From: Saccharomonospora cyanea NA-134
GTDB taxonomy: Bacteria; Actinomycetota; Actinomycetes; Mycobacteriales; Pseudonocardiaceae
Length of the DNA stretch: 64,000 nt
NCBI RefSeq assembly: GCF_000244975.1
Contig: NZ_CM001440.1
Location: forward strand, 4,696,325 to 4,760,324
Reading direction: 5' to 3'
A program made the position numbers and the translations under genes. The first letter of the stretch is position 1. Each line of letters begins with the position of its first letter. The notes under the pieces are model-generated. The model made no database searches and was not told the origin of the DNA. It saw only the letters and a list, made by a program, of their open reading frames with translations. This document shows positions 1 to 64,000 of this stretch, in pieces.

Positions 1-410
1 AGGAGCATGACCACGATGCCGTTGACGACCACGAGTCCCATGGCCGCGGGCCACGTCATCTGCGGGGCGATGGACACCGCCACCAGGGTGTTGATGCCGA
101 GCCCCGCCGCGATCGCGAAGGGATAGTTCGCGACGACCCCCATGAGGATGGTCATCACGCCCGCGACGAGCGCCGTCACCGCGGTGACCTGGTCGACCGG
201 CAGGATCGCCCCGGTCATGTCCTTGGCGGCGCCGGGGTCGTCGGGCGAGTAGCTGCCGAGGATGAGCGGATTCAGGACGATGATGTAACCCATCGTCACG
301 AACGTGACCAGACCACCGCGGACCTCGCGGCCGACGGTGGATCCTCGCTCGCTGATCCGGAAGAACCGGTCGAGCCCCGACCGCCGTTCCTGCGCGGTCA
401 CATCTGACAT
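1..410 (-). CDS. NCS2-family (AzgA-like) purine/xanthine permease, 3' end outside window
   Basis: Only the first 136 or so codons lie in the window; the gene runs off the left edge. The ATG is at 410-408 (MSDVTAQERR). The visible part has a short cytoplasmic N-terminus followed by the typical AzgA-type start (EVRGGLVTFVTMGYIIVLNP, then a second hydrophobic segment with AGVMTILMGVVANYPFA and AAGLGIN). In this family these segments form the first transmembrane helices of a proton-coupled nucleobase importer. It is divergent from the DUF2530 gene, an arrangement common in actinobacteria. Substrate (adenine, guanine, hypoxanthine or xanthine) cannot be told from the fragment. Confidence 0.85.
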   Translation of the reverse strand, partial: MSDVTAQERRSGLDRFFRISERGSTVGREVRGGLVTFVTMGYIIVLNPLILGSYSPDDPGAAKDMTGAILPVDQVTAVTALVAGVMTILMGVVANYPFAIAAGLGINTLVAVSIAPQMTWPAAMGLVVVNGIVVML

Positions 411-455
411 CGTCACCTGCCTTGCATCGTCAACGGCAGCGGTAGCCTGTCCCAC

Positions 456-728
456 GTGGACGAACCGAACAACCCACCGGAGACCGCAGGACAGCTTCGT
501 CCTACGCCTGAACTGCCGACATCAGTGGTCAGCCTCTGGATTCCCGTGACCGTCGGCACCGTCCTCTGGCTGGTCGCCTTCGTGGTGCTTCTGGTCGCCG
601 GTGTCCACGGCGTGTGGCTGTGGACGACCCTGGCGGGCGGCGGGCTCGGCCTGGTGGGCATGGGAATCATGGTGTGGCAGCGCGCCGCGTCCCGCAGAGG
701 GTCGCGTTTTGCCCAACGAAACCTTTAG
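456..728 (+). CDS. DUF2530 small membrane protein
   Basis: A 90-residue protein from GTG 456. A hydrophilic, proline-containing N-terminus of about 25 residues is followed by two hydrophobic helices (roughly residues 28-50 and 54-74) and a basic tail (QRAASRRGSRF). This matches the DUF2530 family, usually found beside an NCS2 permease as here. A TAGCCT hexamer at 443-448 lies 7 nt before the GTG, so the mRNA is probably leaderless. Function unknown; a role with the neighbouring permease is only inferred from position. Confidence 0.75.
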   Translation: MDEPNNPPETAGQLRPTPELPTSVVSLWIPVTVGTVLWLVAFVVLLVAGVHGVWLWTTLAGGGLGLVGMGIMVWQRAASRRGSRFAQRNL

Positions 729-764
729 CACAGTCACCGCTCGTACTTTCACATGGACCACACG

Positions 765-3608
765 TCACCCGAGCACCGCGCGGGGGTCGGGATCGTCGAG
801 GAGCCGCTCCACCGAAATCCGCTCGGACCACCGGTCCGCGGCCCACGCGAAGGCGCGCGCCAGCCCCTCCGGTGAGTCCGCGGCATGCAGGGAACCCAGG
901 TCGTCGAGCCACCACGGCACCGGGGTCCCCGCGACGGTCAACTCCTCGTGAATCAGCACGCCACCGGCGGGAACGCCGATTCCCGTCAGGTCGGCCACCT
1001 CCACGATCGCGGGCAGCTCCGACCACGCCGCGAAGCTCGGCTCGGCGTCCTTCCCGTCGACGGTGGCGGTGGTCTCCTCGCTCGCGAGAGGCAGGTCGAG
1101 AACGTCGGCGAGCGCCGGCGCGTCGGCGAAGTCGGCGGCCGCGACGAGCCGCTCCGCGGGCCACACGGCGACAAGCCACGGTGCGTCGAGCACCACGGCG
1201 TCGGCAGGATCACACACCGTGCCCGCGAGCGTGCGCACCCGCTCCGGCGGTTCCACGTCCTCCGGCGAGACCTCCGCCAGGATGCTGTGGGCGCGCAGCG
1301 CGAGTCCGACGGGCACCGTCCGCGCCGGTTCGCCGAGCCGCGCGCACAGCAGCTCGGCGTCCTCGGCGGCGTGGTCGGCGTCCAGGGCGAGTTCGGTGCG
1401 GACTCCCGTCGACGCGAGCAGGTCCTCGGTCAGCCCCACGTCGGGCACGGGGTCGAACAGACCGGAAAGCTCGGTGGCCGACGGCAGCCGCCACTGCCTC
1501 GGAGCTCGGCCGTCCAGCAGCGCGTTCACCGACAGCCAGTCGCGCAGGCGCCGATCCGGCGCCGTCAACGCACGCCAGGTGTCCGGCTGTGACGCGAGCA
1601 GCCGCACGGCGGCGGGCCACGCGTCGTCGGCCACGAGATCCAAATCGGGCACGGGTGGGGCGTCGGGGTCGACATCGCCGACATCACCGACATCGCTCTG
1701 GCCGTCGAGCACGGTGAACGTGTCGCGCACACCACAGGCAAGGAGCGTCTCGCGGTCCCAGCGGCGCGCCACGTCGGCGGCGAGCACGTCCAGCGGCGCG
1801 TCGTCGCCGACGGCGTCGGGGTGCAGCACTTCGAGGAGCCTGGCGTCCGGCAACAGCAGCTCGTCGGCCCGCCGCCTGCCCGTCTCCGTCGGCAGCGCGA
1901 GCGCTCCGAGGCCGGGCGCTTCACCGGTCACCGACACCCACCCGAGCACCGCGTCGACCAGCGGCTCCACGTCGAGCCCGGCCAGCGCGTCCTCGACGCT
2001 GCGGGCGACCGCCTCGGTCACGGCTGGGGCGCGCAGCAACTCCGCGGGTCCCGCGTTCGCCGCGCCGAGCCGCCGCAACAGTGGGTGGGCGGCCTGGGGG
2101 TGGGCGATGTGCAGGCCCGGGATGTCGAGCTCGGTGAGATCACCCACCGTGTCGTCGGCCAGCAGCACCCCGCGGGCCCCGGGCAGGGTGCGCCCGTCGG
2201 CCAGCGGCACCGGCACAGCGCCGAGCTCGTCGAGTTCCACCTCGGCACGATCGACGGCAGCGAGCAGCTCGGCGTACAGCTCCCGCCACCACTCCGGCGG
2301 CCGGACCAGACCACCCACCACGTCCACGAGTTCCGCCACCCCGAGGCCGCGCGCCTGCGCGACCGCCGCCGTTCGTGCCGCCTCGCGCCCGCACAGCGGC
2401 GCGGCGACGAGTCCGGGAACCACGTCGGCCACCAGCTCCACCAGGCGCGGCGCGGCGACGTCGAGCACCCGGGCCCGGCGACCCGGCAGCAGGCCGGAGG
2501 TCGCCGACGGCAACCATTCGTCGTCGGCCAGGCGTTCGGTCACGAGGTCGCGTAGCAGTCCGTCGACGTCCGAGGCGGGAAAGCGGGGAGGCGGCACGAG
2601 CGCGAGGCGGTGCTCGGTGGGCAGCGACCGCACCAGCCCCGGGTACGCCTCGGCCGCCGCCAGCAGCGCTCGCCGCACGTCCGGCGAGTCGGCCGACGCG
2701 AGCACCCTCCGCCGCGACGGTTCCATCGGCACCGCCGTGCTGAGCAACCGGGCAGGCAGGGACAGCCGCTCGTCGGTGGGAGTCGGGGCGTGCAGCACGT
2801 CCTCGTCCAGTGGCCGCGGCCGACCGCCGTCGGTGACCGGGACCGCCCACACGCATCCCCGCCCCCGGTGGGTCAACCAGCGCGTGTGGCGGCCGTCGGG
2901 GACTGAGAGCACCACCTCGGCGCCGTCGGCACGTCGCGCCCAACGCCGTCCCTCGACCTCGACCTCGACCAGCCACGGCAGCACCAGAAGCACGTCCGCG
3001 ACCTCGGCCTCGATGGCCTCGATGGCCTCGATGCGCTCCACCGCGTCGCGCGCCCCGTCGCGCAGGGGCAGGCGCACCTCGGTGTCGAAGCCGTCCGGCA
3101 GCGGGGGCTCGTCGTCGGGCAACGGCCAGGGCAGCCGCAGGACCGGCACCTCGTCGGCGTCCCACACCTCGCGCGTGCGGGCCTCGGAGAACGCCACACC
3201 CTCGGTGCGCGAGACGATCCGCGGTTCGCTCGTGACCGCGAGGACGGCGGCGAACCCGACGCCGAACCTGCCCACGGTGCCTGCGGACCCCGTGGGCTCC
3301 TTGCCCGAGGCGCGCAGCGAGGCGAGCGCGGCGATGCCACGCCGGTCGAGCGGGGCACCCGTGTTCGCCACCCGCAGTTCGCCGTCGACCACCCGCACGC
3401 GCATCCTGCCGGGCTCGCCCGCGGCGGCGGCGGCGTCCGCCGCGTTCTGCGCCAGCTCCACGAACACGCGGTCGCGGTAGGCACCGACCCGCAGGTCGCG
3501 CTCGGCGTTGGTGTCCTCGGTGAACCGGGTCGGCGACTCCCGCCACGACCGCAGTACCGCGTGCCTGAGCTCGTCGATGGACAGCAGGCCTTCCGATGGC
3601 CTTTCCAC
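765..3608 (-). CDS. Sacsin-type HSP90-like ATPase domain protein
   Basis: A 947-residue protein starting at GTG 3608, whose first base directly follows the TGA of the upstream DUF3027 gene, so the two are co-transcribed. Residues about 40-125 form a GHKL/HSP90-type ATP site: the N-box ELAQNAADA (51-59), a glycine loop in VANTGAPLD (80-88) and GRFGVGFA (113-120). This is the sacsin N-terminal ATPase-like module; the remaining 800 residues are not assignable by eye. Two short coding tandem repeats are visible: about 3008-3035 gives repeated I-E-A, and about 1670-1692 gives repeated D-V-G. The role is unknown; a chaperone-like function is an inference from the fold. Confidence 0.75.
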   Translation of the reverse strand: MERPSEGLLSIDELRHAVLRSWRESPTRFTEDTNAERDLRVGAYRDRVFVELAQNAADAAAAAGEPGRMRVRVVDGELRVANTGAPLDRRGIAALASLRASGKEPTGSAGTVGRFGVGFAAVLAVTSEPRIVSRTEGVAFSEARTREVWDADEVPVLRLPWPLPDDEPPLPDGFDTEVRLPLRDGARDAVERIEAIEAIEAEVADVLLVLPWLVEVEVEGRRWARRADGAEVVLSVPDGRHTRWLTHRGRGCVWAVPVTDGGRPRPLDEDVLHAPTPTDERLSLPARLLSTAVPMEPSRRRVLASADSPDVRRALLAAAEAYPGLVRSLPTEHRLALVPPPRFPASDVDGLLRDLVTERLADDEWLPSATSGLLPGRRARVLDVAAPRLVELVADVVPGLVAAPLCGREAARTAAVAQARGLGVAELVDVVGGLVRPPEWWRELYAELLAAVDRAEVELDELGAVPVPLADGRTLPGARGVLLADDTVGDLTELDIPGLHIAHPQAAHPLLRRLGAANAGPAELLRAPAVTEAVARSVEDALAGLDVEPLVDAVLGWVSVTGEAPGLGALALPTETGRRRADELLLPDARLLEVLHPDAVGDDAPLDVLAADVARRWDRETLLACGVRDTFTVLDGQSDVGDVGDVDPDAPPVPDLDLVADDAWPAAVRLLASQPDTWRALTAPDRRLRDWLSVNALLDGRAPRQWRLPSATELSGLFDPVPDVGLTEDLLASTGVRTELALDADHAAEDAELLCARLGEPARTVPVGLALRAHSILAEVSPEDVEPPERVRTLAGTVCDPADAVVLDAPWLVAVWPAERLVAAADFADAPALADVLDLPLASEETTATVDGKDAEPSFAAWSELPAIVEVADLTGIGVPAGGVLIHEELTVAGTPVPWWLDDLGSLHAADSPEGLARAFAWAADRWSERISVERLLDDPDPRAVLG

Positions 3609-4550
3609 TCAGGCGCTCGGGTCCGGTGTGCTCGGCACGGCCGGCGTGGCCGGCGCGACCTCGGACGACTGCTCCGCAGCCACATCGTCGGCGGCAGTGC
3701 CCGTCTCACCGCCCGTCTCGTCGCTGGCCTCCGCTTCGCCCGCGTCGCCCGTCTCGGCGCCGGGGTCACCTGCCGGAACCGCCGACGGTTCCGCCACGGG
3801 TTCCACGTCCAACAGCGAGTCGTCGTACACGAGCTCGGCCACGGGCACCGACGGGCTGGTCTCGACCTCCACCTCGGAATGCGCGCCGCACCCGAACTCG
3901 GCGTGCACCACGTGCCCGTCGGCGGGCGAGATCTCGTTGCCGCACACACCGAACGCCGACCGCAGCGACCCGGCGAGCTGAAGGTAGAAGCCACACGTCC
4001 CGCACGTGGCAGGTGCGCTGCGCGCCATGTCGGAGCGGGGGCCGAACTCGCTGCGGTGCCAGCGCGTGGCGGCTTCCTCCCGGCCGTGCCGCGACATCAC
4101 CCTGACGCGACCGAGACCGATCTCGCGCGTGGCCTCCTCGGCCTCGGGGTCGTCGAGCGTCGCGTACGTGGGCGACAGCCGCGGATCGTCCGGCTGCGTG
4201 GGGAAGATGTCACCGATGCCGAGGTCGCCGGGGCGCACCCGCCGGGCCCACGGAACCCACCTCGGCGCCACGATCGCGTCCGGTCCCGGGGTGAGCACGA
4301 CCTCGCTGACCGTGACGGGCGCCTCGTCGTCGGCGGTGGCCACCGTCACCGACCAGCGCCAGCCCCGGTACCCGGGCAGCGTCGAGTCGAACAGGTGGGT
4401 GACCGCGAAGGCGTCCTCGCCCACGGAACCGGCGTATTCGCCCACGTTACCCGCGCCCGCGTCCCGCACCGCTGCCTCGCGCGCCGGCTCGACCGCATCG
4501 AGCAGCTTCCTGCGGATCGTGCCGTCGTCGTGCGTGAGCAGCCGCGTCAT
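3609..4550 (-). CDS. DUF3027 family protein
   Basis: A 313-residue protein from ATG 4550. The N-terminal 130 residues look like a compact globular domain (PGYRGWRWSVTVAT...VLTPGPDAIVAPRWVPW). A cysteine-rich segment follows (CGTCGFYLQLAGSLRSAFGV, then CGNE and FGCGAHS), which could bind a metal. The last 80 residues are acidic, Ala/Pro/Glu-rich and probably disordered. The domain order fits actinobacterial DUF3027. Its stop codon abuts the start of the sacsin-like gene. Function unknown. Confidence 0.75.
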   Translation of the reverse strand: MTRLLTHDDGTIRRKLLDAVEPAREAAVRDAGAGNVGEYAGSVGEDAFAVTHLFDSTLPGYRGWRWSVTVATADDEAPVTVSEVVLTPGPDAIVAPRWVPWARRVRPGDLGIGDIFPTQPDDPRLSPTYATLDDPEAEEATREIGLGRVRVMSRHGREEAATRWHRSEFGPRSDMARSAPATCGTCGFYLQLAGSLRSAFGVCGNEISPADGHVVHAEFGCGAHSEVEVETSPSVPVAELVYDDSLLDVEPVAEPSAVPAGDPGAETGDAGEAEASDETGGETGTAADDVAAEQSSEVAPATPAVPSTPDPSA

Positions 4551-4608
4551 GGTTCCAATTGTGCAGCACCGAGGCACTACACCGAAGCGGTGGGTTCGTG
4601 CCAGGGTG

Positions 4609-5460
4609 GTGCCTGTGCGTCGAGTGACCAGCCGGATGACCAGGGTCGGCGCGACGGTGCTCGCCGTGTTGACCGCGGTGGGCGCGTGCGCGGGGGGACC
4701 ATCCCAGGAACCGAGGTCCACCTCGGGGCAGTTCGAGGACGGCGGTCCGATCGTCGTACCGGAGGAGTGGACGGTCGAGGTCCTCGACGTGTCGCCCCAC
4801 GATCCGGAGGCGTTCACCCAGGGACTGGAGGTCGTCGACGGCACGCTGTACGAGGGCACGGGCCTCGTCGGGGAGTCCACCGTGCGCAAGGGGCCGGTCG
4901 GGGGTGAACCGACCGTCACGGTGTCGCTGCCCGAACCGCTGTTCGGCGAGGGCATCACCGTGGTCGGCTCCCGCCTCTGGCAGCTCACCTGGCGCAGCGG
5001 TGTCGCCGTCGAACGCGACGTCGACACGCTGGAGGAGCGGCGCCGCGTCCGTTACGACGGTGAGGGCTGGGGCCTGTGTCACCAGGAGGGGCCCGACCGG
5101 CTGGTCATGAGCGACGGCACGGCCACCCTCACGTTCCGTGACCCCGACGACTTCTCCGTGCTCGGTACCGTCGAGGTCACCGACAGCGGGAACCCGGTCG
5201 CCGAACTCAACGAACTGGAGTGCGTCGGCGACACCGTGTACGCCAACGTCTGGCACACCGACCACATCCTCCGCATCGACCCGGCGACGGGCGCCGTCAC
5301 CGCGCGCATCGACGCGTCGGGGCTGCTCACCCCGCAGGAGGCGGCCGAAGCCGACGTGCTCAACGGCATCGCCGCGCTCGACGAGCCGGACCACTTTCTC
5401 GTCACGGGGAAACTGTGGCCGAAGATGTTCACAGTGAGGTTCGTCCCGACGGGTCGATGA
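4609..5460 (+). CDS. Glutaminyl-peptide cyclotransferase-like lipoprotein
   Basis: Exported protein of about 283 residues. A basic n-region and hydrophobic stretch end in a lipobox (LTAVGAC), so it should be anchored by a lipidated cysteine. The mature part is the beta-propeller family of plant-type glutamine cyclotransferase: FTQGLEVVDGTLYEGTGLVG, then EGITVVGSRLWQLTWRSG, EGWGLCH, LNELECVGDTVYANVW and VLNGIAALDE. These enzymes convert N-terminal Gln to pyroglutamate. The start is uncertain: GTG 4609 gives a longer basic n-region, ATG 4636 a minimal one. No partner gene suggests a specific substrate. Confidence 0.75.
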   Translation: MPVRRVTSRMTRVGATVLAVLTAVGACAGGPSQEPRSTSGQFEDGGPIVVPEEWTVEVLDVSPHDPEAFTQGLEVVDGTLYEGTGLVGESTVRKGPVGGEPTVTVSLPEPLFGEGITVVGSRLWQLTWRSGVAVERDVDTLEERRRVRYDGEGWGLCHQEGPDRLVMSDGTATLTFRDPDDFSVLGTVEVTDSGNPVAELNELECVGDTVYANVWHTDHILRIDPATGAVTARIDASGLLTPQEAAEADVLNGIAALDEPDHFLVTGKLWPKMFTVRFVPTGR

Positions 5461-5498
5461 CCCGCACGAGGACGGGTCGAGTACGGCAGGATTGGTCT

Positions 5499-7244
5499 AT
5501 GCGTTCCGGTCGCAGGGGTAGGCGGAAGTGGACGCCCGACGAACGGGCGAGCCGACCGTCACCCGACCCCACGCGGGTCCAGCGGCCCCAACCGCCGCCT
5601 CCGACCAGGGCTCATCATCCTCAGGACACCGTTCCGACCGCCGACGAGGCGCCGACCGGTGCGGTACCCGTGCAGCCTCCGCCGCCGCCTCGCGGAGCGC
5701 GGCCCTACCACGGACGCGCTGCCGCGCCGCCCCCGTGGCGGTCCCGGCGCGCGGAACCCCCGTACGAGCACTACGACACCGGCGGCTACCCGCCGGGGCA
5801 CCCGCGCGACGCGTTCGGCCCCGACCCGACCACGACGAAGCACGGGTTCGAATCGGCCGAGAACGCCACCCGCATGCCGAAGAAGCTCACCGTCACGCGG
5901 GTGGCGGCACTACGCGGCCGTGAGCTCTCCGGCCAGGCGGTCGCCGCCTTCCGCAGAGCCGCCACCGCCGACGGGGCCGACAAGTCCGGCCTCACCTCGC
6001 TGACGTACTCGGTGATGCTGAACTACGCGAGCGACGCCGCGATGGCGGTGGCACTCGCCAACACGTTGTTCTTCGCGGCCAGCAGCGGCGAGAGCCGCGG
6101 CAAGGTGGCGCTGTATTTGTTGATCACCATCGCGCCGTTCGCCCTCGTGGCCCCGGTGATCGGTCCCGCTCTCGACCGCATCCAGCGCGGGCGCAGACTC
6201 GCCATGGCCGCCGCGTCGGCGGGACAGGCGCTGATGTGCGTGCTCATGGCGCTGAACTTCGACAGCTGGGTGCTCTACCCCGCCGCGCTCGGCAAGATGG
6301 TGCTGTCGAAGTCGTTCATGGTGCTCAAGGCTGCCGTCACGCCACGGGTGCTCCCACCCGAGATCACACTGTCGAAGACCAACGCCAGGCTCGCCGTGTT
6401 CGGACTCGCGGCCGGGGGCGCGTTCGGGGCGGTCGCCAGTGGCCTGAACTGGGCGTTCGGCTCGGCAGGGGCGTTGTGGTTCACCGCGCTCATCTGCGCC
6501 GTCGGCGCCGCGCAGGCCATGCGCATCCCGTCGTGGGTCGAGGTCACCGAGGGCGAGGTGCCCGCCTCCCTGACCGGCAAGCTGCCCACGCGGAAGGAGA
6601 AGCAGGAACGGCAGCCGATGGCCCGGCACGTCGTGGTGGCGTTGTGGGGCAACGGCTCCATCCGGGTGCTCACCGGGTTCCTCATGATGTTCGCCGCGTT
6701 CGCGGTGAAGGCCGAGACCGAGGACAGCGGGCAGAGCGCCTTCGTGCAACTGCTGCTGCTCGGCATCATCGGGGCCGCCGCGGGCGTCGGCGGGTTCCTC
6801 GGCAACGCCCTCGGTTCCCGCATGCACTTCGGCAAACCCGACCAGGTGGTGCTGGTGTGCCTGGCGAGTGCACTGGCCGCCACCATCGTCGCCGCGATCG
6901 TGTCGGGCATCGCCACGGCCGCACTCGTCGGGCTCGTGGGCTCCACCGCCAGCGCTCTGGCGAAGAACAGCCTCGACGCCGTCATCCAACAGGACATGCC
7001 CGAGGAGTCGCGCGCGTCGGCGTTCGGCCGCTCCGAAACCGTGCTGCAGCTCGCGTGGGTGTTCGGCGGCGCGGTGGGTCTGCTGCTTCCGCCCACCTAC
7101 TGGATCGGCTTCCTCGTGGTGTCCGCGCTGCTCGCGCTCGGACTCACCCAGACCTGGCTGGTGCGCGGCGGCTCGTCGTTGGTGCCGTCGCTGCGCGGGC
7201 GCGCGGTGAGACCCGATCCGGGACCGGACCGGGGCGGCTCGTAG
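5499..7244 (+). CDS. MFS transporter with long proline-rich N-terminus
   Basis: A 581-residue protein from ATG 5499. The first 130 residues are basic and proline-rich and should be cytoplasmic and disordered. From about residue 165 on there are around ten to twelve hydrophobic helices in two halves, split by a charged loop (LPTRKEKQERQPM). The pattern fits a major facilitator of the type encoded near cspB in mycobacteria (Rv0876c-like, from memory). A CAGGAT hexamer 6 nt before the start suggests a leaderless transcript. Substrate unknown. Confidence 0.75.
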   Translation: MRSGRRGRRKWTPDERASRPSPDPTRVQRPQPPPPTRAHHPQDTVPTADEAPTGAVPVQPPPPPRGARPYHGRAAAPPPWRSRRAEPPYEHYDTGGYPPGHPRDAFGPDPTTTKHGFESAENATRMPKKLTVTRVAALRGRELSGQAVAAFRRAATADGADKSGLTSLTYSVMLNYASDAAMAVALANTLFFAASSGESRGKVALYLLITIAPFALVAPVIGPALDRIQRGRRLAMAAASAGQALMCVLMALNFDSWVLYPAALGKMVLSKSFMVLKAAVTPRVLPPEITLSKTNARLAVFGLAAGGAFGAVASGLNWAFGSAGALWFTALICAVGAAQAMRIPSWVEVTEGEVPASLTGKLPTRKEKQERQPMARHVVVALWGNGSIRVLTGFLMMFAAFAVKAETEDSGQSAFVQLLLLGIIGAAAGVGGFLGNALGSRMHFGKPDQVVLVCLASALAATIVAAIVSGIATAALVGLVGSTASALAKNSLDAVIQQDMPEESRASAFGRSETVLQLAWVFGGAVGLLLPPTYWIGFLVVSALLALGLTQTWLVRGGSSLVPSLRGRAVRPDPGPDRGGS

Positions 7245-7254
7245 TCTCGCCCTC

Positions 7255-7749
7255 ATGCGACGTTCAGTAGTAGCGCTGGCGGTCGCGGGCGCGGCCGTGG
7301 CGACCGGCTGTTCAGCCCCGCAGCCCCCCGAGGTCACGTTCTACACCGACGGCGACAGCGTCACAGCGCTGCCTCTGAGCTACTGCGACGCCGTGCTGAG
7401 GGACTGCGAGACCGGTGGCGACGCCGCCACCCTCGACGCGCGCCCCGGCCAGCCGGTACAGATCTCGCTGCCCTCCGAGATCTCCGAGACACCGTGGCTG
7501 GTGATCGTGCAGTCCGCCGCCCCCGACGGCACGTTGCTGCCCATGCGGCAGGAGGTGTTCACCGACGGCACCCGGCACGCCTACACCGTGGTGCCGGAGA
7601 CGCCCCGCCACCAGCCGCTCGTGGTGGAGGTGCAGCAGCTCGGCGCCGCCTACGCCGTGGACCAGCAGGACAACCCGATCCTCGACGAACGCGGCCAACC
7701 GCAGCTCGTGGTGCGCGGTGTCTGGTCGCTCCAGATCACTCCGTCCTAG
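7255..7749 (+). CDS. DUF2771 family lipoprotein
   Basis: A 164-residue exported protein from ATG 7255. The signal peptide is MRRSVVALAVAGAAVATGC with the lipobox ATGC at residue 19. The mature domain is small and beta-rich with two cysteines (SYCDAVLRDCE) and ends at WSLQITPS, matching actinobacterial DUF2771. It follows the MFS gene after 10 nt, but a TAGTCT hexamer at 7242-7247, 7 nt before the ATG, points to its own leaderless promoter. Function unknown. Confidence 0.7.
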   Translation: MRRSVVALAVAGAAVATGCSAPQPPEVTFYTDGDSVTALPLSYCDAVLRDCETGGDAATLDARPGQPVQISLPSEISETPWLVIVQSAAPDGTLLPMRQEVFTDGTRHAYTVVPETPRHQPLVVEVQQLGAAYAVDQQDNPILDERGQPQLVVRGVWSLQITPS

Positions 7750-7761
7750 AGAAGCGCTGGA

Positions 7762-7941
7762 ACCCCCACCCTCCCCCTCGCCCCGGAGCGTGGTGAGCGG
7801 TCCCAGCCGTTGCAGCCGTTGCACCACCTTCGCCAGGTGGTGGCGGGGTACGGCGAGTTCGTCGATCGTTCGGCGACCGTCCTTCGCCGCTGTGTACATC
7901 AGCACCCGGAGCACGATGTCGGTGGACCGGTTGAGCTGCAC
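7762..7941 (-). pseudogene. Decayed Rrf2/NsrR-type regulator fragment
   Basis: From GTG 7941 the minus strand reads about 60 codons that align with the N-terminus of Rrf2/NsrR regulators: an opening QLNRSTDIVLRVLMYTA, then RRTIDELA, then VPRHHLAKVVQRLQRLG and a TLRGEGEGGG wing. In family members about ten residues lie between the ELA and VP[RY]xHxxK parts; here they are missing. After the wing the frame runs into the antisense of the DUF2771 gene, so the C-terminal domain with its three Fe-S cysteines is gone. I read this as a relic with an internal deletion and a lost 3' end. No nitric-oxide target gene is adjacent. Confidence 0.6.
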
Positions 7942-8020
7942 GGCGCCACGCGATCGTGAACAGGATCCACAGCTACCTGTTTTGTGATACGCGACTCCGG
8001 TAGTCCGCTTTTCCGGCACG

Positions 8021-8047
8021 AAAAAGGCGGGCACGCCAGTGCCCGCC
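8021..8047 (-). terminator. Rho-independent terminator of the cold-shock gene
   Basis: On the minus strand GGCGGGCAC, a 4-nt loop and GTGCCCGCC form a perfect 9-bp GC stem, followed directly by five T residues (complement of 8021-8025). It lies 26 nt past the stop of the cold-shock gene at 8073. Confidence 0.85.
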
Positions 8048-8072
8048 CCTCGACGCGACCAACTCCCCGCGA

Positions 8073-8459
8073 TCACGGGTCCAGGTCGCGCGCCACCGCC
8101 CGCATCACCTCGGCGATGCGCTTGATGTTCTTGCGGTCGGGATAGCGTCCCCTGCGCAGGTCCGGCTGAACCCTCATCTCCAGCAACTTGATCATGTCCT
8201 CGATGAGGCCGTGGAGCTCCTCCGCTGGACGCCGACGAGCCTCCGCCACCGAGGGCGGCGGGTCGAGCAGCCGCACGGAAAGGGCCTGCGGGCCGCGCCG
8301 ACCTTCGGCCACCCCGAACTCGAGTCGCTGGCCGGACTTCAGTGCCTCGACACCCTGCGGTAGCGCGGACTTACGAACATAGACGTCCTTGCCCCCGTCC
8401 TGCGTGACGAAGCCGAACCCCTTGTCCGCGTCGTACCACTTGACCTTGCCGGTCGGCAC
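8073..8459 (-). CDS. Cold-shock domain protein with C-terminal extension
   Basis: A 128-residue protein from GTG 8459, preceded by a GTGAGGGG ribosome-binding site. Residues 1-66 are a cold-shock domain: [20 protein letters not shown] carries RNP1 (KGFGFV), followed by DVYVRKSAL (RNP2 variant of the usual VFVH) and a final beta-strand. The 60-residue extension ([16 protein letters not shown]...[17 protein letters not shown]) is predicted helical and is absent from ordinary 67-residue Csps. Likely an RNA/ssDNA-binding protein. It corresponds in position to mycobacterial cspB (Rv0871). Confidence 0.85.
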
Positions 8460-8599
8460 TGCCCCTCACCGTTCCTTCGTTCTCCCGTAACGGGCCGTGC
8501 GACTCCCTCGCACGGCCCCGCACGACGAACGCGCCCCAGGCGTACCCAGGACGCGCACCCACCAAGCGTATCGCGCCACACGCACTACGGCGAAGGCGA

Positions 8600-8857
8600 A
8601 TGCTCACCTCTAAAATGTCCGACATGGGAACCGCTGTCCACGATGAAAGTTCGGCCGCCAAGCGAAAGCCCTGGCTGATGAGGATCGGCATCGGCCTGTT
8701 CGCAGCGGGCATGGTGGCCGTGGTCGCGGTGTTCCTGCTCTTCGCCGCCGGCTACTCGGAACTGCCGGTGTGGCTGTCCGCCGCCGCCGGCGTGATCACC
8801 CCGCTCGGTCTGGCGCTGGGGCTCATCTCGCTGGTCCGCGAACACCGCCGGGCCTGA
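8600..8857 (+). CDS. Small two-helix membrane protein
   Basis: Up to 85 residues: a hydrophilic N-terminus, one helix from about residue 28 (IGIGLFAAGMVAVVAVFLLF) and another at 57-78 (LSAAAGVITPLGLALGLISL), then a basic end. Possible starts are ATG 8600, 8615 and 8624; none has a strong ribosome-binding site. Its 3' end overlaps the convergent HAD gene by 35 nt. No family recognised. Confidence 0.55.
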   Translation: MLTSKMSDMGTAVHDESSAAKRKPWLMRIGIGLFAAGMVAVVAVFLLFAAGYSELPVWLSAAAGVITPLGLALGLISLVREHRRA

Positions 8858-9485
8858 CCGCGCCACCGTGCCCAGCGTGCCCGTCGTGCTCGGCGAGCCA
8901 CGCCGGGAACTCCGTCAGCGAGTCGAGCACCACGTGCGCGCCCGCGGCCAGCAACTCCGCCCGGTCGCAGGGCCCCGTGGTGACACCGACGGCGACGGCG
9001 CCCGCCGCCAGCGCCCCCTTGACGTCGCCCACGTGATCGCCCACGAACACCGTCGCGCCGTGCTCGGTCAACGCGGCCGCCTTGCCGGTCGACCAGAGCT
9101 CACCGACGAGCGTGTCGACCGTCCAGCCGAGAGCCTGCACGTGGAGCGCGGCGTTGCGGGCGTACTTGCCCGTGACGACGAGTGAGCGTCCGCCCGCCTG
9201 CCGGACGACGTCCAGGGCCGTGGCCGCCCCCGGCAGAGCCACCGTGCGCGGGATGACGATCTCGGGGTAGATCTGGCGGAACCGGTCGACCAGCGCGGGG
9301 ATGCGCTCCTCCGGCGCGCCGAAGTCCCGCAGCACGTGGTCGAGCGGCGGGCCGAGGTGCGCGGCGAAGTGCTCGCCGTCGAACGGCAGGCCGGACTCGT
9401 CGGCGAGTGTGTTCATGGCCGCGACCATGCCCGGCCGCGGATCGATGAGTGTCATGTCGAGGTCGAAACCCACGCAGGTGCCCAC
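8823..9485 (-). CDS. HAD-superfamily hydrolase (phosphoglycolate phosphatase-like)
   Basis: About 220 residues. Motif I is GFDLDMTLIDP (the two Asp of DxD as DLD), motif II is the T in SLVVTGK, and motif IV is VFVGDHVGDV. Between motifs I and II lies a helical cap (C1 type), as in phosphoglycolate phosphatases and related small phosphatases. GTG 9485 is preferred because a TACGGT hexamer lies 6 nt before it on the minus strand; a TTG at 9509 is also open. The substrate cannot be inferred. It is divergent from the tetR gene at 9567. Confidence 0.8.
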   Translation of the reverse strand: MGTCVGFDLDMTLIDPRPGMVAAMNTLADESGLPFDGEHFAAHLGPPLDHVLRDFGAPEERIPALVDRFRQIYPEIVIPRTVALPGAATALDVVRQAGGRSLVVTGKYARNAALHVQALGWTVDTLVGELWSTGKAAALTEHGATVFVGDHVGDVKGALAAGAVAVGVTTGPCDRAELLAAGAHVVLDSLTEFPAWLAEHDGHAGHGGAVRPGGVRGPAR

Positions 9486-9532
9486 GGGCCCACCGTAACC
9501 GCTTGACAATCAGTGCTTACCCGTCCAGCGGA

Positions 9533-9560
9533 TTGACATATCACTGCGACGTGTAAAGAT
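9533..9560 (+). promoter_or_regulatory. Candidate promoter of the tetR-R2lox unit
   Basis: TTGACA at 9533-9538 and TAAAGAT at 9554-9560 resemble -35 and -10 elements with a short 15-16 nt spacer. The GTG of tetR begins 6 nt after the -10, so the transcript would be leaderless. A second TTGACA sits at 9503-9508. Similar half-sites flank the -10 and might be the operator of the regulator, but no clean dyad is visible. Confidence 0.35.
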
Positions 9561-9566
9561 CGCCGT

Positions 9567-10145
9567 GTGTCGCACGTCACGAGCTACACGGAACGCGCCA
9601 AGGCGTCGCTACGGGAACAACTGCTCGACGCCGCCGCCGAACTGCTGACCCACAGTGGCTACATCGGACTGCGCATGGCCGACGTCGCCACGGCCGTCGG
9701 TGTGAGCAGGCAGACGGTCTACAACGAGTTCGGCAGCAAGTCCGCACTGGTACAGGCGGTCGCGCTGCGCACCCTCGCCGAGTTCACCGACGGGATCCAG
9801 CGCCGCCTCGACGAGGCGGGTGACGTACTCACCGGTGTCCACGCCGCCACGGCCTACACCATCGAGCACGCCAAGGAGAACCGGCTGGTCTCCGCCGTCA
9901 CGGGAGCGCAGCCCGCGGAGGACCTGCTGCCGCTGCTCACCACGCGGGGACAACCGGTGCTGAACGCCGCCACCGACATGGCCGAGGCGTACCTGAGGGA
10001 GCGACTTCCCGACCTCGCCGATCCCCGGTTCGTCGCCGAGACCATGACCCGGCTCGCCCTCAGCCACCTCGTCCTGCCCACCTGCTCCTCCACCGAGGCG
10101 GCCGACCGCGTGTGCGCCGTGGTCGGAGCACTGATCCAGTCCTAG
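9567..10145 (+). CDS. TetR-family transcriptional regulator
   Basis: A 192-residue protein from GTG 9567. Residues about 12-60 are the TetR DNA-binding domain: LLDAAAELLTHSGYIGLRMADVA, then the recognition helix VSRQTVYNEFGSKSALVQAV. The ligand-binding C-terminal part has no recognisable signature. The next gene, 27 nt on, encodes an R2-like ligand-binding oxidase; the pair matches the mycobacterial Rv0232-Rv0233 order as I recall it. Regulation of that gene and of itself is inferred. Confidence 0.85.
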   Translation: MSHVTSYTERAKASLREQLLDAAAELLTHSGYIGLRMADVATAVGVSRQTVYNEFGSKSALVQAVALRTLAEFTDGIQRRLDEAGDVLTGVHAATAYTIEHAKENRLVSAVTGAQPAEDLLPLLTTRGQPVLNAATDMAEAYLRERLPDLADPRFVAETMTRLALSHLVLPTCSSTEAADRVCAVVGALIQS

Positions 10146-10172
10146 AAACGACGTGAGCAAAGGGGAAACACC

Positions 10173-11141
10173 ATGACCTCCACCACAGCCGGACATCGTG
10201 ACGGCTTCCAGTCGCTGCGCCGGGGAGGGCTCAACTGGAACTCCTTCCCGCTTCGGCTGTTCGCGAAGGGCAACCGCAGGTTCTGGAATCCCGCCGACAT
10301 CGACTTCAGCGCCGACGCGGCCGACTGGCAGTCGCTGACCGACGACGAACGTCGCTCCGCCACGTTCCTGTGCGCGCAGTTCGTCGCGGGCGAGGAGGCC
10401 GTCACCGAGGACATCCAGCCGTTCATGAAGGCGATGGCCACCGAGGGCAGGCTCGGCGACGAGATGTACCTGTCGCAGTTCTGCTTCGAGGAGGCCAAGC
10501 ACACCGAGGTGTTCCGCCGCTGGATGGACGCGGTCGGGCTCACCGAGGACCTGCACCCCTACGTCGCCGAGAACCCGCACTACCGCAAGCTGTTCTACGA
10601 GGAGCTGCCCGCCTCGCTCGGTGTACTGGCCGAGGACCCGAGTCCCCGCAACCAGGTCCGCGCGAGCGTCACCTACAACCACGTCATCGAAGGCTCCCTC
10701 GCGCTCACCGGTTACTTCGCCTGGCAGAAGGTCTGTACCAGCCGGGGCATCCTGCCCGGGATGCAGGAACTCGTGCGGCGCATCTCCGACGACGAGCGCA
10801 GGCACATGGCGTGGGGCACCTTCACGTGCAGGCGGCACGTGGCCGCCGACGACTCACTGTGGGAGGTCGTGCAGCAGCGCATGGGCGAGCTGCTGCCGCA
10901 CGCCCTCGGCATGATCCAGTGGGTCGACGAGCAGTTCGACACGCCGCCGTTCGGCATCGACAACAACGAGTTCGTGCGGTACGCGGCCGACCGCGCCCAA
11001 CGCCGCCTCGGCGCGATCGAGTCGGCGCGTGGCGCGAACGTCGCGGAGATCGACCTCGACCACTCCCCCGAACAACTGGAGGACGCCTTCGGCAGGGAGG
11101 ACGAGAAGGCGTTCGCCGAGGTGGCCGAGACGGTGTCGTGA
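10173..11141 (+). CDS. R2-like ligand-binding oxidase (Mn/Fe, R2lox)
   Basis: A 322-residue ferritin-like protein with an AAAGGGGAAA ribosome-binding site. All metal ligands of the family can be placed: E74, E107, H110, E173, E208 and H211 (motifs [24 protein letters not shown] and [10 protein letters not shown]). V77 and Y168, the residues that form the Val-Tyr ether cross-link in M. tuberculosis R2lox, are also present, all shifted by +6 from Rv0233 numbering. This separates it from the R2 subunit of ribonucleotide reductase; a Mn/Fe site and a fatty-acid-like ligand are expected from the family. Physiological substrate unknown. A TetR gene precedes it. Confidence 0.92.
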
Positions 11142-11278
11142 CACCGCCGTGCCCTTCGGGCCGCCGCGGGTGACGTCCACCCCACGAACGTGGTCAGCGG
11201 TTCCGGCGGCCCGGTGGCGGCTGGTAAGAAGTTCGGAAGTTCCGAGTCGCCACCGCCACCGCTGTCCCGGAGGAAGCC

Positions 11279-12316
11279 GTGCCGTTCTTCCTGTCCCGGC
11301 TGCTGGTGCGGCTCGCGCGGCTGACCTCGTGGGCCACGCCGGTGGTGGTGATCGCGTTCGTCTTCTGCACGAGCTGGCCGCTGATGACACTGGCCGAGCC
11401 CGACGGCAGCGAACTGACCGATCCCGCGAACTACTGGTGGTACTTCGTGGTCACCGCCGCGACCGTGGGGTACGGCGACTTCTACCCGGAGACCGCCGCG
11501 GGTCACGTCGTCGGCGCTTACGTCATCGTCGGCGGCATCGTGGCGCTCACGACGGTGTTCACGAAACTGGCTTCGGTGCTGGAGAAGGCGAGGGGACAGC
11601 GAATGCAGGGTTCGGTCACCGTGGACGCGTCCGACCACACGGTGCTCCTCGGCTACACACCCGGTCGTACGGAGCGGATCGTCGCGGAACTGCTCGCCGA
11701 CAGCGGTGGCCGCCCCAGTGAACTGGTGCTCTGCGCCTGGGACGACGTGGGCACTCACCCGATGCCGGGCGAGGCCGTGACGTTCGTGCGCGGTGACCTC
11801 TCCGACTCCGCGTTGCTGCGCCGGGCCGGAGTGCACCGCGCCCGCACCGTGCTCGTGGACGTCCGCGACGACAACGAGTCTCTCGCGGTCGCGCTGGCCG
11901 TCGACCACGTGACCACCCGCGCCCACATCGTGGTCACGCTGCGGGATCTGGAGCGGTCGTCGCTGCTCGGTTACGTGAGCGGGAACATCCAGCCCGTCCA
12001 GTGGCACACCCCGCGCATGATCACCGAGGAGCTCCAGTCGCCCGGCATCAGCGAGGTCTACACCAACCTGATGACCCACGGGGGCGCCAACACCTACTCG
12101 ATCACGCTGCCCGCCTCGGTCGGGCAGGTGTCGGTGGAGCAGTGTCGGACGGCCCTCGACAGGCAGTACGACGCCACGCTGCTGGCGGCGCGAGCGGGCG
12201 AGGCCCTCCATGTCAACCCCGACCGGAACACGACCCTGCCTCCCGGTTCGGTGCTGTACTACATCAGCGCCGAGCCGCTGTCCGGGCGCCAGGTCGAACG
12301 CGCGCTACGGGGCTAG
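11279..12316 (+). CDS. Two-helix potassium channel with RCK/TrkA-N domain
   Basis: A 345-residue protein from GTG 11279. The first helix spans about residues 20-38, the selectivity filter is TVGYGD at 62-67, and the second helix is about 76-98. Residues 118-250 form a Rossmann-type RCK domain ([15 protein letters not shown], then [21 protein letters not shown]), followed by a smaller C-terminal domain. The layout is that of MthK/Kch-like K+ channels, which open in response to a ligand on the RCK ring. The stop overlaps the convergent acyl-CoA synthetase gene by 4 nt. Confidence 0.9.
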
Positions 12317-13959
12317 CCCGCGGCGTCACCGAGTCCGAGCAGCTCCACGGCCTTCTCCCGCATCTCCACCTTGCGGATCTTGCCGGTGACGGTCATGGGG
12401 AACTCGCCCACGACGTGCACGTAGCGCGGGATCTTGTAGTGGGCGAGCCTGCCGGTGCAGAACTCGCGCAGGCTCTCGGCGGTGACGGGTTCGGCACCGT
12501 CGCGCATGCGCACCCACGCCATGAGTTCCTCGCCGTACCTGGCGTCGGGCACGCCGATCACCTGCGCGTCGAGGATGTCCGGGTGGGTGTAGAGGAACTC
12601 CTCGATCTCCCGCGGATAGATGTTCTCGCCGCCCCGGATCACCATGTCCTTGATCCGACCGGTGATGGTGACGTAGCCGTCGGCGTCCATCACCGCGAGG
12701 TCGCCGGTGTGCATCCAGCGGGCCGCGTCGATGACCTCGGCCGTCTTCTCGGGCTGTTCCCAGTAACCGAGCATCACGGAGTACCCGCGCGTGCAGAGCT
12801 CGCCGGGCGTACCGCGTGGCACGGTGAGCCCCGTCGCGGGGTCGACGATCTTCACTTCGAGGTGCGGCCCCACCTTGCCGACGGTGGACACCCGGCGTTC
12901 GAGGGAGTCGTCCGCCCTGGTCTGCGTGGACACGGGAGACGTCTCCGTCATGCCGTAGCAGATCGACACCTCCGCCATGCCCATGCGCTCGATGACCTGC
13001 TTCATCACCTCCACCGGACACGGGGAGCCCGCCATGATGCCCGTGCGCAGACTGGCGAGGTCGTAGTCCTCGAAGTCGGGTTCGGCGAGCTCGGCGATGA
13101 ACATCGTCGGCACGCCGTACAGCGACGTGCAACGTTCGGCCTGCACGGCCTCCAGTGTCTTCCCCGGGTCGAACGCGGGCGCGGGAATCACCATGCAGGC
13201 CCCGTGCGACGTGGCGGCGAGGTTTCCCATCACCATTCCGAAACAGTGGTAGAAAGGCACTGGAAGGCAGATCCGGTCCGCCTCGGTGTAGCCGCACAAC
13301 TCCCCGACGAAGAAACCGTTGTTGAGAATGTTGTGGTGGCTCAGCGTGGCGCCTTTGGGAAATCCGGTGGTGCCGGACGTGTACTGGATGTTGATCGGGT
13401 CGTCGGCACCCAGTTCGGCTCCGGCTCTCGCCAAGGCGACCGGATCAGCCTCCCTTCCACTGGTGAGCAGCGAGGTCCAGTCGTCGCCGCCGATCAGCAC
13501 GACGTCCTGCAACGAGGAGCAGCGGGGCCGCACCTCGCGGATCATTCCCGCGTAGTCGGAGGTCTTGAACCGTTCCGCGGCGACGAGAGTGGAAACACCG
13601 GCCTGGTTCAGCACGTATTCGAGTTCGTGCGACCGGTACGCGGGATTGATGTTGACGAGAATCGCGCCGATCTTCGCCGTGGCGTACTGGGTCAGTGTCC
13701 ATTCGGGGCAGTTGGGAGACCAGATGCCCACCCGGTCGCCCTTCGCGACGCCCCTGGCGAGCAGGCCGAGCGCGAGGGCGTCGACGTCGGCGACGAACTC
13801 ACGGTAGGTCCAGCGCCGCCCGGTGGCGTGGTCGACGAGGGCGTCGCGGTCGGGATGTGCCCGAGCGGTGCGATCGAGGTTGTCGCCGATGGTGTCCCCG
13901 AGTAGCGGAACCTCCGCGAGACCGGACGAGTAGCTCGCAGCAGCGGGCGCGGTCGACAT
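12313..13959 (-). CDS. AMP-forming acyl-CoA synthetase (FadD-type)
   Basis: A 548-residue adenylate-forming enzyme. The phosphate loop is [11 protein letters not shown] (193-203). Further motifs are [11 protein letters not shown], the hinge region [20 protein letters not shown] with [20 protein letters not shown], and the C-terminal catalytic lysine in TVTGKIRK. It should activate a fatty or other carboxylic acid to the acyl-adenylate and then the CoA thioester; medium- to long-chain substrates are typical of the closest FadD group. Chain length cannot be read from the sequence. It is a single gene, convergent with the K+ channel. Confidence 0.9.
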
Positions 13960-14061
13960 GGTGCCTCCTCGACGACGAAGCGACGGCAGGAGCGAGTGTA
14001 CGGAGACTCACGTCACAAAAGCCATCACCGCACGAAGGCCGGAGCGCGGGACAATGGTGGT

Positions 14062-14436
14062 GTGCGAGCGATACTGAACGTGATCTGGCTGGTGCTCTCC
14101 GGGTTCTGGCTGGCCATCGGCTACGCGTTCGCGGGCCTCGTCTGCTGCCTTCTGATCATCACGATCCCGTTCGGACTCGCGTCGTTCCGTATCGCGGGCT
14201 ACGCCCTGTGGCCGTTCGGGCGGACGGTCACCGAGCGGCGCACGGCCGGTATTCCGTCGCTGCTGGGCAACATCGTCTGGCTGCTCGTGGCGGGCTGGTG
14301 GCTCGCCCTCGCACACGTCGCGACGGGCATCGCGCTCTGCGTCACGGTCGTCGGCATCCCGCTGGGCATCGGTAACTTCAAGCTCGTACCGGTGGCACTT
14401 CTGCCGCTCGGCAGGGAAATCGTGTCCACCCGCTGA
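14062..14436 (+). CDS. YccF-domain membrane protein
   Basis: A 124-residue protein from GTG 14062 made of two tandem YccF repeats. Each has a helix pair around the IT(I/V)(P)FGL/VVGIPLGIGNFKL signature (ITIPFGLASFRIAGYALWPFG near 38-57 and VVGIPLGIGNFKLVPVALLP near 100-119). Four hydrophobic segments are visible. YccF proteins are inner-membrane proteins of unknown function. A GACAAT hexamer lies 6 nt before the start. The SRPBCC gene follows after 9 nt, so the two may be one transcript. Confidence 0.85.
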   Translation: MRAILNVIWLVLSGFWLAIGYAFAGLVCCLLIITIPFGLASFRIAGYALWPFGRTVTERRTAGIPSLLGNIVWLLVAGWWLALAHVATGIALCVTVVGIPLGIGNFKLVPVALLPLGREIVSTR

Positions 14437-14445
14437 GGAGCCCGT

Positions 14446-14952
14446 GTGGAAACCGCATGCGACATCGTCGTCGAGGCCGATCCTGGGCGGCTGTGGGAGT
14501 TGGTGACCGACATCGAGGTCCCGGCACGGTTCAGCCCGGAACTGCGGCGCGTGCGCTGGCTCGACGGCGCCACCGGCCCAGCGCTGGGCGCGCGGTTCGA
14601 GGGTCACAACCGCAGCGAGGTACTCGGCGAGTGGCGCACCGAGTCGCACGTCGTCGCCTGCGAGCCGCCGAAGGTGTTCGCGTGGGCGACGGTGGACCCC
14701 GACGGCCGGTTCGGCGGTGACGACGTCGACCCGGCCCAGCCGATGTCGACCTGGTACTTCGAACTCCAACCTCGGGACGGCGGCGTCCTGCTGCGACACG
14801 GCGTACGACTCGGTCCCGCCCGCTCGGGACTGACGCTGGCGATCGAGTCGAGGCCGGAGAAGAAGGACGCGATCGTCCGGTACCGCCTCGCCGAGCTCCG
14901 CACCGGCATGGAGGCCACCCTGCGGGGGATCAAGGACCTGGCGGAAGGCTGA
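14446..14952 (+). CDS. SRPBCC-family protein (polyketide cyclase/START-like fold)
   Basis: A 168-residue protein from GTG 14446. The opening VETACDIVVEADPGRLWELVTDI and the later SPELRRVRWLDGATGPALGARF and GEWRTESHVVACEPPKVFAW are typical of the helix-grip SRPBCC family that binds hydrophobic ligands. There is no signal peptide. The ligand is unknown. It probably shares a transcript with yccF just upstream. Confidence 0.75.
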   Translation: METACDIVVEADPGRLWELVTDIEVPARFSPELRRVRWLDGATGPALGARFEGHNRSEVLGEWRTESHVVACEPPKVFAWATVDPDGRFGGDDVDPAQPMSTWYFELQPRDGGVLLRHGVRLGPARSGLTLAIESRPEKKDAIVRYRLAELRTGMEATLRGIKDLAEG

Positions 14953-15026
14953 CCGGCACGCTCCACCGGCCCGGCACCCGCGGTTTCCGCGGTTTCCCCC
15001 GCCCCGGCGCGGGAACCCGACCGGGC

Positions 15027-16649
15027 GTGTCCCACGAAACCGACCGCCTTGAGCACGTCGCCGAGTCGTCGTTCGGCTGGTCGCTCAAGCCCGAGCAACT
15101 GGCCGCGATGGAGCCCCTCCTCCACGGCCACGACGTGCTCGCGGTGATGCCCACCGGATCCGGCAAGTCCGCCATCTACCAGGTGCCCACGGTGTTGCTC
15201 GACGGTCCGACGGTGGTGGTCTCGCCGCTGCTCGCTCTGCAGCGCGACCAGCTCGAACACCTCGACGACGCCGACGTGCCGGACGCCGTGGCCGTGAACT
15301 CCGCCCAGCGCAGCGGCGAGGAGCGGCAGGCATGGCGGTCGGTGCGCAGCGGTGACGCGGAGTATCTGTTCCTCTCCCCCGAGCAGCTCGCGAAGGAGGA
15401 CACGCTCGCCGAGCTACGACGGGCGGCTCCCACGTTGGTGGTGGTGGACGAGGCCCACTGTGTCTCCGACTGGGGCCACGACTTCCGACCCGACTACCTG
15501 CGGCTGCGCCACGCCGTCGAACGCATGGGCCGCCCGCCGGTGCTCGCACTGACGGCCACGGCGGGCGGGCCGGTGCGCGACGACATCGTCGAACACCTCG
15601 GCATGCGCGATCCGGTGCGCGTCGTCACGGGGTTCGACCGGCCGAACCTGCACCTCGCGGCCACGCGGGTCGCCGACGACGACCGACGTCGCGAACTCGT
15701 GTGCGCGTGGGTGTCCGACGCCGCGAAACCCGGTCTCGTCTACACGCCCACCCGCGCCGACGCCGAGGCGTTCGCCGAGGCGCTCACCGAGGTCGGCGTG
15801 CGGGCGGTGGCGTTCCACGCGGGCATGAAGGCGAAGGACCGCAGGCGGGCGCAGGACGCGTTCATGAACGACGAGGTGGAGGTCGTGGCCGCGACGTCGG
15901 CGTTCGGCATGGGTATCGACAAGCCCGACGTGCGGTTCGTCGTGCACACGGCGCCCACCGACTCGCTGGACTCCTACTACCAGCAGATCGGGCGCGCCGG
16001 ACGCGACGGCGAACGCGCCGACGCCCTGCTGGTGCACCGGCCGGAGGACTACCGGCTGCAGCGCTTCCTCACCTCGCGCTCCCTCGACGTCGACAAGGTA
16101 GGGGAGGTCGCGGAGGCGGTCCGCGAGCACGACGGCACGCCGAGCCCCTCCGAGATCGACGACGAGGTCGAGCAGTCCCACCGCAGCGCCATGAACAACC
16201 TCAACCTGCTCGAGGAGGCCGGGGTCGTCGAAGCCGACGAGCGCGGCGGCTTCACCTACCGGGGTGGCGACAGCCCACGGGAGGACGTGGAACGGGAGTT
16301 CGAGCGGCAACGGCAGCTCGACCGTTCGCGGATCGAGGTGCTGCGCGAGTACGCGGAGACCCGCTCGTGCCGACGGCAGTTCCTGCTCGGCTACTTCGGC
16401 GAGTCCCTGGACGAACCCTGCGGGTTCTGCGACACGTGCGAGCAGGGCACCGCGCGGAAGCACGCGCCGCCGAGGGACGAGGACACGGAGTTCGGCGTCG
16501 ACACGCCCGTCCGCCACACCGAGTGGGGCCCCGGTGTCGTGGTGAACCACGAGGCCGACCGGCTGACGGTGCTGTTCGACGAGGTCGGTTACCGCACGCT
16601 GTCGCTGGCCGCCGTACGCGAGAACGACCTGCTCACTCCGGACCGTTGA
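15027..16649 (+). CDS. RecQ-type ATP-dependent DNA helicase with Tudor-like tail
   Basis: A 540-residue superfamily-2 helicase. Walker A is MPTGSGKS (41-48), the Walker B box is DEAH (141-144) followed by the RecQ aromatic-rich loop CVSDWGHDFRPDY, and motif VI is QIGRAGRDG. The RecQ zinc site is present: SCRRQFLLGYFG, then EPCGFCDTC. The winged-helix and HRDC domains of long RecQ enzymes are lacking. Instead the last 50 residues (VRHTEWGPGVVVNHEADRLT, then VLFDEVGYRTLSL) look like the DUF3553/UvrD C-terminal Tudor-like module. It should unwind DNA 3'-5' in repair; the tail might dock another protein. Confidence 0.88.
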   Translation: MSHETDRLEHVAESSFGWSLKPEQLAAMEPLLHGHDVLAVMPTGSGKSAIYQVPTVLLDGPTVVVSPLLALQRDQLEHLDDADVPDAVAVNSAQRSGEERQAWRSVRSGDAEYLFLSPEQLAKEDTLAELRRAAPTLVVVDEAHCVSDWGHDFRPDYLRLRHAVERMGRPPVLALTATAGGPVRDDIVEHLGMRDPVRVVTGFDRPNLHLAATRVADDDRRRELVCAWVSDAAKPGLVYTPTRADAEAFAEALTEVGVRAVAFHAGMKAKDRRRAQDAFMNDEVEVVAATSAFGMGIDKPDVRFVVHTAPTDSLDSYYQQIGRAGRDGERADALLVHRPEDYRLQRFLTSRSLDVDKVGEVAEAVREHDGTPSPSEIDDEVEQSHRSAMNNLNLLEEAGVVEADERGGFTYRGGDSPREDVEREFERQRQLDRSRIEVLREYAETRSCRRQFLLGYFGESLDEPCGFCDTCEQGTARKHAPPRDEDTEFGVDTPVRHTEWGPGVVVNHEADRLTVLFDEVGYRTLSLAAVRENDLLTPDR

Positions 16650-16662
16650 GGGGATGGTCGGG

Positions 16663-17469
16663 CTAGGAGGGCTGGTAGGGCAGTTCGACGACGAGGCACG
16701 GCCCACCGGCGAACAGTCCCGCGTCGATGCCGAGTGCCTTCCCACCCGCGTAGAGGTGGGGGGCGTCGAGCTCGACGGGATGCACGCCGACCTGGTCGGC
16801 GATGACGCTGTGTCCGTGGACCACGCGCTCCCCGCCGAGCTGCGCCAGCAGTTCCTCCGCGGCCTCGGCGCCCTCCGGCCCCCGGAACGCGAACCGCGTG
16901 GTCATCCGGCGCCACAGGTCCCACCACTGTGCGAGGTCGTGCCCGGCGAGCACCTCCTCGACAGCCTCGTTGATCTGCTCGACGGTGTCTCCCCAGTCGA
17001 GGTACTCCAGGGTGTCGGAGTGCACCAGCAGGTGATCGGCCGCCACCGCCACGACCGGGCGCGACGTCAGCCACTCGATGTGCTCGCCGGTGAGCGCGTC
17101 CTGGTCGGACCGCTGCCCGCCGTTGACCGCCCAGCTCCGCGCGAAGCTCCGGCCCGCACCGGCCGCGTCGGCGGGCACCGGGGTGTCGCCGAAGCGGTGC
17201 ATGCCCAGCAGCAGGATCTCGTGGTTGCCGAGCAGGCTGTCGACGAAACCACCCGACGACGACGCCTGCCGCTGCAGCGACCGCACCAGGTCGATGGCAC
17301 CGACCCCGTCGGGTCCCCGGTCCACGAAGTCGCCCAGGAACCACAGGTGGGCGTCGGCCCCGATCCAGTTGTCGCCGTCGTCGACGAGCCCGGCGTCGCG
17401 CAGTGCGTCGGCCAGCTCGTCCCGGTGGCCGTGGACGTCGCCGACCACGAACGTGGGATGGTCCTTCAC
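16663..17469 (-). CDS. Calcineurin-like metallophosphoesterase
   Basis: A 268-residue protein from GTG 17469, which sits 6 nt behind a TATCGT hexamer. The metal-binding motifs are GDVHGH, GDFVDRGPDG, GNHE, and two later His motifs (LLVHSDT and VVHGHS). The arrangement is that of the PP1/ApaH-type serine/threonine phosphatase superfamily. Substrate unknown: protein phosphatase or dinucleoside polyphosphate hydrolase are both possible. It is convergent with the RecQ-type gene and lies 37 nt downstream of the HAD-IIA gene's stop. Confidence 0.85.
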   Translation of the reverse strand: MKDHPTFVVGDVHGHRDELADALRDAGLVDDGDNWIGADAHLWFLGDFVDRGPDGVGAIDLVRSLQRQASSSGGFVDSLLGNHEILLLGMHRFGDTPVPADAAGAGRSFARSWAVNGGQRSDQDALTGEHIEWLTSRPVVAVAADHLLVHSDTLEYLDWGDTVEQINEAVEEVLAGHDLAQWWDLWRRMTTRFAFRGPEGAEAAEELLAQLGGERVVHGHSVIADQVGVHPVELDAPHLYAGGKALGIDAGLFAGGPCLVVELPYQPS

Positions 17470-17506
17470 GCCCCGACGATAAGCCCTGGTCTTTCGCGTC
17501 TCGGGA

Positions 17507-18304
17507 TCAGCCCGCCCGGAACGGGTCGGCGGTGCGGCCGACCAGATCGGCGATGGAGTCCACGACCATGGTCGGGCGGAACGGGTACCGCTCGGCCGAC
17601 TCGCGGGTCGAGATGCCACTGAGTACCAGCACCGTGTGCAGTCCCGCCTCGATGCCGGAATGGATGTCGGTGTCCATGCGGTCACCGATCATGACCGTGT
17701 GCTCACTGTGCGCGCCGAGGGCACGCAGCGCCGAACGCATCATCAGTGGGTTGGGCTTGCCGACGTAGTACGGCGAGCGGCCGGTCGCGCGTTCGATCAG
17801 GGCCGCTATGGAACCCGTCGCCGGAAGCACGCCCTCCCGGCTCGGCCCGGTGGGGTCGGGGTTGGTGGCGATGAACCGCGCGCCCTGCTCGATGAGTCGG
17901 ATCGCCCTGGTGATGGCGGTGAAGCTGTAGGTCCGGGTCTCGCCCAGCACGACGTAGTCGGGGTCGACATCGGTGAGCACGTAGCCCGCCTCGTGCAGCG
18001 CGGTGGTCAGCCCCGCCTCGCCGATCACGAACGCCGAGCCGCCTGGGCGCTGGTTGCGCAGGAACCGAGCGGTGGCCAGCGCGGAGGTCCAGATGCTCTC
18101 CTCCGGCACGTCGAGGCCGGTGCGCGCCAGCCGAGCACGCAGGTCACGCGGGGTGTAGATCGAGTTGTTGGTCAGCACGAGGAAGCGTGCTCCGTTCGAC
18201 TTCAACTCGGAGAGGAACTCGTCGGCTCCGGGCACGAGGTGCTCCTCGTGCACCAACACGCCGTCCATGTCGGTGAGGTAGTTCCACTGCTGCAGCTCGG
18301 TCAT
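17507..18304 (-). CDS. HAD-IIA family hydrolase (NagD/PNPase-like)
   Basis: A 265-residue protein. Motif I is [12 protein letters not shown], motif II LTNNS, motif III the Lys in VGKPNPLMM and motif [12 protein letters not shown]. These, with a C2 cap between motifs II and III, identify HAD subclass IIA (NagD, p-nitrophenyl phosphatase, phosphoglycolate phosphatase). It probably dephosphorylates a small phosphorylated metabolite. A TAGGCT hexamer overlapping the modC stop lies 8 nt before the ATG, so it may be transcribed separately from the mod genes upstream. Confidence 0.87.
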
Positions 18305-18315
18305 GGTGCCCTAGC

Positions 18316-19431
18316 CTATTGCCTGCCCCACCGCCTGCTCGGTGGTTGCGGGGCCGCGTGGACGAAGACCGTCGCGGCCTTCACCGCCAGTCGCACGGGG
18401 GTTCCGGGGTCGAGGGCGAGGTCGGCCACCGACGCGGGAGTGAGGTCCGCGCTGAGGCCCTCGCGGGTGCGTAGCCGCACGACGGGCCCGTGTGGTTCCA
18501 GGGCTGTCACCACGGCGTCGACCACGTTGCGGGGGGAACCGACCACCGCCACGTCCCGTGGGTGGACGGCCACCGCCCCCGGGTCGAACACCGCCACCGC
18601 CGCGTCGCCGTCGGCGAGGTCGCGAGCCGGCACCCCGTGGAACAGCAGCCCACTCTCCGTCCGCACCGCCGCACCGGTGTCGGTGCGCACGGCCACGCCG
18701 GCCACCAGGTTCACACCGGCCAGACGCGCGGTGAACGCCGTCCGCGGGGACGCGAGCACCTCGCGGATCGGTCCCCGCTCGACGATGTGCCCTTCGGCCA
18801 GCACGGCCACGTGGTCGGAGAGCGTGAGCGCGTCCAGCGGGTCGTGCGTGACCAGCACCGTGGTGAGCTTCCGCCCGCTCTCGCGCAGCACCCGCCGCAG
18901 GACCCCGCGCACGGCCGGGGCCGCGTCGACGTCGAGTGCGGCCAGCGGCTCGTCGAGCAACAGCAGTTCGGGCTCCCCCGCGAGCGCCCTCGCGATCGCG
19001 ACCCGCTGCGCCTGCCCACCGGACAGCGCGGCCGGAGCCCGGTCGGCGAGATCGCCCGCCTCCACCTCCGCGAGCCAGCGTCGCGCCACGTCGCGAGCCC
19101 CGGCCTTCGAGACTCCCCGCGAACGCGGCGCGAAGGCCACGTTGTCCAGCACGGACAGGTGCGGGAACAGCAGGGCGTTCTGCGCGAGCAGGCCCACTCC
19201 GCGCCGGTGCGCGGGCAGGTGCACGCCCGCGTCACCGTCGTCGAGCACACGCCCACCCAGCCTGACGTGCGCACGTTCGGCCCGCACGAGCCCGGCGAGG
19301 CACGCGAGCACCGTGGACTTGCCCGCCCCGTTGGGGCCGAGCACGGCCAGCACACCGCCGTCGGGCACGGCCAGCGACACGGACAGCTCGAATCCCGCCC
19401 TGTGAAGCGCCAGTTCGGCGTGCAACGTCAC
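18316..19431 (-). CDS. modC: Molybdate ABC transporter ATP-binding protein ModC
   Basis: A 371-residue ATPase starting at GTG 19431, which overlaps the modB stop by 4 nt (GTGA). It has Walker A GPNGAGKST, Q-loop LLAQNALLFPHLSV, signature LSGGQAQRVAIARAL, Walker B LLLDEPLAALD and the switch His in VLVTHDPLDA. The last third is a regulatory region with a TOBE-type domain (LRTREGLSADLTPASVADLAL), as in molybdate importers. It energises molybdate (possibly tungstate) uptake through ModB. Confidence 0.9.
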   Translation of the reverse strand: MTLHAELALHRAGFELSVSLAVPDGGVLAVLGPNGAGKSTVLACLAGLVRAERAHVRLGGRVLDDGDAGVHLPAHRRGVGLLAQNALLFPHLSVLDNVAFAPRSRGVSKAGARDVARRWLAEVEAGDLADRAPAALSGGQAQRVAIARALAGEPELLLLDEPLAALDVDAAPAVRGVLRRVLRESGRKLTTVLVTHDPLDALTLSDHVAVLAEGHIVERGPIREVLASPRTAFTARLAGVNLVAGVAVRTDTGAAVRTESGLLFHGVPARDLADGDAAVAVFDPGAVAVHPRDVAVVGSPRNVVDAVVTALEPHGPVVRLRTREGLSADLTPASVADLALDPGTPVRLAVKAATVFVHAAPQPPSRRWGRQ

Positions 19432-20249
19432 GACCGCACCCCCTCCAGCGCCCTCGGCCGCGCCACCGCGATGACCACGACCGCCACCACCACCAGCAGC
19501 AACGCCAGCGCCACAGCGCTGTCGACGTCGGCCTCCGCCTGGCGATAGACCTCCACGGGCAACGTCCGGGTGACTCCCTCCAGGCTGCCCGCGAACGTGA
19601 TCGTGGCGCCGAACTCGCCGAGCGCGCGGGCGAAGCTCAACACGGCCCCCGACCCGAGCGACGGCAGCAGCAGGGGCACGGTGACCCGCCGGAACACCGT
19701 CCACGGCCGCGCGCCCAGCGTGGCCGCCACCCGCTCGTAGCGATCACCCGACGCGCGCAGAGCACCTTCGAGACTCACCACGAGAAACGGCATGGCCACG
19801 AACGTCTGCGCGATCACCACGGCGGACGTCGTGAACGGCACCCGCACCCCTGCCACCACGTCGAGCACGTAGCCGAGCAGCCCGTTGCGGCCCAGCAGGA
19901 ACAGCAGCGCGAGCCCCCCGACCACGGGCGGCAGCACGAGCGGCAGCAACACCACGGCGCGCAGGAACCGCACACCCCGCGCGTTCGAGCGGGCGAGCAC
20001 CACGGCCAGCGGCACGCCCAGCACGACACACAACACGGTGGACGTCGTCGCCGTCACCAGCGACAGTCGCAGCGCGTTCAGTGACGCCGACGAACCGAGC
20101 AGCTCGGGCAGCCGGGCGAGGTCGGTGCGCACCACCAGTCCCACGACCGGCAGCACGACCAGCGTCAACGCCACCGCCGCGGGCAGCCACAGCACCTTCG
20201 GCACGCCCGTGGGGACGTCGCGGGTGCGCGGCTCACCGCGGGAGACCAA
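19428..20249 (-). CDS. modB: Molybdate ABC transporter permease ModB
   Basis: About 273 residues with six hydrophobic helices. The cytoplasmic EAA loop, which contacts ModC, is visible as ERVAATLGARPWTVFRRVTVPLLLP. The later FARALGEFGATITFAG and RTLPVEVYRQAE are characteristic of the CysT/ModB permeases. The annotated start is TTG 20249, overlapping modA by 17 nt; GTG 20204 is the next in-frame option. It forms the channel for molybdate delivered by ModA. Confidence 0.9.
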   Translation of the reverse strand: MVSRGEPRTRDVPTGVPKVLWLPAAVALTLVVLPVVGLVVRTDLARLPELLGSSASLNALRLSLVTATTSTVLCVVLGVPLAVVLARSNARGVRFLRAVVLLPLVLPPVVGGLALLFLLGRNGLLGYVLDVVAGVRVPFTTSAVVIAQTFVAMPFLVVSLEGALRASGDRYERVAATLGARPWTVFRRVTVPLLLPSLGSGAVLSFARALGEFGATITFAGSLEGVTRTLPVEVYRQAEADVDSAVALALLLVVVAVVVIAVARPRALEGVRS

Positions 20250-21000
20250 ACCCGGCCTCCCGCAGCGACCGCCTGCCCTCTTCGGACAGCACGAGATCGA
20301 CGAACCGCCGCGCCGAGGCCGCCTCGGCGGCGTCGGCTGGTACCGCGACGGGATAGGTGTTGACCACCTCCGCCGCCTCGGGGAACGCCACCGCCTCGAC
20401 CCGTCCGGAGGCTGCGGTGTGGTGGACGTCGGTGGCGTACACCAGTCCGGCGTCGGCCTCGCCGACCTCCACCTTCGTCAGCACCGATCGCACGTCGGCC
20501 TCCTCGCTGGCCGGCCGCAACGTCACCCCGGCGAGGCGTTGCACTCGCTTCGCCGCCGCTCCACACGGCACGGCGGGCGCGCACACGACGACGGTGACAC
20601 CGGGATCGGCGAGGTCGGCGAGCCCCGTGATCCCCGCCGGGTTGCCGCGCGGAACCGCGATGGTGAGCGTGTTCGTGGCGAACGGGGTTGCGGGACCGTC
20701 CAGCAGACCGTCCTTCTCCAGGCGGGCCATCGGCTCGGTGTCGGCCGAGGCGAACACGTCCGCGGGCGCTCCCTCGACGATCTGCTGGGCCAGCCGGGAC
20801 GAACCCGCGAGGTTCAGCCGCACGTCGATGCCGTCGTGGGTCTGCTCGAAACGACGTTCCAGATCGGTGAACACCTCCGTCAGCGACGCGGCCGCGAACA
20901 CCGTGAGCACCCGCTGCCCTCCTCCACCCCCGCACGCGGTGGCCGACGTCGCGACGAGGAGGGCGGCCATCGCCGCCGACAGCATCGACCGGCGTCTCAT
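20233..21000 (-). CDS. modA: Molybdate-binding lipoprotein ModA
   Basis: A 255-residue exported protein from ATG 21000. The signal sequence ends in a lipobox (ATSATAC at about residue 23), fitting a surface lipoprotein in a Gram-positive cell. The mature part is a typical ModA: TVFAAASLTEVFTDLERRFE, LAGSSRLAQQIVEGAPADVF, SADTEPM and AGLVYATDV. These motifs supply the oxyanion site in the family. The start overlaps the upstream regulator gene by 4 nt (ATGA). Confidence 0.92.
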   Translation of the reverse strand: MRRRSMLSAAMAALLVATSATACGGGGGQRVLTVFAAASLTEVFTDLERRFEQTHDGIDVRLNLAGSSRLAQQIVEGAPADVFASADTEPMARLEKDGLLDGPATPFATNTLTIAVPRGNPAGITGLADLADPGVTVVVCAPAVPCGAAAKRVQRLAGVTLRPASEEADVRSVLTKVEVGEADAGLVYATDVHHTAASGRVEAVAFPEAAEVVNTYPVAVPADAAEAASARRFVDLVLSEEGRRSLREAGFGLPR

Positions 21001-21425
21001 CCGGCCTCCTCGGTGGGAGCGGCCGGGATCTCGACGATGACCTGCGTCGCCTTGACCACGGCGACGGCCAGCACGCCCGGCTCCAACCCGAGTTCGGCCA
21101 CGGCCTCGGAGCTCATCAGCGAGACGATCCGGTTCGGCCCGCACTGGAGTTCCACCTTGGCCATCACCGCGTCGGTGACCACCTCGGTGACGAGCCCGAC
21201 GAAACGGTTCCTCGCCGACCGCGCCACCCCGGTGGGATCCGGTGAGGTGTCGGCGCCCCTGCGGGCGAACGCGGCGAGTTCCGCGCCGTCGAGGACCTTG
21301 CGGCCCGAGGCGTCGACGTGTTCGGTCAGTAGGCCGGCCCTGACCCAGCGACGCACGGTGTCGTCACTGACCCCCAGCAGCCGAGCAGCCTCAGCGATCC
21401 GAAATTGCGGCACGAAACCGACCAT
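20997..21425 (-). CDS. HTH-TOBE molybdenum-responsive regulator (ModE-like)
   Basis: A 142-residue protein. Residues about 8-55 are a MerR/excisionase-type helix-turn-helix (FRIAEAARLLGVSDDTVRRW and GLLTEHVDASGRKVL). The second half is a single TOBE/Mop oxyanion-binding domain (ARNRFVGLVTEVVTDAVMAK, then VSLMSSEAVAELGLEPGVLA). It is the first gene of the modABC operon, with 4-nt overlap to modA. It most likely senses molybdate and controls the operon, although the HTH differs from that of E. coli ModE. Some annotations call it a TOBE-domain molybdenum-binding protein. Confidence 0.85.
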   Translation of the reverse strand: MVGFVPQFRIAEAARLLGVSDDTVRRWVRAGLLTEHVDASGRKVLDGAELAAFARRGADTSPDPTGVARSARNRFVGLVTEVVTDAVMAKVELQCGPNRIVSLMSSEAVAELGLEPGVLAVAVVKATQVIVEIPAAPTEEAG

Positions 21426-21429
21426 AATC

Positions 21430-21441
21430 CCGCAACTGCGG
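21430..21441. promoter_or_regulatory. Short perfect dyad in the mod/moaA divergent region
   Basis: CCGCA-AC-TGCGG, a 12-bp palindrome 4 nt upstream of the regulator's ATG and about 75 nt from moaA. A molybdate-responsive operator is possible but not shown; the dyad is short and GC-rich sequence can produce it by chance. Confidence 0.25.
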
Positions 21442-21517
21442 AACCGACAGTCCTCGACCGAGAAGTGCCGTGTTCGCGGCCACCTTTTTCGTCGTAACGG
21501 GCACTAGGCTGGGAACG

Positions 21518-22582
21518 GTGACGGGAGTGGACCTCGGCATCCCCAGGGTGCCCGCCTCACGCACGGCCCCCGATCGGCCGCGTCCGGACAACCCTGCCCT
21601 GGTCGACAGCTTCGGCAGGGTCGCCACCGACCTGCGCGTGTCGGTCACCGACAGATGCAACCTGCGTTGCACTTACTGCATGCCGGCCGAGGGGCTCGAC
21701 TGGATGCCGAACCAGGAGATCCTCACCGACGACGAGCTCGTCCGGCTCGTCGACATCGCGGTGCGGCTCCTCGGCATCACCGACATCCGGCTCACCGGAG
21801 GGGAGCCGCTCCTGCGCCCCCACCTGGAGGACCTCGTCGCCAGGATGGCCGCGCTGCGACCCCGCCCCCGGCTCGCGATGACCACCAACGGGGTCGGCTT
21901 CGCCAAGCGCGCACGCGCGTTCGCCGAGGCTGGCCTCGACCGTGTCAACATCTCCCTCGACACCGTCAACCGCGAGACGTTCGCACGCCTGACGCGCCGC
22001 GACCGGCTCCGGCACGTACTCGACGCCCTCGCCGCCGCCCGCGACGCGGGTCTCGAACCCGTCAAGATCAACGCGGTGCTCATGCGCGGCGTCAACGACC
22101 ACGAGGCCGTCGACCTGTTGCGGTTCGCGTTGGACGGCGGATACCACCTGCGCTTCATCGAACAGATGCCGCTCGACGCCCAACACGGCTGGAGCCGGGC
22201 CGACATGATCACCGCGGACGACATCTTCGACCTGTTGAGCACCGAGTTCAGCCTCACGCCGAGCCCGGTCGAGCGCGGCGGCGCCCCCGCCGAGCGGTGG
22301 CTGGTGGACGGCGGCCCCCAGGAGGTCGGCATCATCCCGTCGGTCACGCGCCCGTTCTGCGCGGCGTGCGAACGGACCCGGCTGACCGCGGACGGTGCCG
22401 TGCGCTCGTGCCTGTTCAGCACCACCGAGACGGACCTGCGCGGCCTGCTCCGCGAGGGCGCCGACGACGAGCGGATCGCCGACGCGTGGCGCGACACGAT
22501 GTGGGGCAAACTCGCGGGACACGAGATCAACGAGGCCGGTTTCGCCCAACCGATCCGTCCCATGAGCGCGATCGGCGGGTGA
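21518..22582 (+). CDS. moaA: GTP 3',8-cyclase MoaA
   Basis: A 354-residue radical-SAM enzyme of molybdenum-cofactor synthesis; it converts GTP to 3',8-cyclo-dihydro-GTP. The SAM cluster motif is CNLRCTYC (47-54) and the second cluster is bound by CAACERT plus the Cys in VRSCLF. SAM-binding LTGGEPLL is present, and the protein ends in the conserved double glycine (SAIGG). TAGGCT at 21505-21510 lies 7 nt before GTG 21518, so a leaderless transcript is likely. It is divergent from the mod operon and followed by moaD, like mycobacterial moaA2-moaD2. Confidence 0.95.
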   Translation: MTGVDLGIPRVPASRTAPDRPRPDNPALVDSFGRVATDLRVSVTDRCNLRCTYCMPAEGLDWMPNQEILTDDELVRLVDIAVRLLGITDIRLTGGEPLLRPHLEDLVARMAALRPRPRLAMTTNGVGFAKRARAFAEAGLDRVNISLDTVNRETFARLTRRDRLRHVLDALAAARDAGLEPVKINAVLMRGVNDHEAVDLLRFALDGGYHLRFIEQMPLDAQHGWSRADMITADDIFDLLSTEFSLTPSPVERGGAPAERWLVDGGPQEVGIIPSVTRPFCAACERTRLTADGAVRSCLFSTTETDLRGLLREGADDERIADAWRDTMWGKLAGHEINEAGFAQPIRPMSAIGG

Positions 22583-22626
22583 CAGCCACACCGCCCACCT
22601 CGGCGGAAGTGACGAAGGAGTGGTCC

Positions 22627-22938
22627 ATGAGCACAGCGGGCACCGACGGCGTGATCGAGACCTCTCAGGGAGCCGACCAGCACACGCTGACCGTGAGGGT
22701 GCGGTACTTCGCCTCGGCGCGTGCGGCCGCGGGGGTGGACAGCGAGCTGGTACGACTGTCGCCCTCGGCGTCCGTGGCCGACGCCGTCGAACACCTGCGG
22801 ACCGCACATCCCGAACGCCTGCCGCGCGTCCTGGACGCCGCGAGCTTCCTGCTCGACGGCATCGCCGTGCGGGATCTCGACCGCCCGCTGCCCGACGGCG
22901 CGGAGCTGGACGTCCTCCCTCCCTTCGCGGGGGGCTGA
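22627..22938 (+). CDS. moaD: Molybdopterin synthase small subunit MoaD
   Basis: A 103-residue ubiquitin-like sulfur carrier. The fold is seen in TVRVRYFASARAAAGVDSEL and VADAVEHLRTAHP, and it ends in the required FAGG tail whose last glycine carries the thiocarboxylate. It donates sulfur to MoaE, encoded as a fusion at 24759. An AAGGAG site precedes ATG 22627. It is 44 nt downstream of moaA and probably co-transcribed. Confidence 0.93.
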   Translation: MSTAGTDGVIETSQGADQHTLTVRVRYFASARAAAGVDSELVRLSPSASVADAVEHLRTAHPERLPRVLDAASFLLDGIAVRDLDRPLPDGAELDVLPPFAGG

Positions 22939-23371
22939 CGGCTCGCCGACCCCGCAGCCGGGGTCGTGACACGCCCGACACGGCGAGCTTCGCCGCCTCG
23001 GCCTCACATTCACCGGGTGGCGACGTCCGCCACCTTCGCCGTTCCCTCGGCTCGCCGCGGGCCCGCTGCGCTCCTGCCACCGGGATGCCCCGCAGGACCG
23101 TGGGGTGGCGGGAGTTCGTCGCGACAGGTGTGAACCATGTGAACACGATCTGTCCGATCTGTCTTTTTCCGCAACTTCGGGCAACCCTTGGCACCGTCCG
23201 ACGAGGAGTTCCGAACGGCTCCGTTCGTCGTTGCCACAAACGGAGCAGGGGGTCTAGACCGTGGTGACTCAGACCTCACTTTGGGTGAAATATTTCAGAA
23301 GGGAAACGGAGTTATAACGGCCCTCTGATCAGGGAAAATACCACAATCGCAAAAGGTTGCCCACCGTTACG
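22939..23371. other. Intergenic region downstream of moaD, first part of the rpfA upstream region
   Basis: No convincing gene. From about 23270 it becomes AT-richer and holds a perfect GAAATATTTC palindrome (23287-23296) and a CCCT/AGGG hairpin near 23321-23334. Around 23130-23172 there are direct repeats (GTGAAC twice, GATCTGTC twice). These may be regulatory elements of rpfA. Confidence 0.4.
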
Positions 23372-24325
<954 letters not shown>

Positions 24326-24367
24326 CCCTTCGTGGTCGCCCGCACCCGAGTTCACCTGGGTGCCGCT

Positions 24368-24405
24368 GAAGGTCCCACCGCTGTCCCCCGGGCGGTGGGG
24401 CCTTC
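24368..24405 (+). terminator. Strong hairpin terminator after rpfA
   Basis: GAAGGTCCCACCGC and GCGGTGGGGCCTTC pair over 14 bp with one G-U, around an 8-10 nt loop, 43 nt past the rpfA stop. There is no T-run, as is usual for high-GC actinobacterial terminators. Confidence 0.75.
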
Positions 24406-24459
24406 ACACCACAAAGCACAACCGCACAACCGCGACAGTGGACGGCCGCACGAGGTGCG

Positions 24460-24603
24460 TCAGGACTCGTGCGATCCCGCATGGTCGCCTGCCGCGCCGG
24501 GAATCCGCTTCAGCACAGCGGGCTCCACCGTGAACGCGTCCGAGCCGCCTGGAACGTCGCCGCTCGAACCCGGATCCAGCCGCTCGTTGATGCGGAGCCC
24601 CAT
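24460..24603 (-). CDS. Possible 47-codon small protein
   Basis: On the minus strand an ATG at 24603 follows a purine-rich GGAAAGGGCGGGGT stretch and opens 47 codons (MGLRINERLDPGSSGDVPGG...). It has no hydrophobic segment and no recognised family. It lies alone in the 353-nt gap between the rpfA terminator and the MoaE fusion; the rest of that gap shows nothing clear. Could be chance. Confidence 0.2.
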   Translation of the reverse strand: MGLRINERLDPGSSGDVPGGSDAFTVEPAVLKRIPGAAGDHAGSHES

Positions 24604-24758
24604 ACCCCGCCCTTTCCGGGCATGGCGATCCGCGCCACAGACACGGCTTGGATTCGGCGCTCCGTGGCGTGCTTTTCGGTCGCGAGCCGATGCGCGCGAA
24701 ACCACGTCGGCCGATCAGGACCGGGCCGACGGGGCCGGCATCGGCTACCGACGCGCTG

Positions 24759-25736
24759 TCAGGGCGAGTTGACCCACTCGTCGGTGCCGTCGTCGAACCA
24801 CTGGTGCTTCCACACCGGAAGGTGCGTCTTCACCTCGTCGACGAGTTCGGAACACGTGGCGAACGCCTCCGCGCGGTGATCGGCGGCCACCGCGCAGGCG
24901 AGCGCGACATCGCCGATCTGCAACGTGCCGAGTCGGTGGCTGACCGCCACGGCCCGCACCCCGCTGCGGTGGGCGACCACGTCCGAGACGACCCTGGCCA
25001 GCACCTCCCCTGCGGTGGGGTGCCCCTCGTAGTGCAGGGACGTCACGGTGCGCCCGTTGTCGTGGTCACGCACCACGCCACCGAAGGTCACCACGGCTCC
25101 CGCTCCGGCGTCGGACACCAGCCGCGCGTGCTCCTCGACCGAGAGCTCCTCCTCCGTGACGTGGGCGAGCGCGACCCTGGCCTGACCACCGTTGCCGCTC
25201 GGATCATGGACGACCGTGTTGTGGGCGGCCTCCGACTCCTCCAGCACGTGACTCACCGACCGGTGGTGGTCTCCACCGGCGATCTGGTCCAGCGCGTGGT
25301 CCAGAACCCCGTCGAGGACCGTCAGCCCGTCGTTCACCCCACCCCGGGAGCCGGGAAGGTTCACCACGAGCGTGCGACCCGAGACGCCCGCGAGTCCTCG
25401 GGACAGCATCGCCGTGGGAACGGTGTCCTGTCCCGCCACACGGATGGCGTCCGCGAGACCGGGCAGTTCGAAGTCGAGGACTCCCGCCGTGGCCTCCGGC
25501 GTCCGGTCGGTGGGTGAGACGCCGGTGCCTCCCGTGGTGACGACCAGGTCCACGTCCTCGGCCAGGCACGCACGCAACGCTTCCGCGACGGGCTCCCCGT
25601 CCTCCACGACCCGCGGCTCCGGCACGTCGAACGAACGCTTCGCGAGCCACTCCTTGATGACCGGCCCCGTGCGGTCCGGGTAGATCCCCGCGGCCGCCCG
25701 GTTGGACGCCACGATCACTCGCGCCGTGCGGTTCAT
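24759..25736 (-). CDS. MogA/MoaB-MoaE fusion protein
   Basis: A 325-residue fusion from ATG 25736. Residues 1-160 are a MogA/MoaB molybdopterin adenylyltransferase domain with TTGGTG (67-72) followed by VSPTDRTPEAT and VVNLPGSRGGVNDGL. Residues about 185-325 are MoaE, the large subunit of molybdopterin synthase: AGAVVTFGGVVRDHDNGRTV, HRLGTLQIGDVALACAVAA, AFATCSELVDEVKTHLPVWK and the final Trp-rich end. The protein would thus supply MPT synthase with MoaD and also adenylylate the product. M. tuberculosis has the two parts as separate genes (mog, moaE2). ATGA overlap with moaC. Confidence 0.93.
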   Translation of the reverse strand: MNRTARVIVASNRAAAGIYPDRTGPVIKEWLAKRSFDVPEPRVVEDGEPVAEALRACLAEDVDLVVTTGGTGVSPTDRTPEATAGVLDFELPGLADAIRVAGQDTVPTAMLSRGLAGVSGRTLVVNLPGSRGGVNDGLTVLDGVLDHALDQIAGGDHHRSVSHVLEESEAAHNTVVHDPSGNGGQARVALAHVTEEELSVEEHARLVSDAGAGAVVTFGGVVRDHDNGRTVTSLHYEGHPTAGEVLARVVSDVVAHRSGVRAVAVSHRLGTLQIGDVALACAVAADHRAEAFATCSELVDEVKTHLPVWKHQWFDDGTDEWVNSP

Positions 25737-26226
25737 GCGCCCTCCTGTGCCTTGCGGGCATCGCCACGCCACCACGAACCGGACTTCCCGCCCTCCTTGC
25801 GCACCAACCTCACGCCGTCGAGGGTCGCCGCGGGGTCCACGGCCTTGATCATGTCGTGTAGAGCGAGCCCGGCGACGGCGACAGCGGTCAGTGCCTCCAT
25901 CTCGACGCCGGTGCGGTCACTCGTGCGGGCCGTGGCGGTGATGTCCACGCTGTCGGCCCCGAGCTCGAAGTCGACATCCACCTTCGTCAGGGCGATCTGG
26001 TGACACAGGGGGATCAGCTCGGGGGTCCGCTTGGCTCCCATGATCCCCGCGATGCGGGCTGTGGCCAGCGCGTCGCCCTTGGGCAGGCCGCCCTCGGCCA
26101 GCAGGCCGAGCACCTCGGAGGTCGTCCGCACCGTGCCACACGCCACCGCGGTACGCGCGGTGACGTCCTTGGCCGAGACGTCGACCATCCGAGCCGCACC
26201 CGAATCGTCGAGGTGGCTGAGTTCAC

Positions 26227-26230
<4 letters not shown>
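25733..26230 (-). CDS. moaC: Cyclic pyranopterin monophosphate synthase MoaC
   Basis: A 165-residue protein from GTG 26230. Key motifs are MVDVSAKDVTARTAVACGTV, AGIMGAKRTPELIPLCHQIA (the active-site PLCH) and DRTGVEMEALTAVAVAGLAL, then the Lys-containing MIKAVDP and RLVRKEGGKSG. It turns cyclo-dihydro-GTP, made by MoaA, into cyclic pyranopterin monophosphate. It overlaps the malic enzyme gene upstream (GTGA) and the MogA-MoaE fusion downstream (ATGA), so the three are translationally coupled. Confidence 0.95.
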
Positions 26231-27627
<1,397 letters not shown>

Positions 27628-27747
27628 GGGCTTACCCCCGCATCAATGACTCACACTGACTGGCGCTGGATTCGGGAGAAAAGCCTATCCGCATGTGCGA
27701 GGTCACATTCGGCCGGATGGGTGACTCGCCGGTAACGTCGGGTCCGG

Positions 27748-27930
27748 CTACGCGGACCTGTTGATCTCGGTCTCGGGGTGCTCGTAGGGCACGGAGTCGA
27801 GGGGGAAGGTCACCTCGCCGAACGGGGAGAGCGCGCCCTGCCGGTCGGCCGCGAGCTCGCTGACCGGGTGCTCGACGTCCGGCCACTCCGGGTCGATCCG
27901 GTGCTGCTTACGGTTGTCGGCGTTGCCCAC
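27748..27930 (-). CDS. Small conserved actinobacterial protein (Rv0863-position)
   Basis: A 60-residue acidic protein from GTG 27930, preceded at 5 nt by GGAGG. It opens with MGNADNRKQHRIDPEWPDVE and ends with PYEHPETEINRSA. There are no hydrophobic segments and no recognised domain. In position and orientation, between moaC and the XPB-partner gene, it corresponds to M. tuberculosis Rv0863. An ATG at 27942 would add four residues. A TATGGT box facing left at 27962-27967 may be its promoter. Function unknown. Confidence 0.65.
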   Translation of the reverse strand: MGNADNRKQHRIDPEWPDVEHPVSELAADRQGALSPFGEVTFPLDSVPYEHPETEINRSA

Positions 27931-28007
27931 GTCGTCCTCCATACACTCGACCAAACGACTGACCATAGTGTGCCCGATGCCGCGCACCGGGGGATATGGT
28001 GGTGACG

Positions 28008-30260
28008 ATGGCCGCCCTCTCGCTCGCGGACTGGCTGCGTTCCCTGCCCGACGACGCCCTCGCCGATCTCCTGCGCGCACGGCGTGATCTGGCCACCCCT
28101 CCGCCCGCGAACTCCGACGTCCTCGCCACCCGTGCCGGCACGGCCGGGTCGGTGGCCAGGGCCTGCGAGAACCTCGACAGGGCGACCCTCGCCGTGCTGG
28201 AGACGCTGCTGGTGGCCGGGGCCGACGACACACCCGTGGGTGTCGGTCGCCTCGGTGAACTGCTCGCCACGGTTCCCCCTCGGGCACTCGACCGGCTGCG
28301 GTCGCTGGCGCTCGCGTGGGGTCCCGACGACGCCGTCTCCGTGCCCGCCGCCGCGCGTGACGTGTTCGGCCCGTTCCCGGCAGGCCTCGGTGTCTCCTCG
28401 ACCGAACTCGCGAAGCTCGACAGCGACGCGTTGGCGGAGCGGATCGCCGACGTCGGCGAGGACGAGAGGGCACTACTGTCCACGTTGTCCTCAGGCCCCC
28501 CGATCGGCCGCACGCGGGACGCCGCCATCGACGTGCCACTGGCCTCGGCCACCACGCCGGTGCAGAAGTTGCTGGCCAGAGGCCTGCTCGTGCGGCGGGA
28601 CGACCAGACCGTCGAACTCCCCCGCGAGGTGGGACTGGCACTGCGCGGTGGTGTCGTCTTCGCCGGTGCCGCGCTGACGGAGCCGGAGCTGCCCTTGGAG
28701 CGGCACGAGCAGTCCGGAGTGGACACCGCAGCCGCCGGGGAGGCCATGGAGTTCCTCCGGCACGCCGAAACGCTGCTGCGGGCGTGGTCCGACCAGCCGC
28801 CACCCGTTCTGAAGTCGGGCGGCCTGGGCGTGCGGGAGCTGCGCAGGCTCGCACGTGACCTCGACGTCGACGAGCGTCGCGCCACTCTGCTGGTGGAACT
28901 CGTCGTCGGCGCGGGTCTCGCCGCCGCCGACGAGAGCACCTCCCCGGAGTGGGTGCCCACCACGCTGACCGACTCGTGGCTGTCGATGCCGCCCTCGGGA
29001 CGCTGGCTGACGCTCGCGCAGGCGTGGCTGGACCTGCCCCGCATGCCGGGGCTCGCCGGCGACCGGGACGCGCGCGACAAGATCGTGGTGCCGCTGTCGG
29101 AGGAACTACGCAGGCCGCTCGCGCCCATGACGCGCCGCCGGGTGCTTGGCACACTCGCCGAGCTCCCCGCCGGGGCCGGTGTGGCCGCCGTCGACGACCT
29201 CGTCACGCTGCTGGCATGGCGGGCGCCCCGCAAGGGCGGACGAACCCGCGATCCCGCCGTGCGCGACACGATGGCCGAGGCGACCGCGCTCGGCGTCGTG
29301 GCCCTGGGTGCGCTCACCACGGCCGGGGGCGCCCTCCTCGACGGGGACCTGCACGGGGCGGCGGCCGCCATGGCCGACGCGCTGCCTCAGCCGGTGGACC
29401 ACGTTCTCGTGCAGGCCGACCTCACCGTCGTGGCCCCGGGCCCGCTGGAGCCCGACCTCGCCCGCCAGATCGAGGCGGTCGCCGACGTCGAGTCGGCCGG
29501 ACACGCCACGATGTACCGCGTCAGCGAGACCTCGGTGCGGCGGGCCCTCGACAGCGGACGGACCGCCGACGAGTTGCACGAACTCTTCCGCACCCGGTCG
29601 CGAACACCGGTGCCGCAGTCACTGTCGTACCTCATCGACGATGTCGCCCGCAGGCACGGCCGCCTGCGCGGTGGCGTCGCGGCGGCGTTCCTGCGGTGCG
29701 ACGACGAAGTGCTGCTGGCCGAGGTGCTGGGAACGCCGGCCGCAGCCGATCTGGAGCTGCGCCGGATCGCCCCCACAGTGGTGGTCAGCCCGTACCCGCT
29801 GGCCGAGATACTGGACGCCCTGCGCGCCGCCGGTTTCGCGCCCGCCGCCGAGGGACCGGACGGGCGGGTGGTCGACCTGCGGCCGAGTGGAAGGCGCATC
29901 CCCGCCCGTGGCCGTCAGGCGAGACGGGTCGAGCCGACCCGCGGGGAGCCGATCGGCGAGGGCCAGCTCACCGCAGTGGTGGCGCACGTGCGAGCAGGTG
30001 ACAAGGCCGCGCGTAGTCGCAAGGGCTCCGTGGTGCGGCTGCCCGCGGGAGGCGGAGCCGACACCTCGGCGACCATGGCGTTGTTGTCGCGGGCCGCGAA
30101 CGAGCAGCGCGAGGTGTGGATCGGGCTCGTGGACTCCCACGGCACCGCCACCCAGCGGGTTCTCACCCCGGTCCGGGTGGGTGCCGGGATGTTGGAGACC
30201 TCCACCGGCGAGCGTTATCCCCTGCACCGCATCACGTCGGCCGCGCTCGTGGAGGACTGA
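28008..30260 (+). CDS. Helicase-associated protein (Rv0862c-like, XPB partner candidate)
   Basis: About 750 residues. The start ATG 28008 is chosen because TATGGT at 27995-28000 lies 7 nt upstream; GTG 28002 and ATG 27996 are also in frame. The N-terminal half is helical (LADWLRSLPDDALADLLRAR, then FDRATLAVLE-like repeats). The middle (VLVQADLTVVAPGPLEPDLA...AGHATMYRVSETSVRRALDS) is the helicase C-terminal-associated domain known from Rv0862c and XPB/Ssl2-associated proteins. The last 100 residues form a WYL-like segment (EVWIGLVDSHGTATQRVLTP). No nucleotide-binding motif is seen. Its usual neighbour, the XPB helicase gene, is here 14 kb away. Confidence 0.8.
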   Translation: MAALSLADWLRSLPDDALADLLRARRDLATPPPANSDVLATRAGTAGSVARACENLDRATLAVLETLLVAGADDTPVGVGRLGELLATVPPRALDRLRSLALAWGPDDAVSVPAAARDVFGPFPAGLGVSSTELAKLDSDALAERIADVGEDERALLSTLSSGPPIGRTRDAAIDVPLASATTPVQKLLARGLLVRRDDQTVELPREVGLALRGGVVFAGAALTEPELPLERHEQSGVDTAAAGEAMEFLRHAETLLRAWSDQPPPVLKSGGLGVRELRRLARDLDVDERRATLLVELVVGAGLAAADESTSPEWVPTTLTDSWLSMPPSGRWLTLAQAWLDLPRMPGLAGDRDARDKIVVPLSEELRRPLAPMTRRRVLGTLAELPAGAGVAAVDDLVTLLAWRAPRKGGRTRDPAVRDTMAEATALGVVALGALTTAGGALLDGDLHGAAAAMADALPQPVDHVLVQADLTVVAPGPLEPDLARQIEAVADVESAGHATMYRVSETSVRRALDSGRTADELHELFRTRSRTPVPQSLSYLIDDVARRHGRLRGGVAAAFLRCDDEVLLAEVLGTPAAADLELRRIAPTVVVSPYPLAEILDALRAAGFAPAAEGPDGRVVDLRPSGRRIPARGRQARRVEPTRGEPIGEGQLTAVVAHVRAGDKAARSRKGSVVRLPAGGGADTSATMALLSRAANEQREVWIGLVDSHGTATQRVLTPVRVGAGMLETSTGERYPLHRITSAALVED

Positions 30261-30420
30261 GCGCACGGGTGGCGCACCGCGGATTCGCGACGCGCCCCCC
30301 CGAAGCCGCACACCACGCTCGGCGAGCACCGGCGCACGACCGTCGCACACGAACGCGTCGACCCCGGAACGGCAGCCGAACCCGTTGCCGAGGACCGGGC
30401 CCGCTGAGTCGATGCCCGCG

Positions 30421-30441
30421 TACGCAGCCTGCGGACACGGT
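30421..30441 (+). repeat. Single copy of the 21-nt dispersed repeat (locus A)
   Basis: TACGCAGCCTGCGGACACGG plus T. It matches the unit TAC-NNN-AAC-TGC-GGA-CAC-GCG found at three other places in the window and ends on the first base of the DUF742 stop codon. The rest of the 180-nt convergent gap (30261-30440) shows nothing else. Confidence 0.45.
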
Positions 30442-31010
30442 CACAGGGAACGGAGGCCGTTCAGGATCCGCTCCATGAAGTCGTGGGAGTCCCGGTCGGC
30501 CAGGACGAAACCCGGGCGCTGGATCTCCACCGCCCGAGCCTCGGACAAGTCGTCCACCAGCACCTTCACCACGCCCAGCGGCAACCGGGCGAACGCCGCG
30601 ATCTCGGCCACCGAGTGCACGTCGACGCACAGGTCGCAGATGAACCGCTGCTCCGGCGAGACCACACCCTCGTAGCGTCTGCCGCTGTCGGTGGTCACCA
30701 CCAGCGCTTCCAGCGCGAGTTCCTTCGCGGGCCTGGTGCGCCCACCGGTGCGCGCGTACGGCCGCACCAGCGAACGGTGCGTGAAGTGCGGCGGCGCGGG
30801 TGCCACCCGTGGCCGCGGCGGAACGCCCGCCGGCTGGCGGGCGTTCCCCGCCAAACCGGCAGGCCCGCCCTGTCCCGACTGCTGACGTACCCGCTTGGCG
30901 AGCTGCGTGACACCGGAGACACTGCTCAGGTCGAACCTGCTGGGGTGGTCGAATCCTTCTCTGTCCGTGGGCTTGTTCAGCGCCTCCCACTCGTCCACGC
31001 CGCTACCCAC
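30441..31010 (-). CDS. DUF742 conservon protein (copy 1)
   Basis: A 189-residue protein from GTG 31010. The first 75 residues are variable and Pro/Gly-rich. The DUF742 core follows: [40 protein letters not shown] and [20 protein letters not shown], the last part resembling a winged helix. In actinobacterial conservons (cvn) such proteins are encoded with a sensor kinase, a roadblock protein and a GTPase. It overlaps the roadblock gene upstream by 8 nt. It shares its core with the copy at 32123. Confidence 0.85.
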
Positions 31011-31422
31011 GCACGCCGCCCGAAAGCTTCGCCCGCAGTTCAGGGGTGAGCTGCTGGCCGACCCGGTCGACGAGCAGTGTCATCTCGTAGGCCACCGTGC
31101 CGATGTCGGCGCCGGGCGACGCCAGCACGGCCAGGCACGATCCATCGCTGATCGACATGAGGAACAGGTACCCGTTCTCCATCTCGACCACGGTCTGGTT
31201 CACCGTGCCGCCGTCGAAGCACCGTGCGGCGCCGTGCGTCAGTGAAACGAGCCCGGAGGCCACTGCGGACAGCTGTTCGGCACGAGCCACGGGCAGGTCC
31301 TGCGAGTTCGCGAGCAGTAGCCCGTCGGCCGACACCACCACGGCGTGCGCCGCCCCCGGCACCCGACGCACGAAGTCGGTGATGAGCCAGCCGAAGCTGC
31401 CCTGGTGGGCTGATGCCGTCAC
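31003..31422 (-). CDS. Roadblock/LC7 domain protein (copy 1)
   Basis: A 139-residue protein from GTG 31422 behind a GGAGGGACA site. The single roadblock/LC7 domain reads [55 protein letters not shown] and [20 protein letters not shown]. In conservons and in MglA/MglB systems such proteins bind small GTPases and act as regulators or GAPs. It is very similar to the protein at 33005, indicating a duplication. It lies 111 nt after the GTPase gene and is coupled to the DUF742 gene downstream. Confidence 0.9.
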
Positions 31423-31533
31423 TGTCCCTCCTAGCCTCCCGCACGCTGTAGCGGCAAGACTATTAGCCAGGTCAATCCTGTCGAGCCCGATTCGCCCGAC
31501 CGCCACACTCAATCACGCCGGTGGCCCAACAAA

Positions 31534-32142
31534 TCACCCAGCACGCAGCGCCGTGTCGTGGGCGATGGCGTGCTGGACGATGGAGATGAGCACCTGCTTG
31601 GCCGATTCCCGGTCCCGGGCGTCACAGGCCATGATCGGCACGGAGGGCGAGATGGTCAACGCGTGCCGGACATCCTCGATCTGGTGGTGCAGCAGCCGGT
31701 CGAAGCAGTTGATGGCCACGATGTACGGCAGCTTGCGGTTCTCGAAGAAGTCGATCGACGGGAAGGCGTCGGCGAGCCTTCTGGTGTCGACCAGCACCAC
31801 GGCCCCGATGGCACCGTACGCGAGGTCGTCCCACATGAACCAGAAGCGATGCTGACCCGGTGTGCCGAAGATGTAGAGCACCAGGTCGGAGTCCAGCGTG
31901 ATCCTGCCGAAGTCCATCGCGACTGTGGTGGTCATCTTGTTCGGCGTCTGCGACAGGTCGTCGACCGAGACGCTCGCTTCGGTCATGGATGCTTCGGTGG
32001 TCAGGGGGTCGATCTCCGACACCGCCCCCACGAGCGTTGTCTTACCGACACCGAAACCACCGGCGACCACGATCTTGGCCGACTGGGTCGGGCCTGACGT
32101 CGTCGGCACGGCAGCGGACGCGTCAAATTCTCCGAAGCCCAC
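31534..32142 (-). CDS. Conservon small GTPase (CvnD-like)
   Basis: A 202-residue Ras-like GTPase from GTG 32142. The P-loop is GGFGVGKTT (about 28-36). Switch regions are around TTVAMDFGRITLDSDLVLYI and FGTPGQHRFWFMWDD (G3, with the Gln kept), and the base-binding motif is NCFD (variant NKxD). It is the only GTPase gene in the island, although two roadblock and two DUF742 genes are present. In conservons the GTPase relays the kinase signal. It overlaps the DUF742 gene upstream by 20 nt. Confidence 0.9.
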   Translation of the reverse strand: MGFGEFDASAAVPTTSGPTQSAKIVVAGGFGVGKTTLVGAVSEIDPLTTEASMTEASVSVDDLSQTPNKMTTTVAMDFGRITLDSDLVLYIFGTPGQHRFWFMWDDLAYGAIGAVVLVDTRRLADAFPSIDFFENRKLPYIVAINCFDRLLHHQIEDVRHALTISPSVPIMACDARDRESAKQVLISIVQHAIAHDTALRAG

Positions 32143-32899
32143 TGAGAACCCTTTCCATGAACTCGATACTGGGCCGGTCTCCCACCATGGAGGAGGACGC
32201 GGAGTGCACGAGCACTAGACCGAGACCGGCAACGTCACCAACGAGGATTCGCACGACACCGAGCGGCATTCTGAGCAGCGCGGCCACCTCGGCGACCGAC
32301 CTGGTGTCGAGGCACAACCCGCAGATGGAGCGGTGTTCGGGCACCCGCACCTTCTCCAGCCGCCTGCCCCGCTCGCTGGTCGAGATGAGGGCCTCGATGG
32401 CCAGGTCGTAGTCCGGCTTCGTCCGGCCCCTGGTGCGGAAGTACGGGCGGACGAGGCCCGAAGACTCCTCCACCTCCTCCTCGGGCTCGACGTCGCGGCG
32501 GTGGCGGGGCGTCGGGGAGGGTGACACCTCGCCGGACATCGGACCCGGATCGTACCCACCCGTGTCGTAGGCGGAGCGCAGGTAGCCGTCATCACGCGAC
32601 GACGGGCCCTCGGCGCTGGAGAACCCGCCGCCGCCCATTCCGTACAGTTCGGCACCGGGTCCGGACAGCAGTGAGGAGTGTCCGTAGTCGGAGAGGTCGA
32701 AGTCCGCCGGCCCGGGGGAGTCGAGGCCGCCGGAACGCAACCACTCCCCCGTGTCGAGGGGGTCGTCGACTCTCCGCGAAGGACGACGTCCACGGCTGCC
32801 ACGGCCGCTGAACGCCACGTCCTCCGGCTCGCTCGGCCAACCCCCAGCCGCACGGTCTCTGTCGAGCCGTCGATCACCTCGTGAGTGCCCGGAATCCAC
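32123..32899 (-). CDS. DUF742 conservon protein with long N-terminal extension (copy 2)
   Basis: A 258-residue protein. The first 145 residues are low-complexity (Gly, Ser, Asp, Arg) and likely disordered. The DUF742 core reads SGLVRPYFRTRGRTKPDYDL, VPEHRSICGLCLDTRSVAEV and MPLGVVRILVGDVAGLGLVL. It is encoded between the second roadblock gene and the GTPase, overlapping the GTPase by 20 nt. Presumed adaptor of the conservon membrane complex. Confidence 0.85.
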   Translation of the reverse strand: MDSGHSRGDRRLDRDRAAGGWPSEPEDVAFSGRGSRGRRPSRRVDDPLDTGEWLRSGGLDSPGPADFDLSDYGHSSLLSGPGAELYGMGGGGFSSAEGPSSRDDGYLRSAYDTGGYDPGPMSGEVSPSPTPRHRRDVEPEEEVEESSGLVRPYFRTRGRTKPDYDLAIEALISTSERGRRLEKVRVPEHRSICGLCLDTRSVAEVAALLRMPLGVVRILVGDVAGLGLVLVHSASSSMVGDRPSIEFMERVLSGLRRI

Positions 32900-33004
32900 G
32901 GCGGTCTCCTCAGTGTTTTGTCGCCGAACTGCGTTTTCTCACCGAACTGCGTTGTTGCGTTTCGAAAGCGTGTGCGTTTCGCGAGCGTCCGCTCAGCCGC
33001 TCGC

Positions 33005-33460
33005 CTACCGGCGCGAGCCCTGCAACTGGGCCCGCAGCTCCGGTGTCATCTGCTGTCCGACACGGTCCACCAGCAGCGTCATCTCGTAGACGACGAGGCC
33101 GATGTCACTGTCGGGAGCGCCGAGCACCGCGAGGCAGGAGCCGTCGGACACCGACATGAGGAACAGGAAGCCGTTCGCCATCTCGACGACGGTCTGCGCC
33201 ACGGGGCCGCCCTCGAACACCTGCGCGGCACCGCGCGCGAGGCTCGTGAGTCCCGACGCCACGGCGGCGAGCTGGTCGGCCCTGTCCTTGGGCAGACCCC
33301 GCGAAGCCGCCAACAGCAGCCCGTCCGCGGAGACGACCACGGCGTGGGCCGCACCGGGCACCCGGTGCACAAAGTCGGTGATGAGCCAAGCGAAGCTGCC
33401 TTGCTGTCCGGAGTTGCCCTTTTTCGGCGCACCCGGATGCGCTGAACCCGCGCGTGTCAA
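33005..33460 (-). CDS. Roadblock/LC7 domain protein (copy 2)
   Basis: A 151-residue protein. The start is a TTG at 33460, supported by GAAGGAG 6-7 nt before it and the absence of a nearer ATG/GTG with such a site. The domain ([74 protein letters not shown]) is close to the copy at 31003. It follows the NIT-kinase gene by 3 nt, so kinase, roadblock, DUF742 and GTPase form the classic conservon order. Confidence 0.9.
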
Positions 33461-33463
33461 CTT

Positions 33464-36400
33464 CTACTCCTTCGCCCCGTTGTGACGGGTGTCGTTGCCC
33501 GTCTCGTCGAACTGCTCACTCTGGGCCGATGGCTCCTTGAGCGCGTGGCGACCGCTGGTGTAACCACGCTGGAAGCTCTTCATGCGGTTGCGCGCCGCCT
33601 CGGCCGACCTGGCGACGGCACTGCGTCCCGGTTCCCCGACGGTGGTGTCGGCGAACGCGTTCCCCCGGCTCGGGGAGACCGAGCCCGGCACCAAGTATGC
33701 GTTGGGCACGCGCTTGGGCAGACCGGCAGGCGTGATCTCCTCGTGCTTGTCCTCGAGCAGCGCGTGGGCGGCCTGCCAGCCGGTGTCGGACACACTGTGC
33801 CAGCCTGCGTCCTTCGCACTGCCCCTGGTGTCGTCGGTTCTCTCCTCGGCGTCTCCGTTCATCGCGACACCCGCCGTCGTGCCGGTGTCGGGGTCGGAAA
33901 CCGAACCCGGCTCGGCACCCCACGCCTCGCCGTCGGTCTCGACGGCCGTGTCCGGCTCGAGCGGTTCCTCCTCGCTGAACCACCGCGACAGCACTGACTG
34001 GTAGATCGGCAGTCTCCTGGTGGGTACATCGTCCTCCAGTGCGCTTCCGTCGCCGCCGACCGACGGAGCGCGGGACTCCGAGTCCTCCCTCGGCACGTAG
34101 CGCGTTTCCTCGTTCGGCGACGCCTCGGTGACATGGCCGTCGTTCTCGTCGCCGTCCGGCGACTCGACCGGCCACTGCGGCTCCTCGGAACCGGTGGGCG
34201 GGGCCGGCTGCGCGATCTCGGTCGCGGGTTCCGGCTCGGGCTCCGGCGCGGCCGGGCTGACGAACGGTCCCGCCGCCTTGCCGACGCCCCCGACGAGGTC
34301 GTCGAGACTGATGGGCTGGGCCAGCGGACGCAGGCCGTTCTCCAGGTGCGAGCCCGACGACGGGGCCCCTTCCGGCTCCGGCGGCGAGGGCTGCGGCGAG
34401 GGCTGCGGCGGCGACGCGATCGGCGGAGGCGGCGGCGCGGCCGGACGATCGGCGTCCACCTGCGGCTTGCGTGGCGCGGGCAGCGGCGGCACACCGGACG
34501 GCGGAGGCGGGGTGTCCACACGCGATGGCAGGGACGTCTCGGCCCTGGTCTCCCGTGGAGCGATGGGAGGCGCCGGCGGTGACGACACCGTCGAGGGTGT
34601 TCCGGTGAGCAGGTCGCTGGGCACGACGACGCGGGCGATCACACCACCGTCGATGTCCTCGTTCTCCCGCAGCCGCACCTCGATGCCGTGTCGCTTCGCC
34701 AGCCGCGCCACCACGTACAGACCCATACGCCGGGTCACCGACACGTCCAGGTCCGGCGGATCGGCGAGCCGCTCGTTGGCCTCGGCGAGCTGCTGTTCGG
34801 ACATACCGACACCGCGGTCGGTGATCTGCACGGCGAGCGACGTGCGACGCGTGACCACGGCCCGCACGCTGATCTTGGTGTCCGGTTCGGAGAAGTAGGT
34901 CGCGTTGTCGAGCAGTTCCGCGAGCAGGTGCACGAGGTCGTGCACCGCCCTGCCGTGCACCGCCACGTCGGGAATGGTGCCGAGCTCCACGCGGGCGTAC
35001 TGCTCGATCTCCGACACGGCGGCACCGATGACATCGGCGGCCGGCACCGGTTTGGACATCGTCTTGGTGAGGCCGGCGCCCGAGAGCACCAGCAGGCTCT
35101 CACCGTTGCGGCGCAGCCGGGTCGCGAGGTGGTCGAGCTCGAACAGGCTCGCGAGTTGGTCCGGGTCCTGCTCGTCCGACTCGAGCCGGTCGATGACCCC
35201 GAGCTGGCGTTCCACGAGTCGCTGGCTACGGCGCGAGAGGTTCACGAAGATGCCGTTGACGTTCTCGCGCAGCAGCGCCTGCTCGGCGGCGAGGCGGATG
35301 GCTCGTTCGTGGACGACGTCGAACGACCGCGCGACTTCGCCGATCTCCTCGCGCGTGTGCACGGGAACCGGCGTGACGGCGTCGCGGGACGCCTCCATGG
35401 GGTTGGGGTCGGCGAGGATGCGCCGCACCGTCTCGGGAAGCCGGACGTAGGCGACCTCCAGCGCACTCGACCGCAGCGTGCGCAGCGGCCGGGTGAGGGC
35501 CCTCGCGACCATCAGCGTCAGTGCCACGGTGGCGACCAGGGTCACGGTCATGAGCCCGAAGAACAACCAGGCGGCCTGGCTGGCCTGCCCGGCGAGCGTC
35601 TCGGCGTGCTCGCGCAGTTCCGCGAGGAGCTGGCTCTCCATCTCGCGCATCATGTCGGCCGTGTCGCTGCCGTCACTGAACAACTGCCGCGAGCTGATGT
35701 TCAGCCCTCCGGGCGAGTCGATGGCGGAGTAGGCGGTGGCGATGATCCGGGCCCGGTTGTCGACCTCGGCGCCGGACACGGTGTCGAGGTAGCGCTGCTG
35801 CTCCTCCAGAGTGGCGTTGGAGTTGAAGTTGCCGATCGCGGCGTCGGCGCTCGCCTGCGACGACATCGAGCGGGACAGCAGGTCGGCGACGAAGGCGTGG
35901 TTGCCCGCGGCGATCTGGAGGATCGCGTTCTCCCGCGACGTGTATTCCTTCGCCTCGGTGATGGCCTGCACCGTGGTGCCTCGACGCAGCAGCTCGCGGT
36001 CGGTCACGGACAGGTTCACCGTGCGGCCGAGGTTGACGAGCGGGTCGAGGATCGAGTTGTAGGTGGTGTGGACCGTCAGCGCCGGGATGTTCGTGGTGTC
36101 GATCTTGCCCCGGAGGGGATCCAGAGCGTTGAGTCGCTGGACCGCGCGCTCGTAGGTGCGCTGCAGTTCCTCGTCACCGAGGTCCCGTTCGACGAGCATG
36201 TTCCGAAGGCGCGTCACCTCCTCGTTCACCTTCGCCGTCTGCTCCTCGACGGTGTTGGTGTCGACCCAGTCCGACGACATGTCGACGGCCTGGAGCGTCC
36301 GCTCCTTCTGGAGTTCGTGCACCAGTGTCGTGACCTGCTGCGCCAACTCGACCTGCGTGACCGTTTCGCCGAACTCCGACGCGTCGCTCAGCTCCGAGAT

Positions 36401-36634
36401 CGCGCGGAGGCTACCGAAGGCCAGCGCGGTCAACAGCGGAATGATCAGGACGACGGCGAGCTTGTAACGCAGCGGCCAGTTGCTCAGTCTCCATCGAGAC
36501 GTCGTGACCTCGGAGCCGACGCCGACAGGTTCGGCCGCGTCCCGGCGAGCCGGATTCTCCTGTCCCTCCTGGTTCTGGGCGCCGTCCTGGTCGGATCCCA
36601 GCCCATCCCCGTCCGCGGTCTCAGTCTTGGGCAC
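33464..36634 (-). CDS. NIT-domain sensor histidine-kinase-like protein (HK1)
   Basis: About 1056 residues from GTG 36634; GTG 36718 would add 28 residues of less coding-like sequence. Two membrane helices (about 58-76 and 355-377) flank an extracellular NIT (nitrate/nitrite-sensing) domain rich in helices. A HAMP-like linker follows, then FVNLSRRSQRLVERQL and FELDHLATRLRRNGESLLVL, and a HATPase with N-box AELLDNATYFSE, DRGVGM and GLYVVARLAKRHG. The last 370 residues are Pro/Glu-rich and disordered except for short motifs at 33977-34027 and near 33540-33600. It heads the conservon operon. Nitrate as the signal is a family-level guess. Confidence 0.88.
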   Translation of the reverse strand: MPKTETADGDGLGSDQDGAQNQEGQENPARRDAAEPVGVGSEVTTSRWRLSNWPLRYKLAVVLIIPLLTALAFGSLRAISELSDASEFGETVTQVELAQQVTTLVHELQKERTLQAVDMSSDWVDTNTVEEQTAKVNEEVTRLRNMLVERDLGDEELQRTYERAVQRLNALDPLRGKIDTTNIPALTVHTTYNSILDPLVNLGRTVNLSVTDRELLRRGTTVQAITEAKEYTSRENAILQIAAGNHAFVADLLSRSMSSQASADAAIGNFNSNATLEEQQRYLDTVSGAEVDNRARIIATAYSAIDSPGGLNISSRQLFSDGSDTADMMREMESQLLAELREHAETLAGQASQAAWLFFGLMTVTLVATVALTLMVARALTRPLRTLRSSALEVAYVRLPETVRRILADPNPMEASRDAVTPVPVHTREEIGEVARSFDVVHERAIRLAAEQALLRENVNGIFVNLSRRSQRLVERQLGVIDRLESDEQDPDQLASLFELDHLATRLRRNGESLLVLSGAGLTKTMSKPVPAADVIGAAVSEIEQYARVELGTIPDVAVHGRAVHDLVHLLAELLDNATYFSEPDTKISVRAVVTRRTSLAVQITDRGVGMSEQQLAEANERLADPPDLDVSVTRRMGLYVVARLAKRHGIEVRLRENEDIDGGVIARVVVPSDLLTGTPSTVSSPPAPPIAPRETRAETSLPSRVDTPPPPSGVPPLPAPRKPQVDADRPAAPPPPPIASPPQPSPQPSPPEPEGAPSSGSHLENGLRPLAQPISLDDLVGGVGKAAGPFVSPAAPEPEPEPATEIAQPAPPTGSEEPQWPVESPDGDENDGHVTEASPNEETRYVPREDSESRAPSVGGDGSALEDDVPTRRLPIYQSVLSRWFSEEEPLEPDTAVETDGEAWGAEPGSVSDPDTGTTAGVAMNGDAEERTDDTRGSAKDAGWHSVSDTGWQAAHALLEDKHEEITPAGLPKRVPNAYLVPGSVSPSRGNAFADTTVGEPGRSAVARSAEAARNRMKSFQRGYTSGRHALKEPSAQSEQFDETGNDTRHNGAKE

Positions 36635-37214
36635 CGCTTTACCACCATCGTTGTCCGAGCCGGATCTCAAAGCCGGCGTCCTGGCCGAGCACTTGCTACT
36701 CTCCGCACACACTTCCACGACTGCTGGTCACGGTTGTCGCAACCAGGCAGCGGAAGCATGCCGGGGAGCCCCCAGATGGGTCAATCCTCGTTTGGGCTAC
36801 CAGTGCACCGAAGCGTCCGCAGCGCCTACTTGGCCGACGTGATCGACCTGGATTACACCAAACAGTCATCCGCCCGTCACCACTTCGGTGTTCCGTGACC
36901 CCCAGTTGAGACACAGAATGTAGCGAAGACCCCCCAGAGACGTAAGCCCTCCCGGGCTGGTTCTCGTTGGACTTCACTGAGCGTTTGCCTCTTAGGGAGC
37001 ACGCATCCGCACCGCACGACTAAACCCAGAGTTAATTAGACCACACGCTCAACCGCCCGAACGAGTGGACCATGACCACCCATAGATTGCGGTCAGGTAC
37101 GCATTGTGAGTAGAGCGCCGAATCTCTACAGTAACCGTTGCTCACTGGGCGACGTGGGAGGGCATCGCGCTCAGTCAGCAGATCACCAAACTGGGTATTG
37201 AACCTCACTGAGGA
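36635..37214. other. 580-nt divergent intergenic region between HK1 and the ABC operon
   Basis: Noticeably richer in A/T than its surroundings from about 36840 to 37200. It should hold the promoters of both units. TTGAGA near 36906 and several AT-rich hexamers are visible, but no clear paired -35/-10 or operator dyad stands out. No coding capacity supported. Confidence 0.4.
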
Positions 37215-38246
37215 GTGGCATTGCTTCGACAAGGCACCACGACGAGAAGGAAGTCCAGACCACATCGCCTGGCCGCCGCTGTGGTGACCGCGGGTCTTCT
37301 CGCTTCCGCCAGCGGTTGCGGCCTGTTGAGTGGCGAAGAGGACACTTCGACGTCGCAGGACGGTAACAGTTCTGTCGAAAAGTCCACCATCACGGTCGCT
37401 CACCTGCCCTCCATCGACGTCGCACCCCTTTACATCGCGAAGAACAAGGGGTATTTCGAGGACGAAGGACTCGACGTCAAGATCGAGCAGGCGGCCAGTG
37501 GTCAGGCCGCGACGACGAAGATGATCGGCGGTGACGCCGACATCGTCCAGTCCAGCTATGTGCCGTTCCTGCTCGCACACACGGGCGGCAGCGCCGAACT
37601 CAGGATCGTCGCCGACGCGGTCTCCGCGGCTCCGGACACCTTCGTGCTCGTCGCGAAGAAGGGCGGCGACATCAAGTCGATCGACGACCTCGAAGGCAAG
37701 AAGATCGCGGTGTCGGCGCAGAAGACCATCTCCGACACCATCGTGATGTCGGCGATGAAGGCGAACGGCCTCGACTACGAGAGTGTCGAGTTCGTCCAGA
37801 CGTCGTTCCCGGACATCTCCTCGGCCGTCGCGAGGGGCCAGGTGGACGCGGGGCTGCTCATCGAGCCGTTCCTCACGATCGGCGCCCAGGAGCACGGCGT
37901 CACCCCGATCGCGGACGTTGCCACCGGCCCGACGAAGGACTTCCCGCTCGCCGGTTACGGGGCGCTCGCCGAGTTCGTCGAGCAGAACCCCAAGACGGTC
38001 GCCGCCTTCCAGCGGGCGATGGAGCGCGCCACGGAGGATGCCCAGGACCGTGAGGTGATCGAGCCCGTCATCCAGGAGACCGCCAAGCTGGACGCGGCCA
38101 CGGCCTCGCTGGTGAACCTGCCCAACTTCCACTCCTCGGTGGACAGCTCGCGCCTCCAGCGGGTTCCCGACCTGATGGTGGAGTTCGGGCTGCTGAAGGA
38201 GAAGCTCGACATCGGACCGCTACTGGTCCAACCGAGCACCACCTGA
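37215..38246 (+). CDS. ABC substrate-binding lipoprotein, NMT1/SsuA/NrtA family (SBP1)
   Basis: About 343 residues. A basic n-region and hydrophobic stretch end in the lipobox SASGC, so it is a lipoprotein. The mature protein opens ITVAHLPSIDVAPLYIAKNK followed by GYFEDEGLDVKIEQAASGQA, then GGDADIVQSSYVPFLLAHTG and GQVDAGLLIEPFLTIGAQEH. This is the NMT1/THI5-like fold used for nitrate, sulfonates, taurine or thiamine precursors. GTG 37215 and TTG 37221 are possible starts; the GAGGAG spacing fits the TTG better. First gene of a four-gene importer operon divergent from HK1. Confidence 0.9.
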   Translation: MALLRQGTTTRRKSRPHRLAAAVVTAGLLASASGCGLLSGEEDTSTSQDGNSSVEKSTITVAHLPSIDVAPLYIAKNKGYFEDEGLDVKIEQAASGQAATTKMIGGDADIVQSSYVPFLLAHTGGSAELRIVADAVSAAPDTFVLVAKKGGDIKSIDDLEGKKIAVSAQKTISDTIVMSAMKANGLDYESVEFVQTSFPDISSAVARGQVDAGLLIEPFLTIGAQEHGVTPIADVATGPTKDFPLAGYGALAEFVEQNPKTVAAFQRAMERATEDAQDREVIEPVIQETAKLDAATASLVNLPNFHSSVDSSRLQRVPDLMVEFGLLKEKLDIGPLLVQPSTT

Positions 38247-38247
38247 C

Positions 38248-39018
38248 GTGCGTCCTCTCGTACGGAACCTCGCCGGCCTGATCGCCTTCCTCGGACTCTG
38301 GGAACTGGTGGTCAGGCTCGGCCTGGTCAGGGAAGAAGACGTTCCACCGGCCACGGTGGTTCTGAGCCGGATCGTGGAGCTCCTCGGGCAGGAGGAGTTC
38401 CTGCGCGACGTGATCGCCAGCCTGCTGGCGTGGGCACTGTCGCTGGGGATCGCCGCGGCGATCGGCGTTCCGCTGGGACTCGTCCTCGGGAACTTCCCGC
38501 GCGTGCGGGTCGCCACCCAGGCGGTCGTGGAGTTCCTGCGACCGATCCCGTCGGTGGCTCTGATCCCGCTCGTGCTCGTGGCCATCGGTGGCGGGCCCGA
38601 GGCGAAGATCTCTCTCGCGGTGTACGCCGCGTTGTGGCCGATCCTCTACAACACCATCTACGCCTTCGACGAGATCGACCCGCTGCTGATCGACACCGCG
38701 CGGTCGTGCGGTGTGGGCAGGGCGGGCATCCTCACCTCCGTGGCACTGCCCCACGCGGCTCCGTTCGTGTTCACGGGGATCCGGATCTCGGCGTCGGTGG
38801 GGCTCATCGTCATCGTGAGCACCGAGTTCATCGCGGGAGCGAACGTCGGCATCGGAAGTGTCATCCTCGAGGCCGCCCACGGTGCGGGCAGAACGGACAT
38901 CGTGCTCGCGGGCACCGTGGTGGCGGGGCTCATCGGCTACCTCGCCAACGAGGGCCTCGAACGGCTCGGTGGAAGGCTGTTCAGGTGGCACAAGGCGACC
39001 ACGGCGGAGGTGGCATGA
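38248..39018 (+). CDS. ABC transporter permease 1 (SsuC/TauC/NrtB family)
   Basis: A 256-residue permease from GTG 38248, one base after the SBP1 stop. About six hydrophobic helices. The family core is FLRPIPSVALIPLVLVAIGG and the EAA loop DTARSCGVGRAGILTSVALP. It ends TTAEVA, and its stop overlaps the ATG of a 24-codon reading frame. It should form half of the membrane pore with the permease at 39086. Confidence 0.9.
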   Translation: MRPLVRNLAGLIAFLGLWELVVRLGLVREEDVPPATVVLSRIVELLGQEEFLRDVIASLLAWALSLGIAAAIGVPLGLVLGNFPRVRVATQAVVEFLRPIPSVALIPLVLVAIGGGPEAKISLAVYAALWPILYNTIYAFDEIDPLLIDTARSCGVGRAGILTSVALPHAAPFVFTGIRISASVGLIVIVSTEFIAGANVGIGSVILEAAHGAGRTDIVLAGTVVAGLIGYLANEGLERLGGRLFRWHKATTAEVA

Positions 39019-39089
39019 GCGAGGATCGCTACCCGCGCATGACCACCGACCGGGTGCGGGTGTCCCGCAAGACACAGGAGGTGGCATGA
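39015..39089 (+). CDS. 24-residue open frame between the two permease genes
   Basis: ATG 39015 overlaps the TGA of permease 1 (ATGA), and its own TGA overlaps the ATG of permease 2 at 39086 (ATGA). It encodes MSEDRYPRMTTDRVRVSRKT plus QEVA. The start sites at both ends share the same GAGGTGGCATGAGC sequence, so this could be a duplicated translation-initiation region or a coupling peptide that lets ribosomes pass from one permease to the other. No family match. Expression unproven. Confidence 0.4.
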   Translation: MSEDRYPRMTTDRVRVSRKTQEVA

Positions 39090-39907
39090 GCAGGACAGCA
39101 GGTGCCGTCAGGACCTTCCTGTTGAAGTGGTCGCTCGCCATCGGGCTCGTCGTGTTGTGGGAGCTGGCGACTCTGGCCGCGGGAAGCGCGTTCTTCCCCC
39201 GGCCGACGGAGATCGTGGTGGCGGCGTTCGACCTGTGGTTCTCCGGTCCGGCCTCCCAGCTCTTCCTCGCGGAGAGCGTGTTCGAGGACGTGCTGCCGAG
39301 CCTGGGCAGGGTCTTCGGCAGTTGGGCGATCGCGGTGGTGCTCGGCGTGGCGCTGGGCACTGTCCTGGGCCGGTCGCAGACGGCGTTGGACTACACGGGC
39401 CCGCTGCTGTCGTTCATGCGTGCCGTCCCACCGCCCGCGTTGATCCCGGTTTTCCTGGTGCTGTTCGGTATCGACAACACCATGAAGGTCGTGACGATCG
39501 TGTTCGGTTCGATCTGGCCCATCATCCTGAACACCGTGGACGGGGTGCGTTCGGTGAACCCGTTGCAGCAGGAGACGGCCCGGTCGTTCCGTACGCCGCG
39601 CCACTACTGGATCACGATGGTCGTGTTGCCCGCGGCCATGCCGAAGATCTTCGCGGGTCTGCGGCTGAGCCTGTCGCTCGCGCTGATCCTCATGGTGATC
39701 TCGGAGATGGTGGGGACCACCAACGGGATCGGGTTCGAACTGATGCTCGCGCAGCAGGGCTTCGACTTCACGGTGATGTGGGCGTGGATCGTGCTGCTCG
39801 GGGTGCTGGGCTACGGGCTCAACGCGTTGCTGCTCGCGGTGGAACGCCGGGTGCTGTCCTGGCAGCCCACGCGGGGCACCGCCGAGGCCAAGACGACGGG
39901 AGCATGA
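39086..39907 (+). CDS. ABC transporter permease 2 (SsuC/TauC/NrtB family)
   Basis: A 273-residue permease with about six helices. The core reads FMRAVPPPALIPVFLVLFGI and FGSIWPIILNTVDGVRSV, and the EAA loop is ETARSFRTPRHYWITMVVLP. An AGGAGGT site precedes ATG 39086. It is related to permease 1 but only distantly, so the pore is a heterodimer, unlike most SsuC systems that use one permease gene. The ATPase gene follows after 1 nt. Confidence 0.9.
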   Translation: MSRTAGAVRTFLLKWSLAIGLVVLWELATLAAGSAFFPRPTEIVVAAFDLWFSGPASQLFLAESVFEDVLPSLGRVFGSWAIAVVLGVALGTVLGRSQTALDYTGPLLSFMRAVPPPALIPVFLVLFGIDNTMKVVTIVFGSIWPIILNTVDGVRSVNPLQQETARSFRTPRHYWITMVVLPAAMPKIFAGLRLSLSLALILMVISEMVGTTNGIGFELMLAQQGFDFTVMWAWIVLLGVLGYGLNALLLAVERRVLSWQPTRGTAEAKTTGA

Positions 39908-39908
39908 C

Positions 39909-40706
39909 ATGGCAACAATGCTGGAGGTGTCCGGCCTCTACCACCGCTACGGCGGCGGAGAGGGCGCACACCTCGCGGTGAACGACCTCACCTTCACCGT
40001 GGAGACCGGGCAGCTCGCGTGCATCGTGGGGCCGTCCGGGTGTGGCAAGTCGACGATGCTGCGCTGCATCTCGGGGCTGATCAAACCGTCCGGTGGTGAG
40101 GTGTCGCTGCACGGGGACCGCGTGGACGGCGTTCCCGAGGACCTCGCCGTGGTCTTCCAGGACTACAGCCGGTCGCTGTTCCCCTGGCTGACGGTGCGCC
40201 AGAACGTGGAGTTCCCCCTGCGCTGGCGCGACATCGACAAGGCGGAGCGCCGCAGCCGGGCGGAGGAGGCTCTGGAGTGGGTGAACCTGCCCGGGGTGGC
40301 GAACAAGTACCCGTGGCAGCTCTCCGGCGGTATGCAGCAACGGGTGTCGATCGCCAGGGCGCTGGCGAGACGGCCCGCGCTGCTGCTGATGGACGAGCCG
40401 TTCGCCTCGGTGGACGCGCAGACCCGGTTCGAGCTGGAGGACCTGCTGAGGAAGGTGCAGACCCAGAACGAGAGCACCGTCCTCCTGGTCACCCACGACA
40501 TCGACGAGAGCGTCTACCTCGGCGACCGGGTGCTCGTCCTGTCGAAGTCGCCGGCCACGATCGTGGCCGACCTGACGGTGGACCTTCCCGCCGAGCGCGA
40601 CCAGATCACGACCCGGGAGTCCCCCGAGTTCGTGTCGATGCGTGCGGAGGTGGCGAGGCTGCTGCACAGCGGGACCAAGGCGCCCGTGGAGGTCGGCGGA
40701 GACTGA
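39909..40706 (+). CDS. ABC transporter ATP-binding protein (SsuB/TauB/NrtD family)
   Basis: A 265-residue ATPase. Walker A is GPSGCGKST, Q-loop VFQDYSRSLFPWLTV, signature LSGGMQQRVSIARAL, Walker B LLLMDEPFASVD and switch LLVTHDIDESVYLGDRV. The family imports nitrate, sulfonates or similar anions. It ends the operon; HK2 is convergent 90 nt further on, and the gap shows no clear terminator. Confidence 0.92.
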   Translation: MATMLEVSGLYHRYGGGEGAHLAVNDLTFTVETGQLACIVGPSGCGKSTMLRCISGLIKPSGGEVSLHGDRVDGVPEDLAVVFQDYSRSLFPWLTVRQNVEFPLRWRDIDKAERRSRAEEALEWVNLPGVANKYPWQLSGGMQQRVSIARALARRPALLLMDEPFASVDAQTRFELEDLLRKVQTQNESTVLLVTHDIDESVYLGDRVLVLSKSPATIVADLTVDLPAERDQITTRESPEFVSMRAEVARLLHSGTKAPVEVGGD

Positions 40707-40796
40707 GGGATTCCGGCACGACGGACGGTTCGGCTCGCGGCGCCTCGCCTGGTTCCCCGGCCGGACATCCGTTGTGTGAGGGCCTCCTGGCGTGGG

Positions 40797-43448
40797 TCAG
40801 TCGGTGCGCGTGTGGCGGCCTCGCCGCACACCGCGCTGCAGGCTCGTCATACGCGCCCTGACCGCCTCAGGTGAGCGGTTCACGGGCGGCGGGCGTTCCC
40901 CACGCCGATCGACGACACCGTGTCGGGGCGGATGCGGCTTCGGCACGGTGTCGTCGTCTTCTTCGGACAGTGCTGACGCGATCGCCCCGGACACCACGGG
41001 CGTGGGTTCGGTCGGCTCGGAGTCCACGCGGAAGTCCACAGCGGGTTCCGGCTCCACCGGCTCGTCCGGCCACCGGACGTCCTCGGCGCCCGGGACGCTC
41101 CCCGAGTCGGGGAACCACTTGGACAGCACGGCCTGGTAGGCGGGCAGCCGGTCGGTGGGGACCTCCTCCTCCAGCGCGGGAGGGTGCCGGGCGTCGTCGT
41201 CCTCCGTGGGCCAGGCGGGTTGCGCGCCCAGCTCCACCGTCGTCCGACGCGGCGCCGGCTCTGGTTCGACGTCATCGAACTCGTCCCGGGCGGAGTCCCA
41301 GACGGACGGCGGCACGTCCTCGTCGGGCCACTCGACCGACAGCGGCGGGGCGGGCGGAACGGTTCCGACCGGCTCGTCGGCCGCTCCGGTCACCTCTTCC
41401 TCGTCCTCCACACGCCCGGGGTCGGAGGACCGTGACGCGGCGGACGTCGACACGGGCAGTTCGATGGCTTCGGGAGTGTCGGGCTCCACCAACTCGGCGG
41501 GCACCAGCACCGTCGCCGTGAGCCCGCGTAACTCGGCCGCCGACAGCCGCACCTCGATGCTGTGCCGTCGCGCGAGCCTGCCCACGACGTAGAGCCCCAT
41601 CCGGCGCGACACCTCGACGTCCACGTCGGGCGGTTCGGCCAGGCGCGTGTTCGCCCGTCTGATCTCCGTCTCGGGCATGCCCGCGCCGCGATCGGTGATC
41701 TCGATGCGCCACTGCTTTTCGCGCGTCACCGAGCTGACCACCGACACCTGCTCGTGGTCCGGCGAGTAGGCCGTGGCGTTCTCGAACAACTCCGCGATCA
41801 CGTGGATGAGGTCGGCGGCCGCGTCACCGCGTACCGAGAGCATCGGCGGGGTCTCCACGGAAATGCGCTGGTAGTGCTCCACCTCGGACAGCGCGGCACC
41901 GATGACCTCCGAGGCGGGCACCGACCCCGGCAGCGGCCGTCCCGCCTCCTCCCCGGCGAGCACGAGCAGGTTCTCACTGTTGCGGCGCATCCGCGTGGCC
42001 AGGTGGTCGAGTTCGTACAGCCCGCCGAGGATTTCGGGGTCCTGCTCGTGTTCCTCCATGCGGTCGAGCACGGTGAGCTGCCGCTCCACGAGGTCCTGGC
42101 TGCGCCGGGAGAGGTTGACGAACATCGAGTTGACGTTCTCCCGCAGCATGGCCTGCTCGCCCGCGAGCCTCACCGCCTCGCCGTGGACGGCGTCGAACGC
42201 CCTCGCGACCTCGCCCAGCTCGTCGCGCGTGTGGACCGGTACGGGGTCCACGGCACGGGTGTAGATGTGCTCGGGAGTGGGGTGTTCCTCGGTGAGGATG
42301 TCGTCCACCGCCGCGGGCAGCCTGTTCTCGGCGACGTCGAGCGCACTGCTGCGCAGGGCCTTCAACGGCCGGAGCAGCGACCGCGTGATCACCACCGCGA
42401 GGATGGCCGCGAACAGCAACGCACCCAGCACCACACCGGCGTCGGTGCCCGCCGAGCGCCGCGCGTCGGCCGCGAGCGCGTCGGCGCGTTCCTGCAACTC
42501 CACCAGCAACGCCTCCTGGACCTTCTTGACCAGGTTGACGGTGTAGGTGGAGGCGCGGTCCCACTCGTCGGCGGACAGGCCGTCGAGGGTGCCGCCGTTC
42601 TCCGCCCGGGTCAGCACCGACTCCACGATCCCGTTGCCGAGGTCGACCACGAGCCCGATCACCGTGTCCGTGTACATGCGTTGCTGCTGCGGTGTCGCGA
42701 AGGTCATGAAGTCGTCCTTCGCGGCTTCCAGCTCCGCCTCCACCGCCAACAACGCGCGCTCGGTGTCCTCGGACAGGCTGCCCCGCGCCAGCGCCTGCGC
42801 CACCACGGCGCGCCTGACCGACATCTGGTCCTTCACCCTCGCCAGCGCGTTCGCCGCGAGGCGGGTTCCGGCCAGGTCACGGTCGACGGCGTTCGAGGCG
42901 AAGACCTCGCCCACACCGAGCACGTCCGAGATCAGCTCGCTGTACGACCGGAGCACCGCATCCGACGGCAGGGCGGTGTTCTCCCCCGCGTACCGCAGGC
43001 CCGTGAGCATGTCGATCTCGTGGTCGATGCGCTCGAAGGCGGAAAGCGACTCGGGGGAGAGCGCGTGCGCCGAACCGGCCAGCGCCCGATCGAACGCCCC
43101 GACAGCGGAGTCGACCTTCGCGCGCTGCTCCTTGATCTCGCCGAGCGACCCCTCCCGGCCGCCGGCCACATAACGCACGGTGAGATCGCGTTCCCGCTGC
43201 AGCTGGTGCACCACCTCGGCCACCGTGGTCTCCACCCTGACACGCTCGGCGCTCTCGCTGAACTTCGCCGCCCTGTCGAGGTCGTCGGTCGCCCTCATCG
43301 CGACGAGCACGAGCACCGCCACCGACGGGATGAGCAGCATGGCCACCAGCTTGGTGCGCAGCCGCCAGTTCCGGACCCGCCACCGGCCTCCCGCGCGCTC
43401 GCCGATCGCCGCGCCGTCCCTTACAGGACGTTCACTGCGAGGAGTCAC
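40797..43448 (-). CDS. NIT-domain sensor histidine-kinase-like protein (HK2)
   Basis: About 883 residues from GTG 43448, supported by an AAGGA site 7 nt upstream. It repeats the HK1 plan: a helix near residue 35-52, a NIT domain, a second helix, a HAMP-like linker, FVNLSRRSQDLVERQL, YELDHLATRMRRNSENLLVL and a HATPase (AELFENATAYSP, DRGAGM, GLYVVGRLARRHS). A disordered acidic tail follows, with the motif at 41112-41162 and an Arg-rich end (ARMTSLQRGVRRGRH). No roadblock, DUF742 or GTPase gene is directly attached; the extra copies at 30441-31422 may serve it. It is divergent from the SBP2 gene. Confidence 0.88.
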   Translation of the reverse strand: MTPRSERPVRDGAAIGERAGGRWRVRNWRLRTKLVAMLLIPSVAVLVLVAMRATDDLDRAAKFSESAERVRVETTVAEVVHQLQRERDLTVRYVAGGREGSLGEIKEQRAKVDSAVGAFDRALAGSAHALSPESLSAFERIDHEIDMLTGLRYAGENTALPSDAVLRSYSELISDVLGVGEVFASNAVDRDLAGTRLAANALARVKDQMSVRRAVVAQALARGSLSEDTERALLAVEAELEAAKDDFMTFATPQQQRMYTDTVIGLVVDLGNGIVESVLTRAENGGTLDGLSADEWDRASTYTVNLVKKVQEALLVELQERADALAADARRSAGTDAGVVLGALLFAAILAVVITRSLLRPLKALRSSALDVAENRLPAAVDDILTEEHPTPEHIYTRAVDPVPVHTRDELGEVARAFDAVHGEAVRLAGEQAMLRENVNSMFVNLSRRSQDLVERQLTVLDRMEEHEQDPEILGGLYELDHLATRMRRNSENLLVLAGEEAGRPLPGSVPASEVIGAALSEVEHYQRISVETPPMLSVRGDAAADLIHVIAELFENATAYSPDHEQVSVVSSVTREKQWRIEITDRGAGMPETEIRRANTRLAEPPDVDVEVSRRMGLYVVGRLARRHSIEVRLSAAELRGLTATVLVPAELVEPDTPEAIELPVSTSAASRSSDPGRVEDEEEVTGAADEPVGTVPPAPPLSVEWPDEDVPPSVWDSARDEFDDVEPEPAPRRTTVELGAQPAWPTEDDDARHPPALEEEVPTDRLPAYQAVLSKWFPDSGSVPGAEDVRWPDEPVEPEPAVDFRVDSEPTEPTPVVSGAIASALSEEDDDTVPKPHPPRHGVVDRRGERPPPVNRSPEAVRARMTSLQRGVRRGRHTRTD

Positions 43449-43637
43449 CTGGGCTTCCTTCGGGTCGTCCGCAGTCAGGCGGTCCGCTTTCGGAATCGGT
43501 CTGGAGAGTAACGGCACCCTCTCACATTCGAAGTGACACCCGTGGCCGGAGAAGGGTTGCCGACGCATGGTATTGCGTTGATCACCTTAAGCTCCACCCA
43601 TTGTCGGGATTTCACCCTGTGATCTTGGAGGCGGCCG

Positions 43638-44606
43638 GTGCGAACTCACGGGCGTGCGATTTTTGTCCTCGCTGTCGTTTTGCTGCTCGGTTCCTGCTCG
43701 CTGTTCACCGAAACGGAGGAATCCAGCGCACCTCGCCCGGAAAAGGCACGCCTCGTGGTGGGTGTGGGCAACGTCGTGGAGACCGCTCCGCTGCGGCTCG
43801 GCGTGTCCGAGGGCCTGTTCCGGCGCGGCGGCCTCGAGGTGGAACTGGCGGAGCTCGACGAGGACGACGACCCCGTGTCGCTGCTGACGGAGCAGGAGGT
43901 GGACGTGGTCTTCGCCAGTGACGTGGCGCTGTTCCGGGCCGCCGCCGAAGGCACGGAGATCAGCCTCCAAGGTGAGGCGTACGTGGCGGGAACGGGCTCG
44001 ATGGCACTCGTGACGCTTCCCGGCACCGCCTACACCGATCCGGGCAAGCTGCCCGCACCGCGAATCGCGGTTCCCACCCGCGACGGTCTGGGTTCACTGA
44101 CGTCCCGTTCCGCTCTCAAGGCCGCGGGCGTCGACCCCACCAAGATCACTTTCCAGGTCGTCCCGTTCGACGGAATGGTGGACGCATTGCGCTCGGGGCA
44201 AGTCGACGCCGCCTGGATGGTGGAGCCTTACCTCACCACCGCGCAGAAGGAACACGGCGCGCGCGTGCTCGCCGACTGTGCTCACGGCGCCACGGAGAGC
44301 TTTCCGATGTCGTCGTACGCGACCACCGAGCAATTCAGCTCGGCGAATCCACGGACGCTCACGCTGTTCCGCGAACTGCTGGCGAAGGCCCAGCAGAAGG
44401 GCGCCGACAGCGGTACCGTCCGCAGGTCGCTGCCCCGGCTCACCGACATCGACGACGTCACGGCTTCGGTCGTGTCGCTGGGTTCCTACCCGCAGGCCGT
44501 CCACGCCGAGCGGCTGCAGCGCGTCGCCGACCTCATGCACGGTTCGGGACTGCTCTCCGAACGCCTCGATGTGGCATCGCTGGTGCCGAAAGGGGAACTT
44601 CCCTGA
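43638..44606 (+). CDS. Orphan NMT1-like substrate-binding lipoprotein (SBP2)
   Basis: A 322-residue lipoprotein from GTG 43638 with a GGAGG site. Signal peptide and lipobox are LLLGSC at about residue 20. The mature fold parallels SBP1: VVGVGNVVETAPLRLGVSEG and LFRRGGLEVELAEL, then SGQVDAAWMVEPYLTTAQKE and AVHAERLQRVADLMHGSGLL. No permease or ATPase gene accompanies it; the XPB helicase gene follows. It may feed the importer at 38248-40706 or act as a ligand-sensing partner of HK2. Confidence 0.85.
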   Translation: MRTHGRAIFVLAVVLLLGSCSLFTETEESSAPRPEKARLVVGVGNVVETAPLRLGVSEGLFRRGGLEVELAELDEDDDPVSLLTEQEVDVVFASDVALFRAAAEGTEISLQGEAYVAGTGSMALVTLPGTAYTDPGKLPAPRIAVPTRDGLGSLTSRSALKAAGVDPTKITFQVVPFDGMVDALRSGQVDAAWMVEPYLTTAQKEHGARVLADCAHGATESFPMSSYATTEQFSSANPRTLTLFRELLAKAQQKGADSGTVRRSLPRLTDIDDVTASVVSLGSYPQAVHAERLQRVADLMHGSGLLSERLDVASLVPKGELP

Positions 44607-44630
44607 ACCCGGCCACGTATAAAGGAGGGC

Positions 44631-46277
44631 GTGACTGATGGCCCCCTGATCGTCCAGTCGGACAAGACGGTGCTGCTCGAGGTCGACCACGACCTCGCAG
44701 AGGACGCGCGCATCGCCATCGCGCCGTTCGCCGAGCTCGAACGCGCCCCCGAGCACGTCCACACGTACCGCATCACACCGCTGGCGCTCTGGAACGCCCG
44801 CGCCGCGGGGCACGACGCCGAGCAGGTGGTGGACGCCCTCACCACGTACTCCCGGTTCCCCGTGCCGCAGCCCCTGCTCATCGACGTCGTCGACACCATG
44901 GGCCGGTTCGGCAGGCTCCAGATCCAGAACCATCCCGCGCACGGCCTCGTGATGGCCACCACCGACCGCGCGGTGCTGGAGGAAGTCCTGCGGAACAAGA
45001 AGATCAGCCCGATGCTCGGCGCGCGCATCGACCCCGACACCGTCGTGGTCCACCCCTCCGAACGGGGCCGGTTGAAGCAGGCGTTGCTGAAGGTGGGCTG
45101 GCCCGCCGAGGACCTCGCCGGCTACGTGGACGGCGAGTCGCACCCGATGTCGCTGCAGGAGGACGGCTGGGCGTTGCGCGACTACCAGCGCAGGGCCGCC
45201 GAGGCGTTCTGGTCGGGCGGCTCGGGCGTGGTCGTGCTCCCCTGCGGCGCGGGCAAGACGCTGGTCGGCGCGGCGGCCATGGCGCGGGCCGAGGCCACGA
45301 CCCTCATCCTCGTCACCAACACCGTCGCGGGCAGGCAGTGGAAGCGCGAACTCGTCGAGCGCACCTCGCTCACCGAGGACGAGATCGGTGAGTACTCCGG
45401 TGAGAAGAAGGAGATCCGGCCCGTCACCATCGCCACGTACCAGGTCATCACCCGCCGGACCAAGGGCGAGTACAGGCACCTGGAGTTGTTCGACTCGCGC
45501 GACTGGGGGCTCGTCATCTACGACGAGGTGCACCTGCTGCCCGCCCCCGTGTTCCGCATGACCGCCGACCTGCAGTCACGGCGGCGACTCGGCCTCACCG
45601 CGACGCTCGTGCGCGAGGACGGCCGCGAAGGTGACGTGTTCTCCCTCATCGGCCCCAAGCGCTACGACGTCCCGTGGCGTGACATCGAGGCGCAGGGCTG
45701 GATCGCGCCCGCCGAGTGCGTCGAGGTCCGCGTCACGCTCACCGACGCCGAACGCCTCGCCTACGCCACCGCCGAGAGCGAGGAGCGCTACCGTCTGGCC
45801 TCCACCGCGCACACCAAGACCGGCGTGATCTCCTCGATCGTCGAGAAACACGCAGGCGAACCCACGCTGGTCATCGGCGCCTACCTCGACCAACTGGAGG
45901 AACTCGGCGCCGAGTTGAACGCGCCCGTGGTGCAGGGCTCGACGAGGAACAAGGAACGCGAGGCGCTGTTCGACGCCTTCCGCAGAGGCGAGATCGACAG
46001 GCTCGTGGTGTCGAAGGTCGCGAACTTCTCCATCGACCTGCCTGAGGCGTCGGTGGCCATCCAGGTGTCGGGCACGTTCGGCTCCCGCCAGGAGGAGGCA
46101 CAGCGGCTCGGCAGGCTGCTCCGGCCCAAGGGTGACGGGCGCCAGGCGCACTTCTACTCCGTCGTCGCCCGCGACACCGTCGACACCGAGTACGCCGCCC
46201 ACCGCCAGCGCTTCCTCGCCGAGCAGGGCTACGCCTACCGCATCGTCGACGCCGACGACCTGCTACGACCGCTGTGA
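44631..46277 (+). CDS. XPB/Rad25-type DNA repair helicase
   Basis: A 548-residue superfamily-2 helicase from GTG 44631 with an AGGAGG site. The N-terminal 180 residues carry the XPB-specific damage-recognition region (VHTYRITPLALWNARAAGHD). Walker A is PCGAGKT (204-210), DEVH is at 298-301, motif III LTATLVREDGR, and the C-terminal motifs include VSKVANFSIDLPEASVAIQV and QEEAQRLGRLLRPKG. It corresponds to mycobacterial ErcC3 (Rv0861c), a 3'-5' helicase. Its usual neighbour gene lies at 28008, on the other side of the signalling island. Confidence 0.93.
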   Translation: MTDGPLIVQSDKTVLLEVDHDLAEDARIAIAPFAELERAPEHVHTYRITPLALWNARAAGHDAEQVVDALTTYSRFPVPQPLLIDVVDTMGRFGRLQIQNHPAHGLVMATTDRAVLEEVLRNKKISPMLGARIDPDTVVVHPSERGRLKQALLKVGWPAEDLAGYVDGESHPMSLQEDGWALRDYQRRAAEAFWSGGSGVVVLPCGAGKTLVGAAAMARAEATTLILVTNTVAGRQWKRELVERTSLTEDEIGEYSGEKKEIRPVTIATYQVITRRTKGEYRHLELFDSRDWGLVIYDEVHLLPAPVFRMTADLQSRRRLGLTATLVREDGREGDVFSLIGPKRYDVPWRDIEAQGWIAPAECVEVRVTLTDAERLAYATAESEERYRLASTAHTKTGVISSIVEKHAGEPTLVIGAYLDQLEELGAELNAPVVQGSTRNKEREALFDAFRRGEIDRLVVSKVANFSIDLPEASVAIQVSGTFGSRQEEAQRLGRLLRPKGDGRQAHFYSVVARDTVDTEYAAHRQRFLAEQGYAYRIVDADDLLRPL

Positions 46278-46466
46278 CATAGCGCGCTACGGCGCCTCAC
46301 GACCGCTCGACACAGCCCTTCCCGGTCGAGTTCGACGCGGCGACCATCAAGGCGTGAGCGCCCGCCGCCGGAATCCGGGTACTCGTGAACATTTCGGAAA
46401 CGTCGCCGAGCGCTCGAACGGTGTTGGCGCCACGCTGAAGCCCGACGGCAGCGAAAGGAGCGGCGT

Positions 46467-47324
46467 ATCCAGGGTATCCGGAGCACCGACACCGAGGTCC
46501 GCATCGGCACGTCAGGCTGGATCTACCCCAGCTGGCGAGGGGTGTTCTACCCGAAGGGACTGCCACAACGCCGGGAGCTCGAATACCTCTCGCGCCGAGT
46601 CGACACCGTCGAGATCAACGGGTCGTTCTACTCGCTTCAGCGGCCGGAACGGTACCTGCGGTGGAAGGACTCCACACCGGACGACTTCCGGTTCTCCGTC
46701 AAGGGCGGCCGGTTCATCACGCACATGCTGCAGCTGCGCGGCGTGGAATCGGCGCTGGCGAACTTCTTCGCCTCCGGAGTACTCGCGCTCGACGACAAAC
46801 TCGGCCCGGTTCTCTGGCAACTCCCACCACGGCTGCCCTTCGACACCGAACGGCTGAGTGCGTTCTTCGACCTACTGCCCCGCACCACCCGTGACGCGGC
46901 CGCACTCGCCCGCCACCACGACGACAAGGTGACCTTCGAACCCCACACCGAGGTGTCGACCGACCGGCGAATACGCCACGCGCTCGAAGTGCGGCACCCC
47001 AGTTTCACCGACCCGCGGTTCCCCGGACTCCTGCGCGCTCACGACATCGCGCTCGTCGTCGCCGACACCGCGGGAACCTGGCCCTACCTGGAAGACGTGA
47101 CGGCCGACCTCGTCTACGTCCGCCTCCACGGCGACGTCGAACTCTACGCCAGCGGATACAGCGACGAGGCCCTCGACGCGTGGGCCGACAGGATCCGCCG
47201 ATGGCGTTCGGCGGGCCACGACGTCTACGTCTACTTCGACAACGACATCAAGGTGAAAGCGCCCGGCGACGCCATGGCGCTGGCCGGGAAACTCGGCTCG
47301 CACCACACGCCGCCGGGCGGCTGA
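46467..47324 (+). CDS. DUF72 family protein with no canonical start codon
   Basis: About 285 residues. The conserved DUF72 opening RIGTSGWIYPSWRGVFYPKG (46500-46559) lies upstream of the first possible start, GTG 46542, which would cut the motif in half. In frame back to the stop at 46386 there is no ATG, GTG or TTG. An AAAGGAG site at 46454-46460 precedes an ATC at 46467 by 6 nt, so ATC (or a mutated ATG) is the best start. Other family motifs: TVEINGSFYSLQ, FRFSVKGGRFITHM and YVRLHGDVELYASGY. The fold is TIM-barrel-like; function unknown. Convergent with the PfpI gene. Confidence 0.7.
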   Translation: MQGIRSTDTEVRIGTSGWIYPSWRGVFYPKGLPQRRELEYLSRRVDTVEINGSFYSLQRPERYLRWKDSTPDDFRFSVKGGRFITHMLQLRGVESALANFFASGVLALDDKLGPVLWQLPPRLPFDTERLSAFFDLLPRTTRDAAALARHHDDKVTFEPHTEVSTDRRIRHALEVRHPSFTDPRFPGLLRAHDIALVVADTAGTWPYLEDVTADLVYVRLHGDVELYASGYSDEALDAWADRIRRWRSAGHDVYVYFDNDIKVKAPGDAMALAGKLGSHHTPPGG

Positions 47325-47327
47325 GGG

Positions 47328-47906
47328 TCAGGCGTTGGCCTTCTGCTTGGAGTGCTTGCCCTCCGCGATCTCCTCCACCAGCTTCGAGCAGAACGCGGGC
47401 AGGTCGTCGGGCTTGCGGCTGGACACCAGACCGCTGTCCACGACCACCTCCTCGTCGACCCACTCCGCGCCCGCGTTGCGCAGGTCCGTCTGAAGACTGG
47501 GCCACGACGTCATGCGGCGGCCCCGGACGACGTCGGCCTCGATCAGCGTCCACGGGCCGTGGCAGATCACCGCGACCGGCTTGTGCTGGGTGAAGAATTC
47601 GCGGACGAAGCCCACGGCGTCCGCGTCCATGCGTAGGAAGTCGGGATTCGCGACACCTCCGGGCAGTACGAGTCCGTCGTAGTCGTCCACCGAAGCCTCG
47701 GTGACGGTCTTGTCGACGGAGAAGGTGTCACCCTTGTCGAGGTGGTTGAACGCCTGGATCTTCCCCGCCTTCGTGGAGATCAGCTCGGGCCTGCCACCGG
47801 CGTTCTCGACCGCCTTCCAGGGCTCGGTCAGCTCTACCTGCTCCGTGCCTTCGGGCGCCACCACGAAGGCGACTCGACGACCGGTGAGTGTGTCCGCCAC
47901 GCTCAT
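47328..47906 (-). CDS. DJ-1/PfpI family protein (YhbO-like deglycase/chaperone)
   Basis: A 192-residue protein from ATG 47906 with an AAGGAG site. The nucleophile elbow is AVICHGPWTLIEA (Cys115-His116), and the acidic partner is in GTEQVELTEPW. LPGGVANPDFLRMD forms the family's glycine loop. Family members include general stress protein 18, YhbO and Pfp-type proteases; they are described as deglycases or chaperones acting on glyoxal-damaged molecules. Likely a cytoplasmic stress protein. Separated from the M14 gene upstream by 151 nt carrying a repeat. Confidence 0.9.
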   Translation of the reverse strand: MSVADTLTGRRVAFVVAPEGTEQVELTEPWKAVENAGGRPELISTKAGKIQAFNHLDKGDTFSVDKTVTEASVDDYDGLVLPGGVANPDFLRMDADAVGFVREFFTQHKPVAVICHGPWTLIEADVVRGRRMTSWPSLQTDLRNAGAEWVDEEVVVDSGLVSSRKPDDLPAFCSKLVEEIAEGKHSKQKANA

Positions 47907-48010
47907 CACTCCTTCCTGAGGGGTACGCCCACCGGCTACCCGTCCGGACGGGTGAACGAAACGACCGTGCCCGCCCCGGACCGCGAACACCCGCACGAGG
48001 GCTGCGGGCA

Positions 48011-48052
48011 CGCGTGTCCGCACTTGGTGTCCGCGTGCCCGCAGTTGGTGTA
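48011..48052 (-). repeat. Two tandem copies of the 21-nt repeat (locus B)
   Basis: Read on the minus strand, units 48052-48032 and 48031-48011 are TACACCAACTGCGGGCACGC+G and GACACCAAGTGCGGACACGC+G. A third, decayed unit continues to 47990. The array begins 5 nt past the stop of the M14 peptidase gene. Confidence 0.65.
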
Positions 48053-48057
48053 CGTCG

Positions 48058-49770
48058 TTACGGCCTCGCGCCGCCCGCACACCGCGACAGGTCCACCGTC
48101 ACCCGGTCCCCGCGTGCGGCGGTCACCTCCTTCTCCTGCCACGCCTTCCCACGCGCACGCTCGCAGCGCACGGTCCAGCTCTCGGTGATCGTGCTGCCGT
48201 CCCTCGCGGGCCGCACCGACGGGTTGACACTCCACTCGACCTCGCCGCCCGGCGCGGTCAGGCTCGATGTCAGCTCACTCGTGAACGGAATCGGCTCGCC
48301 GACACTCCCGTCCAGCTCCCGCACCGGCGCCGTGTGCTGGGTGAACGTCTTCTCCACGGTCAACTTCGCGCCGCGCGGAGCCGACACCTCCAGCACGGCG
48401 TGGTAGTCACGGTTCGCCGCCACCTCGAACTGCCTCAGCAACGCCTCCCGCACGCCACCGTCGGCGTGCTCCTGCGTGCCGACACCCAGGTACTGGTCGA
48501 TCACCGCTTCCTGGTAGCCGACGTGGAAGTTCTCGCCTTCCAGCTCGAACTCGAACCCGAACCCTCCGGTGGTGAAGTAGCTCCACTCACCGGTGGATCC
48601 ACTGGTGTCGTACAGCTGGTACGACGGGATGCTCCGGTACCCGGTGGCGTCCGCCAGGGCATCACCGATCCGGGAGTACAGCTCCTCGTCGGCGGTGAGC
48701 GGGGTCTCGGACTGCTGCGGGGGACGCAGGACCAGGCCGCCGTAGTTGTGCACACTCTGCAGCGACGTCACCTGGTGAGTCGACACCAGTTCCCGGATGT
48801 TGCGCACTTCCGGTTCGGAGAACGGCGCCGCGCCACGGTAGGTGCCGCTTTCGGGGTTGACACTCGCGCCGAGCCCACCCCAGTTGCCGCCGTAGTTGCG
48901 GTTGAGGTCGACGCCCAGGCTGCCGTTGTCGGCATCGGCGCACTCGCCGGGCGTCACGTCGTCACTGCCGTCCGCGAGCCGGCAGTTCTTCCGCTTGTAC
49001 TCGTGCAGGTAGCTGCGCGAGATGTCGAAACCGTCGACGTTGACGATCGGCACCACGATGATGCGGGCGCGTTCCAGGAGCTCGGTCATGCGCGCGTCCT
49101 CGCCGTCGCCCCGGACGAGGTCGATGGCGAACTCCATGACCACCTCGGCCGTAGGCCACTCCCGGGCGTGGTGCGTCCCGACGAGGAGGAACACGGGCCT
49201 TCCGTCGTCGGCCTCGACGTCGTGGGCGATCTCCAGGCCCCGGACTTCCTTGCCCAGCAACGACCGGTTCGGCAACGTGATCGGCTTGACGAGGTCGGGG
49301 CGCTCCGCGGCCAGAGCCGCCATGTCGGTGCCGTAGTCCGCGTAGGTGCGGTAGGTGTTGCGACCGCTCGGCAGCGGAGAGGCCGCGAGTGTACGTGCTT
49401 CCGCGGCGTCCTCCGCGAGCACCGCACGGGTGTGCGCTGCCATGTCGGCGATGACGACGTCGTAGTCGAAGCCCGCCGCCTCGAGCAGCCTGCGGTCGTC
49501 GGAGCCGTGTGCGTAGACCTCCAGGTAGCCCTGACCTGCGACCGGGGCGATGTCGGCCCCGGTGGCGACGAGCCGGTCGACGTCGGCCTTCGTGGGTGTC
49601 GGCACCCGCAGTAGCGCGACCGCGTCGCCACTCCCGGCATCGCCGACCTCGGGAGAGGACGGTTGTGCCGACTCGGCGTGGACTGGTGTCGTGGCGAACG
49701 CGATGGCGGCCAGCCCGGCCACCACGGCGGTCACAGCACCACGACGGGATGAGGTGGAACGTCTGCCCAT
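48058..49770 (-). CDS. Secreted M14 zinc carboxypeptidase
   Basis: A 570-residue exported protein. A signal peptide ends near residue 32 (PVHA). After a prodomain-like region, the M14 domain has zinc ligands H201 and E204 in THHAREW, the Arg/Asn pair in GVDLNRNYGGNWG, the third ligand in LQSVHNYGGLVLRPP and the catalytic Glu in FGFEFELEGENFHVG. The last 170 residues form an extra domain with two cysteines near the end. It should trim C-terminal residues from extracellular peptides, as in the Streptomyces carboxypeptidase T/SG group. Confidence 0.92.
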   Translation of the reverse strand: MGRRSTSSRRGAVTAVVAGLAAIAFATTPVHAESAQPSSPEVGDAGSGDAVALLRVPTPTKADVDRLVATGADIAPVAGQGYLEVYAHGSDDRRLLEAAGFDYDVVIADMAAHTRAVLAEDAAEARTLAASPLPSGRNTYRTYADYGTDMAALAAERPDLVKPITLPNRSLLGKEVRGLEIAHDVEADDGRPVFLLVGTHHAREWPTAEVVMEFAIDLVRGDGEDARMTELLERARIIVVPIVNVDGFDISRSYLHEYKRKNCRLADGSDDVTPGECADADNGSLGVDLNRNYGGNWGGLGASVNPESGTYRGAAPFSEPEVRNIRELVSTHQVTSLQSVHNYGGLVLRPPQQSETPLTADEELYSRIGDALADATGYRSIPSYQLYDTSGSTGEWSYFTTGGFGFEFELEGENFHVGYQEAVIDQYLGVGTQEHADGGVREALLRQFEVAANRDYHAVLEVSAPRGAKLTVEKTFTQHTAPVRELDGSVGEPIPFTSELTSSLTAPGGEVEWSVNPSVRPARDGSTITESWTVRCERARGKAWQEKEVTAARGDRVTVDLSRCAGGARP

Positions 49771-49901
49771 GTCAACCTCCCGGTAGGGGTGTCGACACGG
49801 AAAGTAACCATTCCGTTAGTCCTGCGAAAGATCCAGAAGTGTGGATGATCTCGGGAGGGGTCGTACCCAGAGTGCGCCTCCACCCCGAAGGCCCACCCGT
49901 G

Positions 49902-49943
49902 TACGGGAACTGCGGACACGCGTACACAACCTGCGGCCACGAA
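49902..49943 (+). repeat. Two tandem copies of the 21-nt repeat (locus C)
   Basis: Units 49902-49922 (TACGGGAACTGCGGACACGC+G) and 49923-49943 (TACACAACCTGCGGCCACGA+A), next to the groEL terminator and 52 nt from the groEL stop. The rest of the 225-nt gap 49771-49995 shows only the terminator. Confidence 0.65.
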
Positions 49944-49977
49944 AAGGCCCGGCTCCCTTTCGGGGGCCGGGCCCTTC
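49942..49977 (-). terminator. Rho-independent terminator of groEL
   Basis: On the minus strand GAAGGGCCCGGCCCCCGAAA and GGGAGCCGGGCC fold into a long GC stem followed by TTTTC. It starts 18 nt past the groEL stop. Confidence 0.8.
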
Positions 49978-49995
49978 GTGCCTATGGGGCTGGAA

Positions 49996-51645
<1,650 letters not shown>

Positions 51646-51755
51646 TCAGGACACGTCCTCGGCCAGGCTCGGTGCCCGCGACGGACGACCAGTTCGGTAT
51701 CGCCGAACGTGGCCTCACCGTCCCGACCTTCAGGCGGTGGTCGGCGACCGACCGC

Positions 51756-51782
51756 CTGGCACTCGACGGCGCCGAGTGCCAA
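51756..51782. promoter_or_regulatory. CIRCE operator, proximal copy
   Basis: CTGGCACTC-N9-GAGTGCCAA, matching the CIRCE consensus TTAGCACTC-N9-GAGTGCTAA at 14 of 18 positions, about 132 nt before the groEL start. Binding site for the heat-shock repressor HrcA. Confidence 0.85.
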
Positions 51783-51790
51783 TTTCGTGT

Positions 51791-51817
51791 TTAGCACTCT
51801 CGGGGTGCGAGTGCAAG
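51791..51817. promoter_or_regulatory. CIRCE operator, distal copy
   Basis: TTAGCACTC-N9-GAGTGCAAG. The left half is identical to the consensus and the right half matches 7 of 9. It lies 8 nt from the other copy, so HrcA could bind both. Confidence 0.9.
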
Positions 51818-51914
51818 CAAGGGGGCGCCTCACCGCCCGCTCTCCCGCGACGATCACCCGCGCGATTTAACTCACTTTGCGGCGATCGTCACTAACGCCC
51901 ACTCGACGATCGAC

Positions 51915-51933
51915 TTAACTTAGGCTCACCTAT
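51915..51933. promoter_or_regulatory. IdeR/DtxR iron box
   Basis: TTAACTTAGGCTCACCTAT matches the 19-bp IdeR/DtxR consensus (TTAGGTTAGGCTAACCTAA) at 15 positions. It lies 31 nt before the start of the iron-chelate binding protein, so the operon should be repressed when iron is plentiful. Confidence 0.85.
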
Positions 51934-51964
51934 CTTGAACATTCGAACGTTGTAGGGAGCAAGT

Positions 51965-52918
51965 ATGCGTGGAGGTCGTCACCGCCGAGGTGCGCTCGCG
52001 GCCCTGCTGGTCGGTCTCGTCAGCCTGCTGACCGCCTGTGGCGGCGGGGCTGAGGCCGGCAGCGAGGGCGGCGAGGGAGCCGTCACCGTCGAACACGCCC
52101 AGGGCTCCACCTCGCTGGAGGGTACGCCCCAACGGATCGTCGTCTTCGACCTCGGCGTGCTCGAGACGCTCGACGACCTCGGAGTCGAGGGCATCGTCGG
52201 GGTTCCCGAGGTCGCGAACCTGCCCGAGCACCTCAGCGAGTACGCCTCCGACGACTACACCAAGGTCGGCAGCCTCAAGGAGCCCGACTTCGAGCAGGTC
52301 AACGCCCTCGAACCCGACCTCATCATCGTCGCGGCGCGTTCGGCCCCCGCCTACGGCGAGCTGTCCGAGATCGCCCCCACCGTCGACCTCAGCGTCGACA
52401 CGACGAACTTCCTGGCCAGTGCCACCGAACGCATCGAAACGCTCGGCACGCTGTTCGGCAAGGAGGACGCCGTGCGCGACCGGCTGGACGCGCTGTCCGC
52501 GAAGGCGGAGGAGGTCGCCTCCTCCGGCGCCGAGGACAAGACCGGCCTGATCGTCCTCACCACCGGCGGCAAGATGAGCGCGTACGGCCCCGGCTCCCGG
52601 TTCGGCATCATCTACGACGACCTCGGCGTGAAGCCCGCCGTCGACGACCTCTCGGCCGACACCCACGGCGACGCCATCTCCTCGGAGTTCATCGCCGAGG
52701 CGAACCCCGACCTGCTGTTCGTGATCGACCGCGACTCCGCCATCGGCGAGGCAGGCCAGTCGGCGAAGCAGGTGCTGGACAACGCGCTGGTGGACGGCAC
52801 CACCGCCGCCAAGGAGGACGGCATCGTCTACCTCGACCCCACCCGGTGGTACCTGACGTCCAACGGTCTGCCCTCGCTGGAGGCCATGGTGACGGCCGTC
52901 GGGGACAGCGTGGCGTGA
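51965..52918 (+). CDS. Iron-siderophore ABC transporter substrate-binding lipoprotein
   Basis: A 317-residue lipoprotein from ATG 51965 with an AGGGAG site; lipobox LLTAC at about residue 25. The fold is the FepB/BtuF class with one long helix: PQRIVVFDLGVLETLDDLGV, VGSLKEPDFEQVNALEPDLI and the C-terminal DGIVYLDPTRWYLTSNGLPS. The sequence is closest in character to the CeuA/FatB/YclQ group that binds catecholate siderophores such as petrobactin. The actual ligand is unknown. First gene of a four-gene operon behind an IdeR box. Confidence 0.9.
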   Translation: MRGGRHRRGALAALLVGLVSLLTACGGGAEAGSEGGEGAVTVEHAQGSTSLEGTPQRIVVFDLGVLETLDDLGVEGIVGVPEVANLPEHLSEYASDDYTKVGSLKEPDFEQVNALEPDLIIVAARSAPAYGELSEIAPTVDLSVDTTNFLASATERIETLGTLFGKEDAVRDRLDALSAKAEEVASSGAEDKTGLIVLTTGGKMSAYGPGSRFGIIYDDLGVKPAVDDLSADTHGDAISSEFIAEANPDLLFVIDRDSAIGEAGQSAKQVLDNALVDGTTAAKEDGIVYLDPTRWYLTSNGLPSLEAMVTAVGDSVA

Positions 52919-53943
52919 CCTCGCCCGAAACACGGCCGACCCGGCCGGCACGGTCGACACGGCGGACCCGGCGCCCGGGCCTCCGCCGCCGTCATGTCGC
53001 ACTCGCGGTGGTGCTGCTCGCCGCGGCGTCGTTCGGCTCGCTGTTCGTGGGCGTCACGGAGCTGACGCCCGCAGGGCTGCTCGCGGGCGACGAGCACCAG
53101 CTCACGGTGCTGTGGGAGTCGCGGCTGCCCCGGCTGCTGGCGATCCTGCTGGCCGGGTCCACGCTGAGCGTCGCCGGTCTGGTGATGATGAGCCTCACCC
53201 GCAACCGCTTCGTCACGCCGTCGACGGCGGGCACGACGGAGTCGGCGTCGCTGGGCGTGCTCGTGGCCACCGTCTTCTTCGGAGCACAGGCCGTCGGGGT
53301 GAAGATGGCGGTGGCGACGGTGTTCGCCCTGCTCGGCACCGGTGTCTTTCTCGCGCTGCTACGGCGGCTGACGTTCGCCGACATCATCGTGGTGCCGCTG
53401 GTGGGCATCATGTTCGGCGGTGTGATCTCTGCGCTCACCACGTTCTTCGCCTACCGGGCCGACCTGTTGCAGACCCTGTCGGCATGGACCAGCGGGGAGT
53501 TCTCCGGTGTCCTCAAAGGCCGTTACGAACTGCTGTGGATCACCGCCGCCGCGGCGCTGCTGGGCTACCTGTTCGCCGACAGGTTCACCCTCGCCGGGCT
53601 CGGCCGGGACTTCGCCGTCAACCTCGGAGTCCACTACGACCGGGTGGTGACCACCGGCCTCGTGCTGGTCTCCGTGATCACCGCCGTCGTCGTCGTGACG
53701 GTGGGCAACATCCCGTTCCTCGGCCTGGTGGTACCCAACCTCGTCACGCTCCTGCTCGGCGACAACCTGCGCCGCGTCCTGCCGGTGACGGCGCTCGCCG
53801 GGGCGTTCTTCGTGCTCTGCTGCGACGTGGTGGGCCGCACGATCCGATACCCGTACGAGATCCCCGTCGAGACGATCGCGGGCGTCGTCGGCGGAGGGCT
53901 GTTCGTCTACCTCGTGCTGCGCGCCCGGCGGAGGGCCGCATGA
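52915..53943 (+). CDS. FecCD-family iron-chelate permease 1
   Basis: A 342-residue permease from GTG 52915, overlapping the previous stop by 4 nt. After a basic N-terminus (about 25 residues) there are some nine to ten helices. Family motifs include ESRLPRLLAILLAGSTLSVA, GTTESASLGVL and GNIPFLGLVVPNLVTLLLGD (the loop that contacts the ATPase). It resembles FatD/YclN-type permeases. Pairs with the next gene to form a heterodimeric pore. Confidence 0.92.
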   Translation: MTSPETRPTRPARSTRRTRRPGLRRRHVALAVVLLAAASFGSLFVGVTELTPAGLLAGDEHQLTVLWESRLPRLLAILLAGSTLSVAGLVMMSLTRNRFVTPSTAGTTESASLGVLVATVFFGAQAVGVKMAVATVFALLGTGVFLALLRRLTFADIIVVPLVGIMFGGVISALTTFFAYRADLLQTLSAWTSGEFSGVLKGRYELLWITAAAALLGYLFADRFTLAGLGRDFAVNLGVHYDRVVTTGLVLVSVITAVVVVTVGNIPFLGLVVPNLVTLLLGDNLRRVLPVTALAGAFFVLCCDVVGRTIRYPYEIPVETIAGVVGGGLFVYLVLRARRRAA

Positions 53944-54917
53944 CCGACGTTCGAACCGTCGACGAACGGAAGCGGCAGCGCCGCGTCATGGGCGTCCTCG
54001 CGGCGGTCACCGTCGCGGGCGCCGTGGCCTTCTGCGTCGTCGGCCTCACCGGCAACCTGGAGTACGCGCTGGGCATCCGGCTGCGCAAGATCGTGGCGAT
54101 GGCCGTGGTCGGCGTCGCGATCGGCTACTCCAGCGTGCTGTTCCAGACCGTCACGAACAACCGCATCCTCACCCCGCAGATCATGGGGTTCGACTCGTTG
54201 TTCGTGCTGATCCAGACGCTCATCGTGTACTTCGCGGGAGCGATCGCGCTCAGCAGCACCGATCCGCACGTGCTCTTCGCCGTCCAGGCGGGCGTGATGG
54301 TCGCGTTCGCGTTCGCGCTGCACCGCTGGCTGTTCGACCGCAACAGCCGCGATCTCTACCTGCTCGTGCTCGTCGGCGTCATCTTCGGCACGTTGTTCTC
54401 CAGCCTGTCGTCACTGGCGTCCAGACTGATCAACCCGAACGACTTCGTGACGTTGCAGGACAGCCTCTTCGCGAGCTTCAACTCCGTCGACGAGACCCTG
54501 CTGTGGTTCTCGGCCGTGTTGCTCGTGGTGCTCTGCGCGCTGGGCGTACCGCTGTTCCGCAAGCTCGACGTCGTGGCGCTCGGCAGGGACGCGGCCGTTG
54601 GTCTGGGGATCGACCACCGGTCGGTGGTCAACCGCAGTCTGGTCGTCATCGCGATCCTCGTCTCGGTGTCCACGGCGCTCGTCGGCCCCGTCACCTTCCT
54701 CGGCGTACTCGTGGCCAACCTGGCCCGGCAGCTCACCCGCACGTTCCGGCACGCCGTCGTCGTGCCCGCCGCGTCGCTGCTCGCCGTCGCCACGCTGACG
54801 GTGGGGCAGCTCGTGCTGGAACAGGTGCTCGGCACGGACACCGCACTCAGCGTGGTCGTCAACTTCGGTGGCGGTCTGTACTTCATCGCCCTGCTCGTCC
54901 GGGAGTCCAAACGATGA
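53940..54917 (+). CDS. FecCD-family iron-chelate permease 2
   Basis: A 325-residue permease from ATG 53940 (ATGA overlap with permease 1). Motifs are IRLRKIVAMAVVGVAIGYSS, TNNRILTPQIMGFDSLF and GPVTFLGVLVANLARQLTRT. The start has a hydrophilic stretch MTDVRTVDERKRQRR before the first helix. It resembles FatC/YclO-type permeases and completes the membrane pair. Confidence 0.92.
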   Translation: MTDVRTVDERKRQRRVMGVLAAVTVAGAVAFCVVGLTGNLEYALGIRLRKIVAMAVVGVAIGYSSVLFQTVTNNRILTPQIMGFDSLFVLIQTLIVYFAGAIALSSTDPHVLFAVQAGVMVAFAFALHRWLFDRNSRDLYLLVLVGVIFGTLFSSLSSLASRLINPNDFVTLQDSLFASFNSVDETLLWFSAVLLVVLCALGVPLFRKLDVVALGRDAAVGLGIDHRSVVNRSLVVIAILVSVSTALVGPVTFLGVLVANLARQLTRTFRHAVVVPAASLLAVATLTVGQLVLEQVLGTDTALSVVVNFGGGLYFIALLVRESKR

Positions 54918-55672
54918 TCGAAATCAACGGGGTCACCAAGCGCTACGGCGAGACGACGGTCGTCGACGACGTCTCACTGTCCATCCCCGCCGGCGGGATC
55001 ACGTCGGTGATCGGGTCCAACGGCGCGGGCAAGTCGACGCTGCTCTCCATGATGAGCCGTCTTCTGAAACCCGACGCCGGATCGATCACCGTGGACGGCA
55101 TGGACGTCGCCACCACGCGTACCGAGGACCTCGCGAAGCGGCTCGCCGTGCTGCGACAGGACAACCACACCGCCGTGCGGCTCACCGTCCGCGAACTGGT
55201 CGCGTTCGGACGGTTCCCCCACTCCGGGGGGCGCCTGTCGAGCACCGACCACGACATCATCGACGACGCGGTGTCCTACTTCGAGCTCACGGCGTTCGCC
55301 GACCGCCCCCTCGACACCCTCTCGGGCGGGCAGCGGCAACGCGCACACGTCGCGATGGTGCTGTGCCAGAGCACCGACTACGTGCTCCTGGACGAACCCC
55401 TGAACAACCTCGACATGAGACACTCGGTGCAGATCATGCACCGGCTCCGCCGCATGGCCGACGACTACGGCAAGACCATCGTCATGGTGGTGCACGACAT
55501 CAACTTCGCGGCGCGGTACTCCGACCGGATCGTCGCCATGCGGGACGGCGCGCTGGTGACCCACGGCGCCGTCGCCGACGTCATGGACCCCGAGGTCCTG
55601 CGTACGGTGTTCGACCTGGACATCGCCGTGCACGACATCGGCGGCCACCGCGTCGGGGACTTCTACGGCTGA
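54914..55672 (+). CDS. Iron-chelate ABC transporter ATP-binding protein
   Basis: A 252-residue ATPase from ATG 54914 (ATGA overlap). Walker A is GSNGAGKST, signature LSGGQRQRAHVAMVL, Walker B YVLLDEPLNNLD and switch VMVVHDINFAARYSDRI. The sequence is of the FatE/YclP type. All four genes of the operon are coupled by 4-nt overlaps, so stoichiometric expression is likely. Convergent with the Ser/Thr kinase gene 6 nt away. Confidence 0.94.
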   Translation: MIEINGVTKRYGETTVVDDVSLSIPAGGITSVIGSNGAGKSTLLSMMSRLLKPDAGSITVDGMDVATTRTEDLAKRLAVLRQDNHTAVRLTVRELVAFGRFPHSGGRLSSTDHDIIDDAVSYFELTAFADRPLDTLSGGQRQRAHVAMVLCQSTDYVLLDEPLNNLDMRHSVQIMHRLRRMADDYGKTIVMVVHDINFAARYSDRIVAMRDGALVTHGAVADVMDPEVLRTVFDLDIAVHDIGGHRVGDFYG

Positions 55673-55678
55673 GGTTCC

Positions 55679-57154
55679 TCAGCCACCCGGGACGATCGGG
55701 ATGCTCGTCGGCGGCAGGTTGCCGGTCGGCCCCGGGTTCTGCCCCGTGGGAACGCCCTGCCCCGGTCCGATGGGGATGGACGGGATCGGAGAGTTTCCGC
55801 TGGACGGCACCGGGCCGGTGTTCCCGCCTCCGTCACCGCCCTCGTCGCTGTCGCCGGACACGAGCAGCACCGTGACCAGCACACCCACGCCGACGACGAC
55901 CACAGCCGCCAGGGTCCACACCCACCACGGCGTCGAACGCTTCGACGGAGCCGGACCGTACTGCTGGGGCCCGTGCGGGTAACCGCCCGGTCCCGGAGGA
56001 ACCGGCGAGCCGTGCGGAGGCGTGCCGTAGGGCGAGGCCATCGCCGGGTGCTGCGGTGGCCCCTGCACCGGGCCCGGCCCGTAGCCCTGCGGCTGGCCGG
56101 GGTTCGGCACAGGCGGCTGCTGACCCGGATAGCCCGCCATGGGCGGCTGCCCCTGGGGAGCCTGCTGTGGAACGGGTGCGAACCGCCCTGGGGCGGACTG
56201 CTGTCCCTGCGGCGATGCGGGGCCGCCTCCCTGCTGAGCACCGAACGGCTGCACCGGCGCCCCCTCTCCGACTCGACCGTGTCCCTGTCGTGGATCGCTC
56301 TTCGCCGCACCGCGTTCGAGCGCCTTCCTCGCGGCCGACACCAGCTCGACGCAGTTCGCGTACCGTTCCTCGGCCGTCTTGGCCATCCCCTTGCGCACCA
56401 CCTCGTCGACGGCAGCGGGCAGCGAAGGCACGGCCTGGGACACCGACGGCACGTCGCCGCTCAGATGTCCCTTGATCACTGTCTGCACGTCCCCCTTGAA
56501 CGGAGGCTGGCCCGTCAGACAGGCGAACAGCATGCACGCGAGCGCGTACTGGTCGGTGCGGCCGTCCAGCGGCTCGCCCCGGAGATGCTCGGGCGCCGCG
56601 TACGTCGGCGAGCCGAGGAAGTCGCCGCTGCGGGTGCGATGCCCCGTCGTGCCTCGCCGGGTCAGGCCGAAATCGGCGATGTAGACGTGTTCCCGCGCCG
56701 ACTCCCGGCTGGTGACGAGGACGTTCGCCGGCTTCACGTCGAGGTGGACGAGGCCGCGCTCGTGCAGAGTGTCGAGGGCGTCGGCGACCTGGTCGAGCAA
56801 CCCGAGAGCCCGCTCGGGCGGCATCGGACTGCCCGAGATGAGGCTCGCCAGGTCGGAGCCGTCGACGAGCCGCATCGCGATGTAGAGCATCCCGTCGAGC
56901 TCGCCGAAGTCGTACAGCGGCACGATGTTGGCGTGATCGATGGCCGACGTGTTGCGTGCCTCGTCGACGAATCTCTCGCGGAACTCGGCATCGGCACCGA
57001 GGTGCTCACCGATCACCTTCAGGGCCACCTTGCGCCCCAGACGCACATCGGTGGCCCTGTACATCACGCTCATGCCACCTCGGCCGAGCACACCGTCGAT
57101 ACGGTAGTTGCCCAGCCGCCGACCTGTCAGGTCGGCCGACTCCTCGCCTGCCAC
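55679..57154 (-). CDS. Membrane Ser/Thr protein kinase (Pkn type) with HLD catalytic loop
   Basis: A 491-residue protein from GTG 57154, 7 nt behind a TAGGCT box. Kinase domain about 16-280: glycine loop LGRGGMSV (23-30), Lys46, Glu65, DFG at 161-163, and PTYAAPEH as the activation-segment end. The catalytic loop reads HLDVKPAN (137-144), so the usual HRD arginine is a leucine, while Asp139 and Asn144 are kept. A Pro/Gln/Gly-rich linker leads to one transmembrane helix (about 408-432) and a short Gly/Pro-rich extracellular tail without PASTA repeats. The signal and targets are unknown. Confidence 0.92.
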   Translation of the reverse strand: MAGEESADLTGRRLGNYRIDGVLGRGGMSVMYRATDVRLGRKVALKVIGEHLGADAEFRERFVDEARNTSAIDHANIVPLYDFGELDGMLYIAMRLVDGSDLASLISGSPMPPERALGLLDQVADALDTLHERGLVHLDVKPANVLVTSRESAREHVYIADFGLTRRGTTGHRTRSGDFLGSPTYAAPEHLRGEPLDGRTDQYALACMLFACLTGQPPFKGDVQTVIKGHLSGDVPSVSQAVPSLPAAVDEVVRKGMAKTAEERYANCVELVSAARKALERGAAKSDPRQGHGRVGEGAPVQPFGAQQGGGPASPQGQQSAPGRFAPVPQQAPQGQPPMAGYPGQQPPVPNPGQPQGYGPGPVQGPPQHPAMASPYGTPPHGSPVPPGPGGYPHGPQQYGPAPSKRSTPWWVWTLAAVVVVGVGVLVTVLLVSGDSDEGGDGGGNTGPVPSSGNSPIPSIPIGPGQGVPTGQNPGPTGNLPPTSIPIVPGG

Positions 57155-57241
57155 AGAGCGCAGCCTAACGTCTGCACATCGGCTCCGGTGCCCGCGTCCG
57201 CGTCGACGTGACCGCCCACTCCCGGAGCCGAATCGCGAGAG

Positions 57242-57448
57242 TTACGAGACCTTACGGACGTCCGCGGCCTGACTACGGCCGTCCCGCCCGGCCGTGATCT
57301 CGAACTCCACCCGGTCGCCCTCGTCGAGAGTTCGGAAACCCTCCGCCTGGATGGCGGAGTAGTGCACGAAGACATCGGGGCCTTCAGGAGACTCGATGAA
57401 CCCGTAACCCTTTTCCGCGTTGAACCACTTGACCGTGCCGACAGCCAC
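57242..57448 (-). CDS. Cold-shock protein (CspA family)
   Basis: A 68-residue single cold-shock domain from GTG 57448, with an AGGAGGACACC ribosome-binding site. RNP1 is KGYGFIE and RNP2 is DVFVHYSAI. It binds RNA and single-stranded DNA and probably acts as an RNA chaperone. Unlike the protein at 8073 it has no extension. The 152 nt between it and the AIM24 gene contain nothing recognised. Confidence 0.95.
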
Positions 57449-57600
57449 GGTGTCCTCCTCGTGCCAAACCAAACGCGGACAGCCGGTGCCTGCCGCGCTC
57501 CAAGCGACGATCACGCTACCTGAAGAACGCGCGGTGGCAATGGTCAATTCGCGGGAAATACGCGGCGTGAACAGCGGCCCCCGAACCCCCCGCCTCCGCC

Positions 57601-58194
57601 CTACGAACGGGGTCTGGTCTGCACCAACACCGTCCCCGGGCCCGCCACGTCGAGCGCCAGACCTTTGCCGGTTCTGATCGACTGCGGCTCCGCCGGGTCG
57701 ATCGCCCGCAGCCTCACCTGCACGGTGTCCGGGAAGGCCAGGACGAACAGCGGGTTCACGGTCACCACCTCGCCCGCCTTCAACGTCAGGGCGTCCACGG
57801 GACCACGGCAGGCGAACACCAGCGGGCCGGTACCGCTGTAGTGCTTCAGGAACCCGGAATCACCGCCGAAGAGCGACTGGTGCGCGGGCCACGGGTGGTC
57901 GTGACGCACGGTGGCCGGCCTGGCCAGCACCGCGTCGGAGGCCACCGACCAGCCGAGCTGCCCACTCAGTTCCAGCGGGTACGTGTCACCGGGGTGCCGG
58001 GGGGCGAGGTCGATCCAGCCACCCTGAGCGGGCGCCGTGAAGATCGCGGGGGCACTCCCCTTGCCCTTCTTCGACCGTGTCACCCCGAAGCTGTGCGCGA
58101 GCACGGTGTCGGGGTGAGCCTCCACGGCCTCACCCCCGGAGAGGGCGACCCGGGCGATCCCGAACGCGGGAGTGTGCCGAGTGTTGACTTGCAT
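57601..58194 (-). CDS. AIM24 family protein (copy 1)
   Basis: A 197-residue protein from ATG 58194, 5 nt after the stop of the other AIM24 gene. Motifs of the family: [54 protein letters not shown] and [20 protein letters not shown]. The fold is a beta-rich jelly-roll/prism named after a yeast mitochondrial protein. Bacterial function unknown. It is shorter and less typical than copy 2. Confidence 0.8.
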
Positions 58195-58199
58195 CGCGC

Positions 58200-58880
58200 T
58201 TACCGGGAAGGCATCCGGGCGATCAGCCACGCCAGCAGCGCGTCCGGGTTGCGGGTCTGCGTCAGGATCTGCCCGGGACCCGCGAAGTCGAACACGAAAC
58301 CCTCGCCGCTCTTCAGCGACTGGATGACGCCCTGCGACACCTTGCGCAGCTGCGACTGCACGGTGTCGGCGTAGGCGACCACGTGCCCGGAGTCGATGGT
58401 GACGTACTCGCCCGGCTGCAGGTTCACGACGTCGATGGCGCCGTAGCAGGACACGACGAGCTGCCCCTGACCCTGGGCGTGGGTGAGGAAGCCGCCCTCA
58501 CCGCCGAAGAGGTTGCCGAAGCCGCCCCACTTGGTCTCCAGGTGGATGCCGTGCGAGTTGGCCAGCCACGACCCCCGGGTCACACACCAACCGACCCGAC
58601 CGTCCATTTCGATGACCCGGATGTCACCCGGCAGACCACCTGCCACATCCACCCAGCCGCCGTTGGGTGGTGGAGCCGTGTAGGTCGACACGAACAGCGA
58701 CTCGCCGCCGAGGAAGGCCCTGCCGAGGCCCTTCATGACCCCGCCCTGCGTGTTGGCCTGCATGTGCATCCCGTAGCTGGTGGCGACCATGGCACCCGAC
58801 TCGACCTGTGCGGGTTCGTTGGGTGCGAGCAGCAGCCTCGCGACCGCGAAGGACGGCTGGTGGCGAATCTGTACCTGCAC
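58200..58880 (-). CDS. AIM24 family protein (copy 2)
   Basis: A 226-residue protein from GTG 58880 behind GGGGAGACACA. Motifs: ESGAMVATSYGMHMQANTQG, GGESLFVSTYTAPPPNGGWV, NLFGGEGGFLTHAQGQGQLV and LQPGEYVTIDSGHVVAYADT. The tail QTRNPDALLAWLIARMPSR is typical of bacterial AIM24. Together with copy 1 it forms a two-gene operon divergent from moeA (75 nt apart). Function unknown. Confidence 0.87.
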   Translation of the reverse strand: MQVQIRHQPSFAVARLLLAPNEPAQVESGAMVATSYGMHMQANTQGGVMKGLGRAFLGGESLFVSTYTAPPPNGGWVDVAGGLPGDIRVIEMDGRVGWCVTRGSWLANSHGIHLETKWGGFGNLFGGEGGFLTHAQGQGQLVVSCYGAIDVVNLQPGEYVTIDSGHVVAYADTVQSQLRKVSQGVIQSLKSGEGFVFDFAGPGQILTQTRNPDALLAWLIARMPSR

Positions 58881-58955
58881 TGTGTCTCCCCTGTTCGTGC
58901 GACGTCCGGCGCGGAGAAGTTTTGCACGAGGCCGCAGGGCGACGAGGATGGTCTG

Positions 58956-60161
58956 GTGATCTCCGTCGAAGAACACAGCGCCAGGGTCCGCGAGGTGGTC
59001 GGAACTCGGCCGGTGGTCCGGCGCGCACTGGGTGACTGCGCGGGTCTGGTGCTCGCCGAGGACATCGCCGCGGGAGTGCCGCTGCCGCCGTTCGACAACT
59101 CCGCGATGGACGGCTACGCCGTCCGGTCGGCGGACGTGGCGGGCGCGCGGGAGGACTCGCCGGTGGAGTTGCCGGTGGCCGCCGACATCCCGGCCGGGCG
59201 CACGGACGTTCCCGCGCTCGCACCGGGCACGGCACACCGGATCATGACGGGGGCGCCGATGCCGCAGGGCGCCGACAGCGTCGTCATGGTGGAACGTACC
59301 GACGGCGGTGAACGACGCGTGGCGATCTCCGCCGCCGCCCCGGAAGGCACCCACGTGCGTCGCGCGGGTGAGGACGTCAGCGCGGGAAGCGTCGTGCTGC
59401 GCGCGGGCACGGTGCTCGGGCCCGCGCAGCTCGGTCTCGCCTCCGCCGTCGGCGTCGACCGGCTTCCCGTCCTCGAACCACCACGGGTCCTCGTGGTGTC
59501 CACGGGCACCGAACTCGTGCATCCGCCCGCACCGCTGCTGCACGGTCAGATCTACGAGTCCAACAGTGTGATGCTCGAAGCGGGCCTGAAAGCGCTCGGC
59601 TGCCACGTCGAGACCGTGCGCAGCGTCGCCGACGACGTCGCCGAGTTCCGCGCCACCGTGGAGCCGAAGCTGGCGGAGGCCGACCTGGTGGTGACGTCGG
59701 GCGGGGTGAGCGCGGGAGCGTACGAGGTGGTCAAGGACGCGCTCACCGACTCCGGCATCACGTTCGGCAAGGTGGCCATGCAGCCGGGCGGCCCGCAGGG
59801 CTGCGGACGGTGGCACGGCGTGCCGGTGGTGACGCTGCCCGGCAACCCGGTGAGCGTGCTCGTGTCGTTCGAGGTGTTCGTGCGCCCGGCACTGCTGGCC
59901 GCGCTCGGTCACGTCGCCACGGAGCGCACGCGAGTGCGGGCGCGGCTGACCGAGACGTTGAACTCACCCAAGGGCAAGCGGCAGTTCCGGCGTGGCTACT
60001 ACACGCCGGGCGAGGGCCAGGTGACCGGGATCGTGGGCCCGAGGGGCGGACCGGGGTCACACCTGCTGGCGTCGTTCGCCCAGGCGAACTGCCTCATCGT
60101 CCTCGACGAGGAGACCACCGAAGCCCCGAAGGACTCCACGGTGGACGTCCTCCTCCTCTGA
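58956..60161 (+). CDS. moeA: Molybdopterin molybdenumtransferase MoeA
   Basis: A 401-residue protein from GTG 58956 with GAGGA 8 nt upstream. It inserts molybdenum into adenylylated molybdopterin. Motifs: PLPPFDNSAMDGYAVRSADV, IMTGAPMPQGADSVVMVERT, RVLVVSTGTEL, VVTSGGVSAGAYEVVKDAL and TLPGNPVSVLVSFEVFVRPA. Position upstream of psd and pssA matches M. tuberculosis moeA2 (Rv0438c). Its substrate would come from the MogA domain of the fusion at 24759. Confidence 0.94.
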   Translation: MISVEEHSARVREVVGTRPVVRRALGDCAGLVLAEDIAAGVPLPPFDNSAMDGYAVRSADVAGAREDSPVELPVAADIPAGRTDVPALAPGTAHRIMTGAPMPQGADSVVMVERTDGGERRVAISAAAPEGTHVRRAGEDVSAGSVVLRAGTVLGPAQLGLASAVGVDRLPVLEPPRVLVVSTGTELVHPPAPLLHGQIYESNSVMLEAGLKALGCHVETVRSVADDVAEFRATVEPKLAEADLVVTSGGVSAGAYEVVKDALTDSGITFGKVAMQPGGPQGCGRWHGVPVVTLPGNPVSVLVSFEVFVRPALLAALGHVATERTRVRARLTETLNSPKGKRQFRRGYYTPGEGQVTGIVGPRGGPGSHLLASFAQANCLIVLDEETTEAPKDSTVDVLLL

Positions 60162-60162
60162 A

Positions 60163-60257
60163 GGCGTGTCCGCAGCTGATGCACGCGTGTCCGCAGCCTG
60201 CGGCGCGGACACGCCTACCGGAACTGCGAACACACGTACAGACACTGCGGACACGAG
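60163..60257. repeat. Four 21-nt repeat units in inverted pairs (locus D)
   Basis: Two units on the minus strand (60163-60183 and 60184-60204) face two on the plus strand (60216-60236 and 60237-60257). They share the core TGCGGACAC and could fold into a long hairpin just 1 nt past the moeA stop. The rest of the 172-nt gap holds only a TAGGCT box before the next gene. Confidence 0.65.
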
Positions 60258-60333
60258 ACGCTGCGTCTCGGTACGTAAGTTGTACACGCGTGCTTGCTTT
60301 CCGTGATCGGACGCTGTTCTAGGCTCGCGCGAC

Positions 60334-60597
60334 ATGGGTTTCTTCTCGTGGATCATCTTCGGCGCACTGGCGGGCTGGGCGGCGGGCCTGATCGTCGGAG
60401 CGGGCCGGCGCCGCCACCAGGGCTGCGTCCTGAACGTGCTGGTGGGAGTGGTGGGAGCCACGCTCGGCGGGTTCGTCTACCGCCTCGCCACGGGAGAGCG
60501 GAAGACCTTCGAGTTCGACTTCCCCAGCTTCGGTGTCGCCGTACTCGGCGCCGTGCTCCTCCTGGGCCTGCTGCGGCTGCTCGAACGACGGCAATGA
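60334..60597 (+). CDS. GlsB/YeaQ/YmgE family membrane protein
   Basis: An 87-residue protein from ATG 60334 with three hydrophobic segments. The family pattern is ALAGWAAGLIVGAGRRRHQG followed by VLNVLVGVVGATLGGFVYRL (transglycosylase-associated protein family). TAGGCT lies 8 nt before the ATG. Function unknown; often stress-induced in other bacteria. Confidence 0.85.
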   Translation: MGFFSWIIFGALAGWAAGLIVGAGRRRHQGCVLNVLVGVVGATLGGFVYRLATGERKTFEFDFPSFGVAVLGAVLLLGLLRLLERRQ

Positions 60598-60791
60598 ACG
60601 GCACACCGACCGGCACATCCCACGTCCAGGCGACGAACGACCCACCTGTCGCACCACGCCTTGTAACGTTTTGCGCACACTTCGTGACGGCACATCGAGG
60701 ACGCCCTACCATCGACGGTCCGCGGCCGGGTGGCGTACGACGTCGGGGGGCGGACGGCACCCGGCCCGTCCATTACGGGAAAATCGACACC

Positions 60792-61475
60792 ATGAGCGCC
60801 AACTCGCTCGGCCACGCCGTGCGTCTCGTCCGTGAAACCCTTCCCCCGATGCACCCCGCCGGCCGCCCGTTCGTCGCGGGCGGCGCCGCCGCCACTCTCC
60901 TGTTGAGGAAGCTGTCACCCCGGCTCGGCCTGCTGGCCGGTCTCGGCACGCTGGCGACGGCGGCCTTCTTCCGGGAACCCCGACGCGTCCCGCCGATGCG
61001 CGACGACCTCGTGCTCGCGGCCGCCGACGGCCTGGTGTCGTTGATCGAGGAGGCGACCCCTCCTGTCGAACTCGGCCTGCCCGACCGCCCCCTGACCCGT
61101 GTCAGCGTGTTCCTGTCCGTGTTCGATGTTCACGTCCAGCGCACACCTGTGCGCGGTACCGTCGAGAAAGTGGCCTATCGACCCGGCAAGTTCCTCTCCG
61201 CCGACCTCGACAAGGCCAGTGAGGACAACGAACGCAACTCCGTGTTGCTGCGGGTTCCCGACGGGCGGCAGCTCGTTGTGACCCAGATCGCGGGGCTTGT
61301 GGCACGGCGTATCGTCTGCGAGGTCGGTGAGGGCGATCACGTCGAGGCCGGTGCGACCTACGGGCTCATCCGGTTCGGCTCGCGGGTGGACACCTACCTG
61401 CCGCCCGGAAGCCGAGTGCTGGTCTCCAAGGGCCAGCGCACGATCGGCGGCGAGACCCCCCTCGCCGCGTTATGA
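60792..61475 (+). CDS. psd: Phosphatidylserine decarboxylase proenzyme
   Basis: A 227-residue enzyme that makes phosphatidylethanolamine. The self-cleavage site is in IRFGSRVDTYLP, where the Gly-Ser bond is cut and Ser becomes the pyruvoyl group. The earlier motif FLSVFDVHVQRTPVRGTVEK contains the conserved His used in catalysis. The length matches mycobacterial Psd (about 230 residues). It is 19 nt upstream of pssA, whose product supplies its substrate. Confidence 0.95.
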   Translation: MSANSLGHAVRLVRETLPPMHPAGRPFVAGGAAATLLLRKLSPRLGLLAGLGTLATAAFFREPRRVPPMRDDLVLAAADGLVSLIEEATPPVELGLPDRPLTRVSVFLSVFDVHVQRTPVRGTVEKVAYRPGKFLSADLDKASEDNERNSVLLRVPDGRQLVVTQIAGLVARRIVCEVGEGDHVEAGATYGLIRFGSRVDTYLPPGSRVLVSKGQRTIGGETPLAAL

Positions 61476-61494
61476 CGTTGTGAAGGACTGATAG

Positions 61495-62481
61495 ATGTCC
61501 CGGACCACACCCGGCGTCCGGCTGCTGCCGAACGCGATCACGGTGCTGGCCTTGTGTGCGGGGTTGTCCGCCGTGCAGTTCGCCCTCGGTGGCCAGTACG
61601 GCCTCGCGATCGGCGCCATCGGCATAGCGGCGGTGCTCGACAGCCTGGACGGCCGGATCGCGCGTCTGCTCGACGCGACCTCGAAGATGGGAGCGGAGCT
61701 CGATTCGCTGTCGGACGCGATCTCGTTCGGTGTGGCTCCCGCCCTCGTGCTGTACGTGTGGCTGCCGGACCCGGGCAGGTTCGGCTGGGTGGCCGCGCTG
61801 ATCTTCGCCGTGTGCATGGTGCTGCGGCTGGCGCGGTTCAACACGCTGTTGGACGACGCCGAGCAGCCGCCGTACGCGAGCGAGTTCTTCGTCGGTGTAC
61901 CCGCGCCGGCCGGTGGGCTGCTCGCACTGCTGCCGGTGATGGCCACGCTGGAGTTCGGCGCGGGCTGGTGGTCGAGCGAGTCGGTGGTCTGGGTGTGGAC
62001 CGTGGCGATCTCCGCCCTGTGCATCAGCCGGATCCCGACGTTGTCGTTGAAGCGGCTGCGGGTTCCGGCCAAGGCGGTGGCGCCGCTGCTCGTGGTGGTG
62101 GGGCTGGCCGCCGCGGCGACGATCCAGTACCCGTTGCTCGTCCTCTCCAGCGTTCTGCTGCTCTACCTGGTGCACCTGCCGTACGCGGTGCGCCGTTACC
62201 AGTGGCTCGCGAGGCATCCGGAGGCGTGGGACGTGCCGCCGAAGGAGCGCAGGGCCATCCGCCGGGGCCGTACGCAGCGCCGGGTCGGCCTGCGCAAGCC
62301 CCAGTTCCGCAAGGTCGCGGGCGCGGCGCGGCGCGCGGTGAAACGCCCGCGCGCTGCGACGGCGCACGTGCCGAGGGTGTATCCGCCCGAGCCGATCGCC
62401 GCCCCCCGTAGTCGCACCGACGACCGCGGGCCGCGCAGGCGCAACTGGCGGCGGATCGGCCTTCGGCAGGGCAGGGAGTGA
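61495..62481 (+). CDS. pssA: CDP-diacylglycerol--serine O-phosphatidyltransferase
   Basis: A 328-residue membrane enzyme with some eight helices. The CDP-alcohol phosphotransferase signature is LDSLDGRIARLLDATSKMGA followed by ELDSLSDAISFGVAP, with all the metal-binding Asp residues in place. It makes phosphatidylserine for Psd. The last 90 residues form a long basic Arg-rich tail, rare in short homologues but common in actinobacteria. Confidence 0.95.
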   Translation: MSRTTPGVRLLPNAITVLALCAGLSAVQFALGGQYGLAIGAIGIAAVLDSLDGRIARLLDATSKMGAELDSLSDAISFGVAPALVLYVWLPDPGRFGWVAALIFAVCMVLRLARFNTLLDDAEQPPYASEFFVGVPAPAGGLLALLPVMATLEFGAGWWSSESVVWVWTVAISALCISRIPTLSLKRLRVPAKAVAPLLVVVGLAAAATIQYPLLVLSSVLLLYLVHLPYAVRRYQWLARHPEAWDVPPKERRAIRRGRTQRRVGLRKPQFRKVAGAARRAVKRPRAATAHVPRVYPPEPIAAPRSRTDDRGPRRRNWRRIGLRQGRE

Positions 62482-62529
62482 CACCCCGGTAACCGAAGCT
62501 CACCGGGCCGCGTGTCTAGAGTGGTTGCC

Positions 62530-64000
62530 GTGACGTCACCACGGCTTTCGCTGACCGTCCGCCACACCACGTCCGCCCTCGACTCCCGCCGGGGTGTCGT
62601 GCGGCTGCATCCCGAGGTGCTCGACGCCCTCGGGTTGCGGGCGTGGGACGCGGTGAGACTCACCGGGGCGCGGGTCAGCGCGGCGCTGGCCGCGTGCGCG
62701 CCGGGCGGCTCGGCTCCGGGCGTGGTGCTGGTCGACGACGTCACGATGGCGAACCTCGGTGTCCAGGAGGGCTCCGAGGTCGTCGTCGAGCCGTGCGAGG
62801 TGAGCGCGGCCCGCAGCGTCACGGTGGCCGGTTCCAGGCTGGCCCGGATGTCGTTGACACCTCACACACTGCGGCTGGCGCTGCTGGGCAAGGTCTTCAC
62901 CGTGGGCGACGCCGTGTCGCTGCTGCCCCAGGACCTCGCGCCACCACCGGGGTCGGACGTGGCGAGCGCGCGGGGGGCGCTGTCACGGGCCATCGGCGCC
63001 ACGTGGACCACCGAACTGCTCACCATCACGGCCACCGACCCCCCGGGCCCCGTCGCCGTGGGCCAGGCGACCGTCGTCTCGTGGCGGGGCGACGGTGCGG
63101 AGCTCGCGGGGCAGCGGTCGGATCCGGCCCCGCGGACCACCGCTCCGAGCGACCGGGAGCCCGGCCGGGAACCCATCGACGCCGAGGTGGTGGAGGAGGC
63201 CGACGCCCCTCCGCCTCTTGCGGACCTCGCGGGCGCCGAGTCCGCGGCTCGCACGCTCGCCGAGTGGCTCGACCTCGCGTTCCACCGCCCCGACCTGCTC
63301 AGCAAGCTCGGCACCTCGCCCCGCCTGGGCGTGTTGCTGTCGGGCCCCGAGGGCGTCGGGAAGGCCACGCTGGTGCGTTCCGTGGCGCGTGCCGAGAACG
63401 TCGACGTGGTGATGGTGGAAGCGCCCACCCTCGCGGTACTGGAACCCGACGCGGCGGTGGCACGGTTGACGGAGGCCCTTTCGGCGGCCTCGCGAAAGCA
63501 GCCGAGCATCCTCGTGCTCACCGACGTCGACACGCTGCTGCCGGTGTCGCAGCCGCCTCCCGTCGCCACCGTGGTGCTCGACCGGCTGCGCACCGCCCTC
63601 GCTCGTGCCGAGTTCGCGGTGGTGGCGACCACGGCGCATCCCGAGTCGGTCGACCCTCGCCTGCGTGCGGTGGACCTGCTGGACCGGGAGCTGCGGCTGG
63701 GGATGCCGGACGCGCGCACACGGACGGAGCTCCTCCGCGTGCTGTTGCGGGACACTCCGCTGGAAGCCGGGGTCGACCTGGGTGCGGTGGCTGAGCGCAC
63801 GCCAGGGTTCGTGGCCGCCGACCTGGTGGCGCTGCGACGGGACGCCGCCCTGCGCGCGGCCCTGCGGCACACCGGCGACGAGGGCGAGCCACGAGTGCGG
63901 CAGCAGGACCTGTTGGACGCGGTCGAGTCGGTGCGCCCGATCTCCATGTCCACCACCGACACGCTGGCCACCGGCGGCATCACGCTCGACGACGTCGGGG
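62530..64000 (+). CDS. CDC48-like AAA protein, 3' end outside window
   Basis: About 490 residues are visible from GTG 62530, which lies 7 nt behind TAGAGT (62517-62522). Residues 1-110 are an N-domain of the CDC48/VAT kind (LHPEVLDALGLRAWDAVRLT). The first AAA domain begins near 230. Its Walker A is GPEGVGKA (272-279), with Ala in place of Ser/Thr, and the Walker B stretch is ILVLTDVD, lacking the usual D-E pair. So the first ATPase domain is probably inactive; the second would follow beyond the edge. It matches the position of M. tuberculosis Rv0435c, next to pssA. Confidence 0.88.
   Translation, partial: MTSPRLSLTVRHTTSALDSRRGVVRLHPEVLDALGLRAWDAVRLTGARVSAALAACAPGGSAPGVVLVDDVTMANLGVQEGSEVVVEPCEVSAARSVTVAGSRLARMSLTPHTLRLALLGKVFTVGDAVSLLPQDLAPPPGSDVASARGALSRAIGATWTTELLTITATDPPGPVAVGQATVVSWRGDGAELAGQRSDPAPRTTAPSDREPGREPIDAEVVEEADAPPPLADLAGAESAARTLAEWLDLAFHRPDLLSKLGTSPRLGVLLSGPEGVGKATLVRSVARAENVDVVMVEAPTLAVLEPDAAVARLTEALSAASRKQPSILVLTDVDTLLPVSQPPPVATVVLDRLRTALARAEFAVVATTAHPESVDPRLRAVDLLDRELRLGMPDARTRTELLRVLLRDTPLEAGVDLGAVAERTPGFVAADLVALRRDAALRAALRHTGDEGEPRVRQQDLLDAVESVRPISMSTTDTLATGGITLDDVG

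Follow-up and report, generated by a model that had tools for sequence, protein, structure and literature searches.

Two NMT1-type lipoproteins as candidate ligand-sensing subunits of NIT-type conservon kinases in Saccharomonospora cyanea NA-134

Published conservons (actinobacterial G protein systems, AGPS; CvnA-D) place a kinase, a roadblock protein, a DUF742 protein and a small GTPase in that order, with no response regulator seen in the parts of the literature that describe them, and an LPxR motif in the C-terminal extension of the kinase is given as a conservon feature in a section of PMC4316618. Their accessories, CvnF (GAF) and CvnE (P450), go overwhelmingly with kinases lacking a NIT domain in the passages of PMC13343842, PMC8510531 and PMC4316618 that treat them. 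Binding proteins (SBPs) are known as sensory partners of kinases elsewhere. In CuaD-CuaS-CuaR, as outlined in portions of PMC10384115 and PMC9602780, a sensing SBP lipoprotein is encoded beside the kinase, a separate transport SBP accompanies an ABC operon, and the output is a response regulator; CuaD and CuaA thus offer an earlier example of a sensing SBP with a transport SBP as its neighbour (PMC10384115). XylFII-LytS and BctC-BctE are further SBP-kinase pairs in the same portions of these two papers. In the actinobacterial GlnH-GlnX-PknG system, an SBP lipoprotein is proposed, in the relevant part of PMC9769921, to signal via a membrane protein to a Ser/Thr kinase, not to a conservon. Against a sensor reading of such neighbours, the Pseudomonas SBPs whose genes adjoin those of AgtS and AruS showed no role in activating either, according to the corresponding part of PMC11113362.

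We analysed a 64-kb window (the whole stretch of DNA under study) of S. cyanea NA-134, in which ORF calls and Pfam scans located every gene that the initial annotation had named at 30441-44606, between xpbN, encoding a Helicase_C_3 protein (27996..30260, plus strand; Pfam; previously termed Rv0862c-like), and the ercC3/XPB helicase gene (44631..46277, plus; Pfam). Scanning the window for Rfam families and tRNA genes gave no matches. HK1 (33464..36718, minus) is an NIT-type conservon kinase (CvnA) by its Pfam NIT (132.5 bits) and HATPase_c matches, hydropathy and motifs: hydrophobic segments span residues 82-108 and 381-409, ELDHLATRLRR lies at 527, and the C-terminal tail carries LPKR, an LPxR motif, at residue 1000. 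The membrane segments, HATPase and HAMP agree with a CvnA-type kinase, the HAMP match (21.7 bits) falling below the Pfam cutoff of 25. HK1 is followed in conservon order by roadblock A (CvnB; 33005..33460, minus; Robl_LC7 89.7 bits, tree), DUF742 A (CvnC; 32123..32899, minus; DUF742 105.7 bits, tree) and a small GTPase (CvnD; 31534..32142, minus) identified by P-loop family matches and the G motifs GGFGVGKT (G1), GTPG (G3) and NCFD (G4).

On the other side of HK1 lies SBP1, an NMT1-type protein with a lipobox (37215..38246, plus; Pfam NMT1 118.4 bits, sequence), followed by ABC permease 1 (38248..39018, plus; BPD_transp_1), ABC permease 2 (within 38858..39907, plus, its start codon not settled; BPD_transp_1) and an ABC ATPase (39909..40706, plus; ABC_tran 121.4 bits), one gene string with the layout of an NMT1/SsuA-type ABC importer by ORFs and Pfam. 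Between HK1 and SBP1, the intergenic DNA gave no promoter-like site in a promoter scan. The C-terminal side of HK2 (40797..43568, minus; Pfam NIT 155.7 bits, HAMP 28.6 bits, HATPase_c; motifs), a second NIT-type conservon kinase, adjoins this operon. Divergent from HK2 is SBP2 (43638..44606, plus; Pfam NMT1 58.7 bits), also NMT1-type with a lipobox but, unlike the SBP of such importers, without adjoining transporter genes. The two start codons are 69 bases apart, and the intergenic region between them (43569..43637) holds sequence blocks conserved in 7 Saccharomonospora. The 5.4-Mb genome contains 4 NMT1 and 5 NIT matches in all, two of each at 30441-44606 and paired there; this rarity, together with recurrence in other genomes, argues against pairing by chance. 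Elsewhere in the genome, the checks made found no SBP adjacent to the other three NIT conservons.

Compared with CvnE and CvnF, the partner here is thus a lipobox NMT1-type SBP divergent from an NIT kinase, and both kinases carry NIT; since the described accessories go with NIT-less kinases, a new accessory class of AGPS would follow. An SBP gene stands beside a kinase gene, as in three-component systems, and Pfam found neither a cognate response regulator nor a DNA-binding regulator among 20 scanned ORFs, a subset of those in the window. Where CuaDSR ends in a response regulator, the genes here encode a G-protein module, and the sensor domain is of the NIT type. We lean slightly toward reading the two NMT1-type lipoproteins as subunits that sense ligands outside the cytoplasm for the two NIT-type conservon kinases.

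The pairing recurs across the family. At 60 of 60 ercC3-linked SBP2 loci an NIT-type conservon kinase lies in divergent orientation no more than 1.5 kb away, and the 2.5 kb downstream of SBP2 are free of permease genes; these loci occupy one genomic place and are therefore not independent. A contig scan of 337 relatives kept 80 loci, from genomes partly overlapping the first set, and all 80 had SBP2 divergent from an NIT kinase, again followed by 2.5 kb free of permease genes. Across the whole region read, a permease is present at 17 of the 60 loci and absent from 43. Sensing can accordingly be separate from uptake, so that the single uptake-and-sensing module put forward in the initial annotation fits the HK1/SBP1-ABC layout but not these 43 permease-free SBP2 loci. 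Of 40 further family loci, 13 have a single kinase from which an SBP-ABC operon diverges directly, and three of these 13 contain two SBPs in tandem; 12 have a kinase and no SBP, and six more retain HK2 without SBP2.

The kinase/SBP pair also holds together elsewhere, which supports treating it as a conserved unit: in family f45 it lies far from ercC3, on the same contig at 2.2 and 2.6 Mb in two genomes and on another contig in six, and in f36 a lone SBP is divergent from a kinase at a different genomic place. Outside the family, the top-scoring SBP (at least 139 bits) of each of 9 genomes is divergent from an NIT domain, without exception. One of four second SBPs in those genomes is so placed, bringing the close SBPs to 10 of 13; the sequence read around the other three (L331-L333) contains no kinase. 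Among weaker SBPs (59-114 bits) the figure is 0 of 20. In one genome of the family, G027, SBPs and an ABC operon adjoin ercC3, and neither the 13 kb read upstream nor the 5.7 kb read downstream contains a kinase. Separation of SBP/ABC genes from kinases, named beforehand as grounds for rejecting the module, is therefore seen only in part, in these 3 of 13 outside SBPs and in G027. From the NIT side, 18 of 20 regions outside the family had no adjacent SBP by the checks made; a survey of NIT across the phylum (7 of 60 genomes) cast too wide a net. A Peripla_BP_6 protein lies beside an NIT conservon at L202, and different conservons may have recruited different binding-protein classes, NMT1 here and Peripla_BP_6 there.

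We envision SBP2 as anchored on the outside of the membrane through a cysteine that would be lipidated. A lipobox-type cysteine is present in 169 of 175 SBPs adjoining a kinase by a strict pattern and in the other 6 by a near pattern (the sets overlap), and Cys20 of SBP2 is invariant among 19 aligned proteins. Judging from its family, SBP2 would bind a small ligand and, loaded or empty, may dock on the HK2 NIT domain, which by hydropathy lies between two membrane segments. Docking would then alter kinase activity and, as in published conservons, the signal could pass through roadblock and DUF742 and reach a small GTPase or some other output. HK1 and SBP1 would follow the same design, except that SBP1 would also serve the ABC importer, coupling uptake to sensing. 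More tentatively, such systems may form a G-protein receptor family in which a separate lipid-anchored SBP recruited from an ABC importer is the sensor, NIT is mainly a docking surface and the SBP2 lineage is sensor-only. The gene arrangements in this actinobacterium from soil and in related genomes suggest that membrane-anchored, often transporter-free SBPs are the missing outside ligand sensors of the poorly understood conservon G-protein switches. If so, a Ras-like GTPase module would join response regulators as an output of SBP-triggered signalling, and the conserved SBP would give a direct handle on the switch: it could be purified for ligand screening, and its deletion would tell whether the switch loses its input.

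Docking on NIT draws on correlated divergence as well as gene pairing. With other genes accounted for, SBP divergence tracks that of NIT (partial r 0.61-0.75), compared with -0.14 to 0.33 for the kinase domain of the same protein and -0.16 to 0.07 for the flanking helicase; SBP-DUF742 values were 0.30 and 0.39, and NIT-flanking helicase values reached 0.47. In a cross-pair control (16 genomes, 5 genera), SBP1 correlates with NIT2 as well as with NIT1, so the correlation may partly reflect two fast-evolving proteins. As for relaxation of NIT after loss of the SBP, presence or absence of an SBP made no overall difference to the NIT/kinase rate ratio (two-sided p 0.82); branches without an SBP were longer for NIT alone (one-sided p 0.03) and less clearly for the kinase (0.06). 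Within the HK2 subclade, SBP2-bearing lineages had lower ratios (0.6, 0.6, 0.6, 0.6, 0.8 and 2.0) than SBP2-less ones (1.1, 1.8, 1.8, 1.9 and 2.1), a subset chosen post hoc whose values are not taken as evidence.

The alternative that survives best makes the conservon a regulator and the SBP its target: the conservon would detect its ligand directly through NIT and regulate expression of the SBP gene, or SBP-ABC operon, that diverges from it, the SBP would serve transport only, and lone SBP2 would feed an ABC importer encoded elsewhere. Divergent genes with a common intergenic region are a frequent regulator/target layout. The 13 loci with one kinase directly divergent from an SBP-ABC operon fit this, as do the SBP/ABC genes of the subfamily without a nearby kinase and the retention of both NasR-type arginines in the HK2-clade NIT. 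So do distant permeases: among 21 lone-SBP genomes, 7 encode elsewhere a permease 47-59% identical to permease 2 and eight more one 39-44% identical. In the remaining 6, however, no permease matches permease 2 at more than 113 bits, and SBP2 keeps its kinase without an adjacent permease at all 60 and all 80 loci. The 20 scanned ORFs include neither a DNA-binding regulator nor a response regulator, and the SBP follows NIT more closely than it follows the kinase domain. We regard this arrangement as possible but rather unlikely.

Direct sensing of nitrate or nitrite by the NIT domains, with the ABC operon importing the same or a related anion and SBP and NIT binding independently, appears improbable. 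Both protein families contain nitrate binders (NasR and NrtA), and the NIT domain here is homologous to that of NasR (PDB 4akk; E 8.8e-8), in which NIT is coupled to an RNA-binding domain. We mapped the NasR pocket arginines by alignment to 4akk, comparing only those two pocket residues. The helix-1 arginine, shared with NasR, is found in 79 of 79 HK2-clade kinases and the helix-5 arginine in 77 of 79, HK2 having both; the helix-5 arginine is absent from all 33 HK1-clade kinases, HK1 itself carrying Asn there. The HK2 clade speaks for, and the HK1 clade against, the earlier view of NIT as a nitrate sensor. Nor does SBP1 point to nitrate: its best-scoring subfamily is the SsuA sulfonate model TIGR01728, at 123.4 bits against a cutoff of 163.5 (SBP2, 64.7 bits, is also below), and no nitrate SBP model was among the SBP1 matches.

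That the genes stay linked merely because they were never separated between two conserved helicase genes is very improbable, since, even though the 60 family loci share one place, the pair is divergent at other places in f45 and, with a lone SBP, in f36, the adjacent permease and ATPase are absent while SBP and kinase stay, and both kinase and SBP are missing where xpbN and ercC3 abut (L129, L130).

Of 8 other genomes in the order, 6 have xpbN and ercC3 within 120 bases of each other. Gain of the intervening DNA is therefore plausible, as had been proposed for these 14 kb, but it is family-wide and not particular to S. cyanea NA-134. In trees the SBP1 and SBP2 sides correspond to the HK1 and HK2 clades, with exceptions. 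Recent tandem duplication of the HK/SBP pairs was ruled out, the HK1/HK2 and SBP1/SBP2 splits predating the genera.

Beyond the HK1 GTPase lie roadblock B (31003..31512, minus; Robl_LC7 87.9 bits), a proposed HK2 partner by position, its tree place being weakly resolved, and DUF742 B (30441..31010, minus; DUF742 107.8 bits), which groups in the tree with DUF742 proteins of GTPase-less conservons (support 84-91). The two are probably the partner pair of HK2. Two old pairs would then be nested, the full HK1 conservon and SBP1-ABC lying between HK2/SBP2 and its probable roadblock-DUF742 pair; this nesting, also seen in other genera, would be a later event. HK2 falls in a clade whose gene strings lack a GTPase, its own unit included, no GTPase follows the roadblock B-DUF742 B pair before the flanking helicase, and HK2 lacks LPxR. 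The shared GTPase postulated at first is possible but finds no support here. LPxR occurs in 75 of 75 kinases with their own GTPase and is absent from 33 of 40 without one; the stricter LPxRxPxA is absent from 12 of 76 GTPase-bearing kinases and present in 2 of 41 GTPase-less ones. These counts suggest that the LPxR tail motif may belong to the GTPase branch, although the GTPase state changes only 3 times on the tree.

ORF calls and Pfam scans of the window recovered every gene named in the initial annotation; the host genome is a single contig of 5,408,301 bases. The two NIT-type conservon kinases, HK1 (33464-36718, minus strand) and HK2 (40797-43568, minus strand), each have a NIT domain (NIT1 and NIT2) lying between two hydrophobic segments in hydropathy profiles, together with a DHp-type histidine motif and ATPase boxes. 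Each of the NMT1-type substrate-binding proteins (SBPs), SBP1 (37215-38246, plus strand), which heads an ABC operon, and SBP2 (43638-44606, plus strand), carries a signal peptide with a lipobox cysteine. HK2 and SBP2 are divergent, with start codons 69 bases apart. A promoter scan of the HK1-SBP1 intergenic region (36719-37214) found no promoter-like match; several blocks within this long region are conserved across 7 Saccharomonospora. Five NIT kinases are encoded in the S. cyanea genome, and the regions of the other three NIT conservons (L109-L111) contain no SBP of the SBP1/SBP2 kind.

The gene layout is conserved in the Pseudonocardiaceae. Some SBP2 match at the threshold of E 0.001 or better occurs in 144 of 150 family genomes, S. 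cyanea counted in, and we read the neighbourhoods of 69 listed matches outside the S. cyanea genome. Sixty lie at the locus of the XPB helicase gene ercC3 (44631-46277, plus strand), which is inside the fetched region in 58; L099 and L105 were placed by coordinates. All 60 have a divergent NIT kinase within 1.5 kb of the SBP, none has a permease in the 2.5 kb downstream of the SBP, and 17 (L080-L096) have a permease somewhere in the region fetched. These loci are one place by descent, hence the counts are dependent. In genus g16 (L090-L094), two tandem SBP1-type genes stand ahead of the permeases, and in genus g34 (L040, L041) about 7 kb separates the SBP from ercC3. At the nine matches away from ercC3 (L068, L071-L076, L078, L079), a conservon kinase adjoins the SBP in two, codirectionally in L072 and divergently in L075, and the fetched region contains none in seven. 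We also scanned genome contigs with a profile from 19 aligned SBP2 proteins. The best 80 of 337 relatives, from Saccharomonospora, Prauserella, Amycolatopsis, Lentzea, Saccharothrix, Kutzneria and Haloechinothrix among the genera, have a divergent NIT kinase in 80/80, a permease in 0/80 over the 2.5 kb that follow the SBP and in 17/80 over the whole locus, and ercC3 downstream, inside the locus, in 77/80; this set overlaps in part with the 60 loci, and the counts are not additive.

Reading upstream of ercC3 in 40 of the other 89 family genomes, we found kinase and SBP together at 21 loci and a kinase without an SBP at 12 (L117-L120, L133, L134, L142, L143, L148, L150-L152). Neither is present at three: L129 and L130, where the flanking helicase gene xpbN (27996-30260, plus strand, in the window) abuts ercC3, and L147, which meets a contig end. 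Six of the 21 (L113-L116, L121, L122) keep HK1/SBP1-ABC and HK2 with SBP2 missing; 13 of the 40 have one kinase only, with an SBP-ABC operon directly divergent from it. The remaining four have an SBP but no kinase within the region fetched; for three (L123, L138, L141) the kinase lies just beyond it. The fourth, L126 (genome G027), has an SBP but lacks a kinase over the 13 kb read upstream of ercC3, and on the other side of ercC3 an SBP, an ATPase, two permeases and a second SBP occur with no kinase in the 5.7 kb read. The initial annotation joined kinases and SBP/ABC genes in one module and took their separation to speak against it; such separation was seen only in part, at L126, a counterexample as far as read, and at three of 13 close SBPs outside the family, judged by the stretches read.

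Outside the family, 246 genomes of the class were searched and the locus of the best SBP was examined in 29. A NIT domain lies divergently within 1.5 kb of all nine best SBPs of at least 139 bits (L222-L230); permeases follow eight of these, from family f45, and one is lone (f36, L230/L206). Of the SBPs at 59-114 bits, 0/20 showed a NIT domain within the searched 1.5 kb. The same genomes contain four second SBPs of at least 139 bits: L334 is lone and divergent from a NIT kinase, L331 sits at a conservon GTPase end with no NIT domain upstream, and the stretches read around L332 and L333 contain no kinase, so that best and second SBPs together have a divergent NIT kinase in 10/13. In L334 (6-4816, an f45 genome), the lone SBP has the divergent NIT kinase on one side and, on the other, a second conservon whose GTPase end is convergent with it. 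Among 20 NIT-kinase regions read from outside the family, the SBP profile detected one adjacent SBP (L206). By Pfam, a NIT conservon in another actinomycete family (L202:5808-11440) has a divergent ABC operon whose SBP belongs to a different class, Peripla_BP_6; this check of neighbours covered L202, L206 and L218, and other SBP classes may be missed. Since most NIT-conservon regions read had no adjacent SBP by these checks, only a subset of NIT conservons is paired with an SBP.

In the f45 genomes, xpbN and ercC3 matches lie at most 4.7 kb apart, and two have the SBP on the ercC3 contig, at distances of 2.2 and 2.6 Mb, while six have it on another contig; therefore, the kinase/SBP pair also exists at another genomic place. 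In eight other genomes of the same order, the xpbN-ercC3 spacing is at most 120 bases in six, and 1.5 kb and 3.1 kb in the other two. Because the two genes are close together in these genomes, either this family gained the intervening module or it was lost elsewhere. Since it is shared family-wide, the earlier impression that the 14 kb looks inserted is not borne out as an event of the S. cyanea genome.

The kinase and SBP trees (127 and 128 rows; SH-aLRT support from a short search, several forks open) correspond, HK1 with SBP1 and HK2 with SBP2, with exceptions. Lone SBPs of the ercC3 locus, L077 excepted, fall on the SBP2 side and ABC-linked SBPs on the SBP1 side, and the kinases form separate HK1 (33 rows) and HK2 (79 rows) clades. 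The exceptions are seven rows at the HK2-clade base (genera g25 twice, g46, g6, g14, g35, g38), from loci with SBP1-side SBPs; three kinase rows outside both clades (g11, g24, g43) have SBP1-side SBPs too.

Distances of SBP2 and NIT2 correlate closely (r 0.92, 57 loci). The partial r given kinase domain and ercC3 is 0.71 (0/500 permutations as high), compared with 0.17 for SBP-kinase (2/500) and 0.22 for SBP-ercC3 at the same loci; with one locus per genus (20 genera), SBP-NIT gives 0.65 (0/2000) and SBP-kinase 0.29 (24/2000). When the controls are extended by varying sets of flanking helicase, DUF742 and roadblock, rank and linear, the partial r is 0.61-0.75 for SBP-NIT, -0.14 to 0.33 for SBP-kinase, -0.16 to 0.07 for SBP-flanking helicase, and -0.01 to 0.34 between NIT and kinase domain within a single protein. 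We lean, by a little, towards the SBP acting as the sensor of the kinase. That the NIT domain would be mainly a docking surface, with SBP2 a sensor only, we hold as a tentative reading at somewhat under even probability. Against a clean reading stand SBP-DUF742 values of 0.30 and 0.39, SBP-ercC3 up to 0.30 and NIT-flanking helicase up to 0.47. Since SBP and NIT both evolve faster than the flanking helicase, shared saturation may also be a source of the SBP-NIT correlation. In a cross-pair control limited to 16 genomes of five genera, SBP2 favoured NIT2 over NIT1 in 3/4 settings and SBP1 favoured NIT1 in 1/4. SBP-triggered kinases are already well known (PMC9602780, PMC10384115); what would be new here is a conservon with a binding-protein partner, and among open-licence papers we found none naming the two together. 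Accessory proteins of conservons (AGPS) are described as going overwhelmingly with kinases without a sensory domain (PMC13343842, 2026), and gene proximity alone can mislead (PMC11113362).

As to direct nitrate sensing, the HK2 NIT domain aligns with NasR (4akk, E 8.8e-8), and the helix-1 arginine (LQxER) is present in 79/79 HK2-clade and 32/33 HK1-clade kinases. At the position that our own alignment-based mapping equates with R176, a named NasR residue (PMC7496416), arginine occurs in 77/79 HK2-clade and 0/33 HK1-clade kinases, the latter having Asn (23), Asp (7), Gly (2) or Ile (1); for this reason, nitrate sensing in the NasR manner appears doubtful for the HK1 type.

We searched 21 lone-SBP genomes for relatives of permease 2 from the SBP1 operon: a permease 47-59% identical is encoded elsewhere in seven and one 39-44% identical in eight, and six (G081, G017, G036, G070, G029, G006) have none above 113 bits; judging by this search, a transporter acting in trans for the lone SBP would be possible in many genomes and unlikely in some. 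Neither SBP1 nor SBP2 reaches a curated SBP cutoff among NCBIfam models. The nearest solved relatives of SBP1 are the uncharacterised exported protein 3qsl and THI5, and 3qsl is the only solved match of SBP2. Q111, E113 and E196-P197 are invariant in the SBP2 alignment and are candidates for function.

DUF742 A groups with the DUF742 of other nested-type HK1 loci (support 100) and DUF742 B with that of GTPase-less conservons (support 84-91); in the roadblock tree, roadblock B has no resolved position. GTPase-less loci with a lone SBP are L046, L047, L064, L065, L069, L098, L101, L102, L107 and L108. From these placements and loci, we read HK2, roadblock B and DUF742 B as once one string, like that of the GTPase-less loci, with the HK1 unit and SBP1-ABC now inside, which fits adjacent duplicated conservons on record, one having lost its GTPase (PMC4316618). 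The nested order also occurs in genera g21, g41 and g15. A GTPase 64-70% identical is encoded elsewhere in 11/11 tested genomes with GTPase-less loci.

The LPxR motif of conservon kinases, described as of unsettled function (PMC4316618), is present in 75/75 kinases with their own GTPase in the gene string and missing in 33/40 without one (loci L040-L152, window kinases left out, 10 kinases undetermined). As the GTPase state changes only three times on the tree, a tie between LPxR and an own GTPase is a lead. In the window, HK1 has LPxR and HK2 has none, the HK2 tail keeping the other motifs LPxYQxVLSxWF and RxRMxSxQRG.
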